Shown one piece after another: positions 1 to 64,000 of a stretch of 64,000 bases of DNA; the stretch's first letter is position 1, and each line of letters opens with the position of its first letter. The translations under genes were made by a program, and so were the position numbers. Origin of the DNA: Candidatus Marisimplicoccus framensis (GTDB lineage Bacteria > Bacteroidota > Bacteroidia > Flavobacteriales > Flavobacteriaceae); NCBI GenBank assembly GCA_905182065.1, contig CAJIZN010000001.1, positions 496,001 through 560,000 of the forward strand, written 5' to 3'. The notes beneath the pieces were generated by a model. That model did not search any database. It saw nothing but the letters and a program-made list of their open reading frames with translations, and had not been told where the DNA came from.

Positions 1-1512
1 CCTGAATCCCATCGAGAGGGGCTTGCTACGTATTTTAGAGCCTACCTTCAAGGATTTATGAATAAGTGGTTAAGGGAAAACCCAAAGCCTGATGGATCAA
101 GATATAATCTTTATAGAGATGGTATAAGAATTTATACAACAATTGATTCCCGACTTCAAACCATTGCAGAAGAATCAGTAAACAAGCACATGAAAAATCT
201 TCAAACAGAATTCTTTGCTCAGAATAAAGAATCAGAAGAAAACCCAACACCTCCTTTTAGAGACCTTAGAGAAGGTCAAGTAGATACGCTAATCAAACTA
301 TCAGCTATGAGATCAGAAAGATGGAGGAAGATGAAATCAAGTGGAAAAAATGAGGATGAAATATGGGACACATTCCAAGTAGATACTCCTATGAAAGTAT
401 TTTCATGGAATGGAGATATTGACACAATAATGAAGCCAATAGATTCTATAAGATATTATAAATTTCATTTACGCGCATCTATGATGTCTATGGAGCCTCA
501 GACAGGCCATGTTAAAGCTTGGGTAGGAGGGTTTAATTACAAACATTTTCAATATGATCAAGTTAAGCAAGGAAGACGCCAGATAGGATCAACCTTCAAG
601 CCTTTTCTATATGCTACAGCTATAGATCAATTAAAACTCTCGCCATGTTACACTTTACCAGATGCTCTTTATTGTATAGAGCCAATGAAGCATGGAAACA
701 TGGACGCTTGGTGTCCATCAAACTCAAGTGATAAGTATGGGCAAACTAGAAATTTAAAAAATGCTCTAGCAAATTCAATTAATACAATTAGCGCAAGATT
801 AATGGATCAGGTGGGCCCTAAACCAGTTGTTACTTTGATGAAGAAAATGGGTATTAAATCATATTTGCCTGAGGTTCCATCTATAGCCCTAGGAACTCCT
901 GATATAAGTCTTTATGAAATGGTTGGAGCTTATAGCACTTTTGTTAATAAAGGAATCTATATAGAGCCAATTTTTATTACTAGAATAGAAGATAAAAATG
1001 GGGTACCACTATATGAGGTAATTCCTCAAACCACTGATGTGCTTAGCGAAGAAGCAGCATATGTCACAGTCAATTTAATGGAGGGAGTTACTAAGTACGG
1101 CTCAGGAGGAAGGTTAAGACATTCAGGCTTAGAAGAGACTAATTATATTTATAAAAATTTAATAACTGGATATCCATATGCATTTGAAAATGCCATAGCT
1201 GGGAAAACAGGAACAACTCAAAACCAGAGTGATGGATGGTTTATGGGAATGGTCCCAAATTTAGTAACGGGTGTATGGGTAGGAGGTGAAGATCGATCTG
1301 TACATTTTGAAGACATTGCTTTTGGACAAGGAGCAACAATGGCTTTGCCAATATGGGGTCAGTTTATGAAAAATGCATACTTAGACCCTGAGCTGGGAAT
1401 TTCTCTAGAAGACTTCCCTGTTCCAGAAATAGTTAACATTCCCTTAGATTGTGAAAACTTAAATATTGAAAGTTCTAAAAAGAAAAAAGACTTAGAGGAT
1501 CTAGGATTTTAG
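1..1512 (+). CDS. Penicillin-binding protein 1A, C-terminal part (5' truncated by the window)
   Basis: Bifunctional peptidoglycan glycosyltransferase/transpeptidase, inner membrane with a periplasmic catalytic part. The frame is open from base 1 (PESHREGLATYFR, the end of the glycosyltransferase domain), so the gene starts upstream; 503 codons are present. All three transpeptidase signatures are visible: SxxK as GSTFKPF near nt 589, SxN as SIN near nt 775, and GKTGTTQ near nt 1200. The C-terminus is short and charged with a lysine run. The downstream gene converges, and its reconstructed stop interlocks with this TAG. The class A assignment is secure; which paralogue it is cannot be told without the N-terminus. 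Confidence 0.93.
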   Translation, partial: PESHREGLATYFRAYLQGFMNKWLRENPKPDGSRYNLYRDGIRIYTTIDSRLQTIAEESVNKHMKNLQTEFFAQNKESEENPTPPFRDLREGQVDTLIKLSAMRSERWRKMKSSGKNEDEIWDTFQVDTPMKVFSWNGDIDTIMKPIDSIRYYKFHLRASMMSMEPQTGHVKAWVGGFNYKHFQYDQVKQGRRQIGSTFKPFLYATAIDQLKLSPCYTLPDALYCIEPMKHGNMDAWCPSNSSDKYGQTRNLKNALANSINTISARLMDQVGPKPVVTLMKKMGIKSYLPEVPSIALGTPDISLYEMVGAYSTFVNKGIYIEPIFITRIEDKNGVPLYEVIPQTTDVLSEEAAYVTVNLMEGVTKYGSGGRLRHSGLEETNYIYKNLITGYPYAFENAIAGKTGTTQNQSDGWFMGMVPNLVTGVWVGGEDRSVHFEDIAFGQGATMALPIWGQFMKNAYLDPELGISLEDFPVPEIVNIPLDCENLNIESSKKKKDLEDLGF

Positions 1513-2019
1513 TTTATTATTTTTTCATAACAATGAAATGGAAACTCACTTTGCATTGGAAAAAAAACATCACTTAGCTGAACATACTGTCTTGATTTAT
1601 AGAATTTATTATTTCTTTTGTTTTGACTAAAAGTGTCAAGTCGGACTAGACTTAAAGCCATTTTCTTGAGCATACTCTTCTGAAAAGTCCATTAAAGATT
1701 TTCCAACTCCTTTTTTTTGAAATTTAGGATCAACAGCTAATCTATGAATGTATAAATTCTTACTATCTTCTGTTAACCACTTTACATCTTTGTATTCTAC
1801 ATCTTTAGTTGAACAAAGCACAACACAACCAATAATCTCCGACTTATGTTTAAAAACATATAATTCATTGTTTTTAATATCATCTTTAAAAACCTCTCTA
1901 TTTGGGTATTTTTTACTCCATTGAAAAATCTTTTTACTAATTAGGTCAGTGGCACAAGCTTCAATTATTTTCATTATCCTATCAAGATCAGTTATTTCTG
2001 CTAATTCAATTTTAATCAT
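1509..2019 (-). CDS. GNAT family N-acetyltransferase, one frameshift near 1640
   Basis: Small soluble acetyl-CoA-dependent acetyltransferase; substrate unknown. The uninterrupted frame (1636-2019) holds the GNAT core, including the acetyl-CoA loop QKKGVGKSLM, and ends abruptly at SSPT. Removing one base around 1638-1645 restores a normal GNAT C-terminus (RLDTFSQNKRNNKFYKS, then a tail ending EKIIN) that stops at 1509. The restored protein is about 169 aa, the usual size for the family. Its stop would share 4 nt with the stop of the PBP gene. The single indel looks like a sequence error rather than decay, because the shifted frame is fully family-like. Confidence 0.8.
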
Positions 2020-2059
2020 AAAAAATAATAATGTTTAAATTAGAGTAAAATTAATTTAA

Positions 2060-2959
2060 TTGTTTAAAAAAATAATCTTTTACTTAATCATCTGTTTTTC
2101 TTTATTGACTTCGAATTTGATATATACTCAAAACCAGATTAACCTAGATGTTGATAACGATCTATACTTTGACAGCAGAGACATGTATTATTCTAGTGGA
2201 ATTTTTCTTTCTTTTTCGTCACTTAAAAATATAGATGATAAAAATTATTTTAATCATTTTAAAATAGGGCAGTTAATCTATACTCCTTCAAGCAGGTATG
2301 AGATAAATCCTCTGCAATATGATTATCCGTACAGTGGATATCTTTTTTTAGAGATGAGTAAACAAAAACAAATTTCTGGAAACTCAAGTTTTACCCTAGG
2401 GGGAAACATAGGGATAACAGGTGATGCTTCTTTAGCTAAGGGGATGCAGAACCTATACCATGATCTTGTTTTAAATTTACCAGAATTAGCATGGAAGTCA
2501 CAAATGCCACAAGAATTTCAAATCAATTTAGTTGCTAATTATTTTAAAGGTTTTGCGATTGAAGACAAGGTGAATCTTACAGCACATCTATATTCTAAAA
2601 TAGGAACCTATCAAATTATGACTGGTATTAATTTTGGACTTTTAATTGGAGACTTGAGCTGGGTTAGTTTCTCAGATAATATTGTTACCAATTCTAAAAA
2701 TAAATTTTCTTTTTACTTAGGAACACATCAGGAATATTATTTTCATGATTATAAGCTAGAGGGTAGTTTGTTTAATAAAAATGCTCCTTTAACCATGACT
2801 TCTAATAAATATAGAAACACTATTGAGGTGGGTCTTCAGAAGAAGTTTAGAAACCTTCAAGTTTTGTCAACGTTTAACTCTATGTCTAAAGACACGGAAA
2901 TGCAAAGAACATCAAGACATCCTTTTTTAAAAATTAGCGTGACTTATAAATTTGACTAA
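2060..2959 (+). CDS. LpxR-like lipid A deacylase family outer-membrane protein (DUF2219)
   Basis: Probable outer-membrane beta-barrel of the LpxR family, which removes the 3'-acyloxyacyl chain of lipid A. A signal peptide (about residues 1-23, ending IYTQ) is followed by the family's N-terminal block, here NDLYFDSRDMYYSSGIFLSF, matching the ND..F...D.YYT.G pattern of LpxR. Many alternating aromatic/hydrophobic strands follow, and the last strand ends KISVTYKFD, as in barrel proteins. Length 299 aa fits. The start is TTG, 40 bp from the divergent acetyltransferase start. Catalytic His/Ser residues of LpxR were not verified, so deacylase activity is inferred. Confidence 0.7.
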   Translation: MFKKIIFYLIICFSLLTSNLIYTQNQINLDVDNDLYFDSRDMYYSSGIFLSFSSLKNIDDKNYFNHFKIGQLIYTPSSRYEINPLQYDYPYSGYLFLEMSKQKQISGNSSFTLGGNIGITGDASLAKGMQNLYHDLVLNLPELAWKSQMPQEFQINLVANYFKGFAIEDKVNLTAHLYSKIGTYQIMTGINFGLLIGDLSWVSFSDNIVTNSKNKFSFYLGTHQEYYFHDYKLEGSLFNKNAPLTMTSNKYRNTIEVGLQKKFRNLQVLSTFNSMSKDTEMQRTSRHPFLKISVTYKFD

Positions 2960-3020
2960 TTTTAACTTTTCTTTAAAATAATTTCTCGAATATTAATTCT
3001 ACTTTTAGAATAGTTGATTT

Positions 3021-3107
3021 AAAAAACGCTCCTAATGCGATTTTAGTCCTTTTTTAGCTAGGTTAATTTTGAATTTTTGTTAATTGGTTTTGTTTGGAGC
3101 GTTTTTT
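3021..3107. repeat. Perfect 12-bp inverted repeat with 63-nt loop, possible bidirectional terminator
   Basis: The left arm AAAAAACGCTCC (3021-3032) is exactly complementary to GGAGCGTTTTTT (3096-3107). It lies between two convergent genes, the LpxR-like gene ending at 2959 and a lipoprotein gene whose stop begins at 3109. Each arm yields a G/C stem followed by a U-tract on its own strand, as in a bidirectional terminator, but the 63-nt loop is long for an intrinsic terminator. It could instead frame a small RNA. Confidence 0.45.
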
Positions 3108-3970
3108 TAATTCACCTTCAATTTATACATAAAAGGATTACCGATACCTTCATCTTCTGATGTTACCCAAAATGTATTTTTATCAATTATTTTAATTGAT
3201 TCAATTTGAGCTCTCTCCAATGGTATTTTATATTTTTTAAATGTATTCTCTTCAAGGTTTTTTAGATCAAATGTTTCAAACAAAATAAGATATTGACTGC
3301 CTTTAGAGCTGTAGCCTACTAATGCAAGCAAATTTAGCTCATTATTATAGTCCCCACCAGTTATTAAAGAGTTTACATTAAAGGTAAACCCACTTGTAAG
3401 TTTTTGTGGTTTTTTTTCAAATTTATCTACTAAATATAAATCTGTATTTAGATTTTCTCTGTCTTTTGAAAATAACACAAGTTGTTCATTAATTACTATG
3501 AGTGCCTCAGCATCATATTTATGTTTTGGTCTAGGAAAAAAAGTTTCTTGATCAGCATAGAAAACCTCCATTATACCATCTACTGAATAGTTGTCATCTT
3601 TACTAATACGAATTATGTTTAAGTTATCTCTATTGCCAAAATTATTTCCAGTATCAGCAACAAAAAGATATTTATCATCACCAGCAATATCTTCCCAGTC
3701 ATTATTTTCTATTTCAAAGCTTGAATCTTTATTTAAATCCATGGTTTCAATTAAATCTCCATTTTCATTAAATATATAAAGAGAAGGGCCATCCCCGGAG
3801 TCGTTATGTGTTATGAAGTTTTTAGCATAAAACTCAAGACCTGAAGTCTCATTTATTTTTTTTGGTAAAACAATTGTTTTAATAATTTCTGCAGAATCAA
3901 ATTCTTGCATACTAACTTTATCTGAACAGCTCCACAATATTAAAACAGCTAAGAAGTAAATTTTTTTCAA
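3107..3970 (-). CDS. Secreted lipoprotein, phytase/SdiA-regulated-like beta-propeller domain
   Basis: Predicted lipoprotein with a lipobox (LWSC) after a short hydrophobic signal, followed by a domain with ETSGLEF, HNDSG and WEDIAGDD-type motifs. Those resemble bacterial proteins annotated as esterase-like activity of phytase / SdiA-regulated propellers. The substrate is unknown. I chose the TTG at 3970 because KKIYFLAVLILWSC then forms a proper lipoprotein signal; another TTG at 4024 would add 18 residues that spoil it. It converges on the LpxR-like gene. Its 5' end overlaps a 39-codon PepSY-like fragment on the opposite strand. Confidence 0.72.
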   Translation of the reverse strand: MKKIYFLAVLILWSCSDKVSMQEFDSAEIIKTIVLPKKINETSGLEFYAKNFITHNDSGDGPSLYIFNENGDLIETMDLNKDSSFEIENNDWEDIAGDDKYLFVADTGNNFGNRDNLNIIRISKDDNYSVDGIMEVFYADQETFFPRPKHKYDAEALIVINEQLVLFSKDRENLNTDLYLVDKFEKKPQKLTSGFTFNVNSLITGGDYNNELNLLALVGYSSKGSQYLILFETFDLKNLEENTFKKYKIPLERAQIESIKIIDKNTFWVTSEDEGIGNPFMYKLKVN

Positions 3971-3983
3971 TAATTTTAATTTT

Positions 3984-4103
3984 ATGAAACGCAAATTAGC
4001 AATAAAAATTAGAACAGCCCACAAGTATTTAGGGCTAATTATTGGTGTTCAATTTATAATTTGGATAACTATCCCAAAGATATTCAGGACTTTTTTTTCT
4101 TAG
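3984..4103 (+). pseudogene. N-terminal remnant of a PepSY-associated membrane protein
   Basis: A 39-codon frame starts at ATG 3984 and reads KIRTAHKYLGLIIGVQFIIW. This resembles the first transmembrane segment of PepSY-domain proteins common in Bacteroidota (R..H.YLG..IG.QF..WT.SG). The similarity fades after about residue 28 and the frame stops at 4101-4103. It lies antisense to the start of the lipoprotein gene and runs into the 3' end of the next gene, so there is no room for the rest of the protein. Most likely a decayed 5' fragment; chance similarity is possible. Confidence 0.45.
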
Positions 4104-4560
4104 ACTTCTTCTTTTTTTTCTTAGCCACTGAAGTGTTTTTCTTAGATCTATTCCAAAGATTTCTTCGACTGTTATACTTTTCAGCACTAACATTTGTTTT
4201 CACTACTATAACTCCAGCTGCACCTTCGCTTCCGTATTTGTTTGTAGCTGCTAGACCGCTTAGAACTTCTACATATTTTACTTGACCAGCATTTAGAGAG
4301 GGAGGGTTAATGTATATAACCCCGTCAATTTCCCAAAGAACCTGATTGCCTGCTGTTTTAAAAGACTGCCTTCCTCTGATGGCAATATTATTGTTTCCCA
4401 TTCTGTCTCTGATTTTTCTTGCACCAGGAATTCTTGAGGCGAGGGCGTCAACTAATGACATTGAAGCAACAGCATTTTGTTGTGATTTTAAAATTTGATC
4501 TTCTTGTGAAAAAGAAAATGTAGCAATTAAAAGAAAAGAAAGTAAGTAGGCGTGTTTCAT
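4084..4560 (-). CDS. Small secreted TonB-receptor plug-domain protein with lysine-rich tail
   Basis: 158-aa exported protein. A signal peptide (ending FSFSQ) precedes a stand-alone plug domain: SRIPGARKIRDRMG, then NNIAIRGRQSF, VLWEIDGVIY, VKYVEVLSGLAATNKYGSEG and GAAGVIVVKT. This is the full alternation seen in plug domains of TonB-dependent receptors, yet no beta-barrel follows. The last 20 residues are almost all Lys/Ser. It is a paralogue of the adjacent upstream gene (4607-5140), from which it is 46 bp away on the same strand. Function unknown; a periplasmic partner or gating piece for a separate receptor is speculation. Confidence 0.75.
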   Translation of the reverse strand: MKHAYLLSFLLIATFSFSQEDQILKSQQNAVASMSLVDALASRIPGARKIRDRMGNNNIAIRGRQSFKTAGNQVLWEIDGVIYINPPSLNAGQVKYVEVLSGLAATNKYGSEGAAGVIVVKTNVSAEKYNSRRNLWNRSKKNTSVAKKKKKKSKKKKS

Positions 4561-4606
4561 ATTAGTTAGAAAGCTAAAGTATTAAAAAGTTTACAAATAA
4601 ATCGTG

Positions 4607-5140
4607 TTAATTTTTCTTAATCCTTATCCTTTTCTCAGTAACAGTTCTCCAAAGGTTTCTTGGAGAATTTATTAACTCATTATTTGAAGCACTCACAGAA
4701 GTTTTAACAATTATTACACCTGCAGCTCCATCAGAACCATATTTATTATTTGCAGCAAGACCTTTAACAACTTCAACATAAACAACTTCGTTAATACTGA
4801 GCATAGGTGGAGTTAGATAGGTAACACCATCTATATCCCAAAGAACTTCATCTCCTGCCGTTTGAACAGAGTTTCTACCTCTTAGCGACACACTAGCATT
4901 TCCAAATCGATCTGAGACTTTTTTTGCACTAGGAACTCGTCTGATAATTGCAGAAACCAGTCCAACTGGAGATCCTGTTGCATCTTGATTAGATCCAATT
5001 ATGCCATATTTAAATGAATTTTTATCTGAAAAGTGATTTCTAGTCCCATAATTAGCTGGCGTATATTGACCATTACCCATCATTTGAGAAAAAACAGGAT
5101 TTATAAAAAAAATAGCTAGAAAAAACAGAATTTTTTTCAT
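4607..5140 (-). CDS. Small secreted TonB-receptor plug-domain protein (paralogue)
   Basis: 177-aa exported protein with a signal peptide (ending NPVFSQ), a Gly/Asn/Tyr-rich linker and a stand-alone plug domain: VPSAKKVSDRFGNASVSLRG, VLWDIDGVTYLTPP, VYVEVVKGLAANNKYGSDG, GAAGVIIVKTS. It aligns over its whole plug with the next gene downstream, so the pair is a tandem duplication. There is no barrel. The gene starts 75 bp from a divergently transcribed helix-turn-helix gene, and a TAnnTTTG box lies in that gap on its strand. Confidence 0.75.
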   Translation of the reverse strand: MKKILFFLAIFFINPVFSQMMGNGQYTPANYGTRNHFSDKNSFKYGIIGSNQDATGSPVGLVSAIIRRVPSAKKVSDRFGNASVSLRGRNSVQTAGDEVLWDIDGVTYLTPPMLSINEVVYVEVVKGLAANNKYGSDGAAGVIIVKTSVSASNNELINSPRNLWRTVTEKRIRIKKN

Positions 5141-5167
5141 CGTAAATTATTAGTTTATAGCAATGTA

Positions 5168-5175
5168 CAAAGATA
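5168..5175 (-). promoter_or_regulatory. Bacteroidota-type -7 promoter box (TATCTTTG) for the plug-domain pair
   Basis: On the minus strand the gap between the divergent genes contains TATCTTTG, an exact match to the TAnnTTTG -7 consensus of Bacteroidota sigma factors. It sits 27 bp before the ATG at 5140. No clear TTTG -33 box was found at the usual distance, so this is a candidate only. Confidence 0.4.
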
Positions 5176-5214
5176 TCCTTTTTTTGTATACCTTTACAGA
5201 CTAGCTAAAAACGA

Positions 5215-5541
5215 ATGTACAAAAAGTGGACAGACATAAATGAAATTTACTTTCCAGATGGGGTAAGATCTGTTTACTATGAAGGTAGAAGAGTTAAAAA
5301 GGTTGACATACAAATAGAAAGAAGTTTTCTTGAACTAATGTCTTCTGATCATGACTGTTCAAATCTGCCAGACCACATACATTATCTTCCAAGAAAACAA
5401 GCAGCTGAATATCTTGGATTGAGCGAAAGTACACTCACTAGGTATCATGAAAAAGGTAAACTTACCTGGATAACTAGAAGAAATAGAACTCCTATCTATA
5501 AAAGAGAAGCATTAGATATTTTTAAGCAAAAAAATCAATAA
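5215..5541 (+). CDS. Small helix-turn-helix (MerR/excisionase-fold) DNA-binding protein
   Basis: 108 aa. The C-terminal half carries a winged-helix motif of the excisionase/HTH_17 type: YLPRKQAAEYLGLSESTLTR, then GKLTWITRRNRTPIYKREAL, where the second helix would contact DNA and the RTPIY hairpin forms the wing. The N-terminal half (about 50 residues) resembles no family I recognise. It is divergent from the plug-domain genes and only 32 bp ahead of the epimerase gene, so it could regulate either side or itself. No phage or integrase genes lie nearby, which argues against a true excisionase. Confidence 0.7.
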   Translation: MYKKWTDINEIYFPDGVRSVYYEGRRVKKVDIQIERSFLELMSSDHDCSNLPDHIHYLPRKQAAEYLGLSESTLTRYHEKGKLTWITRRNRTPIYKREALDIFKQKNQ

Positions 5542-5573
5542 AAACATTACCTTAGACTTTCATTTTTAGTCAA

Positions 5574-6623
5574 ATGGTAGTTAATTTTCATACTGTAAAT
5601 CTTAAAAAAAGACACCCACTTCAAATAAGCAGAGGCGTTCATGATAAATCTCAAAATTTATTCATTGAAATAGTTAAAGATGGAATAACTGCATGGGGTG
5701 AGTCTGCTCCAGGAAAAACCGAAGGCGCTAAAAGTGCAGAAGAAGTTCAAGCTCATCTGACTAGATTAATAAATTCAGATATAAATGATTTATCTATTCA
5801 CGAGGTTTATCAAAGGAGTAAAGAATTAAAAATACCCGCATGTGCTCAGGCTGGAATTGATATTGCGCTTTGGGACCTAAATGCTAAAATGGCTAAACTC
5901 CCATTAAAAGATTTATTAGGTCTTCCTAAACCTAATGTCCCTACTTCAATTACCGTTGGAATTAATCCTCCAGAAATAGTTAAGGAAAGAGTGGAAATGA
6001 TTATCAGCAATCCACAGGTAAGAGCTTTAAAAGTTAAACTAGGCTCCCCAGAGGGCATAGAATATGATAAGCTGATTTATTCTCAGGTTATTGAATCAAC
6101 AAAAAAATCAAACATTGCAATTCGTGTAGATGCAAATGGAGGATGGTCTTTAGATGAGGCAAAATTTATGATGAAATGGTTAGCAGAAAGAGATGCTGAA
6201 TATATCGAGCAGCCGCTGGTCGAGGGAGATGAAGATAAATTGAAATTTTTATTTGAAGGTAGACCTCTTCCAATTTTCATTGACGAATCGTGTAGGTTTG
6301 CTGAAGATGTGGCAAACAACTATAAATATGTGGACGGAGTAAATTTAAAGCTTATGAAATGTGGAGGTATAACTGAGGCTTTGAAAATTTTAAATGTTGC
6401 TAATTCTCATGGATTAAAAACTATGATTGGATGTATGAGTGAATCTTCAGTCAGTATTTCAGCAGGAGCCTCAATAAGTGGAATTATTGACTATGTAGAT
6501 CTTGACTCACACTATAATTTAAATCCAGATCCAAGTGAAGGAACCTCAATGATTGATGGTGTAACCATGATTAACTCATTGCCAGGACATGGGGCAAAAC
6601 TTAAAACAGGAAAGTATGCTTAA
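5574..6623 (+). CDS. Enolase-superfamily epimerase (dipeptide epimerase / N-acetyl-D-glutamate racemase type)
   Basis: Cytosolic muconate-lactonizing-subgroup enzyme of the enolase superfamily. The acid/base lysine motif KVKLG (near nt 6030), metal ligands in DANGG (near 6130), EQP (near 6210) and DES (near 6280), and the second lysine in KLMKCGG (near 6350) are all present. Length 349 aa is normal. The family includes L-Ala-D/L-Glu epimerases that recycle murein peptides and DgcA, the N-acetyl-D-glutamate racemase of marine D-glutamate catabolism. The next gene encodes DUF1611, the family of DgcN, and overlaps by 8 nt, which favours a DgcA-like role. Specificity cannot be settled from motifs alone. 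Confidence 0.85.
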   Translation: MVVNFHTVNLKKRHPLQISRGVHDKSQNLFIEIVKDGITAWGESAPGKTEGAKSAEEVQAHLTRLINSDINDLSIHEVYQRSKELKIPACAQAGIDIALWDLNAKMAKLPLKDLLGLPKPNVPTSITVGINPPEIVKERVEMIISNPQVRALKVKLGSPEGIEYDKLIYSQVIESTKKSNIAIRVDANGGWSLDEAKFMMKWLAERDAEYIEQPLVEGDEDKLKFLFEGRPLPIFIDESCRFAEDVANNYKYVDGVNLKLMKCGGITEALKILNVANSHGLKTMIGCMSESSVSISAGASISGIIDYVDLDSHYNLNPDPSEGTSMIDGVTMINSLPGHGAKLKTGKYA

Positions 6624-7647
6624 GCCAACTGATAAAGTTGCTGTATGGATGGAATCTAGCCTTGATGATGATTATGGCAAGATGGGTATTAGTGCACTTA
6701 GATATCTTGATAATGAAATCTTATGTGTAGTAGATTCTGTGTTTGCTGGTAAAAATATTTCCGAGCTTTCAATTATAAAAAAAGACATTCCAATAGTAGA
6801 AAGTATTGAGCAAGCAAAATCAATGGGAGCCAACGTTCTTCTTCTAGGAGTTTTAACATCAGGTGGGATTAGACCTAAATCATGGGATGGTGTTATTAAA
6901 GAAGCTCTAGACAAAGGAATGTCAATAATTAATGGACTTCATGATCAAATATCTCCGAGTTTTTCTAAATATATAGTAGATGATAACCAATGGATTTGGG
7001 ATACTAGGGTTCCAAAGTTCATTCCTCAAATTGGATCTGCAAGAGCTGCTGACCTAAAAAACAAAAGGGTATTAATGATAGGAACAGACATGGCTGCAGG
7101 AAAAATGACTGTGGGTCTTGAATTATATTCTTATTTAATAGAGAAAAAAATAAACACCGGTTTTGTTGCAACTGGACAAGTTGGAATAACGGTTACAGGC
7201 AAGGGAATTCCTTTAGATGCATATAAATTGGATCATGCTTGTGGAGCAGTGGAAACTGCTGTTCTAGAACAAAAAGAAAAAGAGATAGTAATAGTTGAGG
7301 GACAAGGGTCAATATTACATCCTGGAAGCACAGCAACCCTCCCTTTGATGAGAGGAACATGCCCAACACATATGATTCTATGTCATATTGCCAGAAATGA
7401 CTCCTTACGATCGCTGGAGAATATTAAAATTCCAGACTTAAAAAAATTTATAGAACTCAATGAAGATCTTGCTTCGGTTTTGGGAACCTATCCAAAAGCA
7501 AAAGTTATAGGAGTAGCACTAAACACTACCTTAATGTCAGAAGAAAAGGCAAAAGAGGTTATTACTAATGTTGAAAAAGAAACTGGCATCCCTACCACAG
7601 ATGTTGTTAGGTATGGAGGTGAAAGAATTTTCAGTTCATTAACATAG
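6616..7647 (+). CDS. DUF1611 protein, DgcN-like D-glutamate N-acetyltransferase candidate
   Basis: 343 aa with a P-loop-like GTDMAAGKMT (near nt 7080), an ATGQVGI segment and the family block VEGQGSILHPGST. DUF1611 proteins are linked to enolase-superfamily epimerases; in Pseudoalteromonas the pair DgcN/DgcA acetylates D-glutamate and racemizes the product. I chose ATG 6616, which overlaps the epimerase stop by 8 nt and has AGGAAA just upstream; ATG 6589 would add nine residues (MGQNLKQES) with no family match. The 3' end nearly touches a convergent YkuK-like gene. Function is inferred from the family and its neighbour. Confidence 0.78.
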   Translation: MLKPTDKVAVWMESSLDDDYGKMGISALRYLDNEILCVVDSVFAGKNISELSIIKKDIPIVESIEQAKSMGANVLLLGVLTSGGIRPKSWDGVIKEALDKGMSIINGLHDQISPSFSKYIVDDNQWIWDTRVPKFIPQIGSARAADLKNKRVLMIGTDMAAGKMTVGLELYSYLIEKKINTGFVATGQVGITVTGKGIPLDAYKLDHACGAVETAVLEQKEKEIVIVEGQGSILHPGSTATLPLMRGTCPTHMILCHIARNDSLRSLENIKIPDLKKFIELNEDLASVLGTYPKAKVIGVALNTTLMSEEKAKEVITNVEKETGIPTTDVVRYGGERIFSSLT

Positions 7648-7648
7648 T

Positions 7649-8098
7649 CTATTTGCAATGGTGGTCTGCAGCTCTAGTAGCTATTTGATTATTAGGTTTT
7701 ACATTTACTTTATAACCTAATGAATTTGCCCACCCCTTAGTTGCAGAGATTAGTTTATTAGATTTATGATTTTCATCAGAATTATAATCCATATCAATTT
7801 CGACCTTAACACTTACCTGTTTGGTCAACCATTCTGCTACTTGAATGCTATATTCTGCTTCAAGCCAGAGCCTTTTCCAAATATCATTTATTGCCTCACA
7901 AGAAGACTTACTTAAAATATAATGGACTCCTCTTGTTCCAAGCCTATAAGCTATTACGCTTGTATAGTTTGTTTTTTTTCCTACATTTTGAGAGTCAGAC
8001 CCTATGTGAATTTTAGCATAAGGATATTCTTTTAATATAGAAAGTGTGTGATCTACGGGATCAACATTATTCCCTTTGACATCCTTAAAAAGTCTCAT
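7649..8098 (-). CDS. YkuK-like (DUF458) ribonuclease H-like protein
   Basis: 149 aa. The motif AKIHIGSDSQNVGKKTNYTS places a catalytic-type Asp at the start of an RNase H-like fold, as in Bacillus YkuK (DUF458). Later blocks (WLEAEYSIQVAEWL, VEIDMDYNSDENHKSN) carry further acidic residues at the expected spacing, and ATRAADHHCK ends the protein. It is usually described as a putative nuclease; no activity is established to my knowledge. Its stop lies one base from the DUF1611 stop, a convergent arrangement without any terminator. Confidence 0.75.
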   Translation of the reverse strand: MRLFKDVKGNNVDPVDHTLSILKEYPYAKIHIGSDSQNVGKKTNYTSVIAYRLGTRGVHYILSKSSCEAINDIWKRLWLEAEYSIQVAEWLTKQVSVKVEIDMDYNSDENHKSNKLISATKGWANSLGYKVNVKPNNQIATRAADHHCK

Positions 8099-8158
8099 AT
8101 TCTAAAATAAATATTATTTGTAAATTACAGTATTAATAAAAACTTAAATTATTAACTA

Positions 8159-9592
8159 ATGAAAAATTTTCTCCCAATTTTATTATTAATGCTTTCGTTT
8201 GGAAGTGTTCATGCCCAAAAAACAAATAAATTAAAAAAAGAATTAATTAGCTCAATAGAGCAAAAGTCAAATGATCTTATAACAATAAGTGATAATATAT
8301 GGGAAGCTGCAGAAGTTGCCTTTAGAGAGGTAAAGTCTGCGGAATATTTAATCGAATATGCTAAAGAAAATGGGTTTACTGTTGAAGAAAGTGTTGCAGG
8401 AATGCCAACAGCATTCACTGCTACTTATGGAGAAGGGAAGCCAGTAATAGGAATTTTGGGAGAGTTTGATGCTCTTCCTGGTATATCACAAAAACGAGTT
8501 CCTTATAAGGATGAACTTCTAGAAGGTGGAGCCGGTCACGGCTGTGGACATAATTTATTTGGGACTGCTAGTTTAGGAGCTGCAGTAGCAATAAAAGAGC
8601 TTATAGAGCAAGGAAAATTAACTGGAACAATTAAATTTTTTGGAACACCAGCAGAAGAAAAATTTTTTGGAAAACTTTGGATGATTAGAGAGGGATTATT
8701 TGAAGATGTTGATGTTGTTATGGACTGGCATCCAGCTGATCATACCGAGGCAAATGTCCAGCCCTCACTTGCCCTAGTTGATTTTATGGTTGAATATTCA
8801 GGCCAATCTGCTCATGCATCTGCAGATCCATGGAATGCTAGAAGTGCTTCAGATGCCTTGGAATTATATACGCATGGAATAAATTCATACAGGGAACACA
8901 TAAAACCAAGCGTAAGAATTCATTATCATATTCAAGATGCAGGTCAAGTTGTTAATGTTGTTCCTGATTATTCTAGAATTTGGGTGAGAGTAAGAGATAT
9001 AACCAGAGAAGGAATGGTTCCTGTTTATGATCAGGTTAAAAAAATGGCTGGAGGAGCTGCTATAATGGCTAATGTTGACCATAAAGTCTCATTAATTTCT
9101 GGAATTCACGACCTTCTTCCTAATAGAACTGGTGGGGCAGTTATGCAAAAAAACCTTGAAAATTTAGGAGATATAAACTATACTCAAGAAGAGGTCAATT
9201 TTGCAATTGAAATGCAAAAAGAAAATGGAAAACCTACAATAGGTATAGATGGAAAGATTAGACCTCTAAGAGAAACTCTTGAAAGTCCTGGTGGAGGTTC
9301 AACAGATGTTGGCGATGTTAGCTATAACGTTCCGGTTGTCAGTCTAGCAGTAACAGTTGCCCCTAAAGATGTCCCATGGCACTCATGGTCTGTAGTTGCA
9401 AGTTCAGGAATGTCAATTGGACATAAAGGAATGCTTCATGCAACAAAGGCTTTGGGAATGACAATGATCGATATATTTAAGGATAAAAAATTAAGAGAAG
9501 AAATAAAAAAAGAGTTTGATGAAAGAAAGGGAGATTATATATATGATCCTTTTTTAAATCCAGGACCTCCTCCATTAGATTATGAGGATTAA
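8159..9592 (+). CDS. Exported M20-family amidohydrolase (AbgB-like)
   Basis: 477-aa zinc hydrolase of the M20/AbgB group, which cleaves N-acyl or aminobenzoyl-glutamate-type amides. A signal peptide (about 20 residues, ending SVHAQ) sends it to the periplasm, unlike cytosolic AbgB. Metal-site motifs include EFDALPG, GAGHGCGHNLFG (near nt 8530), TPAEE, MDWHPADHTEA and the late GGGSTDVGDVSY. The lid-domain insertion is present. It lies beside the D-glutamate/dipeptide epimerase genes and converges with a Na+:alanine symporter, suggesting release of an amino acid outside the cytoplasm followed by uptake. The actual substrate is unknown. Confidence 0.87.
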   Translation: MKNFLPILLLMLSFGSVHAQKTNKLKKELISSIEQKSNDLITISDNIWEAAEVAFREVKSAEYLIEYAKENGFTVEESVAGMPTAFTATYGEGKPVIGILGEFDALPGISQKRVPYKDELLEGGAGHGCGHNLFGTASLGAAVAIKELIEQGKLTGTIKFFGTPAEEKFFGKLWMIREGLFEDVDVVMDWHPADHTEANVQPSLALVDFMVEYSGQSAHASADPWNARSASDALELYTHGINSYREHIKPSVRIHYHIQDAGQVVNVVPDYSRIWVRVRDITREGMVPVYDQVKKMAGGAAIMANVDHKVSLISGIHDLLPNRTGGAVMQKNLENLGDINYTQEEVNFAIEMQKENGKPTIGIDGKIRPLRETLESPGGGSTDVGDVSYNVPVVSLAVTVAPKDVPWHSWSVVASSGMSIGHKGMLHATKALGMTMIDIFKDKKLREEIKKEFDERKGDYIYDPFLNPGPPPLDYED

Positions 9593-10938
9593 ATCCAAGA
9601 TCTTTCCCTCATTTCTTTTGTAACAATTTTGGACAGATATATTATAGCTATCATATTGGGGATTGCCATAAGTGCAAAAGCTACATCAATTAATCCAATC
9701 ACAATTTCTACTGTCAAAATTGAAGAGATTATAATAGCCGCTATGTATATATAATTATAATACTTTCCTTTTTCAGGGGTTGTTAAAAAACCATAACATT
9801 TAACACCATAATAAGAATAAGTAAAAAGTGTAGATATTCCAAAGACGGAAATCATTATAATTAAAATATAATCCCCAAAACCAAAAAATAATCTTCTAAA
9901 AGCCTCAAGAGATAAAACAATTCCATTTAAATCAGTTTCTAGATAAGCTCCAGAAATAATAATTATTAAACCTGTAATCGTACAGACTAAAATTGTATCT
10001 AGAATTGGACCTAACATTCCAACTAACCCCTCATCTGTTCCTTTTTTTGATGTAGATTGACCATGATAAATTGGGGCTAACCCAACCCCACTTTCACTTG
10101 AAAAAACAGCTCTACGAATTCCAATTAACACAAGTCCCCAGAAACCACCCTGAACCATTGTATTAAAATTAAATGCCTCACTGAATATAAGGGCAAATGT
10201 TGAAGGAACAACACTTGCGTTGGACACTAAAATAAATATTCCTAAAAGAAAATATAGAACAACCATAATAGGAACTAAGCTTGAAGTAACTCTAACTATG
10301 GATTTAAGACCTCCAAAAATTACAAAAGAAGTGAGTATAGTAAATATTACTCCAATTATTAACTTCCAGTTACCATTACCAATATTTAAAAAACTATTTG
10401 GATCTATTACGTCAATGTAAGACTGGGTTAGTTGATTAGCTGTAAAAGCAGGAAGTACACCTACTAATCCTGCAACTGAAAACCAAATTGCTAAAGGTCG
10501 TCCCCACTTTTTGATACCTAAAGTCATATAGTACATTGGACCTGATAGATAATTACCATCTTTATCTTTATTTCTTAAACTAACAGCCAAGGAGCATGAA
10601 AAAAACTTTATTGTAGCCCCTATTAGAGCAGTAACCCACATCCAAACTAGTACTCCAGGTCCACCTTGGTGAATTGCAATGGAAACTCCTGAAATATTAC
10701 CGAGACCTACAGTAGCGGCTAAAACAGCAGAAAGCGCTTGGAACCTTGAGATACCAACACTTGATTTGTCTTTTTTTAGAAGAAGTTTAAACCCGGTTGA
10801 AATTTTTAACAAAGGGTTTGCACGAGAAATAATTGTTAGATAAATTCCTCCTCCAATTATTAGAAATAACATTACCCAATTTAGAGGAACTATAATCTGA
10901 TTGATAACATTTTCAATAATATCAAATAATCCAGTCAT
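9589..10938 (-). CDS. Sodium:alanine symporter family (AGCS) transporter
   Basis: 449-aa inner-membrane secondary transporter importing alanine or glycine with Na+. The family signature is clear: FQALSAVLAATVGLGNISGV near the first third, GGPGVLVWMW, GPMYYM, and RRAVFSSESGVGLAPIYHG in the middle, with about ten hydrophobic helices. Length is typical. Its stop is interlocked with that of the M20 gene in a shared TTAA (9589-9592). The pairing fits uptake of an amino acid liberated in the periplasm. Confidence 0.93.
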   Translation of the reverse strand: MTGLFDIIENVINQIIVPLNWVMLFLIIGGGIYLTIISRANPLLKISTGFKLLLKKDKSSVGISRFQALSAVLAATVGLGNISGVSIAIHQGGPGVLVWMWVTALIGATIKFFSCSLAVSLRNKDKDGNYLSGPMYYMTLGIKKWGRPLAIWFSVAGLVGVLPAFTANQLTQSYIDVIDPNSFLNIGNGNWKLIIGVIFTILTSFVIFGGLKSIVRVTSSLVPIMVVLYFLLGIFILVSNASVVPSTFALIFSEAFNFNTMVQGGFWGLVLIGIRRAVFSSESGVGLAPIYHGQSTSKKGTDEGLVGMLGPILDTILVCTITGLIIIISGAYLETDLNGIVLSLEAFRRLFFGFGDYILIIMISVFGISTLFTYSYYGVKCYGFLTTPEKGKYYNYIYIAAIIISSILTVEIVIGLIDVAFALMAIPNMIAIIYLSKIVTKEMRERSWI

Positions 10939-11006
10939 GTCGAAAATTAACGATTAAATTTTGAAAAGAATACTTTCTTTTTTAATTTATTAGAAAATTA
11001 GAAATT

Positions 11007-12137
11007 ATGCAATCAAGAAGAGAGTGGTTCAAATCTTCAATAGGGTTAGGAGGGTTAATAATGGCACCCTCTATATTAACTGCTGAAGAAATAAAAAAAT
11101 ACAATCCAAGACCGGTAACTAGTATTGTAAAGTTAAGTTCAAATGAAAATCCTTATGGTCCTTCAGAAAGAGTAAGAAATGCTATTAAAGATTCATTTGG
11201 GGATGCATGTAGGTATCCGTATGAATATATCTTGGAACTACAGAAATCTCTTGCTAAAAAACATAACGTTTCTCCAGAAAGTATTGTTATTACAGGAGGG
11301 TCTAATGAAGCACTAAGGGTAACAGGATTAGCTGTTGCAGATGATGGTGGTGAAATAGTTGCTGGACAACCAACCTATTTAGCACTTATGAGTTATGCTG
11401 AAGCATGGGGTGGAAAAATTAAATGGGTTCCAGTAGACTCTAATAAGGGATATGACTTGGGTAAAATTGAGGAAGCTATTGATGCTAAAACAAAGATGGT
11501 TTTTATAGCAAACCCAAATAATCCAACAGGCACACTATTAGAAAAATCATCATTAAGTGATTTTTGTGAAAGAGCGTCAGAAAAAACAATAGTTTTTTGC
11601 GACGAAGCATATTATGATTATATAGAAGAACCTGAATATCCATCAATGGATTACTTAGTCAGAGAAGGTAAAAATGTGATTGTATCAAGGACCTTTTCTA
11701 AGGTCTATGGTATGGCTGGCTTGAGAATAGGATATTTAGTGTTGAAACCAGATTTAGCAGATAAGTTATTTGGTGAATATTCACCTTATGGAAGAAATAA
11801 GATTATGGCACAGACAAATGTCCTTGCTGTTGCAGCAGCTTCGGAAGCATTAAAGGATAAAGACTTTTATTCTTTCTCTTTAAAAAAAGCAAGCCAGGAA
11901 AAAGATAAAATATATAAGTTATTAGATCATTTAGATCTTAAGTATGTCAAATCGAGTACAAATTTTGTCTTTTTTGAATCTCAAAAACATATTGATGATT
12001 TATCTAAAGAAATGTTAGATAAAGGAGTTAGAATAGGAAGAGCATTTCCTCCATTCTATGATTGGTGTAGAATTAGCACAGGGACAAGTCAAGAAGTTGA
12101 TAAGTTTATTTCTGCAATGTTAGAGGTATATAGCTAA
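11007..12137 (+). CDS. Class I/II PLP aminotransferase (HisC-like) with a twin-arginine signal
   Basis: 376 aa, fold type I aminotransferase resembling histidinol-phosphate aminotransferase: VKLSSNENPYGPS at the N-side, NPNNPTGT, CDEAYYDY, and the PLP lysine in SRTFSKVYGMAGLRIGY. The protein begins SRREWFKSSIGLGGLIMAPS, an RR motif plus hydrophobic stretch and small residues like a Tat signal, which is unexpected for HisC. It may be an exported aminotransferase folded with its cofactor before transport. No his biosynthesis genes flank it. Substrate unknown; HisC-like describes the fold only. Confidence 0.82.
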   Translation: MQSRREWFKSSIGLGGLIMAPSILTAEEIKKYNPRPVTSIVKLSSNENPYGPSERVRNAIKDSFGDACRYPYEYILELQKSLAKKHNVSPESIVITGGSNEALRVTGLAVADDGGEIVAGQPTYLALMSYAEAWGGKIKWVPVDSNKGYDLGKIEEAIDAKTKMVFIANPNNPTGTLLEKSSLSDFCERASEKTIVFCDEAYYDYIEEPEYPSMDYLVREGKNVIVSRTFSKVYGMAGLRIGYLVLKPDLADKLFGEYSPYGRNKIMAQTNVLAVAAASEALKDKDFYSFSLKKASQEKDKIYKLLDHLDLKYVKSSTNFVFFESQKHIDDLSKEMLDKGVRIGRAFPPFYDWCRISTGTSQEVDKFISAMLEVYS

Positions 12138-12790
12138 TTCTTATAAATAATATACGTCGCTTTTACACCTGTTGCTAAATTCCATCTATTGGTGCCCACG
12201 AGTTTGCCTTGGTCATCATAGACAATAATTTCTGCTGTATTTGGGCCTGAGCTCCCTTGGTTTAATGCAACAAAGTCTACGACGTTAAACCCACTTTTCA
12301 AGTCAAGTTTAAAACCTTTTGCTTTTTCAGTTAATAAAATTGCTGGCATAACAACCTCATCGTTTACTTGGATTTTAATTAAATCCCCATCAGGATATTC
12401 ATGATCTCTTAAAACTATATTTACATACTCTCCATCATTTCTGATTTCCCCAAGAAACATGTCTACTTTAAATTGATTTACATTTTTATTTGACTCAGAT
12501 TCTTTTTTATTTAATCTTGATAGATAGAAACCATTTGAATTAATAAATCTTTCTGGTCTTTTCTTTTCAACCTTAGCATCAGGAAAGAAATTTTTTTTAT
12601 TTTTTTCTTCTAATTTTTTTAAAAATGGATTCTCCTTTTTTTTAAGATTTAAAAGAGAGTTTTTTGATTTAGAATTTGATATAGAAAATGGATTTCCAGA
12701 TGAACTATTAGAGTTATCCTGAGAATAACTAACTCCAATAAACATTACTGAAAACAGTAAATAAATTAAATATTTATTATCTTGAATCAA
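12134..12790 (-). CDS. Secreted protein of unknown function
   Basis: 218 aa with a signal peptide (ending VSYSQ), then a low-complexity Ser/Asn/Lys/Glu-rich segment to about residue 90 and a compact C-terminal domain. That domain (VNIVLRDHEYPDGDLIKIQV, GFNVVDFVALNQGSSGPNT, ending GVKATYIIYKN) looks like a beta-sandwich found in uncharacterised Bacteroidota secreted proteins. I do not recognise a characterised family. The stop interlocks with the aminotransferase stop (12134-12137, CTAA), and the start is 33 bp from a divergent symporter gene. Confidence 0.7.
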   Translation of the reverse strand: MIQDNKYLIYLLFSVMFIGVSYSQDNSNSSSGNPFSISNSKSKNSLLNLKKKENPFLKKLEEKNKKNFFPDAKVEKKRPERFINSNGFYLSRLNKKESESNKNVNQFKVDMFLGEIRNDGEYVNIVLRDHEYPDGDLIKIQVNDEVVMPAILLTEKAKGFKLDLKSGFNVVDFVALNQGSSGPNTAEIIVYDDQGKLVGTNRWNLATGVKATYIIYKN

Positions 12791-12823
12791 CCTAATAATT
12801 TTATACTAAGATAAACCTTTAAC

Positions 12824-14596
12824 ATGCAATTAGAAAACATCGATTGGCTAATTATTTCGGCATTTTTTATCCTTTCATTAGCTATTGGAATAATTGTTTC
12901 AAAAAAATCAGGAAAAGATGTAACGGAATTTTTTCTTTCAGGAAGAAAAATGCCTTGGTGGCTTCTTGGGATTTCAATGGTAGCGACCACTTTTTCAGCA
13001 GACACTCCTAACCTGGTAACTGATATTGTTAGAACCAATGGTGTTGCTGGAAACTGGATATGGTGGGCATTCCTATTAACGGGGATGTTAACAGTTTTTG
13101 TATATGCAAAACTTTGGAGAAGATCAGAGGTTTTAACTGATCTTGAGTTTTATGAATTAAGATATAGTGGAAAAGGAGCAGCCTTCTTGAGAGGCTTCAG
13201 AGCTTTCTATTTAGGGGCAATCTTTAATGTTCTTATTATGGCTAGCGTTTGTTTAGCAGGAATAAAAATTGGAGGAGCATTACTTGGATTAAGTCCAGTT
13301 GAAACACTTTTAATTACATGTACAATTACAGTTGTATATAGTTCAATAGGAGGTTTAAGAGGAATTATTATAACAGATTTTTTCCAGTTTATATTAGCAA
13401 TGGTAGCTACCTTTTGGGCTGCATATGAGATTGTGAATTTACCTCAAGTAGCAGGGCTTACCAATCTACTTAATCATCCAGACGTTATACCAAAGCTAAA
13501 TTTAATTCCAGATATAGCAGATACTGATTTATTTATAGCAGTATTTATTATCCCCCTTGCAGTTCAATGGTGGGCTGTTTGGTATCCTGGAGCTGAACCA
13601 GGAGGAGGAGGGTATGTTGCGCAAAGGATGTTGTCAGCAAAGGATGAAAAAAATGCAATTTGGGCGACACTTCTTTTCAACTTTATGCATTACGCTATTA
13701 GACCGTGGCCATGGATTTTAATTGCACTGGCATCAATTGTAGTCTTCCCTGACTTAGACTCTCTTCGAGTAGCTTTTCCAAATACTATTGTAGGAAATGA
13801 TTTAGCTTATCCAGCAATGATTTCATTTCTTCCTCCAGGACTTTTGGGTTTACTGGTTGCCTCACTAATTGCTGCATTTATGTCAACAATATCAACTCAC
13901 TTGAATTGGGGATCATCATATCTAGTTCATGATTTCTACAGAAGATTTTTTGTAAAGGGTAAGTCAGAAACTCACTATGTGTCTATGGGTAGAGTTTTTA
14001 CCGTTTTGTTAATGGTATTTTCTGCATTTTTTGCACTTTTTCTAAACAATTCTCTTCAAGCATTTGGAATAATACTTCAAATTGGTGCAGGAACGGGTTT
14101 AATTTTTATTCTTAGATGGTTTTGGTATAGAGTAAATGTTTATAGCGAATTAACAGCTATGATAGTTTCTTTCTTGGTTGCCATTATGTTTGAATTTATC
14201 ATTCCTAATAACTTTTCTGTTGAAGAAAAACTTATCATTGGAGTTACGATTACTACAATTTCTTGGCTTATTGTAACGCTTATTACCCCACCATCAAGCA
14301 TGGAAACTCTTCAAAATTTTTACAAGAAAATTCAACCAGGAGGACCAGGCTGGAAAAAAGTGATAGAGGAGTCAGAAGCTAAAGGCATAAACATAACTGG
14401 AAAAAAAGAGAAATGGGATGTCCCTAGTGGTATATTGTGTATGCTATTTGGAAGCATCTCTGTTTATAGTATCCTTTTTGGAATTGGCTATTTACTTTAT
14501 TCGAAAACTACTACAGGAATAATATTTATGTTAATCTCAGTAGTTTCTGTTATAGTTCTTATGAAATTCTGGAAGAGACTCTCAACTGAAGATTAG
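12824..14596 (+). CDS. Sodium:solute symporter (SSS family)
   Basis: 590-aa inner-membrane Na+-coupled transporter. The N-terminal LAIGIIVSKKSGKDVTEFFL and GRKMPWWLLGISMVATTFSA blocks, the GGLRGIIITDFFQF segment and the WWAVWYPGAEPGGGGYVAQR loop are characteristic of SSS proteins, in the branch annotated as Na+/proline-, pantothenate- or sugar-like in Bacteroidota. About 13-14 transmembrane helices, with an extra C-terminal pair. The substrate cannot be read from the sequence. Convergent with NupC, with stops interlocked in TTAG (14593-14596). Confidence 0.9.
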   Translation: MQLENIDWLIISAFFILSLAIGIIVSKKSGKDVTEFFLSGRKMPWWLLGISMVATTFSADTPNLVTDIVRTNGVAGNWIWWAFLLTGMLTVFVYAKLWRRSEVLTDLEFYELRYSGKGAAFLRGFRAFYLGAIFNVLIMASVCLAGIKIGGALLGLSPVETLLITCTITVVYSSIGGLRGIIITDFFQFILAMVATFWAAYEIVNLPQVAGLTNLLNHPDVIPKLNLIPDIADTDLFIAVFIIPLAVQWWAVWYPGAEPGGGGYVAQRMLSAKDEKNAIWATLLFNFMHYAIRPWPWILIALASIVVFPDLDSLRVAFPNTIVGNDLAYPAMISFLPPGLLGLLVASLIAAFMSTISTHLNWGSSYLVHDFYRRFFVKGKSETHYVSMGRVFTVLLMVFSAFFALFLNNSLQAFGIILQIGAGTGLIFILRWFWYRVNVYSELTAMIVSFLVAIMFEFIIPNNFSVEEKLIIGVTITTISWLIVTLITPPSSMETLQNFYKKIQPGGPGWKKVIEESEAKGINITGKKEKWDVPSGILCMLFGSISVYSILFGIGYLLYSKTTTGIIFMLISVVSVIVLMKFWKRLSTED

Positions 14597-15912
14597 CCAA
14601 GAAGCATTCCAACAAAAGTTGCTGATAATAAAGAGACTAATGTCCCAGCAATCATTGCTTTAAAACCTAACTCAGTTAATAATTTTGATTTTCCTGGAGC
14701 AAGTATTCCAATTCCTCCAATTTGAATTCCTATAGAAGCAAAATTTGCAAAACCACACAACATAATTGTTGCCATTATAACAGACTTCTGATAGGTTAGG
14801 TGTAAAGCATTACCAACATCTTGAAGACTAGCAAGTTCTATATAGGCTACAAATTCACTAGCAGCAAGCTTAACTCCAAGTAGCTGACCCATAAGATATA
14901 TATCTTCATACGCTATTCCAATTAGCCACATAAGAGGAGCAAATAAACACCCTAAGATTAATTCAAGAGAAAAAGATTCATAATCAGTGTTTTGGTCTAT
15001 CCAATTATTAAGGCCAAAGACATCGGCAATTTGATAAAAAATCCCATTTACAAGAGCGATAAGAGCAAGAAAGACAAGAAGCATAGCTCCAACATTTACA
15101 GCCATTTTTATTCCATCTCTTGTACCATTGGTAATTGCAGAGAGTAAATTCGTACCAGTAACATCTGTACTAATTTCAATATTTTTAGTAACCTCTTCAG
15201 TTTGCGGAAACATCAATTTCGAAATAACAATAGCACCTGGAGCCGCCATTACAGAGGCTATAATCAAATTTTTTGCGACCTCTATTCTTTGAATAGGATC
15301 ATCGCCTCCCAAAAAACCAATATAGGCAGCAAGCACACTTCCTGCAACTGTTGCCATCCCACCAGTCATTAGGAGAAAGTATTCTGATTTATTCATTTTG
15401 TCCAAGTACCCTTTTACTAAAAGAGGTGCTTCGGTTTGTCCTAAGAAAATATTACCAACTACAGCCAAACTTTCCTGACCAGAAATATTTAGGAATTTAG
15501 TTAACATCCATGCTAATCCAGATACTACTTTTTGAATAATGCGATAATAGTACAGTACTGAGGTTAGAGCGGAGAAGAAAATAATTACGGGTAAAACTTG
15601 AAAAACAAATATTTCACCATACTTAGAAGAATCTGCTAATTCACCAAAAAGAATTTTAGAGCCTTGGTTTGTAAATGTGACTATAGCTAAAAACCCTTGC
15701 CCTAACTTTTCAAAAATCATTCGTACAAATTCAATCCTCAAAACAGCTACAGCAATAACCAACTGACTTGAAAGACCAATAATTATTGTCTTCCAATCAA
15801 TTCTTTTTTTATTGTTGCTAAGTAGGTATGCAATTAAAATTATAGAACTTAAACCTATAATTCCCCTTACTATTGATGTGATTGAAATCCCTTCGTGTGG
15901 AATTATTTCCAT
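14593..15912 (-). CDS. nupC: Concentrative nucleoside transporter (NupC/CNT family)
   Basis: About 439-aa inner-membrane nucleoside importer driven by an ion gradient. CNT signatures are present: NIFLGQTEAPLLVKGYLDKM, GGMATVAGSVLAAYIGF and the C-terminal LCGFANFASIGIQIGGIG. I chose ATG 15912 (MEIIPHEGISI), where similarity to flavobacterial CNTs begins; the upstream ATG at 15966 adds 18 unconserved residues. Its 5' end lies 61 bp from the start of the divergent GH16 lipoprotein gene. Family assignment is firm; nucleoside preference is not known. Confidence 0.9.
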   Translation of the reverse strand: MEIIPHEGISITSIVRGIIGLSSIILIAYLLSNNKKRIDWKTIIIGLSSQLVIAVAVLRIEFVRMIFEKLGQGFLAIVTFTNQGSKILFGELADSSKYGEIFVFQVLPVIIFFSALTSVLYYYRIIQKVVSGLAWMLTKFLNISGQESLAVVGNIFLGQTEAPLLVKGYLDKMNKSEYFLLMTGGMATVAGSVLAAYIGFLGGDDPIQRIEVAKNLIIASVMAAPGAIVISKLMFPQTEEVTKNIEISTDVTGTNLLSAITNGTRDGIKMAVNVGAMLLVFLALIALVNGIFYQIADVFGLNNWIDQNTDYESFSLELILGCLFAPLMWLIGIAYEDIYLMGQLLGVKLAASEFVAYIELASLQDVGNALHLTYQKSVIMATIMLCGFANFASIGIQIGGIGILAPGKSKLLTELGFKAMIAGTLVSLLSATFVGMLLG

Positions 15913-15973
15913 TAAAAAAGTTTTACTAAAAATAATAAATATTATTAGCTTTGAATCAAAATTCAAAGTATAT

Positions 15974-16957
15974 ATGAAATCCTACTTAACTTCACTATTC
16001 TTTTTTTTATTACTATTGATTTCTTGTGGAGGTTCAAAAACTAATTTGAACGACTCTTTGCTAACTGGAACTGTTAATCAAAATAATAATACTACTCAGG
16101 TCAACACAAATAATCAAGGTAATTCCTCAACTATTCAAACACCATCTTATTCTTTTGGAAATGAACTGGTTTGGAGTGATGAATTTGATGAGCGCATGGC
16201 CCCTGTTTCATCCAGATAATTGGAATATTGAAACTGTTCCCCCTGATAATGGAAGTTGGTACAACGGAGAGCTTCAATATTATACAGATAGAGAAGATAA
16301 TATTAAAGTTGAGGATGGCTTCCTTAATATAACAGCAAAAAGAGAGGATTTCAGTGGTAAATTTATACACTTCTGCTAGAATACATACCCAAGACAAATT
16401 TGAATTTACAGTATGGTCGAGTTGAGATGAGAGCAAAACTCCCTAACTGGGAGGGTATGTGGCCAGCTTTTTGGATGCTGGGAGCTATATTGATGACACT
16501 TAGGATGGCCGTTTCTGTGGTGAGCTTGATATTTTAGAACATGGAGACTTTGTTAAGATCCTCCACTAATTGATGATCCTGGTTTGATTTCTTCGGCGGT
16601 TCATTATGGTCCTTCAGACCATTCAAGATCACACTATGCATCTGTTCCAAACACAATCTTTTTTGATACTGGTCAAGAGAAGTTTTGTTAGAGCTGAAAC
16701 AACATTATTGATAACCCATTTGAGGATTTTCACACTTACTGCTCTTCAATGGGCTCCAGATAAACTGCAATTCTTTGTTGATGAAGAATTGTATTTTGAG
16801 TTTCCATTGCAATCTCAATCATTCACCTTTTGATAAGCCATTTTTCTTACTGTTAATTATCTTAGCTGTTGGAGGGACATTGGACCGATGGGTTTGTTGC
16901 GTCCAGGCTTTACCGAGTGCTACATATAAAATAGACTATGTTAGGGTATATCAATAA
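15974..16957 (+). pseudogene. GH16 laminarinase-like lipoprotein, broken by several frameshifts
   Basis: Surface lipoprotein glycoside hydrolase cutting beta-1,3(4)-glucans such as laminarin. A signal with lipobox LISC and an Asn/Thr/Gln linker is followed by GH16 pieces spread over three frames: LVWSDEFDE, PDNWNIE, YNGELQYYTDR, YGRVEMRAKLPNWEGMWPAF, the catalytic CGELDILEHGD (E-x-D-x-x-E, near 16518), LQWAPDKLQFFVDEE and a final YKIDYVRVYQ. At least five single-base indels lie between about 16190 and 16910. Motifs are intact, so sequence error is likelier than true decay. The end overlaps the TonB receptor start by 20 nt. Confidence 0.8.
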
Positions 16958-18941
16958 GATCTTTTTAGTATTCCCATTATTTATTTTTTCAAATGTACAA
17001 GACTCAATACAGAAGATTGATCTTGATAATGTGATTGTAAAGTCAACAAAGATTAATTCTAATAAGAAAGAGATCCCACTATCTGTCTCAATAAAAAACT
17101 TTAGAGATGAGAAAAATTATAATTCTCAATCTTCATTCTCAGACTTTACGAGAAATACTCCAGGACTATTTACAAGTTCCTCAAACAATTTTTCTCAAGA
17201 TCTTAGAATTTCAATTAGAGGTTTTGGAGCTAGGTCTGCGTTTGGCATAAGAGGAATAAAGTTAATAGTTGATGGGATACCTGAAACAACACCAGATGGT
17301 CAAAGTCAACTGGATAACCTTCCATTAGGACTTGTTTCTAGTGTTGAAATACTTAGAGGTCCTAACGCAAATCTATATGGAAATTCATCAGGAGGTGTTA
17401 TTAGTATAAATACTTTGACAAAATCATCAGAGAAACACTATAGATATTCGGGAATTTTTGGAGCCTATCAATATCAATCTCTTCAAAGAACAAGGATTTT
17501 AGATTGGAATAGCTCAAGTTTAATAATTCATTATGATAAAAGAAGATCAAATGGTTATAGAGATCAAAGTGGTTATAAATCAAACATTCTAAATCTAAAA
17601 TATATTAATGATTTAGATAATAAAAATAAGATAGTATGGCAGATTAATTATACAGACAGTCCATATGCATATGATGCAGGAGGTCTAAAACTTAGTGAAG
17701 TTGAAAATGACCGAAGACAAGCAAGGAAGAATAACATTGACTATGATACATATGAGAAAGTTAAACATTTAAAGACTGGTGTTTCATGGAATCATAAAAG
17801 GAATGAAAATTCATTCTTTGATAGTTATTTCTTTTACCAAAAAAGAGATTTTTTCACAAAGTTACCATTCAATTTTGGTGGAATCATCTCACTTGACAGA
17901 GACTATTATGGTCTTGGAACAAAGTATACTAAAAGATATGCTTTGGATAATCGAAATAGAACTCTTGTTCTAGGGCTTGATTATCTAAATCAATCCGACG
18001 ACAGAAAACGATACAAGAATGATCTTGGTGTTAAGGGTGAAATAACTTTTGATCAAATAGAGAGGTTTAAAAGTACTGGACTTTACATGCTAAGTCAGAC
18101 TAGTTATGATACAGGCTTTCTTTTACGATATGGAATTCGATATGATGTCAATATTATACGCACTGATTCATCTAGTTCAATTATGTTAGACAAGCTGAAT
18201 CCTTCTATTGGTCTTTCCTATAAAGTTAATTCTAATGACAATATTTTCTTTTCATTTGGGACAAGTTTTGAAACCCCTACATTGAATGAGCTTTCAAATA
18301 ATCCAAATGGAGAAGGTTTAAATGAAAACCTTAAATCAAGCTCTTCTCTCAACTATGAAATTGGATGGAGAAAAGCAGTTTCAAACTTAACTTTGGAAGC
18401 TATTGCTTATGTTATTAGCTCAGAAAATGAAATCCTACCATATGAACTTGAGCAGTTTCCAGGAAAAAACTTTTACCAAAATGTTGGTTCTACTTCTAGA
18501 TATGGATTAGAACTAAACTCTCAGCTATCTTTTAAGGGAGGAAGAATTAATTTATCCTACACATTAAGTAAAAATAAGTTTGAAGATTTTATAATTGACA
18601 ATAACAATCTTGCAGATAATTTAATTCCGGGTATTCCTAGTCAAATGTTAGACTTAGATCTAATTTTTAAACTTTCAAGAGGTAGATCCCTAATTATTTC
18701 TAATAGATTGATTGGTGAAAGATATGCTGATAACGCTAATGAAACACTTATAAGTTCTTATAATCTGCTTAACATTAAATACTCAAAAGAAATATTTAAA
18801 AAAAGTGAAATATTTTTAGGTGTAAATAATGCTTTTAACCAAGAATATTTTGATAATATTAGGATAAATGCATTTGGAAAAAGATATTATGAGCCTGCTC
18901 CAAAAAGAAATTTCTATTTTGGTATAAATCTTTCGTTTTGA
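16938..18941 (+). CDS. TonB-dependent receptor resembling PqqU/YncD
   Basis: 667-aa outer-membrane active transporter. After a short signal comes a plug with ISIRGFGARSAFGIRGIK, VDGIPETTPDGQSQLDNL, VEILRGPNANLYGNSSGGV, then a barrel containing DAGGLKLSE and ending in an aromatic last strand (FYFGINLSF). The plug wording is very close to that of E. coli YncD (PqqU), the receptor for the cofactor PQQ, as I remember it. The next gene overlaps by 4 nt and encodes a PqqB-like protein, which supports a PQQ or PQQ-like ligand. The ligand is inferred, not shown. Confidence 0.85.
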   Translation: MLGYINKIFLVFPLFIFSNVQDSIQKIDLDNVIVKSTKINSNKKEIPLSVSIKNFRDEKNYNSQSSFSDFTRNTPGLFTSSSNNFSQDLRISIRGFGARSAFGIRGIKLIVDGIPETTPDGQSQLDNLPLGLVSSVEILRGPNANLYGNSSGGVISINTLTKSSEKHYRYSGIFGAYQYQSLQRTRILDWNSSSLIIHYDKRRSNGYRDQSGYKSNILNLKYINDLDNKNKIVWQINYTDSPYAYDAGGLKLSEVENDRRQARKNNIDYDTYEKVKHLKTGVSWNHKRNENSFFDSYFFYQKRDFFTKLPFNFGGIISLDRDYYGLGTKYTKRYALDNRNRTLVLGLDYLNQSDDRKRYKNDLGVKGEITFDQIERFKSTGLYMLSQTSYDTGFLLRYGIRYDVNIIRTDSSSSIMLDKLNPSIGLSYKVNSNDNIFFSFGTSFETPTLNELSNNPNGEGLNENLKSSSSLNYEIGWRKAVSNLTLEAIAYVISSENEILPYELEQFPGKNFYQNVGSTSRYGLELNSQLSFKGGRINLSYTLSKNKFEDFIIDNNNLADNLIPGIPSQMLDLDLIFKLSRGRSLIISNRLIGERYADNANETLISSYNLLNIKYSKEIFKKSEIFLGVNNAFNQEYFDNIRINAFGKRYYEPAPKRNFYFGINLSF

Positions 18942-19853
18942 TTAGAGTTATAAATTTAGTCACCTTTTTAATTATTTCAATTTCAGTAAACAGTCAGTCA
19001 GAATATATTTATATCCTTGGTAATACTCAAGATGCAGGATTACCTCACATAGGCTGCCAACATCCATTCTGTGAAGATAATTTTAATGTATACGAAGAGC
19101 ACTATACAACTTCAATTGCAGTAGTTAACTCAGATTTAAAAAAGTATATTCTTTTTGAGGCAACTCCTGATATTACATTTCAGTTAAATAATTTGAAGAA
19201 AAATATATTTGATGAATTTCTACTTCCAGAATCTATTTACATTACACATGCTCATATTGGTCACTATACTGGTTTGATGTATTTTGGAAGAGAAGCTTTA
19301 GGCGCAAAGGACCTAATGGTAAGAGTTCTACCGAGGATGAGTAATTTTTTACAAAATAATGGTCCTTGGAGTCAATTAGTTGATATAAATAATATAAAAA
19401 TCAAGGAAATAAATTTTGGATCAAGCACTAATGAGCTAACTAATATAACAGTAACACCTGTTCAAGTTCCACATAGAGACGAGTATTCTGAGACAGCAGG
19501 TTACATTATTGAAGGAAAAAATAAAAAAGCTCTATTTATTCCGGATATTGATAAATGGGAGAAGTGGGATAGAGATTTAAGCCAACTCGCTAAAGAATTT
19601 GATTTTTTATTAATAGACGCTACTTTTTACGACTCAAAAGAAATAAATAGAGATATCAGTGAGATTCCTCATCCACTTGTTACGGAAACAATAGATCTAT
19701 TGAGTGGATTAAATATAGAGAATAGGAAGCAAAGTGTATTTCATCCATATGAATCACACAAATATGATGTTGGACCCAGACAGCGAGTTATCTAAGCTAG
19801 TTACTAGCAAAGGGTTTAATATTGCCAGACTCGGTCAAAAACTCTACTTATAG
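18938..19853 (+). CDS. Exported PqqB-like metallo-beta-lactamase fold protein, one frameshift near 19735
   Basis: Metallo-beta-lactamase-fold protein with a signal peptide (ending SVNSQ). The start TTG overlaps the TonB receptor stop. Family blocks: ILGNTQDAGLPHIGCQHPFC (compare the GGG-P-x-W-x-C start of PqqB), LFEATPDITFQL, and the metal motif THAHIGHYTG. The annotated-looking stop at 19795 is an artefact: shifting frame near 19735 gives VYFIHMNHTNMMLDPDSE and a normal end GFNIARLGQKLYL at 19853. Export and neighbour suggest action on an imported or periplasmic quinone-like ligand; PqqB itself is a cytosolic hydroxylase, so the role may differ. Confidence 0.78.
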
Positions 19854-20909
19854 TTCTTCCGACTGTAATTTAGCAGCGATAGCTTGAACTTCATCAAGCA
19901 CTCTTAATAGGTTAGCGCCCCATAATTTTTCTATTTCGGACTCACTATAACCTCTTTCCCTTAGTGCAGCAGTTACATTCATTGTCTCTGAGGCGTCATT
20001 CCAGCCAACTATTCCTCCACCACCATCAAAATCTGAACTTATTCCAACATGATCAATTCCAATTTTATCTGACCATATAATCTATATGGTCCATAAAATC
20101 AGACATATTTGGTGGGGGATCCTTTCTATCAGTTAAAAAACTTCCAAGTGCTGTTACTTGAATAACACCCCCGTTGTCTTTTACTAAATTAAGCTGCTCA
20201 TCATCGAGGTTTCTAGGATGATCTCTTAGTGCTCGTGCAGAAGAATGTGAAGCAATAACTGGAGCTCACTTAATTCTATCATTTGGCTATAGCTTCTTTT
20301 GATGGGTGAGAAATATCAATCATTACACCATAATAGTTTAAAAGACCTACAACTTCTTTTCCCAAATCGCTTAAACCACTCGTGTAAAGCAGTCCCATCA
20401 AATTCTCCAGTATTTGAATCAGAGAACTGGCTATGACCATTGTGTGCAAGGGAAACATATCTCGCTCCTCTTTCCCAGTATTTTCTGACATTTGAAGTAT
20501 CAAGCCCCATTGGATAAGCATTCTCTACACCTATCATAGCTACTTTTTTTCCTTTTGCGTGTATTCTTCTTACATCATCAGATGAAAGTGCAAGCTCAAT
20601 TTGATCAGGGGCATATTCATTAACTAGTCTATCAATAGCATCAAACTTTTGATATTGCATTATCCTCAGCAGCTGCATAGCCTTCTTCATCAAGACTTCC
20701 TTGACCGGTATAACTACAAACCATGCAACATCAAGCCCCCTGCCTCCATTTTAGGGAAGGTTTACTTGTGTCTCAGTATTCATTGTATAGTTTAAGCTAT
20801 CCGTAAAGTTGATAACATTTATATCATCATGTGTGTCGATTGTTATAATTCGTTGAATTTTCATTACAAGCAATAGCTTAGTAATTATCAATATTAATAT
20901 ATTTTTCAT
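19848..20909 (-). pseudogene. Membrane dipeptidase (peptidase M19), broken by several frameshifts
   Basis: Zinc dipeptidase of the renal dipeptidase family, probably exported. The reconstructed protein starts at ATG 20909 (MKNILILIITKLLLV), reads IDTHDDIN (first metal H-x-D) and continues AMIGVENAYPMG, RYVSLAHNGHSQFSD, MIDISHPSKEA and SSARALRDHPRN-like pieces. It ends at 19848 after LDEVQAIAAKLQSEEL. At least five indels move it between frames; fragments of 125 and 80 aa are all that stays open. Motifs are intact, so error is likely. Its start codon overlaps the stop of the MORN protein gene in ATGA, and its stop abuts that of the PqqB-like gene. Confidence 0.78.
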
Positions 20910-21365
20910 AAATTATTCTGTAGTTCGTTATAATAGTAGATCATTCTTATATATTGATCAATTACTTTTCCATTTTCATATACTACTTTTTTATTTATGC
21001 TATTATCAGCATCATAATAAGTCCATTCTCCGATGCACGCCCATATCAAGTTGTCCTTCAATGCTTGTATACCATTTTCATAATATGAAATAAACTCACC
21101 GTCAATCTGTCCATCTTTTCTGTATCCAATATATTCAATTTGTTGAGTACCTATGATAACCGACGGATTTTTTAATGTACCCCCTTTTGTAAGTAACCGT
21201 AGTCATTAAAATAGTATCATTATAAAAAACATTACACGTTCCTGTATATTTTCTTCCGTTAGTATAGGTGATTCCACTTTCTGTTAAAAGGTTACACTTA
21301 GGTATTGGTTTCTCCTAACAATAACTGTTAAATTAGACATATAATATGCTTAGATTATTTTTCAT
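20906..21365 (-). pseudogene. MORN-repeat-variant secreted protein, broken by frameshifts
   Basis: Too fragmented for a long open frame, but the minus strand reads a coherent protein: TYTNGRKYTGTCNVFY, then IGYRKDGQIDGEFISYYENG, IGEWTYYDADNSINKKVVYE and NGKVIDQYIRMIYYYNEL. These are repeated G-x-(Y/W)-x-x-Y/F-x-x-NG units typical of the MORN-like repeat proteins of Bacteroidota. The likely start is ATG 21365 (MKNNLSILYV, a signal-like stretch). At least three indels are needed. Its TGA overlaps the ATG of the dipeptidase, so both would be translated from one transcript. Function unknown. Confidence 0.65.
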
Positions 21366-21519
21366 TTTTAATTATTTTTTATTTATTTGATTAATCAGTT
21401 AGTTAGTTAATATTTTAATCTTTGGCATAGTATTTGCTTATGTGTGTGTGTACATTTAATATGTAACATGAACGTTCATAATAAAATACAAACATTAAAT
21501 ATAAATTAAATTTTAAAAC
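21366..21519 (+). promoter_or_regulatory. AT-rich promoter region of the large lipoprotein gene
   Basis: A 154-bp gap between the divergent MORN-protein and lipoprotein genes. It contains TAATCTTTG (21416-21424) and TAGTATTTG (21428-21436), each the TA..TTTG box with one extra spacer base, a TGTGTGTGTG run (21441-21450) and a long leader. No exact TAnnTTTG with a correctly spaced TTTG upstream was found, so the start site is uncertain. Confidence 0.3.
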
Positions 21520-24500
21520 ATGAAAAAAGGATTATTAACTGTTTTGCTTGCCTCACTAGTTTTAGTGGGTTGTCAAAACTACGATGATCAATTTGATGAT
21601 TTAAATGCACAAATTAGTGCTTTAAAATCACAAGTTGATGGTTTATCTTCTTTATCAGGTCAAGTATCTTCACTATCTGGGACTATTAGTGGTCTTTCAA
21701 GCTGGTGTTGCTGCTGCTCAAGCTGCTGCTACTGCTGCTGGCCATCTGCGATGCTGCTACTGCTGCTGTAATGCATTGACTTGTCTGGTCTTATCTGCTT
21801 CACTTGCAACATTACAAGCTGAAGTTGACGCTGTATCAAGCTTCTTTAGCTACTGCTGCTACTGCAACTGCTGTAACTACGTTACAATCTGAGCTTGACG
21901 CAATTGAGGCTAGTTTAGCGGATTTACTTGCGACTTCTAACATATACTCATCTAATGTATCTGTTACAAACGCTACAACTTTAAATTCAGCATTAGCTCT
22001 TGGAAACAAGATTAATGTTCTGAATGCAGATTTAACTATTACAGGTTATTCAGGTATGGACTATGCTGGAGTACAAACTCTAGTTGATAGAATTAATACT
22101 ATGACTGGTAATGTTCTATATACTGCTTATTCTTCAACTGGAACTGAGGTTGTTTTCAACAACTTAACTTCTGCTGGAAATATAACAATGACTCAGCCAG
22201 GTGGATATCATTTCCCTAAGCTGACTAACGCAGCAATCATCGATATGAAAGATGATTACGAAACAACTGTAACTAGAGTAAACTTCCCAGTATTAAAAAC
22301 AGTAACAGGTCTTAAGACTGACGCTACTGCTGATACTGTTGAATTTACTTATGCTACGGCTATGGATTTCGGTGATATGGCAACAGCTCCTGGTAGTGCT
22401 TTAACTATTACTACTAAAAAGGATGCTACTTTAGATCTTGGATCTTGGGTTGCAAAAGATGCTGCTGGTAATCACATTAACTTTACATTGACTCTAAGCG
22501 GACCTGCATCATTTACTAATGGTACTGCTGCTGGAACATTTGCTACAACTGGTTTACCTGGTAACACTTTAGGTGCTCACGATGGTACAATCGAGTTAAC
22601 TAATGTTGCAACTGCTGCAGTTCACAACTTTAGAGGTACAATTACTTTAAACACAGGTGTTAAGAATTTCACGGGTAACAATATTGTTTCTCTTGGACAT
22701 TCTGGTGCAACTGATCTTGAAACTGTTAACCTAACAATGGTTAGAGATAATGAACCAAGTTTAAGCGCAACATCTGTTGCAGCTTTAAGCAAGAGTTCAT
22801 CTACAACTCAAGATATAGCAATAACTTCATCTCATACTAAATTAACTTCTCTAACTATTACAGGTAAAGCTGGTGACGTTTCTGTTACTTCTGCTCCTGC
22901 AATAACGACAGTTAATTTAACTGGTGCTGATGCATTTGATATCTCAATTAGTGGTAACGCTGCATTAACATCTTATACAAGTGCTACAAAAGCTGAAGAC
23001 TTTACATTCGATAATAACGATATTATGACTTCTCTTAGCGCTAGTCACACAACTACATTAACTGTAACTGGTGATAAAGCTGTATCTGCAAGTATTGTAG
23101 GTAACGCTGAATTAGCATCTGTAACTATTGGTTTTGATGATGTTGATGATTTAGATATAACAGGTAACGCTAAGTTAGCTACTCTATCTGCGACTGCTTT
23201 AGTAGATAATGGAACTTCAACTGCAACTGATGTAAAAATTTACAACAATGCACTTGTAGCATCTCTAGTAAGAGATACTAAGGAAGCTCCATCTGCAACT
23301 GTTGTTGCTGGTGCATCTAGTGATACTGGATCTATAACTTCTGCTTCAGGTATTTCTGGATTAGACACTTACTTAACTGATGCAATTGCTGCTGCAGGTA
23401 CAATAAGTGTATGGTTAGATACAGTTACTAAATTAGAAAAACAAGCTACTTATGGTGGATCTTATACAGATTCTACTTCAAGTTTAACAGCTCCTTCTTC
23501 TACTCCAACTGCTGCTGAAGCTGTAGATTTCGCAACTAACTATACTGGGTATTATGCTTATGTATATAATAGAGATGCGTCTGCTGCTGTAACTGCAACA
23601 ACTGGTGCAAGACAAAACGAGGCTTGGACTTGGACATTTGGTACAGTACAAGCTGCTGCAACATATGCAGATGTAAATCTAGGTGCTTCTGAAGGATTCT
23701 TAGTTACTTATGATGGTGGTTCAACTATCTTTGATCAAGGAGACACTTACAACGGTACAACTGTTACAACTGTTGATCAATTAATAGCTTATATGAATGC
23801 TGATACATCTTTAGATGCATTGGGTATTGATATTATTGCATCAAGAGCTGGTCACGTATCAACTTTATTAACTTTAACATACCAAAAATCAGCTGGAAAC
23901 GGTCTTGCTAATGTAGCAGGTGTTGCTTCAGGTTCTGCTGGAACTGGTGTAGGTAGAGTTGCTTATACTGTTATGATGTCAGAAGGTGTTGAGTCTATTA
24001 TTTATGGACCAGCAGGTGCTGATAACGATGGTGCAGCTGAATTAGTTGATGATCTTGTAACATCTTTAAATGAGCATGTAGACTTTACTGCTATTGAAGG
24101 TACTAACGGTTCAAGTCAAATAATAGTTCAAAGACATATTTCAGGTGGTTCAACTCACAGAGATTTATCTCCAGAGGCTGCTCCTATAACTGTAACTCCA
24201 ATTATTGATGTTGCGATGGTAAGTACTACTATGACATTCTTAGATGGGTTTGCATCAAACACTGCAGCTCTTGCGAGTAACAACTTTGTATTTACTGTAA
24301 CTGAAAGACCTCTTCCAGGTATTACTGTAACGCTTAAGAACACAGGTAATGCTGCATTCTCAGGTACAGTATCTTTCTCTATATCTACATTATCTAACAC
24401 AGCTATCGTTGCGCAAGCGGATAGTGCTGCTAGTGCAACACTTCCAAATGGTGTAGCTAACAGATTAGTATTAGGTAATAACGCACCAACATTTGCACAA

Positions 24501-24611
24501 GACCCAGGTATTGGAGCATATGTAACTGCGTATGCTGATATTACTGGTGGTACAACAACAACAACAACTGCTGCTATAACCGGTGTATTAACTAATAGAA
24601 CTGGATGGTAA
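21520..24611 (+). CDS. Very large Ala/Ser/Thr-rich surface lipoprotein with N-terminal coiled coil (frameshifted near 21690-21845)
   Basis: About 1030 aa when repaired. A lipoprotein signal (LVLVGCQNYDDQFDDLNAQI) leads into a coiled coil (QISALKSQVDGLSSLSGQVS) and an alanine-rich stretch that is scrambled by at least three indels between 21690 and 21845. The frame is then open to 24611. The long body repeats short N-A-x-L-x-S-x-x-I/L strands (for example ITGNAKLATLSA, SISGNAALTSYTS), like a beta-solenoid or leucine-rich stack, with Ig-like segments near the end. Codons favour GCT, ACT, GGT and AAC, unlike neighbours, as in highly expressed genes. A strong terminator follows. Candidate abundant surface or S-layer-like protein; function not known. 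Confidence 0.75.
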
Positions 24612-24651
24612 TCATTTACTATTAATAAGTTTTATTAATTAAGAAAAAATT

Positions 24652-24678
24652 AAGCCTCCCAATTGGGAGGCTTTTTTT
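24652..24678 (+). terminator. Strong intrinsic terminator
   Basis: The stem AAGCCTCCC (24652-24660), loop AATT, and GGGAGGCTT (24665-24673) form a perfect 9-bp hairpin followed by a run of T. It lies 40 bp after the lipoprotein stop and 12 bp before the next start codon, and is the clearest terminator in the window. Confidence 0.92.
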
Positions 24679-24690
24679 ATATTTATAATC

Positions 24691-25986
24691 ATGAAATTCA
24701 ATACCAAAAGTAACTTTGGTTTAGTATATATCATACTGCTAACACTGTCTATATTTACCCCTAGATATGGGGTGCTGGACAGAATGTCCATACAGCTTTT
24801 TTTATTAAGTGCTACAAATATTTTTGCAATAATTTCTATTCCACTAATATTTAAAAGTATTAATATTAAAAAAACAGTTCAGAGCCCTTTGATTATTTGT
24901 TTTGGTGGATATATATTGATGAGCTTGCTCTCAATGATTAAGTCAATAAATATTGTTGAATCACTAGTTAGATTTAATCAAATATCTACCTTTTTCTTAT
25001 CACTTTGTGTAATAGTTTTCTTAGCTAATGAAAAAGCAATAAAATTAAATCATGTACTAGGGTTAGTTTTAATTACCTTATTATTTGATGTAGGTCTTTC
25101 ATCCTATGTTTTTTATGAAATAATTACTTCACAAAACTGGACTTATGACTTTAATTATTTACTTGCTGGATTCCATGGTAATAGGAATATTACAGCTGCG
25201 TCAATAGCTTTTAGAATTCCTTTTGTAATAATTATATTAACCAGGTTAAGCAATATTTATATCAAAATATTCTTGGTTTTTATAATTACAATATCATTTT
25301 TTTATATTTATTTATTGGCTTCAAGAATGGCTTTACTTAGCATTATTATTTGTTTAGTAACCATTATCATTATTTCAGCATATGCAAAACTTAAAAGAGG
25401 GTATGAGTTTTTTAAGTTCAACAAACCGATATTACTTTACTACATTCTTCCTTGTATTCTAGCATATTCTTTGACAACATATATTGTTGAACCAACAGAT
25501 CAGGCTGATGTTACAAACAGAATATCTTCATTATCAGGTTCGCAAGATGATTCTAAAAATACAAGACTAAGATATTACTCACATTTATCAGAACATATAT
25601 TTAAAAACCCTCTTCTAGGATCAGGTATAGGAACATGGAAAATTTATTCAATAAAATATGACCGAGAAAACATCCAAAATTATATTATCCCCTTCAATGC
25701 ACATAACGATGTGCTAGAAGTGAGTGCAGAAACAGGTATTATAGGAGGATTATTCTTTCTTTCTTTTTTTGGATATTTATTTTTCTATTTACTTAAAAAT
25801 TTACAAAAAAATCATAGTGATCCTTACAGCTATTATTATTCATTAGTGATGTGCTTGCCTTTCATTTGTTATTTTATTGATTTAAATTTAAACTTTCCTT
25901 CATCTAGACCTTTTAATCAATACCTACTTTTGTTATACATATATATAATTCTGTATTCTAATAAACCACTCAATGAAAAAAATTAG
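24691..25986 (+). CDS. O-antigen ligase / polymerase family membrane protein
   Basis: 431-aa polytopic inner-membrane protein with about 10-11 hydrophobic helices. The hallmark is the large periplasmic loop near residues 275-350 with NTRLRYYSHLSEHIFKNPLL, GSGIGTWKIYS and HNDVLEVSAETGIIGG; the HN..LE...E.G..G pattern is that of WaaL/Wzy-type Wzy_C proteins. It would join or polymerise lipid-linked glycans. It starts 12 bp after the terminator, so its promoter may be weak or lie inside the preceding gene. The next gene overlaps by 14 nt. Confidence 0.82.
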   Translation: MKFNTKSNFGLVYIILLTLSIFTPRYGVLDRMSIQLFLLSATNIFAIISIPLIFKSINIKKTVQSPLIICFGGYILMSLLSMIKSINIVESLVRFNQISTFFLSLCVIVFLANEKAIKLNHVLGLVLITLLFDVGLSSYVFYEIITSQNWTYDFNYLLAGFHGNRNITAASIAFRIPFVIIILTRLSNIYIKIFLVFIITISFFYIYLLASRMALLSIIICLVTIIIISAYAKLKRGYEFFKFNKPILLYYILPCILAYSLTTYIVEPTDQADVTNRISSLSGSQDDSKNTRLRYYSHLSEHIFKNPLLGSGIGTWKIYSIKYDRENIQNYIIPFNAHNDVLEVSAETGIIGGLFFLSFFGYLFFYLLKNLQKNHSDPYSYYYSLVMCLPFICYFIDLNLNFPSSRPFNQYLLLLYIYIILYSNKPLNEKN

Positions 25987-26974
25987 TCTTTTTTCAACTC
26001 TTTTATTTCTTTCAATCTGTGCATTGATTTCTAATTATCAAGTTTTTTATATGAATATTGATCAACAAAAGCTTTTAGACGCAGTAATATATTCAACGTA
26101 TGAGGCTGATGATGAATATTATCAAAAATTAGAATCAGGATACCCCACATTAACAGCCACAGCAATCCCTTTTAAAAGTGTGTTAGGTGCTTATTGGATT
26201 AATCAAGATTCGATTGCTAAAGCAGTAAGATTACTTAGAGAAGGAGAAAAGCATAATCCATTTCTTGGATTTTCAGATATGATTTTTGCTAATATTTGGG
26301 ATGCTGCTAGAAATAATGATAGCATGTCTCATTACACAAGAAGAGCATTGACTAAACTTCCCAACTCTCCCTCAAATTATATATTATTATCTAAAATCTA
26401 TATTAACGAAAATAAAATTGATAGTCTTGATATGCTGTTTAATAAAATCTCTTCAAGAGTTCGTGACCCTGAAATCTGGAAGATTTACCTATCAGCGATG
26501 GTTAGTAATAAGGGTTTAATAGATTCAATTAAAGTTTTAAACCATGCAAAGGAAGCGAAAATTGAATTTGCTGAAAAGGAAATTAGGCTACTTGCTAATT
26601 ATATAATATATGGTGAAGAAGTAGTAAAAAATAACATAAAGCTAAAAGAGGATGCTATAGCAAATTATAAAGAAGATCCTTTTTCATCAATAGAGATGAT
26701 GAAAGAGGCAATTGAACTAATCTCTACCGAAGTCTTTGACTATGAAACATTAATAGAAATGCTTTTTTTTCAACAAAATTATTCTGAGGTAATTGAAAAC
26801 TATCTAATATTAGGATCTTATCTAGATCAATTAACTGTTAGATATACAACGGTCGAAATGGTAGCGATTTCTTATCTAAATCTAAACGATATCCGGAATG
26901 GTTGTTATTTAGCACAGATATTAAGAAATAATAATCGAAAATATTCAGCCTCTATTGATTCAGTTTGTAAATAA
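25973..26974 (+). CDS. Membrane-anchored helical-repeat (TPR-like) protein
   Basis: 333 aa. One N-terminal hydrophobic segment (about residues 5-24) followed by an all-helical, Leu/Asn/Glu-rich region with tandem 34-residue-like units (AVRLLREGEKHNPFLGFSDM, NYILLSKIYINENKIDSLDM). No catalytic motif. It overlaps the O-antigen ligase-like gene, and such TPR partners often sit beside Wzy_C proteins in Bacteroidota, so a role in assembling the same polymer is likely. Its end overlaps the convergent WecA-like gene by 15 bp. Confidence 0.65.
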   Translation: MKKISLFSTLLFLSICALISNYQVFYMNIDQQKLLDAVIYSTYEADDEYYQKLESGYPTLTATAIPFKSVLGAYWINQDSIAKAVRLLREGEKHNPFLGFSDMIFANIWDAARNNDSMSHYTRRALTKLPNSPSNYILLSKIYINENKIDSLDMLFNKISSRVRDPEIWKIYLSAMVSNKGLIDSIKVLNHAKEAKIEFAEKEIRLLANYIIYGEEVVKNNIKLKEDAIANYKEDPFSSIEMMKEAIELISTEVFDYETLIEMLFFQQNYSEVIENYLILGSYLDQLTVRYTTVEMVAISYLNLNDIRNGCYLAQILRNNNRKYSASIDSVCK

Positions 26975-27895
26975 TAAAATTACTAGAACTTGAATAATTC
27001 CTGTTACTCCTGAAATAATGAGTAAAGTTTTTAAATGAGAAAAACCTCTATTTAAAAGAAGATGATGTATATGAGACCTGTCTGCTTCAAAAGGAGAGAC
27101 TCCTTTATAAATTCTTATACAAACAACTTGAATGAGATCAATAATCGGATATAACAGACAAACCAGTATAATCCATGGTGTGCTTAGGTTAAAATTACTT
27201 GAATCAATAGCATTACCTAGATATATTATACCAACTGATACAATTCCTCCTAAAAGTAGGCTTCCGCTATCCCCTAGAAACACTTTATTATTCTTCTTGA
27301 AGTTAAAAAAATAGAGAGGAAGTATTGAACAAATTGTAATCAATAAAAGCAAGTTTAAGCTATCAAAAGTATAATCTTGTAATAAAATAATTATAAAAAT
27401 TAGACCTTTAATAACCTCGGTAATAGCCAGTCCGTCTATACCATCAGAAAAATTAACAGCATTAACAATTAAAACTATTAAAAAAATACTCAGTAATTGA
27501 GAAATCATATAAGGTATTTCATAAAGTCCCAAGAATCCATTTAAATTTTCTATTAAAAATCCTTGATCTATTAGAATTTTTGCAATTATAATTTGAAAAA
27601 TAAATTTTAATTTAAAGTCTACTTGATAAAGATCATCATAAAGACCAATTGTAAATAAAATACTTAGTGGGATTATTAGTGAAAAATCAAAAAGCTCATT
27701 GGAATTATAATATAAGTAAAATGTTATAATAACAATTGTTGTAAAGACAGATAAGCCTCCATTTCTTGTCGCTAAACTATCATGCGAAGATCTGTAATTG
27801 ACTATATCAAATCTATTCTTTTTAATAAAATATCTTTGAGATATAAAGATTACCGTTAAGCTAATTAAGAATGATAAAACTCCAATATTCAGCAT
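26960..27895 (-). CDS. WecA/MraY-type polyprenyl-phosphate sugar-1-phosphate transferase
   Basis: 311-aa polytopic inner-membrane enzyme that starts a lipid-linked glycan by moving a HexNAc-1-phosphate onto undecaprenyl phosphate. Family motifs are present in order: SHDSLATRNGGLSVF near the N-terminus, NAVNFSDGIDGLA (the DGIDGL Mg site), FLGDSGSLLLGG, and PFEADRSHIHHLLLNRGFSH with the HIHH catalytic motif. It is the only minus-strand gene of the glycan region and lies back to back with the UpxY gene (153-bp gap). It probably initiates the glycan built by the downstream locus. Donor is unknown. Confidence 0.9.
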   Translation of the reverse strand: MLNIGVLSFLISLTVIFISQRYFIKKNRFDIVNYRSSHDSLATRNGGLSVFTTIVIITFYLYYNSNELFDFSLIIPLSILFTIGLYDDLYQVDFKLKFIFQIIIAKILIDQGFLIENLNGFLGLYEIPYMISQLLSIFLIVLIVNAVNFSDGIDGLAITEVIKGLIFIIILLQDYTFDSLNLLLLITICSILPLYFFNFKKNNKVFLGDSGSLLLGGIVSVGIIYLGNAIDSSNFNLSTPWIILVCLLYPIIDLIQVVCIRIYKGVSPFEADRSHIHHLLLNRGFSHLKTLLIISGVTGIIQVLVILLFTN

Positions 27896-28018
27896 AATAT
27901 GTATCTAAATTAGTTAAAATCTCGAAATACAAACGCTATCCATTCTAATATATATTAATGAAGTAAAGCAAAAAACAGAATTTTTTTAATAATTTTTCTT
28001 TTTTTAACTAAAATCAAG

Positions 28019-28026
28019 TACTTTTG
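28019..28026 (+). promoter_or_regulatory. Bacteroidota-type -7 promoter box (TACTTTTG) ahead of the glycan locus
   Basis: TACTTTTG is an exact TAnnTTTG match, 22 bp before the UpxY start at 28049, so the transcript leader would be short. No obvious -33 TTTG was seen at the usual spacing. It is the only good box in the 153-bp gap and the only one seen ahead of the whole locus. Confidence 0.45.
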
Positions 28027-28048
28027 TTACTCAATATTAGTGTAGATT

Positions 28049-28507
28049 ATGAAATGGTATGTTATTTATACAAAGAGAAATTTTCTCATAAGAGTTGCGA
28101 AATCGTTGAATACACTTGGAATAAATGCGTATTGTCCGGTTATTGAATACGTAAAGCAGTACTCGGATAGAAAGAAAAAAGTTGAAAAACCTGTTCTTAC
28201 CTCTTATGTATTGGTTAATATTTCAGAAAAAGAGAGAGTGAATGTTTTTTCTATTCCAGGAGTTCTTAGATATTTATTTTGGCTTGGGAAACCTGCTGAA
28301 GTAAGACAGGATGAAATAGACATTTTAAAAAGAGAATTAAAAGGCTGTATTGATATACCTGAAAACACTCTAGTAAAGGGTAAAGATTTTACTATTCCAT
28401 CTGGCCCATTTAAAGGGTTTGAAGGAAAAATATTAAATCTATCAAAGAATAAACTAAGACTTAAATTAGCGAGTATTGGACTGTTTATGACAGTTAATAT
28501 TTCCTAG
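28049..28507 (+). CDS. UpxY-type NusG-paralogue transcription antiterminator
   Basis: 152 aa. The NGN domain begins KWYVIYTKRNFLIRVAKSLN and contains VLTSYVLVNISEKERVNVFS, then a C-terminal KOW segment (IPSGPFKGFEGKILNLSKN). UpxY proteins of Bacteroides bind RNA polymerase at their own polysaccharide locus and prevent early termination. This gene is first in a co-directional ~36-kb glycan locus, exactly where such a factor is expected. A GC-rich element resembling ops follows 44 bp after its stop. Confidence 0.9.
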   Translation: MKWYVIYTKRNFLIRVAKSLNTLGINAYCPVIEYVKQYSDRKKKVEKPVLTSYVLVNISEKERVNVFSIPGVLRYLFWLGKPAEVRQDEIDILKRELKGCIDIPENTLVKGKDFTIPSGPFKGFEGKILNLSKNKLRLKLASIGLFMTVNIS

Positions 28508-28530
28508 AGGACTTAGTTATAATCTGGTTT

Positions 28531-28572
28531 ATGTGGTTTGTAATATTTGTAGCAGACGCGGCGGAGCCATGA
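28531..28572 (+). other. Possible 13-codon leader ORF over the GC-rich element
   Basis: ATG 28531 opens a short frame reading MWFVIFVADAAEP and stopping at TGA 28570-28572, eleven bases before the next gene. It is too short to test by family. It may be chance, or a leader whose translation matters for the regulatory element it spans. Confidence 0.25.
28552..28568 (+). promoter_or_regulatory. GC-rich ops-like element between UpxY and the next gene
   Basis: GCAGACGCGGCGGAGCC stands out as a GC island in strongly AT-rich DNA. Its core GGCGGAGCC resembles the E. coli ops element GGCGGTAGC that recruits the NusG paralogue RfaH, and it can fold as GGC-GGA-GCC, a tiny hairpin like the one ops forms in the non-template strand. 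The position just after the UpxY gene fits a recruitment or pause site. Inference from similarity and position only. Confidence 0.4.
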
Positions 28573-28582
28573 AAAAAAGATA

Positions 28583-29101
28583 ATGTTAGAAAACTTAATT
28601 ACTTCTGAAACACGACTAAGACTTTTAATAAAGTTTTTTGTTTCTCAAGCTAATAGTGGCTATCTGAATGGGTTAGCAAATGAAATGGGAGCATCTACTA
28701 ATAAAATTAGAAAAGAGCTTAACCATCTTCAAGAAGCAGGATATTTAAAGAAAATAAAAGTTGATAATAAAGTTGAGTATAAGGCAGATACTAAACACCC
28801 TCTTTTTGAAGTTTTGCGTAAAGTGGTGATGAAACACCTTGGTTTAGAAGACATTGTTGATACTGTGCTGGAAAGGATGGGGAATGTTGAACAGATAGTT
28901 TTAGTTGGAGATTATGCAAATGGTCAAGACAGTGGTAAAATTGAAATTTTTCTTATTGGAAATGATCTCAACATGGATTATATATCTCAATTAGAATTAA
29001 AGATTGAAAAACTGATAAAAAGAAAAGTAAGCTTTTATTTAGCATCTAAATTTTCATCAGATCAAAAGCATATTACATTATTTAATAATAAAGCAAAATG
29101 A
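28583..29101 (+). CDS. Winged-helix regulator with nucleotidyltransferase-like domain
   Basis: 172 aa. An N-terminal winged helix (NGLANEMGASTNKIRKELNH, then LQEAGYLKKIKVDN as recognition helix and wing) precedes a C-terminal region with IVLVGDYANGQDSGKIEIFL, resembling the GDYA-G..S..IDL signature of small nucleotidyltransferase-fold proteins. Such proteins are common directly after UpxY genes in Bacteroidota capsule loci. Probably a DNA-binding regulator; catalysis is doubtful because only part of the acidic triad is seen. The stop overlaps the next start by 4 nt. Confidence 0.65.
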   Translation: MLENLITSETRLRLLIKFFVSQANSGYLNGLANEMGASTNKIRKELNHLQEAGYLKKIKVDNKVEYKADTKHPLFEVLRKVVMKHLGLEDIVDTVLERMGNVEQIVLVGDYANGQDSGKIEIFLIGNDLNMDYISQLELKIEKLIKRKVSFYLASKFSSDQKHITLFNNKAK

Positions 29102-29448
29102 AATCAATAGAGAAAGAAGAAAGACCCTGGGGAAGATTTTTTGTTATACATGATGAAAGACAATATAAACTCAAAAGAATTGAAGTTGATCCAGGGGGAA
29201 GATTATCTTATCAGTATCATAAAAAAAGATCAGAGACTTGGACAATCGTCGAAGGAGAGGCTTTAGTTATATTGGATGATAAATCATTCAATTATAAAGC
29301 AGGAGATTCTATCTTAATTTCTCAGGGAATAAAACATAGAGTCGAAAATAAAACAAATAAAAAATTAATTTTTATCGAGGTTCAAACTGGAACATATTTT
29401 GGAGAAGATGATATTGTTAGAATTGAGGACGAGAGAAGGAGAAGTTAA
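29098..29448 (+). CDS. Cupin, mannose-6-phosphate isomerase type II C-terminal domain
   Basis: 116-aa single cupin. ERPWGRFFVIHDERQYKLKR, GGRLSYQYHKKRSETWTIVE, GDSILISQGIKHRVEN and LIFIEVQTGTYFGEDDIVR match the C-terminal domain of GDP-mannose pyrophosphorylase / phosphomannose isomerase. His and Glu metal ligands (YHKKRSE, H in KHRV) are present. It lacks the pyrophosphorylase domain, so it is either a small isomerase for a sugar phosphate or a binding protein. The adjacent nucleotidyltransferase could be its partner. Confidence 0.83.
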   Translation: MKSIEKEERPWGRFFVIHDERQYKLKRIEVDPGGRLSYQYHKKRSETWTIVEGEALVILDDKSFNYKAGDSILISQGIKHRVENKTNKKLIFIEVQTGTYFGEDDIVRIEDERRRS

Positions 29449-29880
29449 ATGAAAAAAAAAGCAATTATTGTTTCGGGATATTTTAATCCATTACATAAAG
29501 GTCATATAGAACTTTTTCATACAGCTAAATCAAAGGGGGATGAGCTTTTTGTAATTGTAAATAATGACTATCAAAGAGAATTAAAAGGTTCTAAGGAATT
29601 CATGTATGAAGAAGAAAGAGTATTAATTATAAAAGAACTTTTAATAACAGACAAAGTTATTTTATCTATAGATATGGATAAAACAGTTTGTGCTACACTT
29701 AATAAACTTAATGCAAGCTTCTCAAGTGAGTATGACTTATACTTTGCTAATGGAGGAGATCAAAGTAATAAATCTATTCCAGAAGAAGAAGTGTGCAGTA
29801 AATTAAACATTAAATTAATTGATGGATTGGGAAATAAAGTTCAATCTTCATCGTGGCTCTTAAAAAACAACAATAGATGA
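29449..29880 (+). CDS. Cytidylyltransferase-fold nucleotidyltransferase (TagD/RfaE-C type)
   Basis: 143 aa with the class signature [19 protein letters not shown] (the H-x-x-H of HIGH-type nucleotidyltransferases), [17 protein letters not shown], and [17 protein letters not shown] near the C-terminus. It would activate a sugar- or polyol-phosphate with CTP or ATP. The closest-looking families make CDP-glycerol or ADP-heptose precursors; which applies here is not clear. It follows the cupin without a gap, and its stop overlaps the UDP-glucose dehydrogenase start in ATGA. Confidence 0.78.
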
Positions 29881-31244
29881 TAATAAAAAACATTTGTTGT
29901 ATTGGGGCTGGATATGTTGGAGGGCCAACCATGGGTGTCATTGCATTAAAGTGTCCTAATATTAAAGTTACTGTTGTCGACAAAAGCTCAGACAAAATAG
30001 ATTCTTGGAATGGACCATTAGATACATTACCGGTTTATGAACCTGGACTTTCTGAAATAGTCAATAAGGTTAGAGGTAAAAATCTTTTTTTCTCTAAGGA
30101 TATTGATGATGCTATTGATAATGCTGAAATGATTTTTATGGCGGTTAATACGCCAACTAAAACAGAAGGGGAAGGTGCCGGAATGGCTGCTGATTTAAGA
30201 TATATAGAGGCATGCGCACTTGATATAGCTAGAGTTTCTAATAATGATAAAATAATTGTTGAAAAATCAACACTTCCAGTGAGAACAGCAGAAAAAATAA
30301 AAGATATATTAAACCAGCACGGTAAAGATGTTAATTTTGAAATACTCTCAAATCCAGAATTTTTAGCTGAGGGAACTGCTATTAAGGATTTATTTAAATC
30401 TGATCGTGTTTTAATCGGTGGAGATTCAACAGAATCAGGAAAAAAGCAGTAAAAGCATTGGTCGATATTTATTCTAATTGGATTCCAAAAACAAATTTTA
30501 ACTACAAATGTATGGTCTTCAGAACTTGCTAAACTTGCATCAAATGCAATGTTATCTCAAAGAATATCATCTATTAATAGTCTTTCTGCTCTTTGTGAAA
30601 AAACAGAAGCTAATATTCATGAACTTTCGAAAGCAATAGGAATGGATCATAGAATTGGACCTCACTTCCTAAAAGTATCATCTGGTTTTGGAGGAAGTTG
30701 TTTTCAAAAAGACATTTTAAACCTGGTCTACCTTTGTAAATATTATGGATTAAATGAGGTTGCAGAATATTGGCATCAGGTAGTTAAAATGAATGATTAT
30801 CAAAAGAATCGTTTTGCACAAAAAATAATTAATCAATTTGAAGGAATTCTTATTAATAGAAAAATTTCAATTTTAGGTTGGGCATTTAAAGCAAACACGA
30901 ATGATAGTAGAGAGTCACCTTCAATATATATTGCAAAAAAACTTTTAGATGCCGGAGCACATATTCAAATTTATGACCCTATGGTTCCTGATAGTAGAAT
31001 TTTTTCTGATTTAAACACATATTTTAAGGATGATGTTAAGCTTGAAAATATAACATTCTGCACAACTATGAGAGAAGCAAATAAAAATGCAGATGGAATA
31101 GCTGTTTTAACTGATTGGGATGAGTTTAAGGAATTTGACTGGATAAACTACATAGATGAAATTAATTCAGATGTTATCATATTTGATGGAAGAAACATTT
31201 TAGAAGATGAGCTGAAAGATTATAAACACTATTTTAAATTATGA
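29877..31244 (+). CDS. UDP-glucose 6-dehydrogenase, two single-base deletions near 30447 and 30498
   Basis: NAD-dependent oxidation of UDP-glucose to UDP-glucuronate. The N-terminal Rossmann motif [43 protein letters not shown] and [10 protein letters not shown] lie in the first part. [19 protein letters not shown], the catalytic [11 protein letters not shown] and [15 protein letters not shown] lie in the second. One missing base in the run before GCAGTAAAAGC and one before TTTTAACT split the frame; restoring both joins [19 protein letters not shown] into one protein of about 456 aa. It resembles the animal-type UGDH. The breaks are probably errors. Confidence 0.88.
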
Positions 31245-32140
31245 CAAATATTTTATTTTATGGTGGGGCAAGTCTTCTTTCAAATATTTGGTCTAGGTAT
31301 TGGAAAGATAATTTTAATATTTTCATTGGCCTTAATAAAAGATGGATAGAAATAGAAGGTGTTAAATCTTTACAATTAAAATCAAACATTAATGATTTAG
31401 ATGAGATAATAACAAAACACAAAATAGATATAGTAATAAATTGTGTTGGTCTAACTAATGTTGAAGAATGTGAAAAGAATTCTGATTTAGCATTTTATTT
31501 AAATGGATATTTACCAGGTGAAATTGCTAAAATTACATCCAATACAAGCGCTAAATTAATACATATATCTACAGATCATTTATTTGATGGAAAATCTAAA
31601 GAAAATCAAGAAGATGATTTAGTTAAGCCATTAAATACATATGCAAAATCTAAGTTTTTAGGGGAGAATGAGGTTTTTAAAAATGACAGTAGTGCACTTA
31701 TAATAAGAACAAATTTTTTTGGAAAGGGACCATTATATAAACCATCATTTTCAGATAAGATTATTTCTTCATTGATAAATAAAGAACAAATATATCTTTT
31801 CAATAATGTTTACTATAGTCCAATCCATGTCAATGAACTTGCTGACGGTGTTTTAAAATTAATCGAATTTAACAGGGAAGGAATCTTTAATATTTCAAGT
31901 AATGAAAGAATCACTAAATATGATTTTGGACTTTTAATTGCCAAAGCAATGAATGAAAATAAAGATTTAATAATACCAATTTCAATAGAAGAAAAAACAA
32001 ATTTAATGTTAAGACCAAATGATATGAGTTTAAATAATAGTAAATTTTTAGATTCAACTAAAATGAGAATTAAATCAATAAATGATCAAGTTTTAGAGTT
32101 AATTAATATATCTCAAATTGACGTCAACACCTTACAGTAA
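31241..32140 (+). CDS. RmlD-like SDR reductase (dTDP-4-dehydrorhamnose reductase fold)
   Basis: 299 aa extended short-chain dehydrogenase. The nucleotide-binding loop is degenerate (FYGGASLLSNIW instead of GxxGxxG). NCVGLTNVEECEKNSDLAFY, HISTDHLFDGKSKENQEDDL and the catalytic YAKSKFLGE, YxxxK, are typical of RmlD. A substrate-side block (SPIHVNELADGVLKLIEFN) follows. No RmlA/B/C genes are visible nearby, so a reductase for another nucleotide sugar is equally likely. It overlaps the dehydrogenase stop by 4 nt. Confidence 0.75.
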   Translation: MTNILFYGGASLLSNIWSRYWKDNFNIFIGLNKRWIEIEGVKSLQLKSNINDLDEIITKHKIDIVINCVGLTNVEECEKNSDLAFYLNGYLPGEIAKITSNTSAKLIHISTDHLFDGKSKENQEDDLVKPLNTYAKSKFLGENEVFKNDSSALIIRTNFFGKGPLYKPSFSDKIISSLINKEQIYLFNNVYYSPIHVNELADGVLKLIEFNREGIFNISSNERITKYDFGLLIAKAMNENKDLIIPISIEEKTNLMLRPNDMSLNNSKFLDSTKMRIKSINDQVLELINISQIDVNTLQ

Positions 32141-33860
32141 ATTTTTCGCGATATTAAATAAAAAAGAAAGAATTAAAACATTAGTTTTAATTGTCCTTTT
32201 ATTTTTGGGTATGATTCTTGAAATTTTAGGAATTGGATTGTTATTGCCATTTCTAGAAGTTATCTCTAATCAGGATATTACATCTAAATACCCAATTCTT
32301 GAAAATTTATTTTTTTTATTGTCAATTAATTCATTTCGTGATCAAGTTTATTTCTTGTTGTTAGTTCTTTTTGTATTATACTTTTTTAAGGCCTTATATT
32401 TAATTTTTTTAAACTATAAACAAAATATATTTCTTCAAAATATAAATGCCAAAGTTGCTTCAGACCTTTTTTATGTTTATTTAAACCAACCTTATTCTGA
32501 CTATTCAAAACTTAAGACATCTCAGCTTATAAAGCACATAACTTCTGATGTATCTTTTTTTAATACTTTTTCAAATGGAATTCTTTCATTAATTACAGAG
32601 TCGGGGTTATTGTTAGCATTAATGATAAGTATAATTTATATTGAACCAGCTGGAGCCTTTGTAATAGGATCATTATTTCTCTTGTTTTCAAGTGTTTTTT
32701 ATTATTTCTCAAGAAAAAAAGTAAAAATATGGGGAGAGAAAAGAAATAATTTGATTGATAAAATATCAAATATATCACTAGAAGGTTTCAATGGATTCAA
32801 AGAGCTCTTAATTTTTCAGAAATCAAAAATGTTTACTAAAAATTATAGAGATAATAGATTTGAGTTATCTACAATTCAATCTAAAATGAATACTTTAAGT
32901 GTATTACCAAGACACTACTTGGAGTTTATATCAATTTTTATTTTTATTCTATTAATTTTGTGGAAGTTATTCGAAGGAAGTGATATTTCGTCTTTGATTC
33001 CTACCCTAGGAGTATTTATTGCTGCTTCATTCAAAATGATTCCATCTATAAATAAGATAATTATTGCTTCTCAGAATATTAAATTTTATCGTAATTCTAT
33101 AGATATAATAATTTCAGAATTAGAGTTAAAGAAAAATATTGTAGATACTAGTATTTCAAATAATTCATCTAATTCAATAGCTCCTAAAGGAGATATTGAG
33201 TTTAAAAATGTCTTTTTTACATACACTGGCAACAAACCATATATTCTTGAAAACATCAATTTTAAGATTGAAAGAGGAAAAAGTATAGGTATTATCGGTG
33301 AATCAGGAGCAGGAAAAAGTACCTTAATTGATTTGATTGTAGGATTGCTTAATCCTTCTGTTGGAAATATTTATGTAGATGGTAAAAAAAATAGTTTCAT
33401 TCCAGAATTGTTAAAAAAACAAATTGGATATATTTCTCAAAATGTTTTTTTATTTGATGCATCAATAGCAGACAATATAACTATGACTAACTTAAATTAT
33501 AATGAGAAAGAAAAAGAACTCATTTATAAATCTATTGAAAATTCAGATTTAACTCAAATGGTTCAAAATTTACCTGAAGGAATTGATACAGCTGTAGGTG
33601 AGAATGGAATAAATTTATCTGGTGGGCAAAAGCAAAGAATTGCAATTGCAAGAGCGCTCTACAGAAATTCTAAAATATTAATTTTAGATGAGGCTACCAG
33701 CAATTTAGATACTCAAACTGAAAATAAAATAATTGAATCAATCAACAGATTGAAAGGAGACATAACACTTATTATTATTTCCCACAGATTATCTATATTA
33801 GAGGATTGCGATCAAATTTTTGAAGTAAAAAACTGTAACCTCCATAATATTACCAATTAA
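32118..33860 (+). CDS. ABC transporter, fused permease and ATPase (PglK/MsbA-type flippase)
   Basis: 580-aa inner-membrane exporter half. Six hydrophobic helices occupy roughly residues 20-330. The ATPase then has Walker A GESGAGKSTLID, Q-loop YISQNVFLFDAS, signature NLSGGQKQRIAIARAL, Walker B KILILDEATSNLD and a switch His in ISHRLS. Such homodimers flip lipid-linked oligosaccharides in glycan loci lacking Wzx, and no Wzx-type gene is visible in this window. The TTG start overlaps the preceding gene by 23 nt; a start slightly downstream is possible. Confidence 0.88.
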   Translation: MTSTPYSKFFAILNKKERIKTLVLIVLLFLGMILEILGIGLLLPFLEVISNQDITSKYPILENLFFLLSINSFRDQVYFLLLVLFVLYFFKALYLIFLNYKQNIFLQNINAKVASDLFYVYLNQPYSDYSKLKTSQLIKHITSDVSFFNTFSNGILSLITESGLLLALMISIIYIEPAGAFVIGSLFLLFSSVFYYFSRKKVKIWGEKRNNLIDKISNISLEGFNGFKELLIFQKSKMFTKNYRDNRFELSTIQSKMNTLSVLPRHYLEFISIFIFILLILWKLFEGSDISSLIPTLGVFIAASFKMIPSINKIIIASQNIKFYRNSIDIIISELELKKNIVDTSISNNSSNSIAPKGDIEFKNVFFTYTGNKPYILENINFKIERGKSIGIIGESGAGKSTLIDLIVGLLNPSVGNIYVDGKKNSFIPELLKKQIGYISQNVFLFDASIADNITMTNLNYNEKEKELIYKSIENSDLTQMVQNLPEGIDTAVGENGINLSGGQKQRIAIARALYRNSKILILDEATSNLDTQTENKIIESINRLKGDITLIIISHRLSILEDCDQIFEVKNCNLHNITN

Positions 33861-33898
33861 TTATTCAACAGATATCTAACTAAACTAATATATTAAAT

Positions 33899-34654
33899 AT
33901 GCAAAACTCCTTTTATTATAAACGTGAAAACTTTGATTCAACAGGTGTAATAGTTGAGCCTAAATTAATTTCAATAACAGATGTAGATGCAGTAATAAAT
34001 GATCTTGACAGATTCTTAAAGGATAATAAAGATAATCTAGAGGAAGGAAAAGAGATTAATTATGCAAACTCTGAAAAAACAGTAGTTAATTCTTTTCACA
34101 GACTTGAAAATTATCAAGGTTATTTTTTTAATGAATTATCAAAAAGATCAAAAATTGTGGATTTAGCAGAAGAATTATTGAAAGATAAAGCAGAATTAAT
34201 TAGTATTCAAGCATTTGTAAAACCCGGAGACATGGGACTTGCTGCTCCTTATCATCAAGATAACGCATACTGGTGTATAGAACCAGATAATGGTCTAACA
34301 ATTTGGATAGCACTTGATAAATGTGATAAATCAAATGGTATGATAAAATATGTAACTGGTTCTCACAAGATTGGAGTAGTCGAGCATACTCCTTCATTAG
34401 CACCTGGTAGTTCACAAATTATTGAAGAGAAAAATCTTCCAGATGGAGAAGTTTTTAATCCTTCTTTAAATCCTGGTGATGCAGCCATCCATCATACTAT
34501 GAATATTCATGGAAGTAATCCTAATAATTCTGGTAAACAAAGAAGAGGGATTTTATTTTGCTATAAAGGGAAGAAGACTCAAAGAAACATGGAATTATTT
34601 GATAGATATCAGAAAAATTTAGATAAAGTTATGGAATTAAGAAACGCTGAATGA
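33899..34654 (+). CDS. Phytanoyl-CoA dioxygenase (PhyH) family oxygenase
   Basis: 251-aa Fe(II)/2-oxoglutarate-dependent oxygenase. The metal site H-x-D is in AAPYHQDNAYW, the distal His in AIHHTMNIHGSNPN, and the 2-oxoglutarate Arg in KQRRGILFCYKG. WIALDKCDKSNGMIKYVTGS is the usual core strand region. In a glycan locus it could hydroxylate a sugar, an amino-acid substituent or a lipid precursor; the substrate is unknown. It starts after a 38-bp gap and is coupled by a 4-nt overlap to the class III aminotransferase, suggesting consecutive steps. Confidence 0.85.
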   Translation: MQNSFYYKRENFDSTGVIVEPKLISITDVDAVINDLDRFLKDNKDNLEEGKEINYANSEKTVVNSFHRLENYQGYFFNELSKRSKIVDLAEELLKDKAELISIQAFVKPGDMGLAAPYHQDNAYWCIEPDNGLTIWIALDKCDKSNGMIKYVTGSHKIGVVEHTPSLAPGSSQIIEEKNLPDGEVFNPSLNPGDAAIHHTMNIHGSNPNNSGKQRRGILFCYKGKKTQRNMELFDRYQKNLDKVMELRNAE

Positions 34655-35952
34655 ATAATTCAAAATATTTAAAAGCTCAAGAAACGCTAAATGAATATGA
34701 AGCTAATTCAATGCATGGTCAGCTTCCTGTATATTGGAAATCTGCTAAAGGTTCTACTATTAAAGATCACAACAACAAAAAGTTTATAGATTTTACATCA
34801 GGAATATTTGTAACAAATATTGGTCATTCAAATCGATATATTAAAAATGCAATAAGAAAGGTTTTGAATTCTAATCTAATACACAGCTACACATATCTTA
34901 ATGAATTTAGGGTAAATTATATAAAAGAACTAGTTGAATTTTGTGGCTCAAATTTTGAAAAAGCATATTTAGCTTCTAGTGGAACTGAAGCTACTGAAAC
35001 AGCTTTAAAATTAATGAGAATGTATGGGCTCAAGGTAGCCAAAAAAAGAAATCCAGGTATTCTATCTATAACCGGGAATTATCATGGAAGAACAATGGGT
35101 TCATTTATGATGTCAGGGTTCCCCAAAAGTAAATGGTGGATTGGTCATCAGGATCCTAATATATATTTCATGGACTTTCCTTATCCGTGGGAGGTTAGTG
35201 AAGAAATTGGTAAAGATTTCTTTAATAAGCAAATCCAAAACTTAGAAACAAAAGGTTTAGATTTCAAAAATGATATTTCAGGTATAATTTTAGAAACTTT
35301 TCAAGGATGGGGTGCATTGTTTTACCCTAAAACATATGTGAAAGCATTAAATGATTTTGCAAAAAAAAATAATATTTTAATATGTTTTGATGAAATGCAA
35401 GCAGGGTTTTATAGAACAGGGAAAAAGTTTGGCTATGAACATTATGAAGTCAATCCTGACATTATCTGTATAGGAAAAGGAATGAGTTCAGGCCTTCCAC
35501 TTTCTGGAGTTGTTAGCTCTAAAGAAATTTTAGACCTACCACAACAAGGAGAATTAAGTAGTACAAATTCCGCAAATCCAATGGTTTGTTCTGCCGGACT
35601 AGCTACAATACGTTATATGAATAAGGCTTCATTCATAAAATCTTTAAATGCTAATTGTGAATTTTTCAATCAAGAACTATCTAAAATTCAAGAAGAGTTT
35701 AGCGATAGAATAAAAGTTTTTGGAAAGGGAATGATATCAGCAATAATAGTAAATAATCATAAGGGTGAACCAGATGTCTCTACTACCAATTTATTAGTTG
35801 ACGATTTATTAAATAATGGACTGTTGGTTGTCAAAACAGGTAGAGAGTCAATTAAATTAGGCCCTCCATTAAACATTAAACATAGATTTTTAAAAAAAGG
35901 ACTTAACATTTTACATAACTCAATTAGAAATATATTAAATGATACCATATAG
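34651..35952 (+). CDS. Class III PLP aminotransferase
   Basis: 433 aa, fold type I subgroup II aminotransferase related to ornithine/4-aminobutyrate aminotransferases. Motifs: DFTSGIFVTNIGHSN, YLASSGTEATETALKLMRMY, ITGNYHGRTMGS, CFDEMQAGFYRTGK, and the PLP lysine in DIICIGKGMSSGLPLSGVVS. Length and motifs are complete. In this setting it probably aminates a sugar or a substituent precursor produced with the adjacent PhyH oxygenase. The exact substrate is unknown. It overlaps PseC by 14 nt. Confidence 0.85.
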   Translation: MNNSKYLKAQETLNEYEANSMHGQLPVYWKSAKGSTIKDHNNKKFIDFTSGIFVTNIGHSNRYIKNAIRKVLNSNLIHSYTYLNEFRVNYIKELVEFCGSNFEKAYLASSGTEATETALKLMRMYGLKVAKKRNPGILSITGNYHGRTMGSFMMSGFPKSKWWIGHQDPNIYFMDFPYPWEVSEEIGKDFFNKQIQNLETKGLDFKNDISGIILETFQGWGALFYPKTYVKALNDFAKKNNILICFDEMQAGFYRTGKKFGYEHYEVNPDIICIGKGMSSGLPLSGVVSSKEILDLPQQGELSSTNSANPMVCSAGLATIRYMNKASFIKSLNANCEFFNQELSKIQEEFSDRIKVFGKGMISAIIVNNHKGEPDVSTTNLLVDDLLNNGLLVVKTGRESIKLGPPLNIKHRFLKKGLNILHNSIRNILNDTI

Positions 35953-37108
35953 TAGACAGCATATTGATCAAAAAGACATTGATGCAGTTTTAGAAGTTTT
36001 AAAATCTGACTATTTAACTCAAGGGCCAAAAACTCCATTATTTGAAGAAAGTTTATGTAGACAATTTTTATGTAAACATGCAGTAGCTGTAAATAATGCC
36101 ACTAGTGCATTACATCTAGCCTGTTTAGCATTAGAAGTTTCAAAAGGAGATATAGTTTGGACTTCGACTATAACTTTTGTTGCTTCAGCAAATTGTGCTA
36201 GGTACTGTGGGGCTGAGATAGATTTAGTTGATATTGATAATTCTTCATACAACATGTCCATATCTTCTCTTGAAGAAAAGTTAAGGATTGCAAAGTTAAA
36301 AAATAAACTCCCAAAAGTAGTTATACCAGTTCACTTAGCAGGGAACCCATGTAATATGGAATCAATATTTAAACTGTCTAAAGAATATGGTTTTAAAATT
36401 ATTGAAGATGCCTCTCATGCCTGTGGCTCAGAATATAATAATAAAAAAATTGGAAGTTGTGAATATAGTGATATCACTGTATTTAGTTTTCATCCAGTCA
36501 AAATGATTACAACAGCCGAGGGGGGGGTTTGTTTGACAAATAATGCAAAAATTGCCAATAAAATCGAAAATTTAAGAAGTCATGGTATTATAAGATCAAA
36601 TTATACAAATCCTGATGAAAACCATGGTCCATGGTATTATGAACAAACATCTCTTGGCTTTAACTATAGACTAAATGATATCCTAGCATCTTTAGGAAAC
36701 TCTCAATTAAGTAAGCTTGATGAATTTGTTAAAAAAAGAAATCAATTAGCCAATTACTACAATAAAAAATTTGAAAAAATAGATTTTATAACAACACAAA
36801 AAATTAACAGTAATTCTATATCATCTTACCATTTATTTATAATCAAAATTCATCATAGTCATCATGATTCTCGGCTAAGACTTTTTGAAAAATTAAGAAG
36901 CGAAGGATACTTTGTTAATATTCATTATATTCCTATATATCTACATCCTTATTATTCAAAAATTTTTAAAAAAAATCAATATCCAAACTCAGAAGATTAT
37001 TATTCGGGCTGTATTAGCTTACCATTATATCCTGGCCTTAAAACTGAAAATATAGATCATGTAATTGAAGTAATTCTTGAGGATAAGGGTTTCCAAGCTA
37101 TTTTTTAA
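35939..37108 (+). CDS. pseC: UDP-4-amino-4,6-dideoxy-N-acetyl-beta-L-altrosamine transaminase
   Basis: 389-aa DegT/DnrJ/EryC1 aminotransferase of the PseC type: IPYSRQHIDQKDIDAVLEVL at the N-terminus, GPKTPLFEESL, AVNNATSALHLACLAL, WTSTITFVASANCARYCGAE, and the PLP lysine in SFHPVKMITTAEGG. Those blocks are those of pseudaminic-acid PseC, which aminates the UDP-4-keto sugar made by PseB. A PseB gene is not in this window. The stop overlaps the next start by one base (TAATG). Confidence 0.88.
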   Translation: MIPYSRQHIDQKDIDAVLEVLKSDYLTQGPKTPLFEESLCRQFLCKHAVAVNNATSALHLACLALEVSKGDIVWTSTITFVASANCARYCGAEIDLVDIDNSSYNMSISSLEEKLRIAKLKNKLPKVVIPVHLAGNPCNMESIFKLSKEYGFKIIEDASHACGSEYNNKKIGSCEYSDITVFSFHPVKMITTAEGGVCLTNNAKIANKIENLRSHGIIRSNYTNPDENHGPWYYEQTSLGFNYRLNDILASLGNSQLSKLDEFVKKRNQLANYYNKKFEKIDFITTQKINSNSISSYHLFIIKIHHSHHDSRLRLFEKLRSEGYFVNIHYIPIYLHPYYSKIFKKNQYPNSEDYYSGCISLPLYPGLKTENIDHVIEVILEDKGFQAIF

Positions 37109-37863
37109 TGAAAATTACTGCAACTATCCAGGCAAGAATGGGGTCAGGTCGATTACCAGGTAAGGTTTTAAAAAAAATTGCTGGTAAAACAATTTTAGAG
37201 TGGTTAATATCAAGACTTAAAAAATCAACACTAATCGATGAAATTGTTGTTGCAACAACATTTAGTAAAAATGATTTAATGATAAAAGAAATCAGTAATA
37301 ACATGAATATTCAATGCTGGCGAGGCAGTGAAAGTGATGTTCTAGAGAGAGTACATGATGCATTTAATTCAACAAACGCCCATATTCATGTTGAGTTTTA
37401 TGGAGATTCTCCATTTATAGACTATAAGATTGTAGATAGATATTTAAACTATTTTAAAGAAAATTTTAATGAAATTGATTATTTAACTAATTCAATAAAG
37501 ACTAGCTATCCTCCGGGTAGTGAGTTTTCAATATATAAAGCAGAGTGTATTAAATATGCACAAAAATATACTTCAAAAAGTGATTCTTTAAGAGAACATG
37601 TAGGTCAGAATATTATTAATAAAAAAAAATATAAAATTAAAAACATTGAAGCTGAGGGGATATATAATCAGCCAAACTTATATATAGAAATTGATACTAT
37701 TGAAGACTTTAAAATGTTAAATAAACTTATTCCTAAAGTTATTTTAGAATATGGTGAGGATTTTTCATTGAAAGATATTATTCTTGTTTCAATGAAAGAA
37801 AAAAAGCTTTGTGAGCTAAATTCAAATGTAAAAAGAAGATGGAGAGAGTATAGAGATGACTAA
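37108..37863 (+). CDS. SpsF-like cytidylyltransferase
   Basis: 251 aa. ATIQARMGSGRLPGKVLKKI is the nucleotide-binding start of the SpsF/KdsB-like family, followed by VVATTFSKNDLM, WRGSESDVLERVHDAF and FYGDSPFIDYKIVDRYL. It would activate a ulosonic or acidic sugar with CTP, or act on another nucleotide sugar. Its position next to PseC, with PseI downstream, makes it the best candidate for the CMP-pseudaminic acid step, although the true PseF family reads differently. Function therefore uncertain. One-base overlap with PseC. Confidence 0.75.
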   Translation: MKITATIQARMGSGRLPGKVLKKIAGKTILEWLISRLKKSTLIDEIVVATTFSKNDLMIKEISNNMNIQCWRGSESDVLERVHDAFNSTNAHIHVEFYGDSPFIDYKIVDRYLNYFKENFNEIDYLTNSIKTSYPPGSEFSIYKAECIKYAQKYTSKSDSLREHVGQNIINKKKYKIKNIEAEGIYNQPNLYIEIDTIEDFKMLNKLIPKVILEYGEDFSLKDIILVSMKEKKLCELNSNVKRRWREYRDD

Positions 37864-37930
37864 ATAAGCATTATTTAATTTAAAGTTTTCTTTTTCTATT
37901 ATTTCAAAAACTCAATTTAAAAGTATCTTT

Positions 37931-39550
37931 ATGAACAGTTTTTTTTATAATTTTTTTTCTATATCATTTGATTCTTATAAAAGTTTTATTTCATCTTATA
38001 ATTTCATTGACAAATGGGAAAAAAAAAGAAGAAATACATACTTTTCTATTAATGATTTAGTATTTAAATCTATATATAATAAGTCACTTAAATCAAAAGA
38101 TCATGATCAATTTATCTTAGATTTTATAAATTATTTTATTCATGAACATTTATCATTTAGATTTACTTTTTTAAATAGCAATTATAGTAAATCAAAGTTT
38201 ATTTTTATGTCCTTTGTGAATCACTATTTTTTTTCAATTAAAACTATTCTAATATCTATTAAGCATAACGCTTTTAAATTTAATTTAGATAAACTGTCAA
38301 ACATTAACAGTATTAATATATCAATTGGGTTTCCAAATCATTCATTTAACTATAGCCCTGAGAATATAAACAATCCAAGTTCATTCATTGAGTATTTAAT
38401 GGTAAATAAATTTATTACTGAAGAAGATAATATTTTAAGTATTGATGAATATCTGAGGCCAAAAAGTAAATTAGAAAAAGAAAATAATTCTGATTACCCA
38501 AAATCTTTTAGACGAATTACTTTAAAAAAAACATCAAATATTTTAAAGTTGATTATAAACTTTTTAATTCTTCCATATTTATTTATAGTTTATATTTCTA
38601 AATTCAGAGTTTTTTCTTTTTCACTTTTTTCATTTTTTATTCGAGATTACTTTTTCTCAAATCAATTTAATAGTATAATTGAAAAAATAGATAAAAAACA
38701 AATAAAAATCAAAAATATTTTTGTTTTAAATCATTTAAATAAATCGGGATTAAATTATAGAGGAAAGTTTCAAAGCTTAATAAAGCAATTTAACTATGGC
38801 CAACATTATGTTATAGGAACATCTTCAATAAACTCTGATTTAATTGGCAGTAATAATACTTTAAGTTTATCACAAATATTAAGTGAACTTCCAACAAGAT
38901 TGTTTTCAGAATTCCATTTGAACCCTATTAATTTTTCAAGTTACTCAAAAAACTTTTCAAAATTTAGGACTTTGATTAATGAAAAATATAACATAAACAC
39001 TCTAGATATAAGTTCAAAAATTGAGATTGATAACAAATATCATCAAGACAATATTTTTTCCAATTTAGGATATGAAATAATTGAGCATATTAAATTTAAA
39101 TCTTCTAGGAATATATTATTTTTTGATAATACGATTGAAACAATTAAACAAAATTTTTCAAATCATTTTTTGGGAGATATTCTAGCTTTAAAAAACTTTA
39201 TATATGACTTCCATAAAGAAATAGCAGGAATATCAAAATTTTATAACTATAATTTATATTTCAAAGGTAAATACAGCAACACTAAGATTTTAAATTCAAT
39301 GATTGATGAGATTTCAAAGTCATTGAACATTAATATTTACATTATTAATCCATATTCAAAAGTTCTTATAAACGATAATAGAAAGTTCGATTTAGCAATT
39401 CATTTTCCTTTTACTTCCACACATTACACCTTTACACATCTAGCTAATAAAAGTATTTATTACATACCCAATAGCTATGTTGAGAATTTTGATAAAAATA
39501 TTAATGACATTTGTTTAGGAGAAGAAAATCTAAAAAAAATATTAAATTAA
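37931..39550 (+). CDS. Polysaccharide-biosynthesis PFTS-motif-like protein
   Basis: 539 aa, very rich in Asn/Ser/Phe/Ile/Lys. Two conserved blocks are shared with the protein at 45993-47639: GFPNHSFNYS with NNPSSFIEYL, and near the C-terminus KFDLAIHFPFTSTHYTFTHL. The PFTS in the latter matches what databases call polysaccharide biosynthesis PFTS-motif proteins. No GT signature is visible. A hydrophobic stretch (residues ~210-245) suggests membrane association. It may be a glycan-assembly transferase; role unknown. It follows a 67-bp gap. Confidence 0.65.
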   Translation: MNSFFYNFFSISFDSYKSFISSYNFIDKWEKKRRNTYFSINDLVFKSIYNKSLKSKDHDQFILDFINYFIHEHLSFRFTFLNSNYSKSKFIFMSFVNHYFFSIKTILISIKHNAFKFNLDKLSNINSINISIGFPNHSFNYSPENINNPSSFIEYLMVNKFITEEDNILSIDEYLRPKSKLEKENNSDYPKSFRRITLKKTSNILKLIINFLILPYLFIVYISKFRVFSFSLFSFFIRDYFFSNQFNSIIEKIDKKQIKIKNIFVLNHLNKSGLNYRGKFQSLIKQFNYGQHYVIGTSSINSDLIGSNNTLSLSQILSELPTRLFSEFHLNPINFSSYSKNFSKFRTLINEKYNINTLDISSKIEIDNKYHQDNIFSNLGYEIIEHIKFKSSRNILFFDNTIETIKQNFSNHFLGDILALKNFIYDFHKEIAGISKFYNYNLYFKGKYSNTKILNSMIDEISKSLNINIYIINPYSKVLINDNRKFDLAIHFPFTSTHYTFTHLANKSIYYIPNSYVENFDKNINDICLGEENLKKILN

Positions 39551-39571
39551 TACTATAGAATAATCTTTTTA

Positions 39572-40453
39572 ATGATTACTGAAGAAAAAATAATTAACTC
39601 AAGAATCGGAATAGTTGCAAATGATGCGGGAGGATCAAATTATATATATTCATTTATAATTAATCATTCAATATCTCCTTTTTTATTTTGCTCAGGTCCA
39701 GCAGTAGATATTTTTAAGTTAGTTTCAAATGCAAAAGTTACTTCATCTATTGATGAAATTATTTCAAAAGTTGATATTTTAATTTTTTCTAGTGGAAGCC
39801 CTTCAGGATTTGAAATAAATGCTCTTAAATATTCAAAAGATAAAGTTTTAACCCTATCCTTTATTGATCACTGGACAAATTATTTAACCAGATTTAAAAT
39901 TAAAAATGAGATTATTTTACCAGATGCGCTTATTGTTTATGATAAACATGCTTATGATGCAGCTAAGCAACAATTTCCTAAAAACACCAATATATTACTA
40001 TTTGATAATTATTATATGCAAAATCAAATAATTGAATCAAATAAGTTTGAAAGAAAAAACGACTATATTTTGTATATAGATGAGCCTATCAAAAATCACC
40101 CAAATACTTTGATAAATTATAATTATGATGAGTTTTTTGCTTTTAAATTATTTTTAAAATTAAAGAGTAAAACTAAGTATAAGGACGATAATATTATGAT
40201 TAGACTTCATCCTTCACAGTCAAATCAAAATAAATATTCTGAATTCATTAATGCTGATCAAAATATTTATATTTCTAAAAATAATACACTTGCCCATGAT
40301 ATAGTTAAATCAAAAATTGTTGTAGGTTTTGAATCAATGGCCTTGGCTGTTGCCTTAGAATTGAAAAAGCCTGTGTTTTCAATTATTCCTAACAACGGAA
40401 AAAGTAGCTCTTTGCCTTTCAATGAAATAAAACTATTTTACAATGAAGTATAA
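39572..40453 (+). CDS. GT-B-like surface-carbohydrate biosynthesis protein, unassigned
   Basis: 293 aa. SRIGIVANDAGGSNYIYSFI at the N-terminus looks like the first strand-loop of a GT-B fold, and MIRLHPSQSNQNKYSEF followed by VVGFESMALAVALELKKPVF resembles the second Rossmann half of CDP-glycerol-type or epimerase-like glycosyltransferases. No family could be named. It ends with an 11-nt overlap into the oxidoreductase gene. It may be a glycosyltransferase or a nucleotide-sugar hydrolase; notably no PseG-like gene is seen in the locus, but this protein lacks the PseG start motif. Confidence 0.6.
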   Translation: MITEEKIINSRIGIVANDAGGSNYIYSFIINHSISPFLFCSGPAVDIFKLVSNAKVTSSIDEIISKVDILIFSSGSPSGFEINALKYSKDKVLTLSFIDHWTNYLTRFKIKNEIILPDALIVYDKHAYDAAKQQFPKNTNILLFDNYYMQNQIIESNKFERKNDYILYIDEPIKNHPNTLINYNYDEFFAFKLFLKLKSKTKYKDDNIMIRLHPSQSNQNKYSEFINADQNIYISKNNTLAHDIVKSKIVVGFESMALAVALELKKPVFSIIPNNGKSSSLPFNEIKLFYNEV

Positions 40454-41420
40454 AGTTGCTATTATTGGGTTAGGAAATATTGGGTTACTTTATGATAAGG
40501 AGGAATTTCATAATAAGTCAAAGTTCCTTACTCACACTAAAACAATATATCATTCTGAAGATTTTGAACTTATAGGAGGAATTGATTTAGATCATATTAG
40601 AAGAAAATATTTTAATGAATTAACTAATTGTAATTCTTACAAATCAATAAACCATCTCAAAAAGGAAAGACAAGACGTTGATGTTTTTGTTTTATCAACT
40701 TCAACAGAATCTCACCTGAAGGTTTTACAAGAAATATTAAGTAACTATAACCCTAAAGTTATATTATGTGAAAAACCCTTATCATATAAAATTAATGAGT
40801 GTGAAAAAATCATAGAACTTTGTCAAAAACACAAAACAGAACTCTTTATAAATTTTCCTAGAAGAATAGAGAAATCTATTGTAGCTATGAAGAAAATGAT
40901 TAAAAAATCAGAATACTTTAAAGGAACAGTCTGGTATTCAAATGGAACAATCAATAATGGTATTCATTTTATAGATATCATCATGTATTTATTCGGAACA
41001 CATAAAAATTTAGAATTAATATCTGTAAATCATGTCTATAAAGATCGTGATGATTTTGATTCTGATTTTAAAATTTTATTTGAAAATGGAGAAATTTATT
41101 TTTTCTCCTGGCCTGAATATCTATTCTCAAATTATAAGATTGAAATCTTTTCAAAGAAAAAAAGATTCTTATATGATAATAATGGATACAAAACTCTTAT
41201 TAACAAGGTAGTTAGTGATCCTTATTTTAATGGACATAAATATATCTCTACACAAAGTGAATCTATTGAAAATAACATTAACACATCTATGATTTCTGTG
41301 TATCAAGATATACTACATTTCTTGAATGGAGATGAAAATAAATGTGTATTAAATAATATTGAACAAATTCTTAATATTCATTATATTATAAATCAACTAA
41401 AGCTAAAAATAAATGGATAA
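40443..41420 (+). CDS. Gfo/Idh/MocA-family oxidoreductase
   Basis: 325-aa NAD(P)-dependent sugar oxidoreductase. The Rossmann motif VAIIGLGNIGLLYD is at the N-terminus, ALCEKPLS-like VILCEKPLSYKINEC marks the EKP signature, and NGTINNGIHFIDIIMYLFGT carries the family's H-x-x-D pair. In glycan loci such enzymes oxidise C3 of UDP-HexNAc derivatives before amination. The DegT aminotransferase gene overlaps its end by 8 nt, so an oxidation/transamination pair is a natural reading. Confidence 0.83.
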   Translation: MKYKVAIIGLGNIGLLYDKEEFHNKSKFLTHTKTIYHSEDFELIGGIDLDHIRRKYFNELTNCNSYKSINHLKKERQDVDVFVLSTSTESHLKVLQEILSNYNPKVILCEKPLSYKINECEKIIELCQKHKTELFINFPRRIEKSIVAMKKMIKKSEYFKGTVWYSNGTINNGIHFIDIIMYLFGTHKNLELISVNHVYKDRDDFDSDFKILFENGEIYFFSWPEYLFSNYKIEIFSKKKRFLYDNNGYKTLINKVVSDPYFNGHKYISTQSESIENNINTSMISVYQDILHFLNGDENKCVLNNIEQILNIHYIINQLKLKING

Positions 41421-42687
41421 ACTTGCTATAAATGGAGGTGCTCCTGTTATAGATTATAAATTTAAAACTTATAATACAATTGGAGCAGAAGAAAAAAAAC
41501 GCTGTACTTGAAGTAATTAATTCAGGAATATTATCAAAGTTTGTTGGAGCATGGGGTGAAAATTTTAATGGTGGTCCAAAAGTAAGATTATTTGAAGAAG
41601 CCTGTGAAAAAAAAGTTTAATGTAAGACATGCTATAAGTGTAAATTCCTGGACATCAGGACTGATATGTGCTGTAGGAGCATTAGATATAAACCCAGGAG
41701 ATGAGATAATTTTGTCTCCATGGACAATGAGTGCTTGCTGCAACTCAATTCTTCATTGGAATGCTATTCCTGTATTTGCTGATATTGAAGACTGCAAACA
41801 TTTAATCTCGATCCTTCTATTGAAAAAAATATTTCAAGTAAAACAAAAGCAATTATGCAGTAGATATTTTTGGTCACTCTTGTGATATTGATCGAATAAA
41901 TGCACATCGCAAATAAGCAACGTTTAAAGAATTATAACTGATTCAGCTCAAGCTCCTGGAGCAAAATATAAGGGCAAGGGTGACAGGAACAATTTCAGAT
42001 ATAGGAGGATTTAGTTTAAATTATCATAAGCATATTCATACAGGTGAGGGGGGAATGATCGTAACTAATAATGACTATTATGCAGATAGAATTAGGTTAA
42101 TTAGAAATCATGCTGAGAGTGCTGCTAAAGGCTCAGGGGTAAATAATTATGCTAATTTAATCGGATATAACTTTCGACTAGGTGAAATAGAATCAGCAAT
42201 TGGGATTGAGCAACTTAAAAAATTAGATAGTTTAGTTGAAAGAAAAAGAAAAAATGCTAAACAATTAAATGAACATCTAACTAACTTAAAAGGTATTCAA
42301 CTCCCATTAGTTAAGAATGAAAATTCTCATTCTTATTATGTTTATCCATTAGTTTTAAATCTTGATATATTGAATACAACAAGAGAAAAAATAATAAATG
42401 CTCTTAAAAGTGAAGGTGTACAAGGTCTAATGGCAGGTTATGTTAACATTCATCTATTACCTGCCTTTCAAAAAAAAATCGCATATGGATCAGAAGGATT
42501 CCCATGGACCTATGAAAAGTCAAGAGACAATATAAGTTATAATAAAGGAATTTGTCCTGTTGCTGAAAAACTACACTCAGAAACATTTTTAGGACTAGAA
42601 ATATGTGATTTTGATCTTAGTATTAAGGACATTCAAAACATTGGATTTGCATTTAGTAAAGTTTGGAAAAATTTAAATGAATTGTAA
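41413..42687 (+). pseudogene. DegT/DnrJ/EryC1-family sugar aminotransferase, broken by several frameshifts
   Basis: PLP-dependent sugar aminotransferase. The reconstructed start is ATG 41413 (MDKLAINGGAPVIDYKFK). Open pieces follow: GGPKVRLFEEACEKK, FNVRHAISVNSWTSG, IILSPWTMSACCNSILHWNA, FNLDPSIEKNISSKTKAIM, VDIFGHSCDIDR, TDSAQAPGAKYKG, and from 41980 an intact C-terminal half with the PLP lysine in SLNYHKHIHTGEGGM. At least six single-base indels, several in A runs, lie between 41490 and 41975. All catalytic blocks survive, so error is likely. It would act after the oxidoreductase that overlaps it. Confidence 0.8.
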
Positions 42688-42699
42688 TTACCGTTTTCT

Positions 42700-43389
42700 A
42701 TGAAGTTATCACTAATCATGAATCAAAACTCATATGCGGGAAGAGAGTTTTTGAATAAGCTTCATTTAAAAAAAATTAATCTTGACGTTATTGAAATTGG
42801 AAATTATCCTGAAATTGATATTTCAGAAAACGAAAGATGTGGAGGTCTATGGAAGCCAAAATCATCAGAATTCCTTAAAAGTTTTTTCAGATTCTACAAT
42901 TTTAAATCTTTAAATTCTCCTCAACTTAATAAATTTTTAAAAGAACAACAGTATGATATATGTATACAAGGAGGAACAGGTATTTTAAAAAATAATATTA
43001 TCTCAAATTTTAAAATAGGAGTCTTAAATTTTCATCCTGGAGATTTGCCTTATTACAGAGGTTGTAGTGCTCCAGAATGGCAATTATGGGAAAAAAAACC
43101 TATTGTAGCAACCTGCCATTTAATAGATGAAGGAATTGATACAGGGCCAATACTTGAAAAGTGTAAATTAAATATCAAGATGGATTCATATTCTCATTTT
43201 AGGTCTTCTATATACCCAGGAATTGCAACTTTTTTAGTAAATACTATTATGCAGATTACTAAAAACTCAAAAAAAGTAGAAGTCAAATTTGAAAAACAAG
43301 ATGAATCAAAAGCTTGTTATAGAAGCTATATAGGAGATGATAAAATAAATAAGCTAAGGGATAGGTTTTTAAAACTTAATAGGAAGTGA
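42700..43389 (+). CDS. Formyltransferase-family protein (sugar N-formyltransferase candidate)
   Basis: 229 aa, 10-formyltetrahydrofolate-dependent transferase fold: GVLNFHPGDLPYYRGCSAPE contains the catalytic N and H, and HLIDEGIDTGPILEKC the catalytic D. The N-terminal nucleotide-type subdomain is short compared with methionyl-tRNA formyltransferase, and no C-terminal tRNA domain is present, so tRNA is unlikely. Placed after an amino-sugar transaminase, it likely formylates a sugar amine. It starts 12 bp after the transaminase and overlaps HisH by 4 nt. Confidence 0.83.
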   Translation: MKLSLIMNQNSYAGREFLNKLHLKKINLDVIEIGNYPEIDISENERCGGLWKPKSSEFLKSFFRFYNFKSLNSPQLNKFLKEQQYDICIQGGTGILKNNIISNFKIGVLNFHPGDLPYYRGCSAPEWQLWEKKPIVATCHLIDEGIDTGPILEKCKLNIKMDSYSHFRSSIYPGIATFLVNTIMQITKNSKKVEVKFEKQDESKACYRSYIGDDKINKLRDRFLKLNRK

Positions 43390-43979
43390 AGATTGGTCTT
43401 ATTCATGCTGGTTCAGGAAATTTAAAGTCAATTTCAAATGCTTTAAAGAATATTGGTTTTGCAACAGAAACCATTACCAAAACAAATCAATTTAAGGGAA
43501 TAGATACTATTATACTTCCAGGAGTGGGGACTTTTAAAAATGCAATGAATACTCTAAAAAAATTGAACCTTATAGATTCAATAAAAGATCATGTAGATAA
43601 CGAAAAGAAATTAATTGGTATTTGTTTAGGCATGCAATTGCTGTTTCAAAAGAGTTATGAATTTGGAGAAAATAAAGGAATAGGAATAATCAAGGGCGAA
43701 GTGTTGCCTTTTCAGGAATCAAAGCTAAGAGTTCCACATGTTGGTTGGAATACTTCTAGTTCTTCTGTAAATGGATTCTCTAATTTTAATGGAGATTATT
43801 ATTTTGTTCATTCATTTTATTGTGAACCAAAAAATAAAAAAGATATTTTATTTCAAACAAATTATGGCCTAAAATTTTGTTCAGCAATAAAAAAAGATAA
43901 TGTATATGGCCTTCAATTTCATCCAGAAAAAAGTCAAAAATTAGGACTTAAGTTATTGGAAAAAATTATTAATGAATAA
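43386..43979 (+). CDS. HisH-like glutaminase subunit of a sugar amidotransferase
   Basis: 197-aa class I glutamine amidotransferase. IILPGVGTF, the nucleophile Cys in LIGICLGMQLLF, and the His/Glu pair in GLQFHPEKSQKLG are complete. Start is GTG or ATG-adjacent (ATG 43386 overlaps the previous stop by 4 nt). With the adjacent HisF-like protein and the WbpG-type protein it forms the three-gene module used to put amidine groups on surface-glycan sugars, rather than serving histidine synthesis; no other his genes are near. Confidence 0.85.
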   Translation: MKIGLIHAGSGNLKSISNALKNIGFATETITKTNQFKGIDTIILPGVGTFKNAMNTLKKLNLIDSIKDHVDNEKKLIGICLGMQLLFQKSYEFGENKGIGIIKGEVLPFQESKLRVPHVGWNTSSSSVNGFSNFNGDYYFVHSFYCEPKNKKDILFQTNYGLKFCSAIKKDNVYGLQFHPEKSQKLGLKLLEKIINE

Positions 43980-44778
43980 GATTAGGTTGATACCAGTTCT
44001 TTTTATAAAGAATGGATTTATTGTTAGAAGCGAAAAATTCATTAAACATAAAATAATTGGAAATGTTGTAAATCAAGTAAGAAGATTTAATCAATGGGAT
44101 GTTGATGAATTAATTTTTATAGATATATCAAGGACTAAAACTTATGATTCTAAAAGAGATGATCATAAAGTTGAAAGAGTAGAATCTTTAGATGATATTT
44201 TAAATGTTGTTTCCTCTGAATGTTTAATGCCGTTGACTTTTGGAGGAGGAATAAGAAATCTAAGTACAATTAAAAAGTATATAAGCAATGGAGCTGACAA
44301 AGTAGTAATTAACACTTTACTTCATTTAAATCCTTCAGAGGTCAAAAGAGCAGTATCATTATTTGGTTCTCAGGCAATTGTTGCATCTTTAGATTTTAAA
44401 ATTAATAATGGTCAAGTAAATTTTTATATTGAAAATGGAACAAAAATGTTAAACACTAACTTTCAAGAAATGATTACACTATTAGAAAATCTTGGTGTTG
44501 GAGAAATTTTCCTAAATAGTATGGATAAAGATGGAACTGGTGATGGATATGACGTTGAAATAATTAAGCGCTTTGTAGAATCTACTAAATTGCCAGTTGT
44601 TGGATGTGGGGGTGCTGCATTTGTTAATGACTTTAAAGAACTTGCTTCTATAGAAGGTATATCGGGTGTAGCTGCTGGAAATTTATTTCATTTTACTGAA
44701 AATGCTTACCCCAGAGCTAAAAATAATCTTGTCAAAAATAACTTTAATTTTAGACTATACAATCCAAAATTTTTATGA
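43972..44778 (+). CDS. HisF-like cyclase subunit of a sugar amidotransferase
   Basis: 268-aa TIM-barrel related to imidazole glycerol phosphate synthase HisF: RLIPVLFIKNGFIVRSEKF in place of IPCLDVxxGR..VKG, LTFGGGIRNLSTIKKYISNG, DKVVINTLLHLNP, and LPVVGCGGAAFVNDF as phosphate-binding loops. It differs from standard HisF in the first loop, as do the HisF paralogues in O-antigen loci. It would pass ammonia from the HisH-like partner to the substrate handled by the following protein. Overlaps of 8 and 4 nt tie all three together. Confidence 0.83.
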   Translation: MNKIRLIPVLFIKNGFIVRSEKFIKHKIIGNVVNQVRRFNQWDVDELIFIDISRTKTYDSKRDDHKVERVESLDDILNVVSSECLMPLTFGGGIRNLSTIKKYISNGADKVVINTLLHLNPSEVKRAVSLFGSQAIVASLDFKINNGQVNFYIENGTKMLNTNFQEMITLLENLGVGEIFLNSMDKDGTGDGYDVEIIKRFVESTKLPVVGCGGAAFVNDFKELASIEGISGVAAGNLFHFTENAYPRAKNNLVKNNFNFRLYNPKFL

Positions 44779-45992
44779 TGAATATAATAAAGCCTAATAT
44801 ACATTTTTGTATTAATTGTTCGTTTCCGTCTAGTTCTGCTGCCCCATTAGAATTTGATGATAAAGGATTATGTTCGGGTTGTTCAACAGCAAAAGAAATT
44901 AAATCTATAGATTGGTCTCGAAGAAAAATGATGTTTGAAAGTTTAGTTGAAGAATATAGATCTAAGGATAATTATTATGATTGTATAATTCCAGTATCAG
45001 GTGGAAAAGATAGTTATTGGCAAATTCATAAAATTAAACAGTATGGGCTAAACCCTCTTTTAGTTACATACCATGGAAACAATTATACTGACGTTGGCAT
45101 GAAAAACTTAAAAAATATGAGGGAAGTCTTTAATGTTGATCATGTTTTTTTCACACCTAGTATAAATCTACTGAAAAAAATGAATAGGGTTTGTCAAAGA
45201 CTCATGGGTGATATGAATTGGCATGCTCATGCAGGTATATTTACATACCCAATAAGAGTTGCAGTAGAAAAAAAAATACCACTAATGGTATGGGGTGAGC
45301 ACGGCTTTATGGATTTAGGAGGAATGCATTCATATCATGACTTTGTGGAATTCACATATAGGTATAGACACGAGCATTGTCTTAGAGGTTATGAGTGGTA
45401 TGATATAATTAAAGCCTCTGATAAATATAATGATCCAATCTCTGTTAATGAAATGATTCAATGGAAATATCCAAGTGATATAGATATTGAAAAAGTTGGA
45501 GTCAGAGGTATATATCTTTCAAATTTTTTCAAATGGGATGCTAATATTCATGGGCCTGAAATGATCAAAAAATATGGATTTCAAGAATCTGATATTCCTT
45601 TTGAAAGAACATATAGGAAAATGTCCAATCTTGATGATATGCATGAAAATGGAATTCATGATTATATGAAGTGGATAAAATTTGGATATGGAAGAGCAAC
45701 AGATCACACCTCAAAAGATATAAGATATAATAAGATATCTAGAACAGAAGCTATAAAAGAAATTATTAAAAGAGATCATATAAAATCTAATGATTTGGAA
45801 AGATGGTTAAAATATGTTGGATGGTCAGAAAAAGAATTTGATTTAGAAGCTGATAAATTTAGAGATCCTCATGTATGGTGGATTAAAGATAATAAATGGT
45901 TTAAGAAAGATATTGATGGAAAAGAGAGAGAATATGGCCAGGTTTTTCTGGATAATGTTCAAAAAAATAAATTCTATAATGAAAGTAAATAA
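44775..45992 (+). CDS. N-acetyl sugar amidotransferase (WbpG/PseA type)
   Basis: 405 aa. A Cys-rich N-terminus (CINCSFPSSSAAP, GLCSGCSTAKEI) fits a zinc site, followed by the PP-loop ATP-pyrophosphatase motif IIPVSGGKDSYWQIHKIK. The rest (WGEHGFMDLGGMHSYHDFVE, EHCLRGYEWYDI) matches the WbpG/PseA family. Those enzymes convert an N-acetyl group of a nonulosonic or uronic sugar to acetamidino using ammonia from HisH/HisF. With PseC and PseI in the locus, an acetamidino-pseudaminic or -legionaminic acid is a reasonable inference. Confidence 0.87.
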   Translation: MMNIIKPNIHFCINCSFPSSSAAPLEFDDKGLCSGCSTAKEIKSIDWSRRKMMFESLVEEYRSKDNYYDCIIPVSGGKDSYWQIHKIKQYGLNPLLVTYHGNNYTDVGMKNLKNMREVFNVDHVFFTPSINLLKKMNRVCQRLMGDMNWHAHAGIFTYPIRVAVEKKIPLMVWGEHGFMDLGGMHSYHDFVEFTYRYRHEHCLRGYEWYDIIKASDKYNDPISVNEMIQWKYPSDIDIEKVGVRGIYLSNFFKWDANIHGPEMIKKYGFQESDIPFERTYRKMSNLDDMHENGIHDYMKWIKFGYGRATDHTSKDIRYNKISRTEAIKEIIKRDHIKSNDLERWLKYVGWSEKEFDLEADKFRDPHVWWIKDNKWFKKDIDGKEREYGQVFLDNVQKNKFYNESK

Positions 45993-47639
45993 ATGAAGAT
46001 ATTAAAGATTTATATTTTTTTATTTTCTAAATCATTTGATATACTCACACAATTAAATATAAATAATGATATTCAAAGTATACTTAAAAATCAAAGAAAA
46101 TATAATTTGTTGATTAACGATTTTATTTTGAGAAAATCTAATGAATACCTTTCAAAAAAGAAGAAAATAAATAATCAATTTTTTATAGATTTCTTGAATG
46201 AATTAAATTTAAATCATTTAAAAAAAAGGATTATAATATTTAATAAAACTAAATTTTTTGGTAAAAGACTTTTTCAAATAGTATCATTTATAGCTCTTTT
46301 TATTTTTGTTTTAAAAAAACTTTATAAAGGATTTAATAATAACTCTAAATATTATAAATTAAACAACTTTAATTATTCAGGCTCAAAAGAATTTATCCCT
46401 TGTTTTGGGTTTCCAATTCACGCATTCACTTATCAAGAAAAAACTAAATATCCTTCATCATTTATAGAATATCTTATTTTAAATAATTTAATTAAAAAGA
46501 ATAATTCATTATTATCTGTTGATGAATATGCTAGGCCAATAAAAACAGAAAAGCATTTAAACTCAAATTCAGTTAATAGAATATTCGTAAATAAAAAAAT
46601 TAATCTAAAAAAAGTTTTCAAAATACCAATAAATCTTTTTAAAACATTTCGAAACTTTAATAGAGAATTTAAAACAAAAAATTTACTCTTATTTATTTAC
46701 TATTATGAAAAAAAATCTAAGTCAAATTTAATTCTTGAATTAAGTAATACTTGTGTAAAAAAAAGAATTAACCTAAAACAGTTTTATTTTTTGACACCTT
46801 TTGATATTGGTCTATTGAAGTATGATGATAAAATAACAAATTTTAATTTTTATTCATATAGTCAAAATGAATTTATTCCACCCTCAATAAATATTCATAA
46901 TGAAATAGATAACCAAACTAACAAACTACCAATCAACAAAATATTAGAAGAGATAACTCTAGATCTTTTTTCAATGTACAGTCATAATACAATCAATCTA
47001 ACTAAGCATCTAAGTTTTTATAACAATACAGTTGAAAAGATTAGAACTAATTATGGATTATGTTTACAGAGCTGCATGTTTGAGAAAAAAGAAAGTGTTT
47101 ATTCAAACCTAGGATTTGATAAAACCATTAACATTGAATTAAATTCAAACAAAAAAAATGTTTTGTTATTTGATTTACCAATTGAATCTTATCAATCAAC
47201 ATTGGAGAGACAATTTTCGGGAGATTATTTTGGTACCGAACGTTTTATTTCATCGTTTTACAAGAGTATTATAGAAATATTTGCCTCACAAGAGGTGAAT
47301 ATATTTTTAAAACCAAAATACTCAATACACAAAGAAAATATTAGTAGTTTTTATTTAAAATTGATTAATGACTTTTCATCTAAAAATATTAATTTAGAGA
47401 TTATTAATCCATATGATAAAATCATAATTAAAGACAGAAAATTTGATATAATGATCAATCTACCCTACACTTCAACGCATCATACCCTTAAAAATCTTTC
47501 TTATAATAACTACTTCTTTGTGCCTCAGAAATATTTAAAATATTTTAAATATAAAAATAAAAACAAAAATAAAAAGATAATTGGGTCTTTTGATTTATCT
47601 AATCTTTTAAATCTTAAAAATGGGAAAAACAGGAGATAA
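45993..47639 (+). CDS. PFTS-motif-like polysaccharide protein (paralogue of 37931-39550)
   Basis: 548 aa, Asn/Lys/Phe-rich. It shares with the earlier protein GFPIHAFTYQ plus YPSSFIEYLI, VDEYARPIKTEK (VDEY versus IDEY), and C-terminally KFDIMINLPYTSTHHTLKNL, where PYTS replaces PFTS. A hydrophobic segment lies at residues ~90-110. The two genes flank the amidotransferase group, so they probably arose by duplication and perform related assembly steps. Function unknown. It starts with no gap after WbpG and overlaps the next gene by 20 nt. Confidence 0.63.
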   Translation: MKILKIYIFLFSKSFDILTQLNINNDIQSILKNQRKYNLLINDFILRKSNEYLSKKKKINNQFFIDFLNELNLNHLKKRIIIFNKTKFFGKRLFQIVSFIALFIFVLKKLYKGFNNNSKYYKLNNFNYSGSKEFIPCFGFPIHAFTYQEKTKYPSSFIEYLILNNLIKKNNSLLSVDEYARPIKTEKHLNSNSVNRIFVNKKINLKKVFKIPINLFKTFRNFNREFKTKNLLLFIYYYEKKSKSNLILELSNTCVKKRINLKQFYFLTPFDIGLLKYDDKITNFNFYSYSQNEFIPPSINIHNEIDNQTNKLPINKILEEITLDLFSMYSHNTINLTKHLSFYNNTVEKIRTNYGLCLQSCMFEKKESVYSNLGFDKTINIELNSNKKNVLLFDLPIESYQSTLERQFSGDYFGTERFISSFYKSIIEIFASQEVNIFLKPKYSIHKENISSFYLKLINDFSSKNINLEIINPYDKIIIKDRKFDIMINLPYTSTHHTLKNLSYNNYFFVPQKYLKYFKYKNKNKNKKIIGSFDLSNLLNLKNGKNRR

Positions 47640-48345
47640 CATTAGTTCCGGAAATGCTAACTGGAAATTTTCAGGAAAAATGGTCAATGATTTTGAGTCA
47701 CATGTTTCAAAATCTGTTCCAATCTATAACCGAGGACATGAATTAATTATTAAATTAAGTGATTTTTTCATTAAAGATGACTCACTTGTATACGATCTAG
47801 GATGCTCAACCGGAAAATTACTAATTGATTTAGTTAAACACAATAAACATAAAAAAAATTCAAAGTTTATTGGAGTTGATATCGAAAAAGATATGATAGA
47901 ATTTGCAAACAAACAAAAAAGTAAATCAAAATTAAACTCTAACAAACTTGAGCTTTTTCATGAAGATATTGTAAACTATCAATTAAATTCTAGCGATTTA
48001 ATAATCAGTTATTTTACAATTCAATTTATTCACCCAAAGCATCGTCAAAATTTAATTGATAAAATATATAAATCATTAAATTGGGGTGGTGCCTTTTTAT
48101 TTTTTGAAAAAGTAAGATATAATGATGCAAGATTTCAAGACATATTTACAACCTTATATAATGACTATAAATTAGATATGGGATATTCCCCTGAAGAAAT
48201 TCTAAATAAAACTAAAAGTTTAAAAGGTGTAATGGAGCCTTTTTCAACTAAAGGGAATACAGACATGCTAGAAAGGGCCGGCTTTAAAGATATTACTCCT
48301 GTTGTAACTGACATATGTTTCAAAGGGTTTTTAGCTATTAAATAG
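47620..48345 (+). CDS. CmoA-like SAM-fold protein
   Basis: 241-aa class I methyltransferase fold. The SAM loop VYDLGCSTGKLLIDL, GVDIEKDMIEFANKQK and ISYFTIQFIHPKHRQN are clear. The C-terminal part (LFFEKVRYND, KLDMGYSPEEILNKTKSL, LERAGFKDITPV) and the start (FSGKMVNDFESHVSKSVPIY) follow the pattern of CmoA, the carboxy-SAM synthase of tRNA modification. In a glycan locus next to a sugar O-methyltransferase-like gene it might supply carboxy-SAM or act as a plain methyltransferase. Key carboxylate-binding residues could not be confirmed. Confidence 0.73.
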   Translation: MGKTGDNISSGNANWKFSGKMVNDFESHVSKSVPIYNRGHELIIKLSDFFIKDDSLVYDLGCSTGKLLIDLVKHNKHKKNSKFIGVDIEKDMIEFANKQKSKSKLNSNKLELFHEDIVNYQLNSSDLIISYFTIQFIHPKHRQNLIDKIYKSLNWGGAFLFFEKVRYNDARFQDIFTTLYNDYKLDMGYSPEEILNKTKSLKGVMEPFSTKGNTDMLERAGFKDITPVVTDICFKGFLAIK

Positions 48346-48393
48346 CTTTTAGATTAAATGAAAGTTTAAACAATTCAAAATAAATTCTAATTA

Positions 48394-49443
48394 ATGGATA
48401 TAAATAGTCTGCATCAAAAATTTAAGAAAAATTCAAGATTACAAGAGGAAAACACAGAAAAAATTGACTCTAAACATATTGAAATAATTAAAAATTCAAA
48501 AGAAAATTTCAAAAATTTAGAATGGTCAAATTTTAGAAACTGGAAAGATCAAAATGATATGGGGTTAAGATATCCTATGACTTATTTATCAAAGATTTTT
48601 TTAGGGATAAAAAAAAATAAAATTATAGACTTTATACTAAAGATTCCAAGAAAGAGACTTAATCATTATTTTCATTATTCATCTATGTTAGATGATATTG
48701 AAATTGTTAAGTCTTTAGGAGGAGATTATCTATTAAATGAAAACCCACAAAATAAAACTCCAGGAGCAATAAAGTTCCCTTTGGTTGAAGGTTACTCTGT
48801 TTCATCTAGATGGTTAAGATATGTATACATATTAACCAGAATAATAAAAATGAAATTACTTAAACAAGATAGTGTTTGGCTAGATATTGGCTCATATTAT
48901 GGAGGCTTAGAAGGATTAGTTAAAAAATATTTTCCAGATATAAAAATTATTATGGTTGACTTTAACCATCAATTAGCAAGAAGCTATATATATCTAAATG
49001 AACTTTATCCTGATGCAAATCATATTTTGCCTAAACAAGTAAATTCAATTCAAAATATTGAAAGTATTCCTAAAGGCTCAATAATGTATGTAGAGATTGA
49101 GGATTTTGATAAGCTAAATAACTTTAAAATAAATCTCACAACAAACTTTTTTAGTTTGGGTGAAATGAAAAAACAAACTTTTAAAAATTATATTCAAAGT
49201 GATATAGTTCAAAATTCTGAAATAATCTATTTTGCTAACAGATATAGTAGTAGTCCTTTTTTTGAAAAAACTTATGATGATGCAATAAATATCTTCGACT
49301 ATAAAATCAATAAAAATTTAATCTATTTAGATGTTTTTCCAATTTCTCAATATCAGATAACACCAAGAAAGATTTTAAATAGAGATTTTTTTAGAAATAT
49401 TTCTAGTCAATATTTTGAAATGATTTGGAAAAATAAAAATTAG
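48394..49443 (+). CDS. Putative sugar O-methyltransferase
   Basis: 349 aa. LKQDSVWLDIGSYYGGLEGLVKKY is a SAM-binding first loop, followed by KIIMVDFNHQLARSYIYL and SIMYVEIEDFDKLNNFKI; the C-terminus (TTNFFSLGEMKKQTFKNYIQ) matches the putative sugar O-methyltransferase family found in O-antigen clusters. The long N-terminal domain (about 140 residues, SRLQEENTEKID...) is also typical. It would methylate, or with carboxy-SAM carboxymethylate, a sugar hydroxyl. The gap to CmoA-like is 48 bp. Confidence 0.72.
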   Translation: MDINSLHQKFKKNSRLQEENTEKIDSKHIEIIKNSKENFKNLEWSNFRNWKDQNDMGLRYPMTYLSKIFLGIKKNKIIDFILKIPRKRLNHYFHYSSMLDDIEIVKSLGGDYLLNENPQNKTPGAIKFPLVEGYSVSSRWLRYVYILTRIIKMKLLKQDSVWLDIGSYYGGLEGLVKKYFPDIKIIMVDFNHQLARSYIYLNELYPDANHILPKQVNSIQNIESIPKGSIMYVEIEDFDKLNNFKINLTTNFFSLGEMKKQTFKNYIQSDIVQNSEIIYFANRYSSSPFFEKTYDDAINIFDYKINKNLIYLDVFPISQYQITPRKILNRDFFRNISSQYFEMIWKNKN

Positions 49444-49465
49444 ATAAGTTCTAAATATACAATAT

Positions 49466-50824
49466 ATGAAAATCACTCATCTTAATTCAGCTACAGAAAT
49501 AATAGAAGTTAATGGTGTTAAAATTTTAACAGATCCATGGCTTGATGATGGTATATACTACGGATCATGGTATACATACCCACCATATGATTCTAAAAAC
49601 AATAGGTTAATTAAAGATATTGATTATATACAAATTAGCCATATACACCCAGATCACTTTTGTGAAAAAACTTTAGCAAAAATTGATAAAAGTATTCCAG
49701 TCTTAATCTTAAACTATGCTGAAAAATTTGTATTAAAAAAACTAGAACGATTAGGTTTTGAAAACATAATTGAACTAGATCATAATAAGAGAACTTTATT
49801 GAAAAATGGAGTCTATATTAATATTATAGCTGCAGATAATTGTAACCCTGAAATATGCGGGCATGCTTTTGGATGTTTTTTTAATGACAATAAAAGTGGA
49901 AAAACCTATCAGATTGATTCAATGTCAGTAATTGATAATGGAGAGTATACATTACTTAACACAAATGACTGTCCATATCCATTAGCTCACGAATCTGTTA
50001 ATTTAATTCAAGAAAAATATAAAAAAATTGATTTTATGCTTGTTGGATATTCTGCTGCTTCATTATATCCATTTGTTATGAAAGATTATTCAGATAAAGA
50101 AATGAATGTTGCAAAAAAGAACACTAAAATCAAATGTTTAAATTTCGCTTTTAATTTTATTAAAGATTTAAAGCCTAAGCATTATATGCCATTTGCTGGT
50201 TCATATGTTTTAGGAGGAAAGAATTGGGAGTTAAACAAATTTTCACCTATACCTAATCTTGATGAAGCGAGAGATTATTTAGATTCTAAACTAGAAAAAC
50301 TAGCTACAAGCAGTAAGTGTATTTTAATTAATTCAGGTGAAAGTTTTGATATTAAAAATTTAAGTCAAACAAAAAAATATACACCAATCGATGAAAATGA
50401 AAAGTTAAATTATTTAAAGAATTCGTTATCCTTGAAAAAGTTTGATTATGAATCAACTAGTAATAAATCAATTAAAGATTTACTCGAGTTAATTGAGCCT
50501 GCATTTAAAAGATTTAAGGATAAAGTTAAGCAGATTGGCTTTAAGACAGATACTAAAATAATTATAACATTAAGTCCCGCTAAATATTTAGTTATTGATA
50601 TGTCTCAACCAATCCCAGTGTATAATTTTTCTAATTCTTATGAAAAGATTACTAAACCTAATATACTTTTTGAACTAGATAATAGATTATTATTTGATGT
50701 TCTTAGAGGACCTAGATATGCACACTGGAATAATGTAGAGATAGGGTCATTAATGAGAATGAAAAGAAATCCAGATGTTTATGAACAAGGCATTCATCTT
50801 TCATTATGCTATTTACATGTTTAA
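49466..50824 (+). CDS. Metallo-beta-lactamase-fold protein resembling the core of CMP-Neu5Ac hydroxylase, no Rieske domain
   Basis: 452 aa. It starts directly in the MBL domain: ITHLNSATEIIEVNGVKILT, DPWLDDGIYYGSWY, and the metal motif YIQISHIHPDHFCEKTL. HYMPFAGSYVLGG is a second metal region. The C-terminal segment FDVLRGPRYAHWNNVEIG then LMRMKRNPDVYEQG resembles the C-terminus of CMAH proteins, which hydroxylate CMP-sialic acid, but the N-terminal Rieske iron-sulfur domain is absent. It may hydrolyse a substituent on a sialic-acid-like sugar. Inferred from resemblance and context. Confidence 0.72.
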   Translation: MKITHLNSATEIIEVNGVKILTDPWLDDGIYYGSWYTYPPYDSKNNRLIKDIDYIQISHIHPDHFCEKTLAKIDKSIPVLILNYAEKFVLKKLERLGFENIIELDHNKRTLLKNGVYINIIAADNCNPEICGHAFGCFFNDNKSGKTYQIDSMSVIDNGEYTLLNTNDCPYPLAHESVNLIQEKYKKIDFMLVGYSAASLYPFVMKDYSDKEMNVAKKNTKIKCLNFAFNFIKDLKPKHYMPFAGSYVLGGKNWELNKFSPIPNLDEARDYLDSKLEKLATSSKCILINSGESFDIKNLSQTKKYTPIDENEKLNYLKNSLSLKKFDYESTSNKSIKDLLELIEPAFKRFKDKVKQIGFKTDTKIIITLSPAKYLVIDMSQPIPVYNFSNSYEKITKPNILFELDNRLLFDVLRGPRYAHWNNVEIGSLMRMKRNPDVYEQGIHLSLCYLHV

Positions 50825-50851
50825 TTTAAAATATAGTATAACTTTTTCTTT

Positions 50852-51296
50852 ATGAAATTTGAATTTAAAAATATCGAAAAAAAAGACTGGGATATTCTAT
50901 TAGATTGGAGAAATGATTTCTTCACTAAAGAGATGTCTGTTAATTTAAGCAAGCACTAAAAAGATGGTTTACAGATGAATACTTAGAAAAAAATCAATCC
51001 AATGATAATATAAATCAATATGTTTTTATTTATAATGATTTATATGTAGGGACTATGAAAACAGATAATTCAAAAAACAAAAGCACTACTTTATCATATA
51101 CAATTAATCCTAAATTTAGAAAATAAGTTATGGAAAACTAATGATGTGGTTTTTTTTGTTTGAAAGAAATGGAGTATTTTTATGCAAGGTAAAAAAAACA
51201 AATTTTGCTAGTATAAAAATGTGTGAATGGAATAACTTTAAACTTAAGTCTAAACAAAAATCAATTCTATTCTATGAAAAAATAATAAAAAAATGA
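50852..51296 (+). pseudogene. GNAT acetyltransferase (PseH-like position), broken by frameshifts
   Basis: Small acetyltransferase in pieces: KFEFKNIEKKDWDILLDWRN starts at ATG 50852, DLYVGTMKTDNSKNKSTTLS and YTINPKFRK hold the core strands, and VKKTNFASIKMCEWNNFKLK plus ILFYEKIIKK are the C-terminal helix and strand. At least three indels lie between 50950 and 51190. The TGA (51294-51296) overlaps the next ATG. Just before PseI, an acetyltransferase fits PseH, which acetylates the 4-amine made by PseC; the sequence alone only shows GNAT. Confidence 0.65.
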
Positions 51297-51493
51297 ATAA
51301 GAGAACTGACATAGACATTATTGATGAAATTCAATCAATTAGATCTAAAAACAACATCAATTGGATGAATATATTAAAAATAGCTTTTAAGTATGCTCCT
51401 GAAGAAACTAGAAAAGTTTTTAAAAATATTGCAAAAGAGGATAATAGTATCATAGAATTATCCAATGAATTAGCTAATAATAAGTTAAAATAA
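51293..51493 (+). CDS. Small conserved-looking protein before PseI
   Basis: 66 aa, predicted helical: TDIDIIDEIQSIRSKNNINW, then MNILKIAFKYAPEETRKVFK. It starts in an ATGA overlap with the acetyltransferase stop and ends 22 bp before the PseI gene, so it is translated as part of the operon. I have the impression that similar short proteins stand at this position in other nonulosonic-acid loci, but cannot name a family. Possibly a subunit or stability factor for a neighbour. Confidence 0.6.
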   Translation: MNKRTDIDIIDEIQSIRSKNNINWMNILKIAFKYAPEETRKVFKNIAKEDNSIIELSNELANNKLK

Positions 51494-51515
51494 AGAAGTA
51501 ATAATATTTTAATAA

Positions 51516-52554
51516 ATGAATATAGGAGGATTTGATTTTGAAAATACAGAAAACACATTAATTATAGCTGAAATTTCAGCTAATCATAATCAGGATATTG
51601 AAGTTGCCAAGAAGACAATTTCAGAAATAAAAAAATCTGGTGCAAATTGTGTAAAACTCCAAACATATACCCCTGATACTTTAACTATTGATTCTGACAA
51701 GGATGATTTCAAAATTAAAGATTCTATATGGAAAGGTAAGTCGCTATTCAGCCTTTACAATGAAGCATATACTCCATGGGAATGGCATAAAGAATTATTT
51801 AGTTTTGCTAAAAAAGAAGGTTTAATATGTTTTTCTTCACCATTTGACAATACTGCAGTAGATTTTTTAGAAGATTTAAAAGCACCAGCTTATAAAATTG
51901 CTTCTTTTGAAATACACGATATTCCACTTATAGATTATGCTGCATCTAAAGGGAAAACCAATTATATTATCTACAGGGGTAGCAACTCTAGCGGATATTC
52001 AACTAGCTATTGAAACATGTAAGAAAGCTGGAAATAATGAAATAATACTTCTTAAATGTACATCAAGTTATCCAGCTCCACTTGAAGATGCTAATTTAAA
52101 AATGATTCAAAAATATTCTAAGGATTTTAATGTTATAACTGGTTTGTCTGATCACACTATTGGCGATACTTGTACAATTGCTGCAGTTTCATTAGGCGCA
52201 AGAGTAATTGAAAAACATTTTATATTGGATAGAAAAATGGGAGGTCCTGATGCGTCATTCTCAATGAACCCTAAAGAATTTTCTAAAATGGTAAAAAGTA
52301 TTAGAGAAGTTGAAAAAGCATTAGGAAAAATTGATTATAATTTAACTGAAAATCAAATAAAAGGAAAAGTTTTTTCTAGGTCTTTATATGTAACTAAAGA
52401 AATAAAAAAAGGAGAAAGATTTGACAATTCAAATGTTAGATCAATAAGACCAGGTTTTGGATTACACCCTAAAGAACTGAAAAATATTATTGGAGAATAT
52501 TCAAATCAAGACATAGAAAAAGGTGAAAGATTTAGTTTAAGATTTATAAAATAA
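51516..52554 (+). CDS. pseI: Pseudaminic acid synthase, one-base insertion near 51955
   Basis: NeuB-family enzyme condensing a 6-deoxy-HexNAc sugar with phosphoenolpyruvate. LIIAEISANHNQDIEVAKKT, CVKLQTYTPDTLTID, FSSPFDNTAVDFLED, KIASFEIHD, then PIILSTGVATLADIQLAIET, ITGLSDHTIGDT and the PseI-type HFILDRKMGGPDASFSMNP are visible. One extra A in GGGAAAACC splits the frame; removal joins SKGKPIILSTG. A C-terminal SAF domain (FSRSLYVTKEIKKGERFD) is complete. About 345 aa. GGPDASFS is typical of PseI rather than NeuB or legionaminic synthases. Confidence 0.88.
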
Positions 52555-52621
52555 ACTATAAATCACTTAATCAAAATCATTAAATTTGAAAGAACTAAAA
52601 TTTTCAAAATTTTAAAAAAAT

Positions 52622-53501
52622 ATGGATAATAAGATTGTTAGTGTTGGATACGGTAATGTAAAAAAAGTTATAATTGGTGGGTCTAATCCTCTTGCTTACG
52701 TTGGAGGGCCCTGTGCAATAGAATCAAGAGATCATGCTTTATTTATGGCAGAGAAAATTTCTAAGATTTGTGATAAATTAGAAATTCCATGGGTGTATAA
52801 ATCTTGTTACGATAAAGATTGCCGTTCATCTCCAAATAGCTTTCATGGAGTCGGAATTGATGAGGGATTAAAAATCTTATCAGAGGTAAGAGATTTATTT
52901 GGAGTTCCTGTTGTTTCAGATTTTTCAGATCCTTCCTGGGCAGCTGCTACTGGTGAAGTTTGTGACATGGTTCAAGTACCAGCTTATCTTTGTCGTCAAA
53001 CTTCAATCTAAGGGCTGCGGCAGAAACCAAAAGACCTATTCTTTTAAAAAAGGTCAGTTTATGAGTCCATGGAATATGAAAAACTCATGTAAAAAAATCG
53101 AAGCATTTGGTGGTGATCAAATTATTTTAGCTGACAGAGGAACCTTCTTTGGTTACAATATGCTAATAAACGACATGAATAATTTCCCAATAATGGCAGA
53201 AACTGGATATCCGGTTTGTTTTGATGCTACTCACTCCGTTCAACTACCAACTTCAATGGGTAATATTTCTGGAGGTCAGAGAGAATTTGTTCCCAGTCTA
53301 GTTAGATCGGCAGTTGCAAATGGAATAAATTTATTATTTATGGAAACTCATAATGATCCTAAAAATGCTTTATCAGACGCCAACACTGTTTTAGATATTA
53401 AATACCTTGAAAATATATTATATCAAGCAAAAAAAGTCCATTCTCTTAGATTAGAATTAGAAAAAGAACTTGGACCAGACGATGTTCATAAAAATAATTA
53501 A
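52622..53501 (+). CDS. kdsA: 3-deoxy-8-phosphooctulonate synthase, two single-base deletions near 53005 and 53050
   Basis: Makes Kdo-8-phosphate from arabinose-5-phosphate and phosphoenolpyruvate. YVGGPCAIESRDHALFMAE, WVYKSCYDKDCRSSPNSFHG, VPVVSDFSDPSWAAATGEVC, MVQVPAYLCRQTS then, after a restored base, LRAAAETKRPILLKKGQ, and finally MSPWNMKNS, DRGTFFGYNML, FDATHSVQ. The two missing bases (one in TCAATCTA, one in an A run) are enough to rejoin all parts; about 293 aa. Being in this locus, it may be a paralogue dedicated to the surface glycan rather than lipid A. Confidence 0.88.
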
Positions 53502-53502
53502 T

Positions 53503-53889
53503 ATGAAAATTAAAGAAGTAATGATTACCCCAGATAAGTTTGCACAAGTTAGCCCATCCGATTTTTTTAAAGTGGCTCTAGACAAAATGAATGATTCAAA
53601 ACTTGGAATTGCATGTATTGTTGAAAACACTTCATTAAAAGGCATAATCACGGATGGTGATATTAGACGAAAATTGTTAACAGTTCAAAAACCATTTTCT
53701 GCATTGTTTAGTGATTATTCAATTGATCATGCAATTACTAATCCAACGACCTGCAATGAGAATGAAACATTAATATCAGCTGTTGAATTAATGGAAAAGA
53801 AACAAATTTGGGATCTCCCAGTTATAAATGACAATGGCGATTTGGTAGGACTTCTTCATCTTCATGCCGCAATCAAACATTTGCTTTAA
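53503..53889 (+). CDS. Stand-alone CBS-pair protein (KdsD C-terminal-like)
   Basis: 128 aa from ATG 53503, one base after KdsA. Two CBS motifs: EVMITPDKFAQVSPSDFFKV with LKGIITDGDIRRKL, then NPTTCNENETLISAVELMEK with DLPVINDNGDLVGLLHLH. This is the arrangement of the CBS half of arabinose-5-phosphate isomerase KdsD/KpsF, but the sugar-isomerase (SIS) half is absent. It may regulate KdsA or a separate isomerase, perhaps by binding a nucleotide sugar. An upstream start at 53470 would overlap KdsA by 32 nt and looks less likely. Confidence 0.77.
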   Translation: MKIKEVMITPDKFAQVSPSDFFKVALDKMNDSKLGIACIVENTSLKGIITDGDIRRKLLTVQKPFSALFSDYSIDHAITNPTTCNENETLISAVELMEKKQIWDLPVINDNGDLVGLLHLHAAIKHLL

Positions 53890-53903
53890 AAAATTATATA
53901 AAA

Positions 53904-54680
53904 ATGAAAAGAGAGTTATTAAAAAAATCATTAAGATCTAGAGAAAAATTATTTGGTGCATGGGTTTCTTATGCTGAACCATCTATAACCGAGACTTTTG
54001 CGAAAGCTGGTTTTGACTTTTTAGCTATTGACATGGAGCATTCAACTATAACTTTACCAGAGGCAAAGGCAATAATAACATCAAGTCAATCACATGGAGT
54101 TCCTTGCTTTCCAAGACCGGTATCTCATTCAAATGACTACATAAAACCTTTACTGGAATTTGGTGCTGATGGAATGTTAATCCAAATGGTCAACAACTCA
54201 GATGATGTTAAAAAGCTTATTAATCATATAAAATACCCTCCAATTGGAAACAGAAGTTATGGTGTAAATAGAGCTCAAGGTTATGGTTTTGATTTTGATA
54301 GTTATATAAATAACTGGAATAAAAATTCAATCTTTATGATTCAAGTAGAATCTATTGAAGCAGTTAAAAACATTGAATCTATTCTGTCTAATGATGAAAT
54401 AGATGGAGTAATGATAGGACCTTATGATATTTCAGGATCTCTAGGAGTTCCTGGTCAATTAGATCATCCTGATGTTATTAATGCATCAAAAAAAGTTATT
54501 GAAGCATGCGAGAAATATGGTAAAAGTTGTGGGACTCAACTTAATGATCCAAACTTAAAAAACATTGATGGTTTATTTGAATTAGGATATACTTTTGCTA
54601 TTCTAGGATCAGATTTATTTATACTCTGGAAATGGGCTGAGACTATGAAAGGTATAATGACAAATTTTAAAAATAAATAA
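53904..54680 (+). CDS. HpcH/HpaI-family class II aldolase
   Basis: 258-aa metal-dependent pyruvate aldolase fold: FGAWVSYAEPSITETFAKAG, FDFLAIDMEHSTI, PCFPRPVSHSND, IFMIQVESIEAVKNIE and GPYDISGSLGVPGQLDHPDV. Such enzymes reversibly join pyruvate to an aldehyde to give a 3-deoxy-2-keto acid. Located between KdsA/CBS and two dehydrogenases followed by KdsB, it could build or trim an ulosonic acid. Its presence in a Kdo-type activation cluster is unusual. Substrate unknown. Confidence 0.85.
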   Translation: MKRELLKKSLRSREKLFGAWVSYAEPSITETFAKAGFDFLAIDMEHSTITLPEAKAIITSSQSHGVPCFPRPVSHSNDYIKPLLEFGADGMLIQMVNNSDDVKKLINHIKYPPIGNRSYGVNRAQGYGFDFDSYINNWNKNSIFMIQVESIEAVKNIESILSNDEIDGVMIGPYDISGSLGVPGQLDHPDVINASKKVIEACEKYGKSCGTQLNDPNLKNIDGLFELGYTFAILGSDLFILWKWAETMKGIMTNFKNK

Positions 54681-55457
54681 ATGTACCTAAATAAACTTTT
54701 TAATTTAAATGGAAAAGTTGCAGCAGTAACTGGTGCGGGTGGTCATTTATGTGGAGAAATGGTTAAAGCTTATGCTCGAGTAGGCTGTAAAGTAGCAATC
54801 CTTGACTTAAGACTTGAAAAGGCAAAAAAAATAGAGAAAGAAATAAATGAAGAAGGTTTTATGGATACTATTTCACTTGAAATAGATGTCTCAGATAAAT
54901 CAAACTTTGAAAGTGTTCTAAATAAGATTGTTGACAAACTTGGAAATATAGATATTTTTATAAATGGTGCTGGAATTAATGGTTCTACCCCATTTATTGA
55001 TATTACAGAAAAAGAATGGGACTCAATAATGAATTCACAGATTAAAGGAACATTTTTTGGATGTCAAGTAATTGGAGAACACATGCTCAAAAACGGAAAG
55101 GGATCCATAATTAATATTTCATCTGCTTCTGCTGGCCCACCCCTTTCAAAAGCATTTACATATTCAGTTGCAAAGGCAGGAATAAAGAATCTAACTCAAA
55201 ATTTAGCCAGGGAATGGGGTACTAAAGGTGTTAGAGTTAATGCTATCCGTCCTGGTTTTTTTCCTACAGATTGGAATTTAAAAAATTTTATTGATGATAA
55301 AAGAAAAAAAGAAATTTTAGGACATACACCTATGAATAGATTTGGCAATCCAGATGAATTAACTGGAGCAATTTTATGGCTATCCTCAGATGCATCAGGC
55401 TTTGTAACTGGATCTGAGGTTTCTGTAGATGGTGGTTTCTCCTGTATGACAATTTAA
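54681..55457 (+). CDS. SDR-family oxidoreductase
   Basis: 258 aa classical short-chain dehydrogenase: AAVTGAGGHLCGEMVKAYAR (TGxxxGxG), DIFINGAGINGS (NAG), SIINISSASAGPPL, and the catalytic YSVAKAGIKNL (Y-x-x-x-K). C-terminal block TGSEVSVDGGF. Starts without a gap after the aldolase and is followed by a second SDR three bases later. Probably oxidises or reduces a sugar acid in the ulosonic-acid block. Confidence 0.87.
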   Translation: MYLNKLFNLNGKVAAVTGAGGHLCGEMVKAYARVGCKVAILDLRLEKAKKIEKEINEEGFMDTISLEIDVSDKSNFESVLNKIVDKLGNIDIFINGAGINGSTPFIDITEKEWDSIMNSQIKGTFFGCQVIGEHMLKNGKGSIINISSASAGPPLSKAFTYSVAKAGIKNLTQNLAREWGTKGVRVNAIRPGFFPTDWNLKNFIDDKRKKEILGHTPMNRFGNPDELTGAILWLSSDASGFVTGSEVSVDGGFSCMTI

Positions 55458-55460
55458 ATT

Positions 55461-56213
55461 ATGATAACAGATAAAGTAGCGATAGTAACTGGCGGAAATA
55501 GAGGTATAGGTCTAGGCATAACAAAAAGATTAGTTGATTCAGGATATAAAGTTTTTGTTGGCGCTCGTCAAAAGCCTGAGTTTGATAAAGAGTATGACAA
55601 CAAAGTCTTTTTTCAGCATACAGATGTTAGAGAAGAAGAAGATCATATTAAACTTATTGAATTTGCAATTAAAAAGTTTGGTAATATAGATTGCTATATA
55701 AACAATGCTGGATATTCAGAATGGATGCCAATTGATAAAATAGATGATGAGTTCTTAAGCAATATATTAAATACTAATTTAAAAGGAGCCTTTTGGGGTT
55801 CTAAGGCAGCTGCTAAATACCTTAAAAAAGGTGGATCAATTATTAACATATCCAGCCTAGCCGGTAAACGAGGAAGTAGTAATAATTCCGCATATGTAGC
55901 CTCTAAATTTGGAATGAATGGTTTGACACAGTCTTTAGCTAAGGAGCTTGGTCCAAAGGGGATAAGGGTAAATGCTGTATGTCCAGTATTAATAGCAACA
56001 AAGGGTCTGTTGGAAGCTCTAAAGACAAAACATGCACCTGGAAATGAAAATCCAGAAGAATTTATTTCAAATTTCACAAAAAATAACTCGGCATTAAATA
56101 GAATGCCTAAAAGTGAAGAAGTAGGAGACTTATGTGTTTTCTTAGCTTCAAATAAAGCTAGTGCAGTAACAGGGCAATGTATAAATATTGATTGTGGGGT
56201 ACTCCCTCAATAA
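55461..56213 (+). CDS. SDR-family oxidoreductase (second copy)
   Basis: 250 aa. VAIVTGGNRGIGLGITKRLV (TGxxxGxG), DCYINNAGYSEWMPID, SIINISSLAGKRGSS, YVASKFGMNGLTQSL (Y-x-x-x-K) and TGQCINIDCGVLPQ. It is clearly a different subtype from the preceding SDR, so the two are not a recent duplicate. Two sequential dehydrogenases could epimerise a hydroxyl through a keto intermediate. It ends three bases before KdsB. Confidence 0.87.
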   Translation: MITDKVAIVTGGNRGIGLGITKRLVDSGYKVFVGARQKPEFDKEYDNKVFFQHTDVREEEDHIKLIEFAIKKFGNIDCYINNAGYSEWMPIDKIDDEFLSNILNTNLKGAFWGSKAAAKYLKKGGSIINISSLAGKRGSSNNSAYVASKFGMNGLTQSLAKELGPKGIRVNAVCPVLIATKGLLEALKTKHAPGNENPEEFISNFTKNNSALNRMPKSEEVGDLCVFLASNKASAVTGQCINIDCGVLPQ

Positions 56214-56216
56214 AAT

Positions 56217-56981
56217 ATGAAACCAATAGTTATAATACCAGCGAGACTAGAATCTATGCGTCTACCAAGAAAAATCTTAATAGATATACTTGGCTTGCCA
56301 ATGATTGAACATGTAAGAAGACGTGTTTTGTTATCCCAAAATATTGAAGATGTTTATATTGCAACTTGTGATAATGAGATAAAAGAATGCGTTGAAAAAT
56401 TTGGGGGTAAGGTTATAATGACTAAAAAAGACCATATAAATGGCACATCTAGAGTTGCAGAAGCAGTAGAAAGTATTAAATGTGATAAAGTGATTTTAGT
56501 TCAGGGCGATGAACCCCTTTTACTTCCTTCACAATTAGATGAATTATCTTTAAAAATTCAAGATGATAATAAGCATGTTGCATGGAATGCCACATCACCT
56601 ATTGAAAATGAAGAAGAGCTTAATAGACACTCTTTTGTTAAGTGTTCTGTAATAAACTCTCAAATATTATATTGTTTTAGAAAATCTCCTAGCCACAATA
56701 ATTTTGATCTTCAAAAAAAGTATATAAGAAAAATACTTGGATTGCTAGCTTTTAGAAAAAATTTTCTAATTAAAATTTCAAAAACTAAACCAGGGTTAAT
56801 TGAACAATTAGAATCAATCGAACAACTTAGAGTTATTGAAAATAGTTACCCACTAATATCAATTCCTTTTGAAAAGTCTCAGGCGTCTATTAATGAGTCA
56901 GAAGATCTAGCAATAGTTTTAAAATTCCTTAAAAATGATAAGGAACAACAAGAAATATTTAATAAAATTTTAGCACTTTAA
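56217..56981 (+). CDS. kdsB: 3-deoxy-manno-octulosonate cytidylyltransferase
   Basis: 254 aa CMP-Kdo synthetase: IVIIPARLESMRLPRKILID, VYIATCDNEIKECVEKFGG, VIMTKKDHINGTSRVAEAVE and VILVQGDEPLLLPSQL. It activates Kdo or a related ulosonic acid with CTP for transfer. With KdsA in the same operon it makes a dedicated CMP-Kdo supply, as in group 2 capsule loci (KpsU), although the intervening aldolase and SDRs hint at a modified acid. Confidence 0.9.
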   Translation: MKPIVIIPARLESMRLPRKILIDILGLPMIEHVRRRVLLSQNIEDVYIATCDNEIKECVEKFGGKVIMTKKDHINGTSRVAEAVESIKCDKVILVQGDEPLLLPSQLDELSLKIQDDNKHVAWNATSPIENEEELNRHSFVKCSVINSQILYCFRKSPSHNNFDLQKKYIRKILGLLAFRKNFLIKISKTKPGLIEQLESIEQLRVIENSYPLISIPFEKSQASINESEDLAIVLKFLKNDKEQQEIFNKILAL

Positions 56982-56987
56982 ATTTTA

Positions 56988-58430
56988 ATGATTTTAACTG
57001 AAGAACAGTATAAGTACATATGTAGTTCTTGTGATAAGCTTCTTACTGGAAGTAAAGATTCAGTCAGGATAGCTAACGATTGGTTGCATGTTATGAGGCC
57101 ACATCCAATTTATTTTAAAAAGTACGAACATATTTTTCACACTAAAGGTTCCTTAATTACACTTATCTATATATTAAAAAATATGCTAATATATTCTGCT
57201 AAAATTTTTATCAGATTATTAAAAGCAATAAACAATAAAAGGACAAAAGTTACTGTTGATTTCAATAAATTGAACTCATTATATATATCACATTTATTAA
57301 ATATTGATCAATTAAAGGATCAAGATGATTTCTACTTTCATCAAATACCTAATAAATTCCAAGGAAATAATAAATCTTTAATGTTATTAATTAATCATAC
57401 AAATGAAAAGATAGATTTTAATAAAGCTTTTTTAAATAATAAAATTATAATTCCAAATACTTTATCTTTTTTTGAAGAATTCATGATTTCAAAAACCTTG
57501 ATAATGGATGCTTTTAGACTTGCTCTTTCTAAATGTGACTTGAAAATTAAAATAACTGCTGCTGTAGAGAGCCTATCACCTTCTTCTCATAAAAACTTAA
57601 GGGTTGGGATTTTTGTTAAACATATTATTGAGAAATTAGAACCTGACTTTTTATTTACAACTTTTGAGGGTCAGCCTTGGGAAAGAGTAGTTTATGGAAT
57701 GGCATCTAGCATAAGTGAAAAAATCAAAAAAATAGGATACCAACATGCATTATTTTTTAAAAATCAACATTCAATATCACGGCAACTAAAAAAAATGTTT
57801 AATCCTGATTATATTCTTTGTTCTGGAAAGAATAGTTATTTAAAATTTTTAAATCTAAAATTTATTGATAACAATAAAATATTATTAGTTGGATCAAACA
57901 GGTTACACTCAAGCGAATTTAAGCAACGAAAAGAGCTAAAAACTTTTTTAATTCTCCCAGAGGGAGATTTAGTTGAGTGTTTACCGTTAGTAGATTTATC
58001 AATTTCTCTTGCAGAAATGTTCATTGATATTCATTTTGTTATTAGGCTCCATCCAATAACTAATAGATTAAATCTCTTAAAACTTAGACCTAGATTAGAT
58101 AATTTTTATAAAAATTTAGAGTTATCATCAGATACATTTGACAATGATTTAGAAAGATCAGATGCCGCTATATATAGAGGCTCATCTAGTATAATAAAAG
58201 CAATTCAAAAGGGACTCTTACCTATCTACTATGATATAATTAATCAACCTAACATTGACCCTCTTTTCGACTTAAGACATTTAAAAAAGAAAATTATAGA
58301 CTCCTCAGATTTAATTAAAATCTTAAGCTCTAAACAAGAAGTTTTAGATAATCAACAAAAATTAATTGATAATATGAAATCCTATTTTACGGAATTCAAT
58401 CATAAAGAATTAAATAAAATAATAACTTGA
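56988..58430 (+). CDS. Surface-carbohydrate biosynthesis protein, GT-B-like
   Basis: 480 aa. The middle holds EPDFLFTTFEGQPWERVVYG and KIGYQHALFFKNQHSISRQL, the C-terminal half FLILPEGDLVECLPLVDLSI, FVIRLHPITNR and AAIYRGSSSIIKAIQKGLLP, all of which fit the two Rossmann halves of a GT-B-like family seen in surface-carbohydrate loci (LPEG...E, RLHP, RGSS.I..A...G..P). It directly follows KdsB, so a CMP-ulosonate transferase is plausible. I could not name the family firmly. Confidence 0.66.
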   Translation: MILTEEQYKYICSSCDKLLTGSKDSVRIANDWLHVMRPHPIYFKKYEHIFHTKGSLITLIYILKNMLIYSAKIFIRLLKAINNKRTKVTVDFNKLNSLYISHLLNIDQLKDQDDFYFHQIPNKFQGNNKSLMLLINHTNEKIDFNKAFLNNKIIIPNTLSFFEEFMISKTLIMDAFRLALSKCDLKIKITAAVESLSPSSHKNLRVGIFVKHIIEKLEPDFLFTTFEGQPWERVVYGMASSISEKIKKIGYQHALFFKNQHSISRQLKKMFNPDYILCSGKNSYLKFLNLKFIDNNKILLVGSNRLHSSEFKQRKELKTFLILPEGDLVECLPLVDLSISLAEMFIDIHFVIRLHPITNRLNLLKLRPRLDNFYKNLELSSDTFDNDLERSDAAIYRGSSSIIKAIQKGLLPIYYDIINQPNIDPLFDLRHLKKKIIDSSDLIKILSSKQEVLDNQQKLIDNMKSYFTEFNHKELNKIIT

Positions 58431-59293
58431 AAATTTCTGTAGTAATACCGTCAATAGGAAATAGAAACCTAATTCCTACACTTAGGTCAATTAATGAAAG
58501 CTCAATTAATGTAGATGAAATAATTATTTCAATTCCATGTCAAGTAGATATAAATGTAGATAAGTTTAAAAAATTCAAAAATATAATCGTTTTTAATTCA
58601 AAAGTTAAAGGACAAGTTGCTCAAAGAATTGAGGGATTCAAAATAGCTAAGAATGATTGTGTTGTTCAAATGGATGATGATATAATCCTAGAAAAAAAAT
58701 GCTTAGAGATAATGCATGACTTTTTAAAAAATAATCATAACGCAGCAGTTTCAGCTCATTTTCATGATAGAATATCAAAAAAATCAATATACTCGAAAGT
58801 AGAAGGTCTGAGTTTTTCAAATTCTTTCTTTTTATCTGAATTAGATTATTTTAAAAATAAAATTTATAATAAAATAAGAACTGCAAATAATAGTAACCTA
58901 AATGGAGATATATCAATATCTGGATTTGAGATATATCCAAATTTTCAATACCATAAGGAGCCATTTATTTCAGGTTGGATTCCAGGAGGATGTGTGATGC
59001 ACCTAAAAAAAAACCTAATATTATCTAATTTTTTTCCATTTCAAGGAAAAGCTTATTGTGAAGATTTATTTCATTCTATTGCCTTAAAAAAGAATAATAT
59101 TAAACTATACTATCATTTAAATGCAATAGCTTTCCTTGAAATAGAGAATATTAAATCAAATTTCAAAATGTATATAAAACATTTAAGAGCTGACTTTATA
59201 ATAAGATCACAACTTGTTGAACAAAACAAATTGAGTAAATCAAGAATGTTCCTGGTTTATTTAATAAAACTGTTTTCATATTTATTAAAATGA
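58427..59293 (+). CDS. Glycosyltransferase family 2
   Basis: 288 aa GT-A glycosyltransferase: KISVVIPSIGNRNLIPTLRS at the N-terminus, QRIEGFKIAKNDCVVQMDDD with the DDD metal motif, and GWIPGGCVMHLKKNL plus YCEDLFHSIALKK (ED acceptor site). Inverting transferase, cytoplasmic face of the inner membrane. It starts at TTG in a 4-nt overlap with the preceding stop. Confidence 0.85.
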   Translation: MKISVVIPSIGNRNLIPTLRSINESSINVDEIIISIPCQVDINVDKFKKFKNIIVFNSKVKGQVAQRIEGFKIAKNDCVVQMDDDIILEKKCLEIMHDFLKNNHNAAVSAHFHDRISKKSIYSKVEGLSFSNSFFLSELDYFKNKIYNKIRTANNSNLNGDISISGFEIYPNFQYHKEPFISGWIPGGCVMHLKKNLILSNFFPFQGKAYCEDLFHSIALKKNNIKLYYHLNAIAFLEIENIKSNFKMYIKHLRADFIIRSQLVEQNKLSKSRMFLVYLIKLFSYLLK

Positions 59294-60309
59294 TTTTAAT
59301 TGACGCAATATATATTCATACTCACGGAGGGTTAACAATCTTAGATTCTTTTATAAATGGAATAGAAGAAAACCCTAGTGTCGATATAAATAATTTTCAT
59401 TTTTTTATTGATGATAGAATAGACATATCTAAGACTAAAAGAATAAAAAACTATTCAATTGAACTTGTTAGGGCTAATCATTTTAATAGGAAGAAAGCAT
59501 ATAAGAAAAAAATTAATTTAGCAACTAAAATAGTTTGTCTAGCAAATATACCTCCACCTATTAAGTCATCAAAACCTGTATATATATACTTTCACAATTT
59601 ACTGCTGCTAGATAATAAAATAACATATGTCACTCCTTACTATTTTATCTTAAATAAACTTAAACTGCAATACATTAAATTTTTTAAACATAAATTTTAT
59701 AAGTGGGTAGTTCAGACAAGTTTTATGAAAAATAAATTATCTGAAATATTAAAAATTGACAAAAAAAGTATTAATATATATCCCTTTTATTCCAATGAAG
59801 ATATAAACTTCAAAGAAAAAGACTTTACTAGTAAATCAATTAATTTTTTATGTGTAACGAGTAGCTCAAAACATAAGAATTTAAATAATCTTGTTAAATC
59901 TTTTATGAAAGCAAAATTAGATGTAAAAAAACAGTTTACTCTTTTTATCACAACAAATGGAAATGATATAATTAAAGAAAACATAAAGATTATTTATTTA
60001 GGCCATATTAAACGGGGTGAAATTATAAGTTATTATTCAAAATCACATTTTGTTATTTTACCATCTTTAATAGAGAGCTTTGGACTCCCCATTATTGAAG
60101 GAATAAAATCTGGCTCAAATGTTTTAATTTCTAATATAGATTCATTAAAAGAAATATGTGTACCATCAATATCTTTTAACCCAACAAGCACTAAAGATAT
60201 AGTTTCAGCTATAGAAATAGCTGGAAGTTTATCTTATCAAGAAGAATCAATTCTTACGATTAAAAATGAAATCAATAACTTTATAAATCTAATTAACCGC
60301 GATGTTTAA
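59290..60309 (+). CDS. Glycosyltransferase family 4-like
   Basis: 339 aa GT-B glycosyltransferase. The C-terminal half has FLCVTSSSKHKNLNNLVKSF, IKIIYLGHIKRGEIISYYSK and the EX7E-type nucleotide site VILPSLIESFGLPIIEGIKS. The N-terminal half starts with ILIDAIYIHTHGGLTILDSF, replacing the usual GG-loop. Retaining transferase; sugar unknown. It is coupled to its neighbours by 4- and 8-nt overlaps. Confidence 0.85.
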   Translation: MILIDAIYIHTHGGLTILDSFINGIEENPSVDINNFHFFIDDRIDISKTKRIKNYSIELVRANHFNRKKAYKKKINLATKIVCLANIPPPIKSSKPVYIYFHNLLLLDNKITYVTPYYFILNKLKLQYIKFFKHKFYKWVVQTSFMKNKLSEILKIDKKSINIYPFYSNEDINFKEKDFTSKSINFLCVTSSSKHKNLNNLVKSFMKAKLDVKKQFTLFITTNGNDIIKENIKIIYLGHIKRGEIISYYSKSHFVILPSLIESFGLPIIEGIKSGSNVLISNIDSLKEICVPSISFNPTSTKDIVSAIEIAGSLSYQEESILTIKNEINNFINLINRDV

Positions 60310-61301
60310 AAATAAAAAACTATTAATTACTGGAGGATCAGGATCTTTTGGTAATGCTGTACTTGATAAATTTCTTTCATCTGAGATATCAGAAATAAGA
60401 ATTTTTTCAAGAGATGAAAAAAAACAGCATGATATGAGAGTGAAATATAATAATCCAAAAATTAAATTTTTTATTGGAGATGTAAGAAGTAAAGAAAGCA
60501 TAAGACCTGCAATGAATGGTGTTGACTTTGTTTTTCATGCTGCTGCTCTAAAGCAAGTTCCCTCATGTGAATTCTTTCCTATTGAGGCTGTAAAAACAAA
60601 TATTTTAGGAACTGAAAATGTTCTAACTGTTGCAATTGAGTATAACGTTAAAAAAGTTATATGCTTAAGCACAGATAAAGCTGTTTACCCAATCAATGCA
60701 ATGGGAGTGTCAAAAGCAATGATGGAAAAGACATTTGTTGCAAAATCCAGAAATACAAATGATACTGTAATCTGTGGAACTCGTTATGGAAATGTTATGG
60801 CCTCTCGAGGGTCTGTTATTCCACATTTCTTTAAACAGATTAAAGATGGAAAAACCATAACTGTAACTGATCCTGAAATGACTAGATTCATGATGACACT
60901 TGAGGATGCTGTAGAATCTGGTATTATATGCTTTTAAAAATGGCAATCCTGGTGATATTTTCGTTCAAAAATCACCAGCCTCAACAATTGGACTGCTTGC
61001 TGTCACCATGAAAGAGATATATAAATCAAAAGTATCTATTGAAAATATAGGAATCCGTCATGCTGAAAAAGTCCACGAAACTCTACTTTCAAAAGAAGAA
61101 AGAATTATTTCAGAAGATCTAGGGGACTATTTTAGAGTTCCATCGGATAATAGAGATCTCAATTACAATAAATATTTTTCTGAAGGAAATTCGTCAATTG
61201 ATTTGTTAGAATACAATTCTTCAAACACTAGACAGCTTGAGAAAATCGAATTAAAAAAATTATTAGCTAAGATAGGGTATAGTGGTTCAATCAAAAAGTA
61301 G
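60302..61301 (+). CDS. UDP-GlcNAc 4,6-dehydratase/5-epimerase (CapE/WbjB type), one-base insertion near 60914
   Basis: First step of UDP-L-FucNAc synthesis. KKLLITGGSGSFGNAVLDKF, VFHAAALKQVPSCEFFPIEA, CLSTDKAVYPINAMGVSKAM and TRYGNVMASRGSVIPHFFKQ match CapE; the tyrosine of the usual YxxxK is a Met (MGVSK), as in CapE. The frame stops at 60937, but removing one A from GTAGAATCT gives VDLVLYAFKNGNPGDIFVQK and continues to 61301 (ending GYSGSIKK), about 333 aa. It overlaps the previous gene by 8 nt. Confidence 0.88.
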
Positions 61302-61329
61302 TTGAAATTCAAAATAATCTTTAAATAAT

Positions 61330-62205
61330 TTGAAGAAAAAAATTCTTATTCTAGGAATTGATGGTATGATAGGTCATAAAATTGCTCAATTGTTAGAGCA
61401 AGAAAATAATTTATTTGGAACTACAAGAAAAACAATTGGCCCTAAAAAACTTGGCCTTAAAACATCTAATTTGATTAAAAAAGATTTTGACAAAAATCAA
61501 AGTTTAGGTTTTTTGGATAATCTAAATCCTGACATAATCATTAATTGTATAGGGATAACAACTAGAAGAATAAATAATGATAATATTTCCAATTTGGAAT
61601 TTATTAACTCCAGACTACCGCACTATTTAAATGAATGGACTGAAAAAAATGATAAAAGATTAATTCATTTTAGTACGGACTGTGTTTATTCTGGCAAATC
61701 AGGCATGTATACCGAGAGTGATAATCCAGATGCTATTGATCTGTACGGAAAATCTAAAGCAATTGGTGAAATAAATAATACTAAAGCTCTAACTATTAGA
61801 ACATCATTAATTGGTAGAGAAGTCTATAACCATACTGAGCTTTTTGAGTGGCTATATAAAAATAAAAGTGGTAAGGTTTATGGATATGAAAATGTATATT
61901 ATTCTGGCTTAACTACTATTAGAATGAGTAAAATTCTTGAAAAAATTATTAATTACTACCCAGACCTACAAGGTGTTTTTAATATTTCATCAAAACCTAT
62001 CACAAAATATTCACTATTAAAATTAATTAATAGACATTTTAAATTTGAAATTCAAGTTAAAAAAGACTTAAAAATTAAATCTAATAAAGTTTTAATTTCA
62101 AAAAAAATTACTGAAATTACAGATATTGAAATTCCTACATGGGAAGATTTAATTTTAGAATTTAAAGAAGATTGTGTTAAATATTCTGAAATTTATAAAA
62201 ATTAG
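61330..62205 (+). CDS. RmlD/CapF-like nucleotide-sugar reductase
   Basis: 291 aa SDR starting at TTG: KKILILGIDGMIGHKIAQLL, INCIGITTRRINNDNISNLE, IHFSTDCVYSGKSGMYTESD, and catalytic YGKSKAIGE. Between CapE and a UDP-GlcNAc 2-epimerase this occupies the position of CapF/WbjC, which reduces the keto sugar to UDP-6-deoxy-L-talose-NAc. CapF normally ends with an extra cupin domain of about 110 residues, absent here. A 28-bp gap precedes it. Confidence 0.78.
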   Translation: MKKKILILGIDGMIGHKIAQLLEQENNLFGTTRKTIGPKKLGLKTSNLIKKDFDKNQSLGFLDNLNPDIIINCIGITTRRINNDNISNLEFINSRLPHYLNEWTEKNDKRLIHFSTDCVYSGKSGMYTESDNPDAIDLYGKSKAIGEINNTKALTIRTSLIGREVYNHTELFEWLYKNKSGKVYGYENVYYSGLTTIRMSKILEKIINYYPDLQGVFNISSKPITKYSLLKLINRHFKFEIQVKKDLKIKSNKVLISKKITEITDIEIPTWEDLILEFKEDCVKYSEIYKN

Positions 62206-62208
62206 ATT

Positions 62209-63357
62209 ATGAAAACTAAAATAATGACTATTGTTGGCACAAGACCTGAAATAATTAAACTTTCAAGAACTATTTCAGAGCTCGATAAATTTGCCGATCA
62301 TACTCTTGTGCATACAGGCCAAAATTACGACTATGAGTTAAATCAAATTTTCTTTGAAGATTTAAAAATTAGAAAGCCTGACTTTTTTTTAAATTCAGTA
62401 GGTGATACTACTGCTGAAACAATTTCAAAAATTATTTTTGATTCAGATGAAATTATGAAAAAAATAAAACCTGAAGCTGTTTTACTTTATGGTGACACCA
62501 ATTCATGTCTATCAGTAATTTCAGCAAAAAGAAGACAGATTCCTATTTTTCATATGGAAGCTGGAAATAGATGTTTTGACCAAAGAGTTCCAGAAGAAAT
62601 TAATAGAAAGATAGTTGATCACCTTAGTGATATAAATATGCCTTTAACCGAACATGCTAGAAATTATTTAATTGCAGAGGGCATACCAGCAGAAAGAGTT
62701 ATAAAAATAGGCTCCTGTATGAAGGAAATTCTTGATTTTTATTCAAAAGAAATTACATCAAGTAAAATTTTAGAACAGCTTAACATTTCATCTGAAAAAT
62801 ATTTTTTAGTTTCAGCTCATAGAGAAGAAAATGTTGATTATAAAAGCAATCTTAAAGATTTTCTAGACTCTTTAAATTTAATTTCTGAAAAATATAAAAA
62901 ACCTATAATTGTATCAACTCATCCAAGAACAAAAGATAGGATTAATAAGTTAAATAAAAATGTTAAGTTAAATCCGCTGATTAAATTTTTACCCCCAATG
63001 GGATTTTTTGATTATATAAAACTTCAACAAGCCGCCTATTGTGTTATCTCGGATAGTGGAACAATAACTGAAGAATCCTCAATATTAAAGTTTCCTGCAA
63101 TAATGATTAGACAAGCTCATGAAAGACCAGAGGGGATGGATGAGGGAACGTTAATTATGTCTGGCTTAAATAAAGAAAGAATTATTGAGTCAATAGAAAT
63201 TGTAACAAAGCTTTACAAGGAGAAAAAAATCCCAAGTGTTGTCGATGATTATAATGTTGATAATGTTTCTCAAAAGGTTTTGAAGATTATTTTCTCTTAT
63301 ATTGATTTTATAAATAATAATGTTTGGAGAAAAGACAGAAATCAAAAATCAATCTAA
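62209..63357 (+). CDS. UDP-N-acetylglucosamine 2-epimerase family (CapG/WbjD-like)
   Basis: 382 aa: KIMTIVGTRPEIIKLSRTIS, LVHTGQNYDYELNQIFF, LLYGDTNSCLSVISAKRRQI, HMEAGNRCFDQRVPEEINRK, VSAHREENVDYKSNL and ISDSGTITEESSIL are all in place. After CapE and a CapF-like reductase it would make UDP-L-FucNAc, though the same family also makes UDP-ManNAc. It starts three bases after the reductase stop. Confidence 0.88.
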   Translation: MKTKIMTIVGTRPEIIKLSRTISELDKFADHTLVHTGQNYDYELNQIFFEDLKIRKPDFFLNSVGDTTAETISKIIFDSDEIMKKIKPEAVLLYGDTNSCLSVISAKRRQIPIFHMEAGNRCFDQRVPEEINRKIVDHLSDINMPLTEHARNYLIAEGIPAERVIKIGSCMKEILDFYSKEITSSKILEQLNISSEKYFLVSAHREENVDYKSNLKDFLDSLNLISEKYKKPIIVSTHPRTKDRINKLNKNVKLNPLIKFLPPMGFFDYIKLQQAAYCVISDSGTITEESSILKFPAIMIRQAHERPEGMDEGTLIMSGLNKERIIESIEIVTKLYKEKKIPSVVDDYNVDNVSQKVLKIIFSYIDFINNNVWRKDRNQKSI

Positions 63358-63367
63358 AGAAAATAAT

Positions 63368-64000
63368 TTGAGAATATTAGTAATATCTCAATACTTTTAT
63401 CCCGAAAATTTTCGAATTAATGACTTATGTTACGGGTTGTTAGAAAAAGGATGTAAAGTCACAGTATTTACAGGAAAACCTAATTATCCAAAAGGAAAAT
63501 TTTTCAAAGGATATGGTTATTTATCTAAAGGAGCTGAAGTCATAAATAATATTTCAGTTATAAGATCAAACCTTATACCTAGAGGTAAGGGAGGAGGTTT
63601 ATCTCTGTTTATAAACTATATTTCATTTGTAATTTTTGGAATATTTAAATTATTTTTATTGAAAGGTAAATTTGATAAAATTTTCGTATATGCTCCTTCC
63701 CCTATTACTGTTGGATTCTTAGGAATTTTAGCTTCAAAAATTTTTAAAGCTAAAACGTTATTTATGGGTTCATGATTTATGGCCAGAATCAGTTAAAGCT
63801 GCAGGAGGAGTAAATAATAAGATTATTCTTAACTAGATAAATATATGACAAATCTATTTATATTTTATGATAAAATATTAGTTCAATCTCCAAATTTCTA
63901 AGACTATTTGATTAATCAAGGGGTAGATAAAAAAAATAATTATTTTACCCTTATTATGCTGAAAGTTTTTATAAAGAAAAATAATTGATAAGTTAAAAAA
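63368..64000 (+). CDS. Glycosyltransferase (WbuB-like, FucNAc transferase candidate), 3' truncated and frameshifted
   Basis: GT4 glycosyltransferase beginning RILVISQYFYPENFRINDLC, with TGKPNYPKGKFFKGYG and GKFDKIFVYAPSPITVGFLG. I prefer TTG 63368, which starts exactly at the conserved strand; ATG 63320 adds 16 hydrophilic residues and overlaps the 2-epimerase by 38 nt. The frame breaks at 63775; a shift near 63763 gives LWVHDLWPESVKAAGG, then more shifts give DKILVQSPNF and DYLINQGVDKK. It continues past the window. After the UDP-FucNAc genes it fits the WbuB/FucNAc transferase position. Confidence 0.75.

What the first reader, a model, noticed from the sequence alone, without database searches (positions are those of the whole stretch)
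52622..58430. Candidate undescribed ulosonic-acid branch: KdsA, CBS-only protein, pyruvate aldolase, two SDRs, KdsB, new transferase
This tightly spaced block has KdsA and KdsB at its ends but inserts a CBS-only regulator, an HpcH/HpaI aldolase and two unlike dehydrogenases. Plain Kdo needs none of these. The set could make a modified or epimerised Kdo, or a different 3-deoxy-2-keto acid, activated by KdsB and transferred by the GT-B-like protein that follows. I know of no described pathway with this gene order.
Basis: inference. Interest (0 to 1): 0.72.

Follow-up and report, generated by a model that had tools for sequence, protein, structure and literature searches.

The report
Mobile cassette for Kdo-like sugar acid
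A compact set of genes, found in unrelated bacteria, carries altered versions of the two key enzymes that make the outer-membrane sugar Kdo, next to extra sugar-modifying enzymes, and so probably makes a different, still unidentified sugar acid for cell-surface polysaccharides.

Summary
The genes are as reported: KdsA (frameshifted here), a KdsD-like CBS-pair protein, an HpcH/HpaI aldolase, two SDRs, KdsB and a GT-B-fold protein, tightly spaced. The set recurs in Bacteroidota, alpha-, gamma- and a 'delta'proteobacterium and Prochlorococcus; 11 of 18 loci keep the whole order, 5 with nothing inserted. The window genome also has ordinary KdsA, KdsB and KdsD elsewhere.

Block KdsA (KdsA*) is one clade (100/100): all 21 full-length copies have CYDKDCR where 37 of 38 ordinary rows have KANR. 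Block KdsB lost published Kdo-site motifs and a metal Asp (17 of 17). Two loci of the Prochlorococcus family have KdsA*-CBS-KdsB* without aldolase or SDRs, so that is the core and aldolase-SDR1-SDR2 an add-on. Five genomes of that family and two Devosia show no KpsF/KdsD isomerase domain.

Most likely: a horizontally moving route to a CMP-activated 3-deoxy-2-ulosonic acid other than Kdo, with tailoring enzymes. Acceptor, product and the tailoring role are inferred, not shown. Against: 13 of 15 full-length KdsA* still pass the KDO8P-synthase family cut-off. The paper searches made here found no description.

The parts
52622..53501 (+). KdsA* (variant KDO8P synthase), split by a frameshift: pieces 52622-53011 and 52899-53501 (homology of the second from about 53019)
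   Evidence: both pieces match DAHP_synth_1 and KDO8P_synth. First piece carries KSCYDKDCRSS where ordinary KdsA has KANR. One open frame in relatives, e.g. L026.
53503..53889 (+). CBS-pair protein, 128 aa, related to the C-terminal half of KdsD/KpsF but without the SIS isomerase domain
   Evidence: two CBS domains, kpsF positions 155-268, 71 bits. Next to KdsA* in 20 of 21 genomes by HMM and as a partial tblastn match in the 21st (L038).
53904..54680 (+). ALD, HpcH/HpaI-type class II pyruvate aldolase
   Evidence: Arg of R[PQ]V, Glu of QxE and Asp of GPxD kept in 19 of 19.
54681..55457 (+). SDR1, classical SDR nearest D-mannonate oxidoreductase/gluconate 5-dehydrogenase/KduD; NAD-type by sequence
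   Evidence: 251.9 bits to PRK08277, cut-off 281; Asp at the end of beta2 in 18 of 18.
55461..56213 (+). SDR2, classical SDR, NADP-type by sequence
   Evidence: Arg after beta2 and a basic residue in the Gly motif in 16 of 16.
56217..56981 (+). KdsB* (variant CMP-ulosonate synthetase)
   Evidence: altered sugar-site motifs and Asn for the metal Asp in 17 of 17.
56988..58430 (+). GT480, GT-B-fold putative glycosyltransferase with no Pfam or NCBIfam match
   Evidence: directly after KdsB* in 9 of 15 loci that hold KdsB*.

Best explanation
The block is a horizontally moving pathway that makes a CMP-activated 3-deoxy-2-ulosonic acid other than Kdo for a surface polysaccharide. Inferred steps: KdsA* condenses PEP with a sugar phosphate other than D-arabinose 5-phosphate (ribose 5-phosphate or a hexose phosphate are candidates); a KdsC-type phosphatase, near the block in some relatives and presumably shared in trans here, removes phosphate; the CBS protein senses a nucleotide or the CMP-sugar and regulates KdsA* or KdsB*; KdsB* activates the acid with CTP; a GT-B transferase adds it to the glycan. 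Where present, aldolase-SDR1-SDR2 tailors the free 2-keto-3-deoxy acid before activation, most simply by NAD-linked oxidation (SDR1) and NADPH-linked reduction (SDR2) that inverts a hydroxyl, with the aldolase resetting C4 or removing the wrong isomer. Shown: the genes, their linkage, the separate subfamilies and the residue changes. Not shown: every reaction.
For: KdsA* is one clade, 100/100, on a 0.98 stem among 59 KdsA sequences (the group was labelled by the motif CYDKDCRS, and it equals the KdsA genes linked to the CBS gene). 37 of 38 other rows have KANR, one KDNR; 42 of 42 readable KdsA of viral contigs have KANR. In a N. meningitidis KdsA model, Lys55, Asn57 and Arg58 lie at the ligand (PMC6650799, passages). 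KdsB*: of the motifs VNxQGDEP, FSR and RHIGVYAYR (PMC7717453, section 18), Asn is Leu and Ser is Phe in 17 of 17, and HxGxY is gone in 17 of 17 (kept in 8 of 8 ordinary rows); the metal Asp (D219 in PMC3149649, passages; column assigned by me) is Asn in 17 of 17 and Asp in 5 of 5 readable ordinary rows. KdsB* passes the TIGR00466 cut-off in 0 of 17. The genome has ordinary KdsA, KdsB and KdsD as well. Core without aldolase/SDRs. No KpsF/KdsD SIS match at E 1e-8 in 5 genomes of the Prochlorococcus family and 2 Devosia; in the three of these seven tested, KdsA* is the only KDO8P synthase match. Distances among six parts co-vary.
Against: No substrate or product was tested. 13 of 15 full-length KdsA* pass the KDO8P synthase equivalog cut-off (314 bits; range 306-328), and the window KdsB passes one Kdo-cytidylyltransferase subfamily cut-off. 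PMC7717453 notes that Chlamydia KdsB, too, departs from some of these motifs. Most genomes are drafts, so absence of KdsD or ordinary KdsA is weak (G391 and G397 have ordinary KdsA and KdsB but show no KdsD); isomerases unlike KpsF would be missed. 10 of 17 hosts keep ordinary KdsA and 7 of 21 have KdsD, so A5P exists there. Of the fixed KdsA* differences, His75 replaces Arg in the proteobacterial rows but Thr or others in Bacteroidota rows. The tailoring role of ALD/SDRs rests on family resemblance and cofactor rules that I recall.
Confidence: 0.6

Rival explanations
1. Ordinary CMP-Kdo, made by a diverged second KdsA/KdsB set for capsule or O-antigen, as KpsU duplicates KdsB in E. coli; aldolase and SDRs serve another part of the same glycan.
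For: 13 of 15 full-length KdsA* pass the KDO8P synthase cut-off; KdsC-type phosphatases lie near the block in several relatives and 5 of 5 examined pass the YrbI-family cut-off; the window KdsB passes a Kdo-cytidylyltransferase subfamily cut-off, 202 against 193 bits; hosts such as the window genome have KdsD; PMC3149649 (passages) describes KdsB/KpsU as such a pair.
Against: Acceptor motif and KdsB sugar-site motifs replaced in every block member read; 0 of 17 KdsB* pass TIGR00466; several hosts show no KdsD.
Confidence: 0.25
2. The aldolase is the main chain builder: pyruvate plus a sugar aldehyde gives the ulosonic acid that KdsB* activates, and KdsA* makes a second product.
For: HpcH-type aldolases 35-38% identical to this one also stand near NeuA- or KdsB-like cytidylyltransferases in six other polysaccharide-type loci without KdsA* (L016-L020, L022).
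Against: KdsA*-CBS-KdsB* without aldolase in two loci whose genomes lack it.
Confidence: 0.1
3. ALD, SDR1 and SDR2 make a substituent (for example an acyl or ether group) or a different sugar of the same polysaccharide and are only co-transferred with KdsA*/KdsB*.
For: Methyl-, acyl- and other transferases are inserted in the same stretch in single loci; the core exists without the module.
Against: ALD-SDR1-SDR2 sit between CBS and KdsB* in 11 of 18 loci, from several phyla, and their distances co-vary with those of KdsA* (r 0.79-0.82), though common descent alone would do this.
Confidence: 0.25

Closest known systems
Canonical CMP-Kdo pathway (KdsD-KdsA-KdsC-KdsB)
   Same: KdsA- and KdsB-family enzymes, KdsC-type phosphatase near them in some relatives, CBS pair like the KdsD C-terminus
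   Different: KANR motif replaced, KdsB sugar-site motifs replaced, no SIS isomerase domain in the block, aldolase and two SDRs added
Kdo8N pathway of Shewanella (KdnA/KdnB; recalled, not read)
   Same: Kdo-family sugar changed before CMP activation, with an oxidoreductase
   Different: No aminotransferase in the block; SDRs and a pyruvate aldolase instead; KdsA is itself altered here
Nonulosonic acid pathways (NeuB/PseI, NeuA/PseF)
   Same: PEP-dependent 3-deoxy-2-ulosonic acid plus CMP activation; a PseI gene lies just upstream
   Different: Synthase belongs to the KdsA, not the NeuB, family
HpcH/HpaI, GarL, YfaU/RhmA aldolases and KduD/gluconate 5-dehydrogenases
   Same: Family and catalytic motifs; characterised members act on 2-keto-3-deoxy or other sugar acids (recalled)
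   Different: Aldolase far under the equivalog cut-offs (148 against 369 bits for HpaI); biosynthetic gene context

Membership tests
KDO8P synthase (KdsA) fold family | KDO8P_synth/DAHP_synth_1 match and the metal-site residues Cys (GPC), His (ATHS), Glu (ME[TV]H), Asp (LSD/FSD); residue roles recalled | tested here: met
   C31, H205, E242, D253 invariant in 10 of 10 aligned
Canonical A5P-using KdsA | KANR acceptor motif | tested here: not met
   CYDKDCR in the window piece and in all 21 full-length KdsA*; KANR in 37 of 38 other rows
Canonical A5P-using KdsA | TIGR01362 equivalog cut-off 314 bits | tested here: inconclusive
   Window pieces 125 and 175 bits; full-length KdsA* in relatives 306-328, 13 of 15 over the cut-off
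Canonical Kdo pathway | A5P isomerase (SIS domain) supplying A5P, in the block | tested here: not met
   CBS pair only in the block; full KpsF/KdsD elsewhere in 7 of 21 host genomes, own included
CMP-Kdo synthetase (KdsB) | Cytidylyltransferase family match | tested here: met
   CTP_transf_3 140 bits; NF003952 202 against 193
CMP-Kdo synthetase (KdsB) | TIGR00466 equivalog cut-off, motifs FSR and RHIGVYAYR, metal Asp | tested here: not met
   132 against 155.2 bits, 0 of 17 over it; motifs replaced and Asn for Asp in 17 of 17
HpcH/HpaI class II pyruvate aldolase | Arg, Glu and Asp of the pyruvate/metal site (roles recalled) | tested here: met
   R[PQ]V, QxE and GPxD in 19 of 19
Kdo8N pathway | Aminotransferase with an alcohol dehydrogenase of the KdnB type (recalled) | tested here: not met
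   No aminotransferase among the block genes
Kdo transferase | CMP-sugar-dependent transfer activity | not testable with these tools
   Only the GT-B fold is predicted

The most novel reading that the evidence does not exclude
KdsA* and KdsB* are a third lineage of ulosonic-acid synthase and activator, beside Kdo and the NeuB-type nonulosonic acids. They use an acceptor other than arabinose 5-phosphate and give a sugar acid not yet described, present even in picocyanobacteria that may lack Kdo. Aldolase-SDR1-SDR2 converts it to a second stereoisomer.
Probability: 0.4. Interest if true: 0.8.

Novelty: new variant of a known kind. Interest (0 to 1): 0.62.

Why it matters
Family searches name these genes KdsA and KdsB, and readers will infer Kdo. 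If they make another sugar acid, surface glycans of these bacteria, Prochlorococcus among them, are mis-assigned, and a new pair of sugar-acid enzymes with an easily recognised signature (CYDKDCR) becomes available for testing and for sugar synthesis.

Tried and rejected
Rejected: catabolic aldolase cluster (in the orthologous loci it lies with KdsA*/KdsB* and polysaccharide genes); chance neighbourhood (recurs across phyla; 0 of 9 weak-aldolase control loci have KdsA or CBS); altered motif as decay of a frameshifted gene (the motif is the same in unbroken relatives); plasmids or phages as carriers (all KdsA matches under 60%, at most 47% among those listed; of 43 viral-contig loci 0 have the motif, one not readable).

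(0 of 248) could not have found the window's own frameshifted gene. In one search (86 of 118 genomes with a KdsA match) the motif was read for L045-L073 and the own genome only. One search finds only sequences that match its two peptide patterns. The tree is rooted at the midpoint for drawing only.
Full report
What is there. On the + strand, 52622-58430 holds KdsA (two frames), a 128-aa CBS-pair protein, an HpcH/HpaI aldolase (ALD), two classical SDRs, a KdsB-family cytidylyltransferase and a 480-aa protein (GT480) without a Pfam or NCBIfam match. Gaps are 14 bases or less. The KdsA frame breaks near 53010-53019; PseI (51516-52554), FnlA (60302-61301) and the genome's second KdsA and KdsB are also split, so assembly indels are the likely cause. 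The genome is 1.23 Mb in two contigs, 87.6% complete.

Conservation. One scan of genome contigs with ALD gave 19 loci; 18 (L025-L042) are 55-74% identical and one (L043, 28%) is not an orthologue. Of the 18, KdsA is in 16, CBS in 16, SDR1 in 17, SDR2 in 15, KdsB in 15, and GT480 directly after KdsB in 9. The order KdsA-CBS-ALD-SDR1-SDR2-KdsB is complete in 11 of 18; in 5 of these (L028, L029, L035, L036, L040) nothing is inserted, in 6 (L025, L026, L027, L030, L037, L042) other genes are. In L033 KdsA-CBS lies downstream, in L039 SDR2-KdsB-GT480 is on the other strand, L032, L038 and L041 are partial, and L031 and L034 lack KdsA nearby; but the genomes of L031 and L034 have a block-type KdsA next to a CBS gene elsewhere. 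Hosts by record title: Flavobacteriaceae/Bacteroidetes, Thioglobus, Hyphomicrobiales, Devosia, Tabrizicola, SAR116, other Alphaproteobacteria, a 'Deltaproteobacterium' and Prochlorococcus. Nine loci with 29-39%-identical aldolases have no KdsA or CBS (0 of 9), though two have a KdsB-like gene. Pairwise distances of the six parts co-vary over 13 loci: r 0.73-0.87 for pairs without KdsB and 0.47-0.61 with KdsB, at most 3 of 2000 shuffles as high; common descent alone would give this. KdsA* is rare: 1 of 385 genomes in the class of the Tabrizicola host, that host itself; 5 of 300 in the Prochlorococcus family, centre included; 0 of 248 relatives of the window genome, at least 19 of them of the same genus, with the window's own frameshifted copy below the cut. 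Patchy distribution and close similarity between phyla point to horizontal transfer.

A second, altered KdsA. The window genome has an ordinary KdsA with KANR, an ordinary KdsB and a full KdsD. Ordinary KdsA is found beside the block type in 10 of 17 host genomes searched. Block KdsA (KdsA*) has CYDKDCR in the window piece and in all 21 full-length copies linked to the block; of 38 other rows, 37 have KANR and one (L070, a long branch) KDNR. In the tree the motif-bearing rows, labelled by that motif, form one clade with 100/100 support and a stem of 0.98 changes per site. Other differences fixed between 15 KdsA* and 9 ordinary KdsA of the same genomes include S62C, T69S, H102S and N256T; His75 of KdsA* is Arg in 8 of those 9 but Thr, Arg or other in the Bacteroidota rows. 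PMC6650799 (passages) places Lys55, Asn57 and Arg58 of the N. meningitidis enzyme at the ligand in modelling; I take these to be the K, N and R of KANR. The Arg, which I recall as a phosphate ligand, is kept, so the acceptor is probably still a sugar phosphate. Metal-site residues are kept (10 of 10). Against a new specificity: 13 of 15 full-length KdsA* pass the KDO8P synthase cut-off of 314 bits (306-328).

A matching altered KdsB. PMC7717453 (section 18 and passages) names VNxQGDEP as nucleotide motif and FSR and RHIGVYAYR as substrate motifs of KdsB, and notes that Chlamydia KdsB departs from some of them. In KdsB* the Asn is Leu and the Ser of FSR is Phe in 17 of 17; HxGxY reads K[IV]LG in 15 and KIQG in 2 of 17, against H-x-G-x-Y in 8 of 8 ordinary rows. 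PMC3149649 (passages) calls D219 strictly conserved as a magnesium ligand; the column that I assign to it is Asn in 17 of 17 KdsB* and Asp in 5 of 5 readable ordinary rows. None of 17 KdsB* passes the TIGR00466 cut-off, while 7 ordinary copies do.

The core and the add-on. Searching with KdsA* instead of ALD found four more genomes in the Prochlorococcus family. L150 reads KdsC-KdsA*-CBS-KdsB*; L148 reads KdsA*-CBS-KdsB* with a KdsC about 7 kb upstream; neither has an aldolase or SDR in the stretch read. L149 reads KdsC-KdsA*-CBS-ALD-SDR1-SDR2-KdsB*; L151 has KdsA*-CBS and no KdsB* in 19.9 kb. ALD is absent from the genomes of L148, L150 and L151 at E 1e-5. KdsB* of L148, L149 and L150 has the same motif changes. 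KdsC-like genes lie in L031, L032, L034, L035, L036 and L040 too; 5 of 5 examined pass the YrbI-family cut-off. So I take the core to be KdsA*-CBS-KdsB*, often with KdsC, and ALD-SDR1-SDR2 to be a module set between CBS and KdsB*.

Acceptor. Full-length KpsF/KdsD passes its cut-off in 7 of 21 host genomes. Five genomes of the Prochlorococcus family and two Devosia show only the CBS half at E 1e-8; in the three of these seven that were tested (G395, G396, G400) KdsA* is the only KDO8P synthase match. For G946 the contig is 1.92 Mb of a 1.9-Mb genome, so incompleteness is unlikely there. This argues that KdsA* does not need arabinose 5-phosphate. Against it: most of the rest are drafts, and G391 and G397 have ordinary KdsA and KdsB but show no KdsD.

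Tailoring enzymes. ALD keeps the Arg, Glu and Asp of the pyruvate/metal site in 19 of 19 but is far under the aldolase equivalog cut-offs. SDR1 resembles D-mannonate oxidoreductase, gluconate 5-dehydrogenase and KduD, under their cut-offs, and has Asp after beta2 in 18 of 18; SDR2 has Arg there and a basic residue in the Gly motif in 16 of 16. By the usual SDR rule (recalled) this means NAD for SDR1 and NADP for SDR2, as expected for oxidation followed by reduction. Methyltransferases (L026, L037, L042; a NanM-like one in L039), FkbM-domain genes (L030) and an MBOAT acyltransferase (L025) are inserted in individual loci, so the sugar or its glycan may be further decorated.

GT480. AlphaFold2 pLDDT 86.9, pTM 0.87; Foldseek's best PDB matches are GT-B glycosyltransferases and NeuC-type epimerases at 8-14% identity among the 50 listed. 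That fits a glycosyltransferase but does not name donor or acceptor.

Literature. The listings of paper searches (PMC open subset only) showed no description of this gene set, of CYDKDCR-type KdsA, or of a Kdo-epimer pathway. Subscription papers are not covered, and I opened four papers only (PMC6650799, PMC3052366, PMC3149649: passages; PMC7717453: passages and one section).

Verdict. It is a new variant of the ulosonic-acid pathway kind, with a clear sequence signature and simple assays that would settle it.

Noticed in passing
It may be an aldolase-based CMP-sugar route of its own.
   Followed up: partly
window 51516-52554, 52622-53501, 60302-61301: PseI, KdsA and FnlA are each split, as are the housekeeping KdsA and KdsB of this genome: probable indel errors of the assembly.
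   Followed up: partly
window 47620-49443 and L030:2467-4266: A methyltransferase and a NanM-like sugar O-methyltransferase of the window have homologues (55% and 45%) directly upstream of KdsA* in the Thioglobus locus, suggesting transfer of a longer stretch.
   Followed up: partly
window 43386-45992: Genes that look like HisH, HisF and WbpG in a row (named by eye), resembling the set that adds acetamidino groups to nonulosonic acids (recalled), near PseI.
   Followed up: no
window 37931-39550 and 45993-47639: Two large proteins of 539 and 548 aa with similar 'FPFTSTH'/'LPYTSTH' stretches near the end; the second has no Pfam match, the first was not scanned.
   Followed up: no
L182-L224 (IMG/VR): 43 viral-contig loci encode KdsA-family proteins, 30-44% identical to KdsA*; the 42 readable ones are of the ordinary KANR type.
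   Followed up: partly
G395, G396 (genomes of the Devosia loci L035, L036): KdsA* is the only KDO8P synthase match, and no KpsF/KdsD isomerase domain is found at E 1e-8; ordinary Kdo may be absent from these Devosia.
   Followed up: partly
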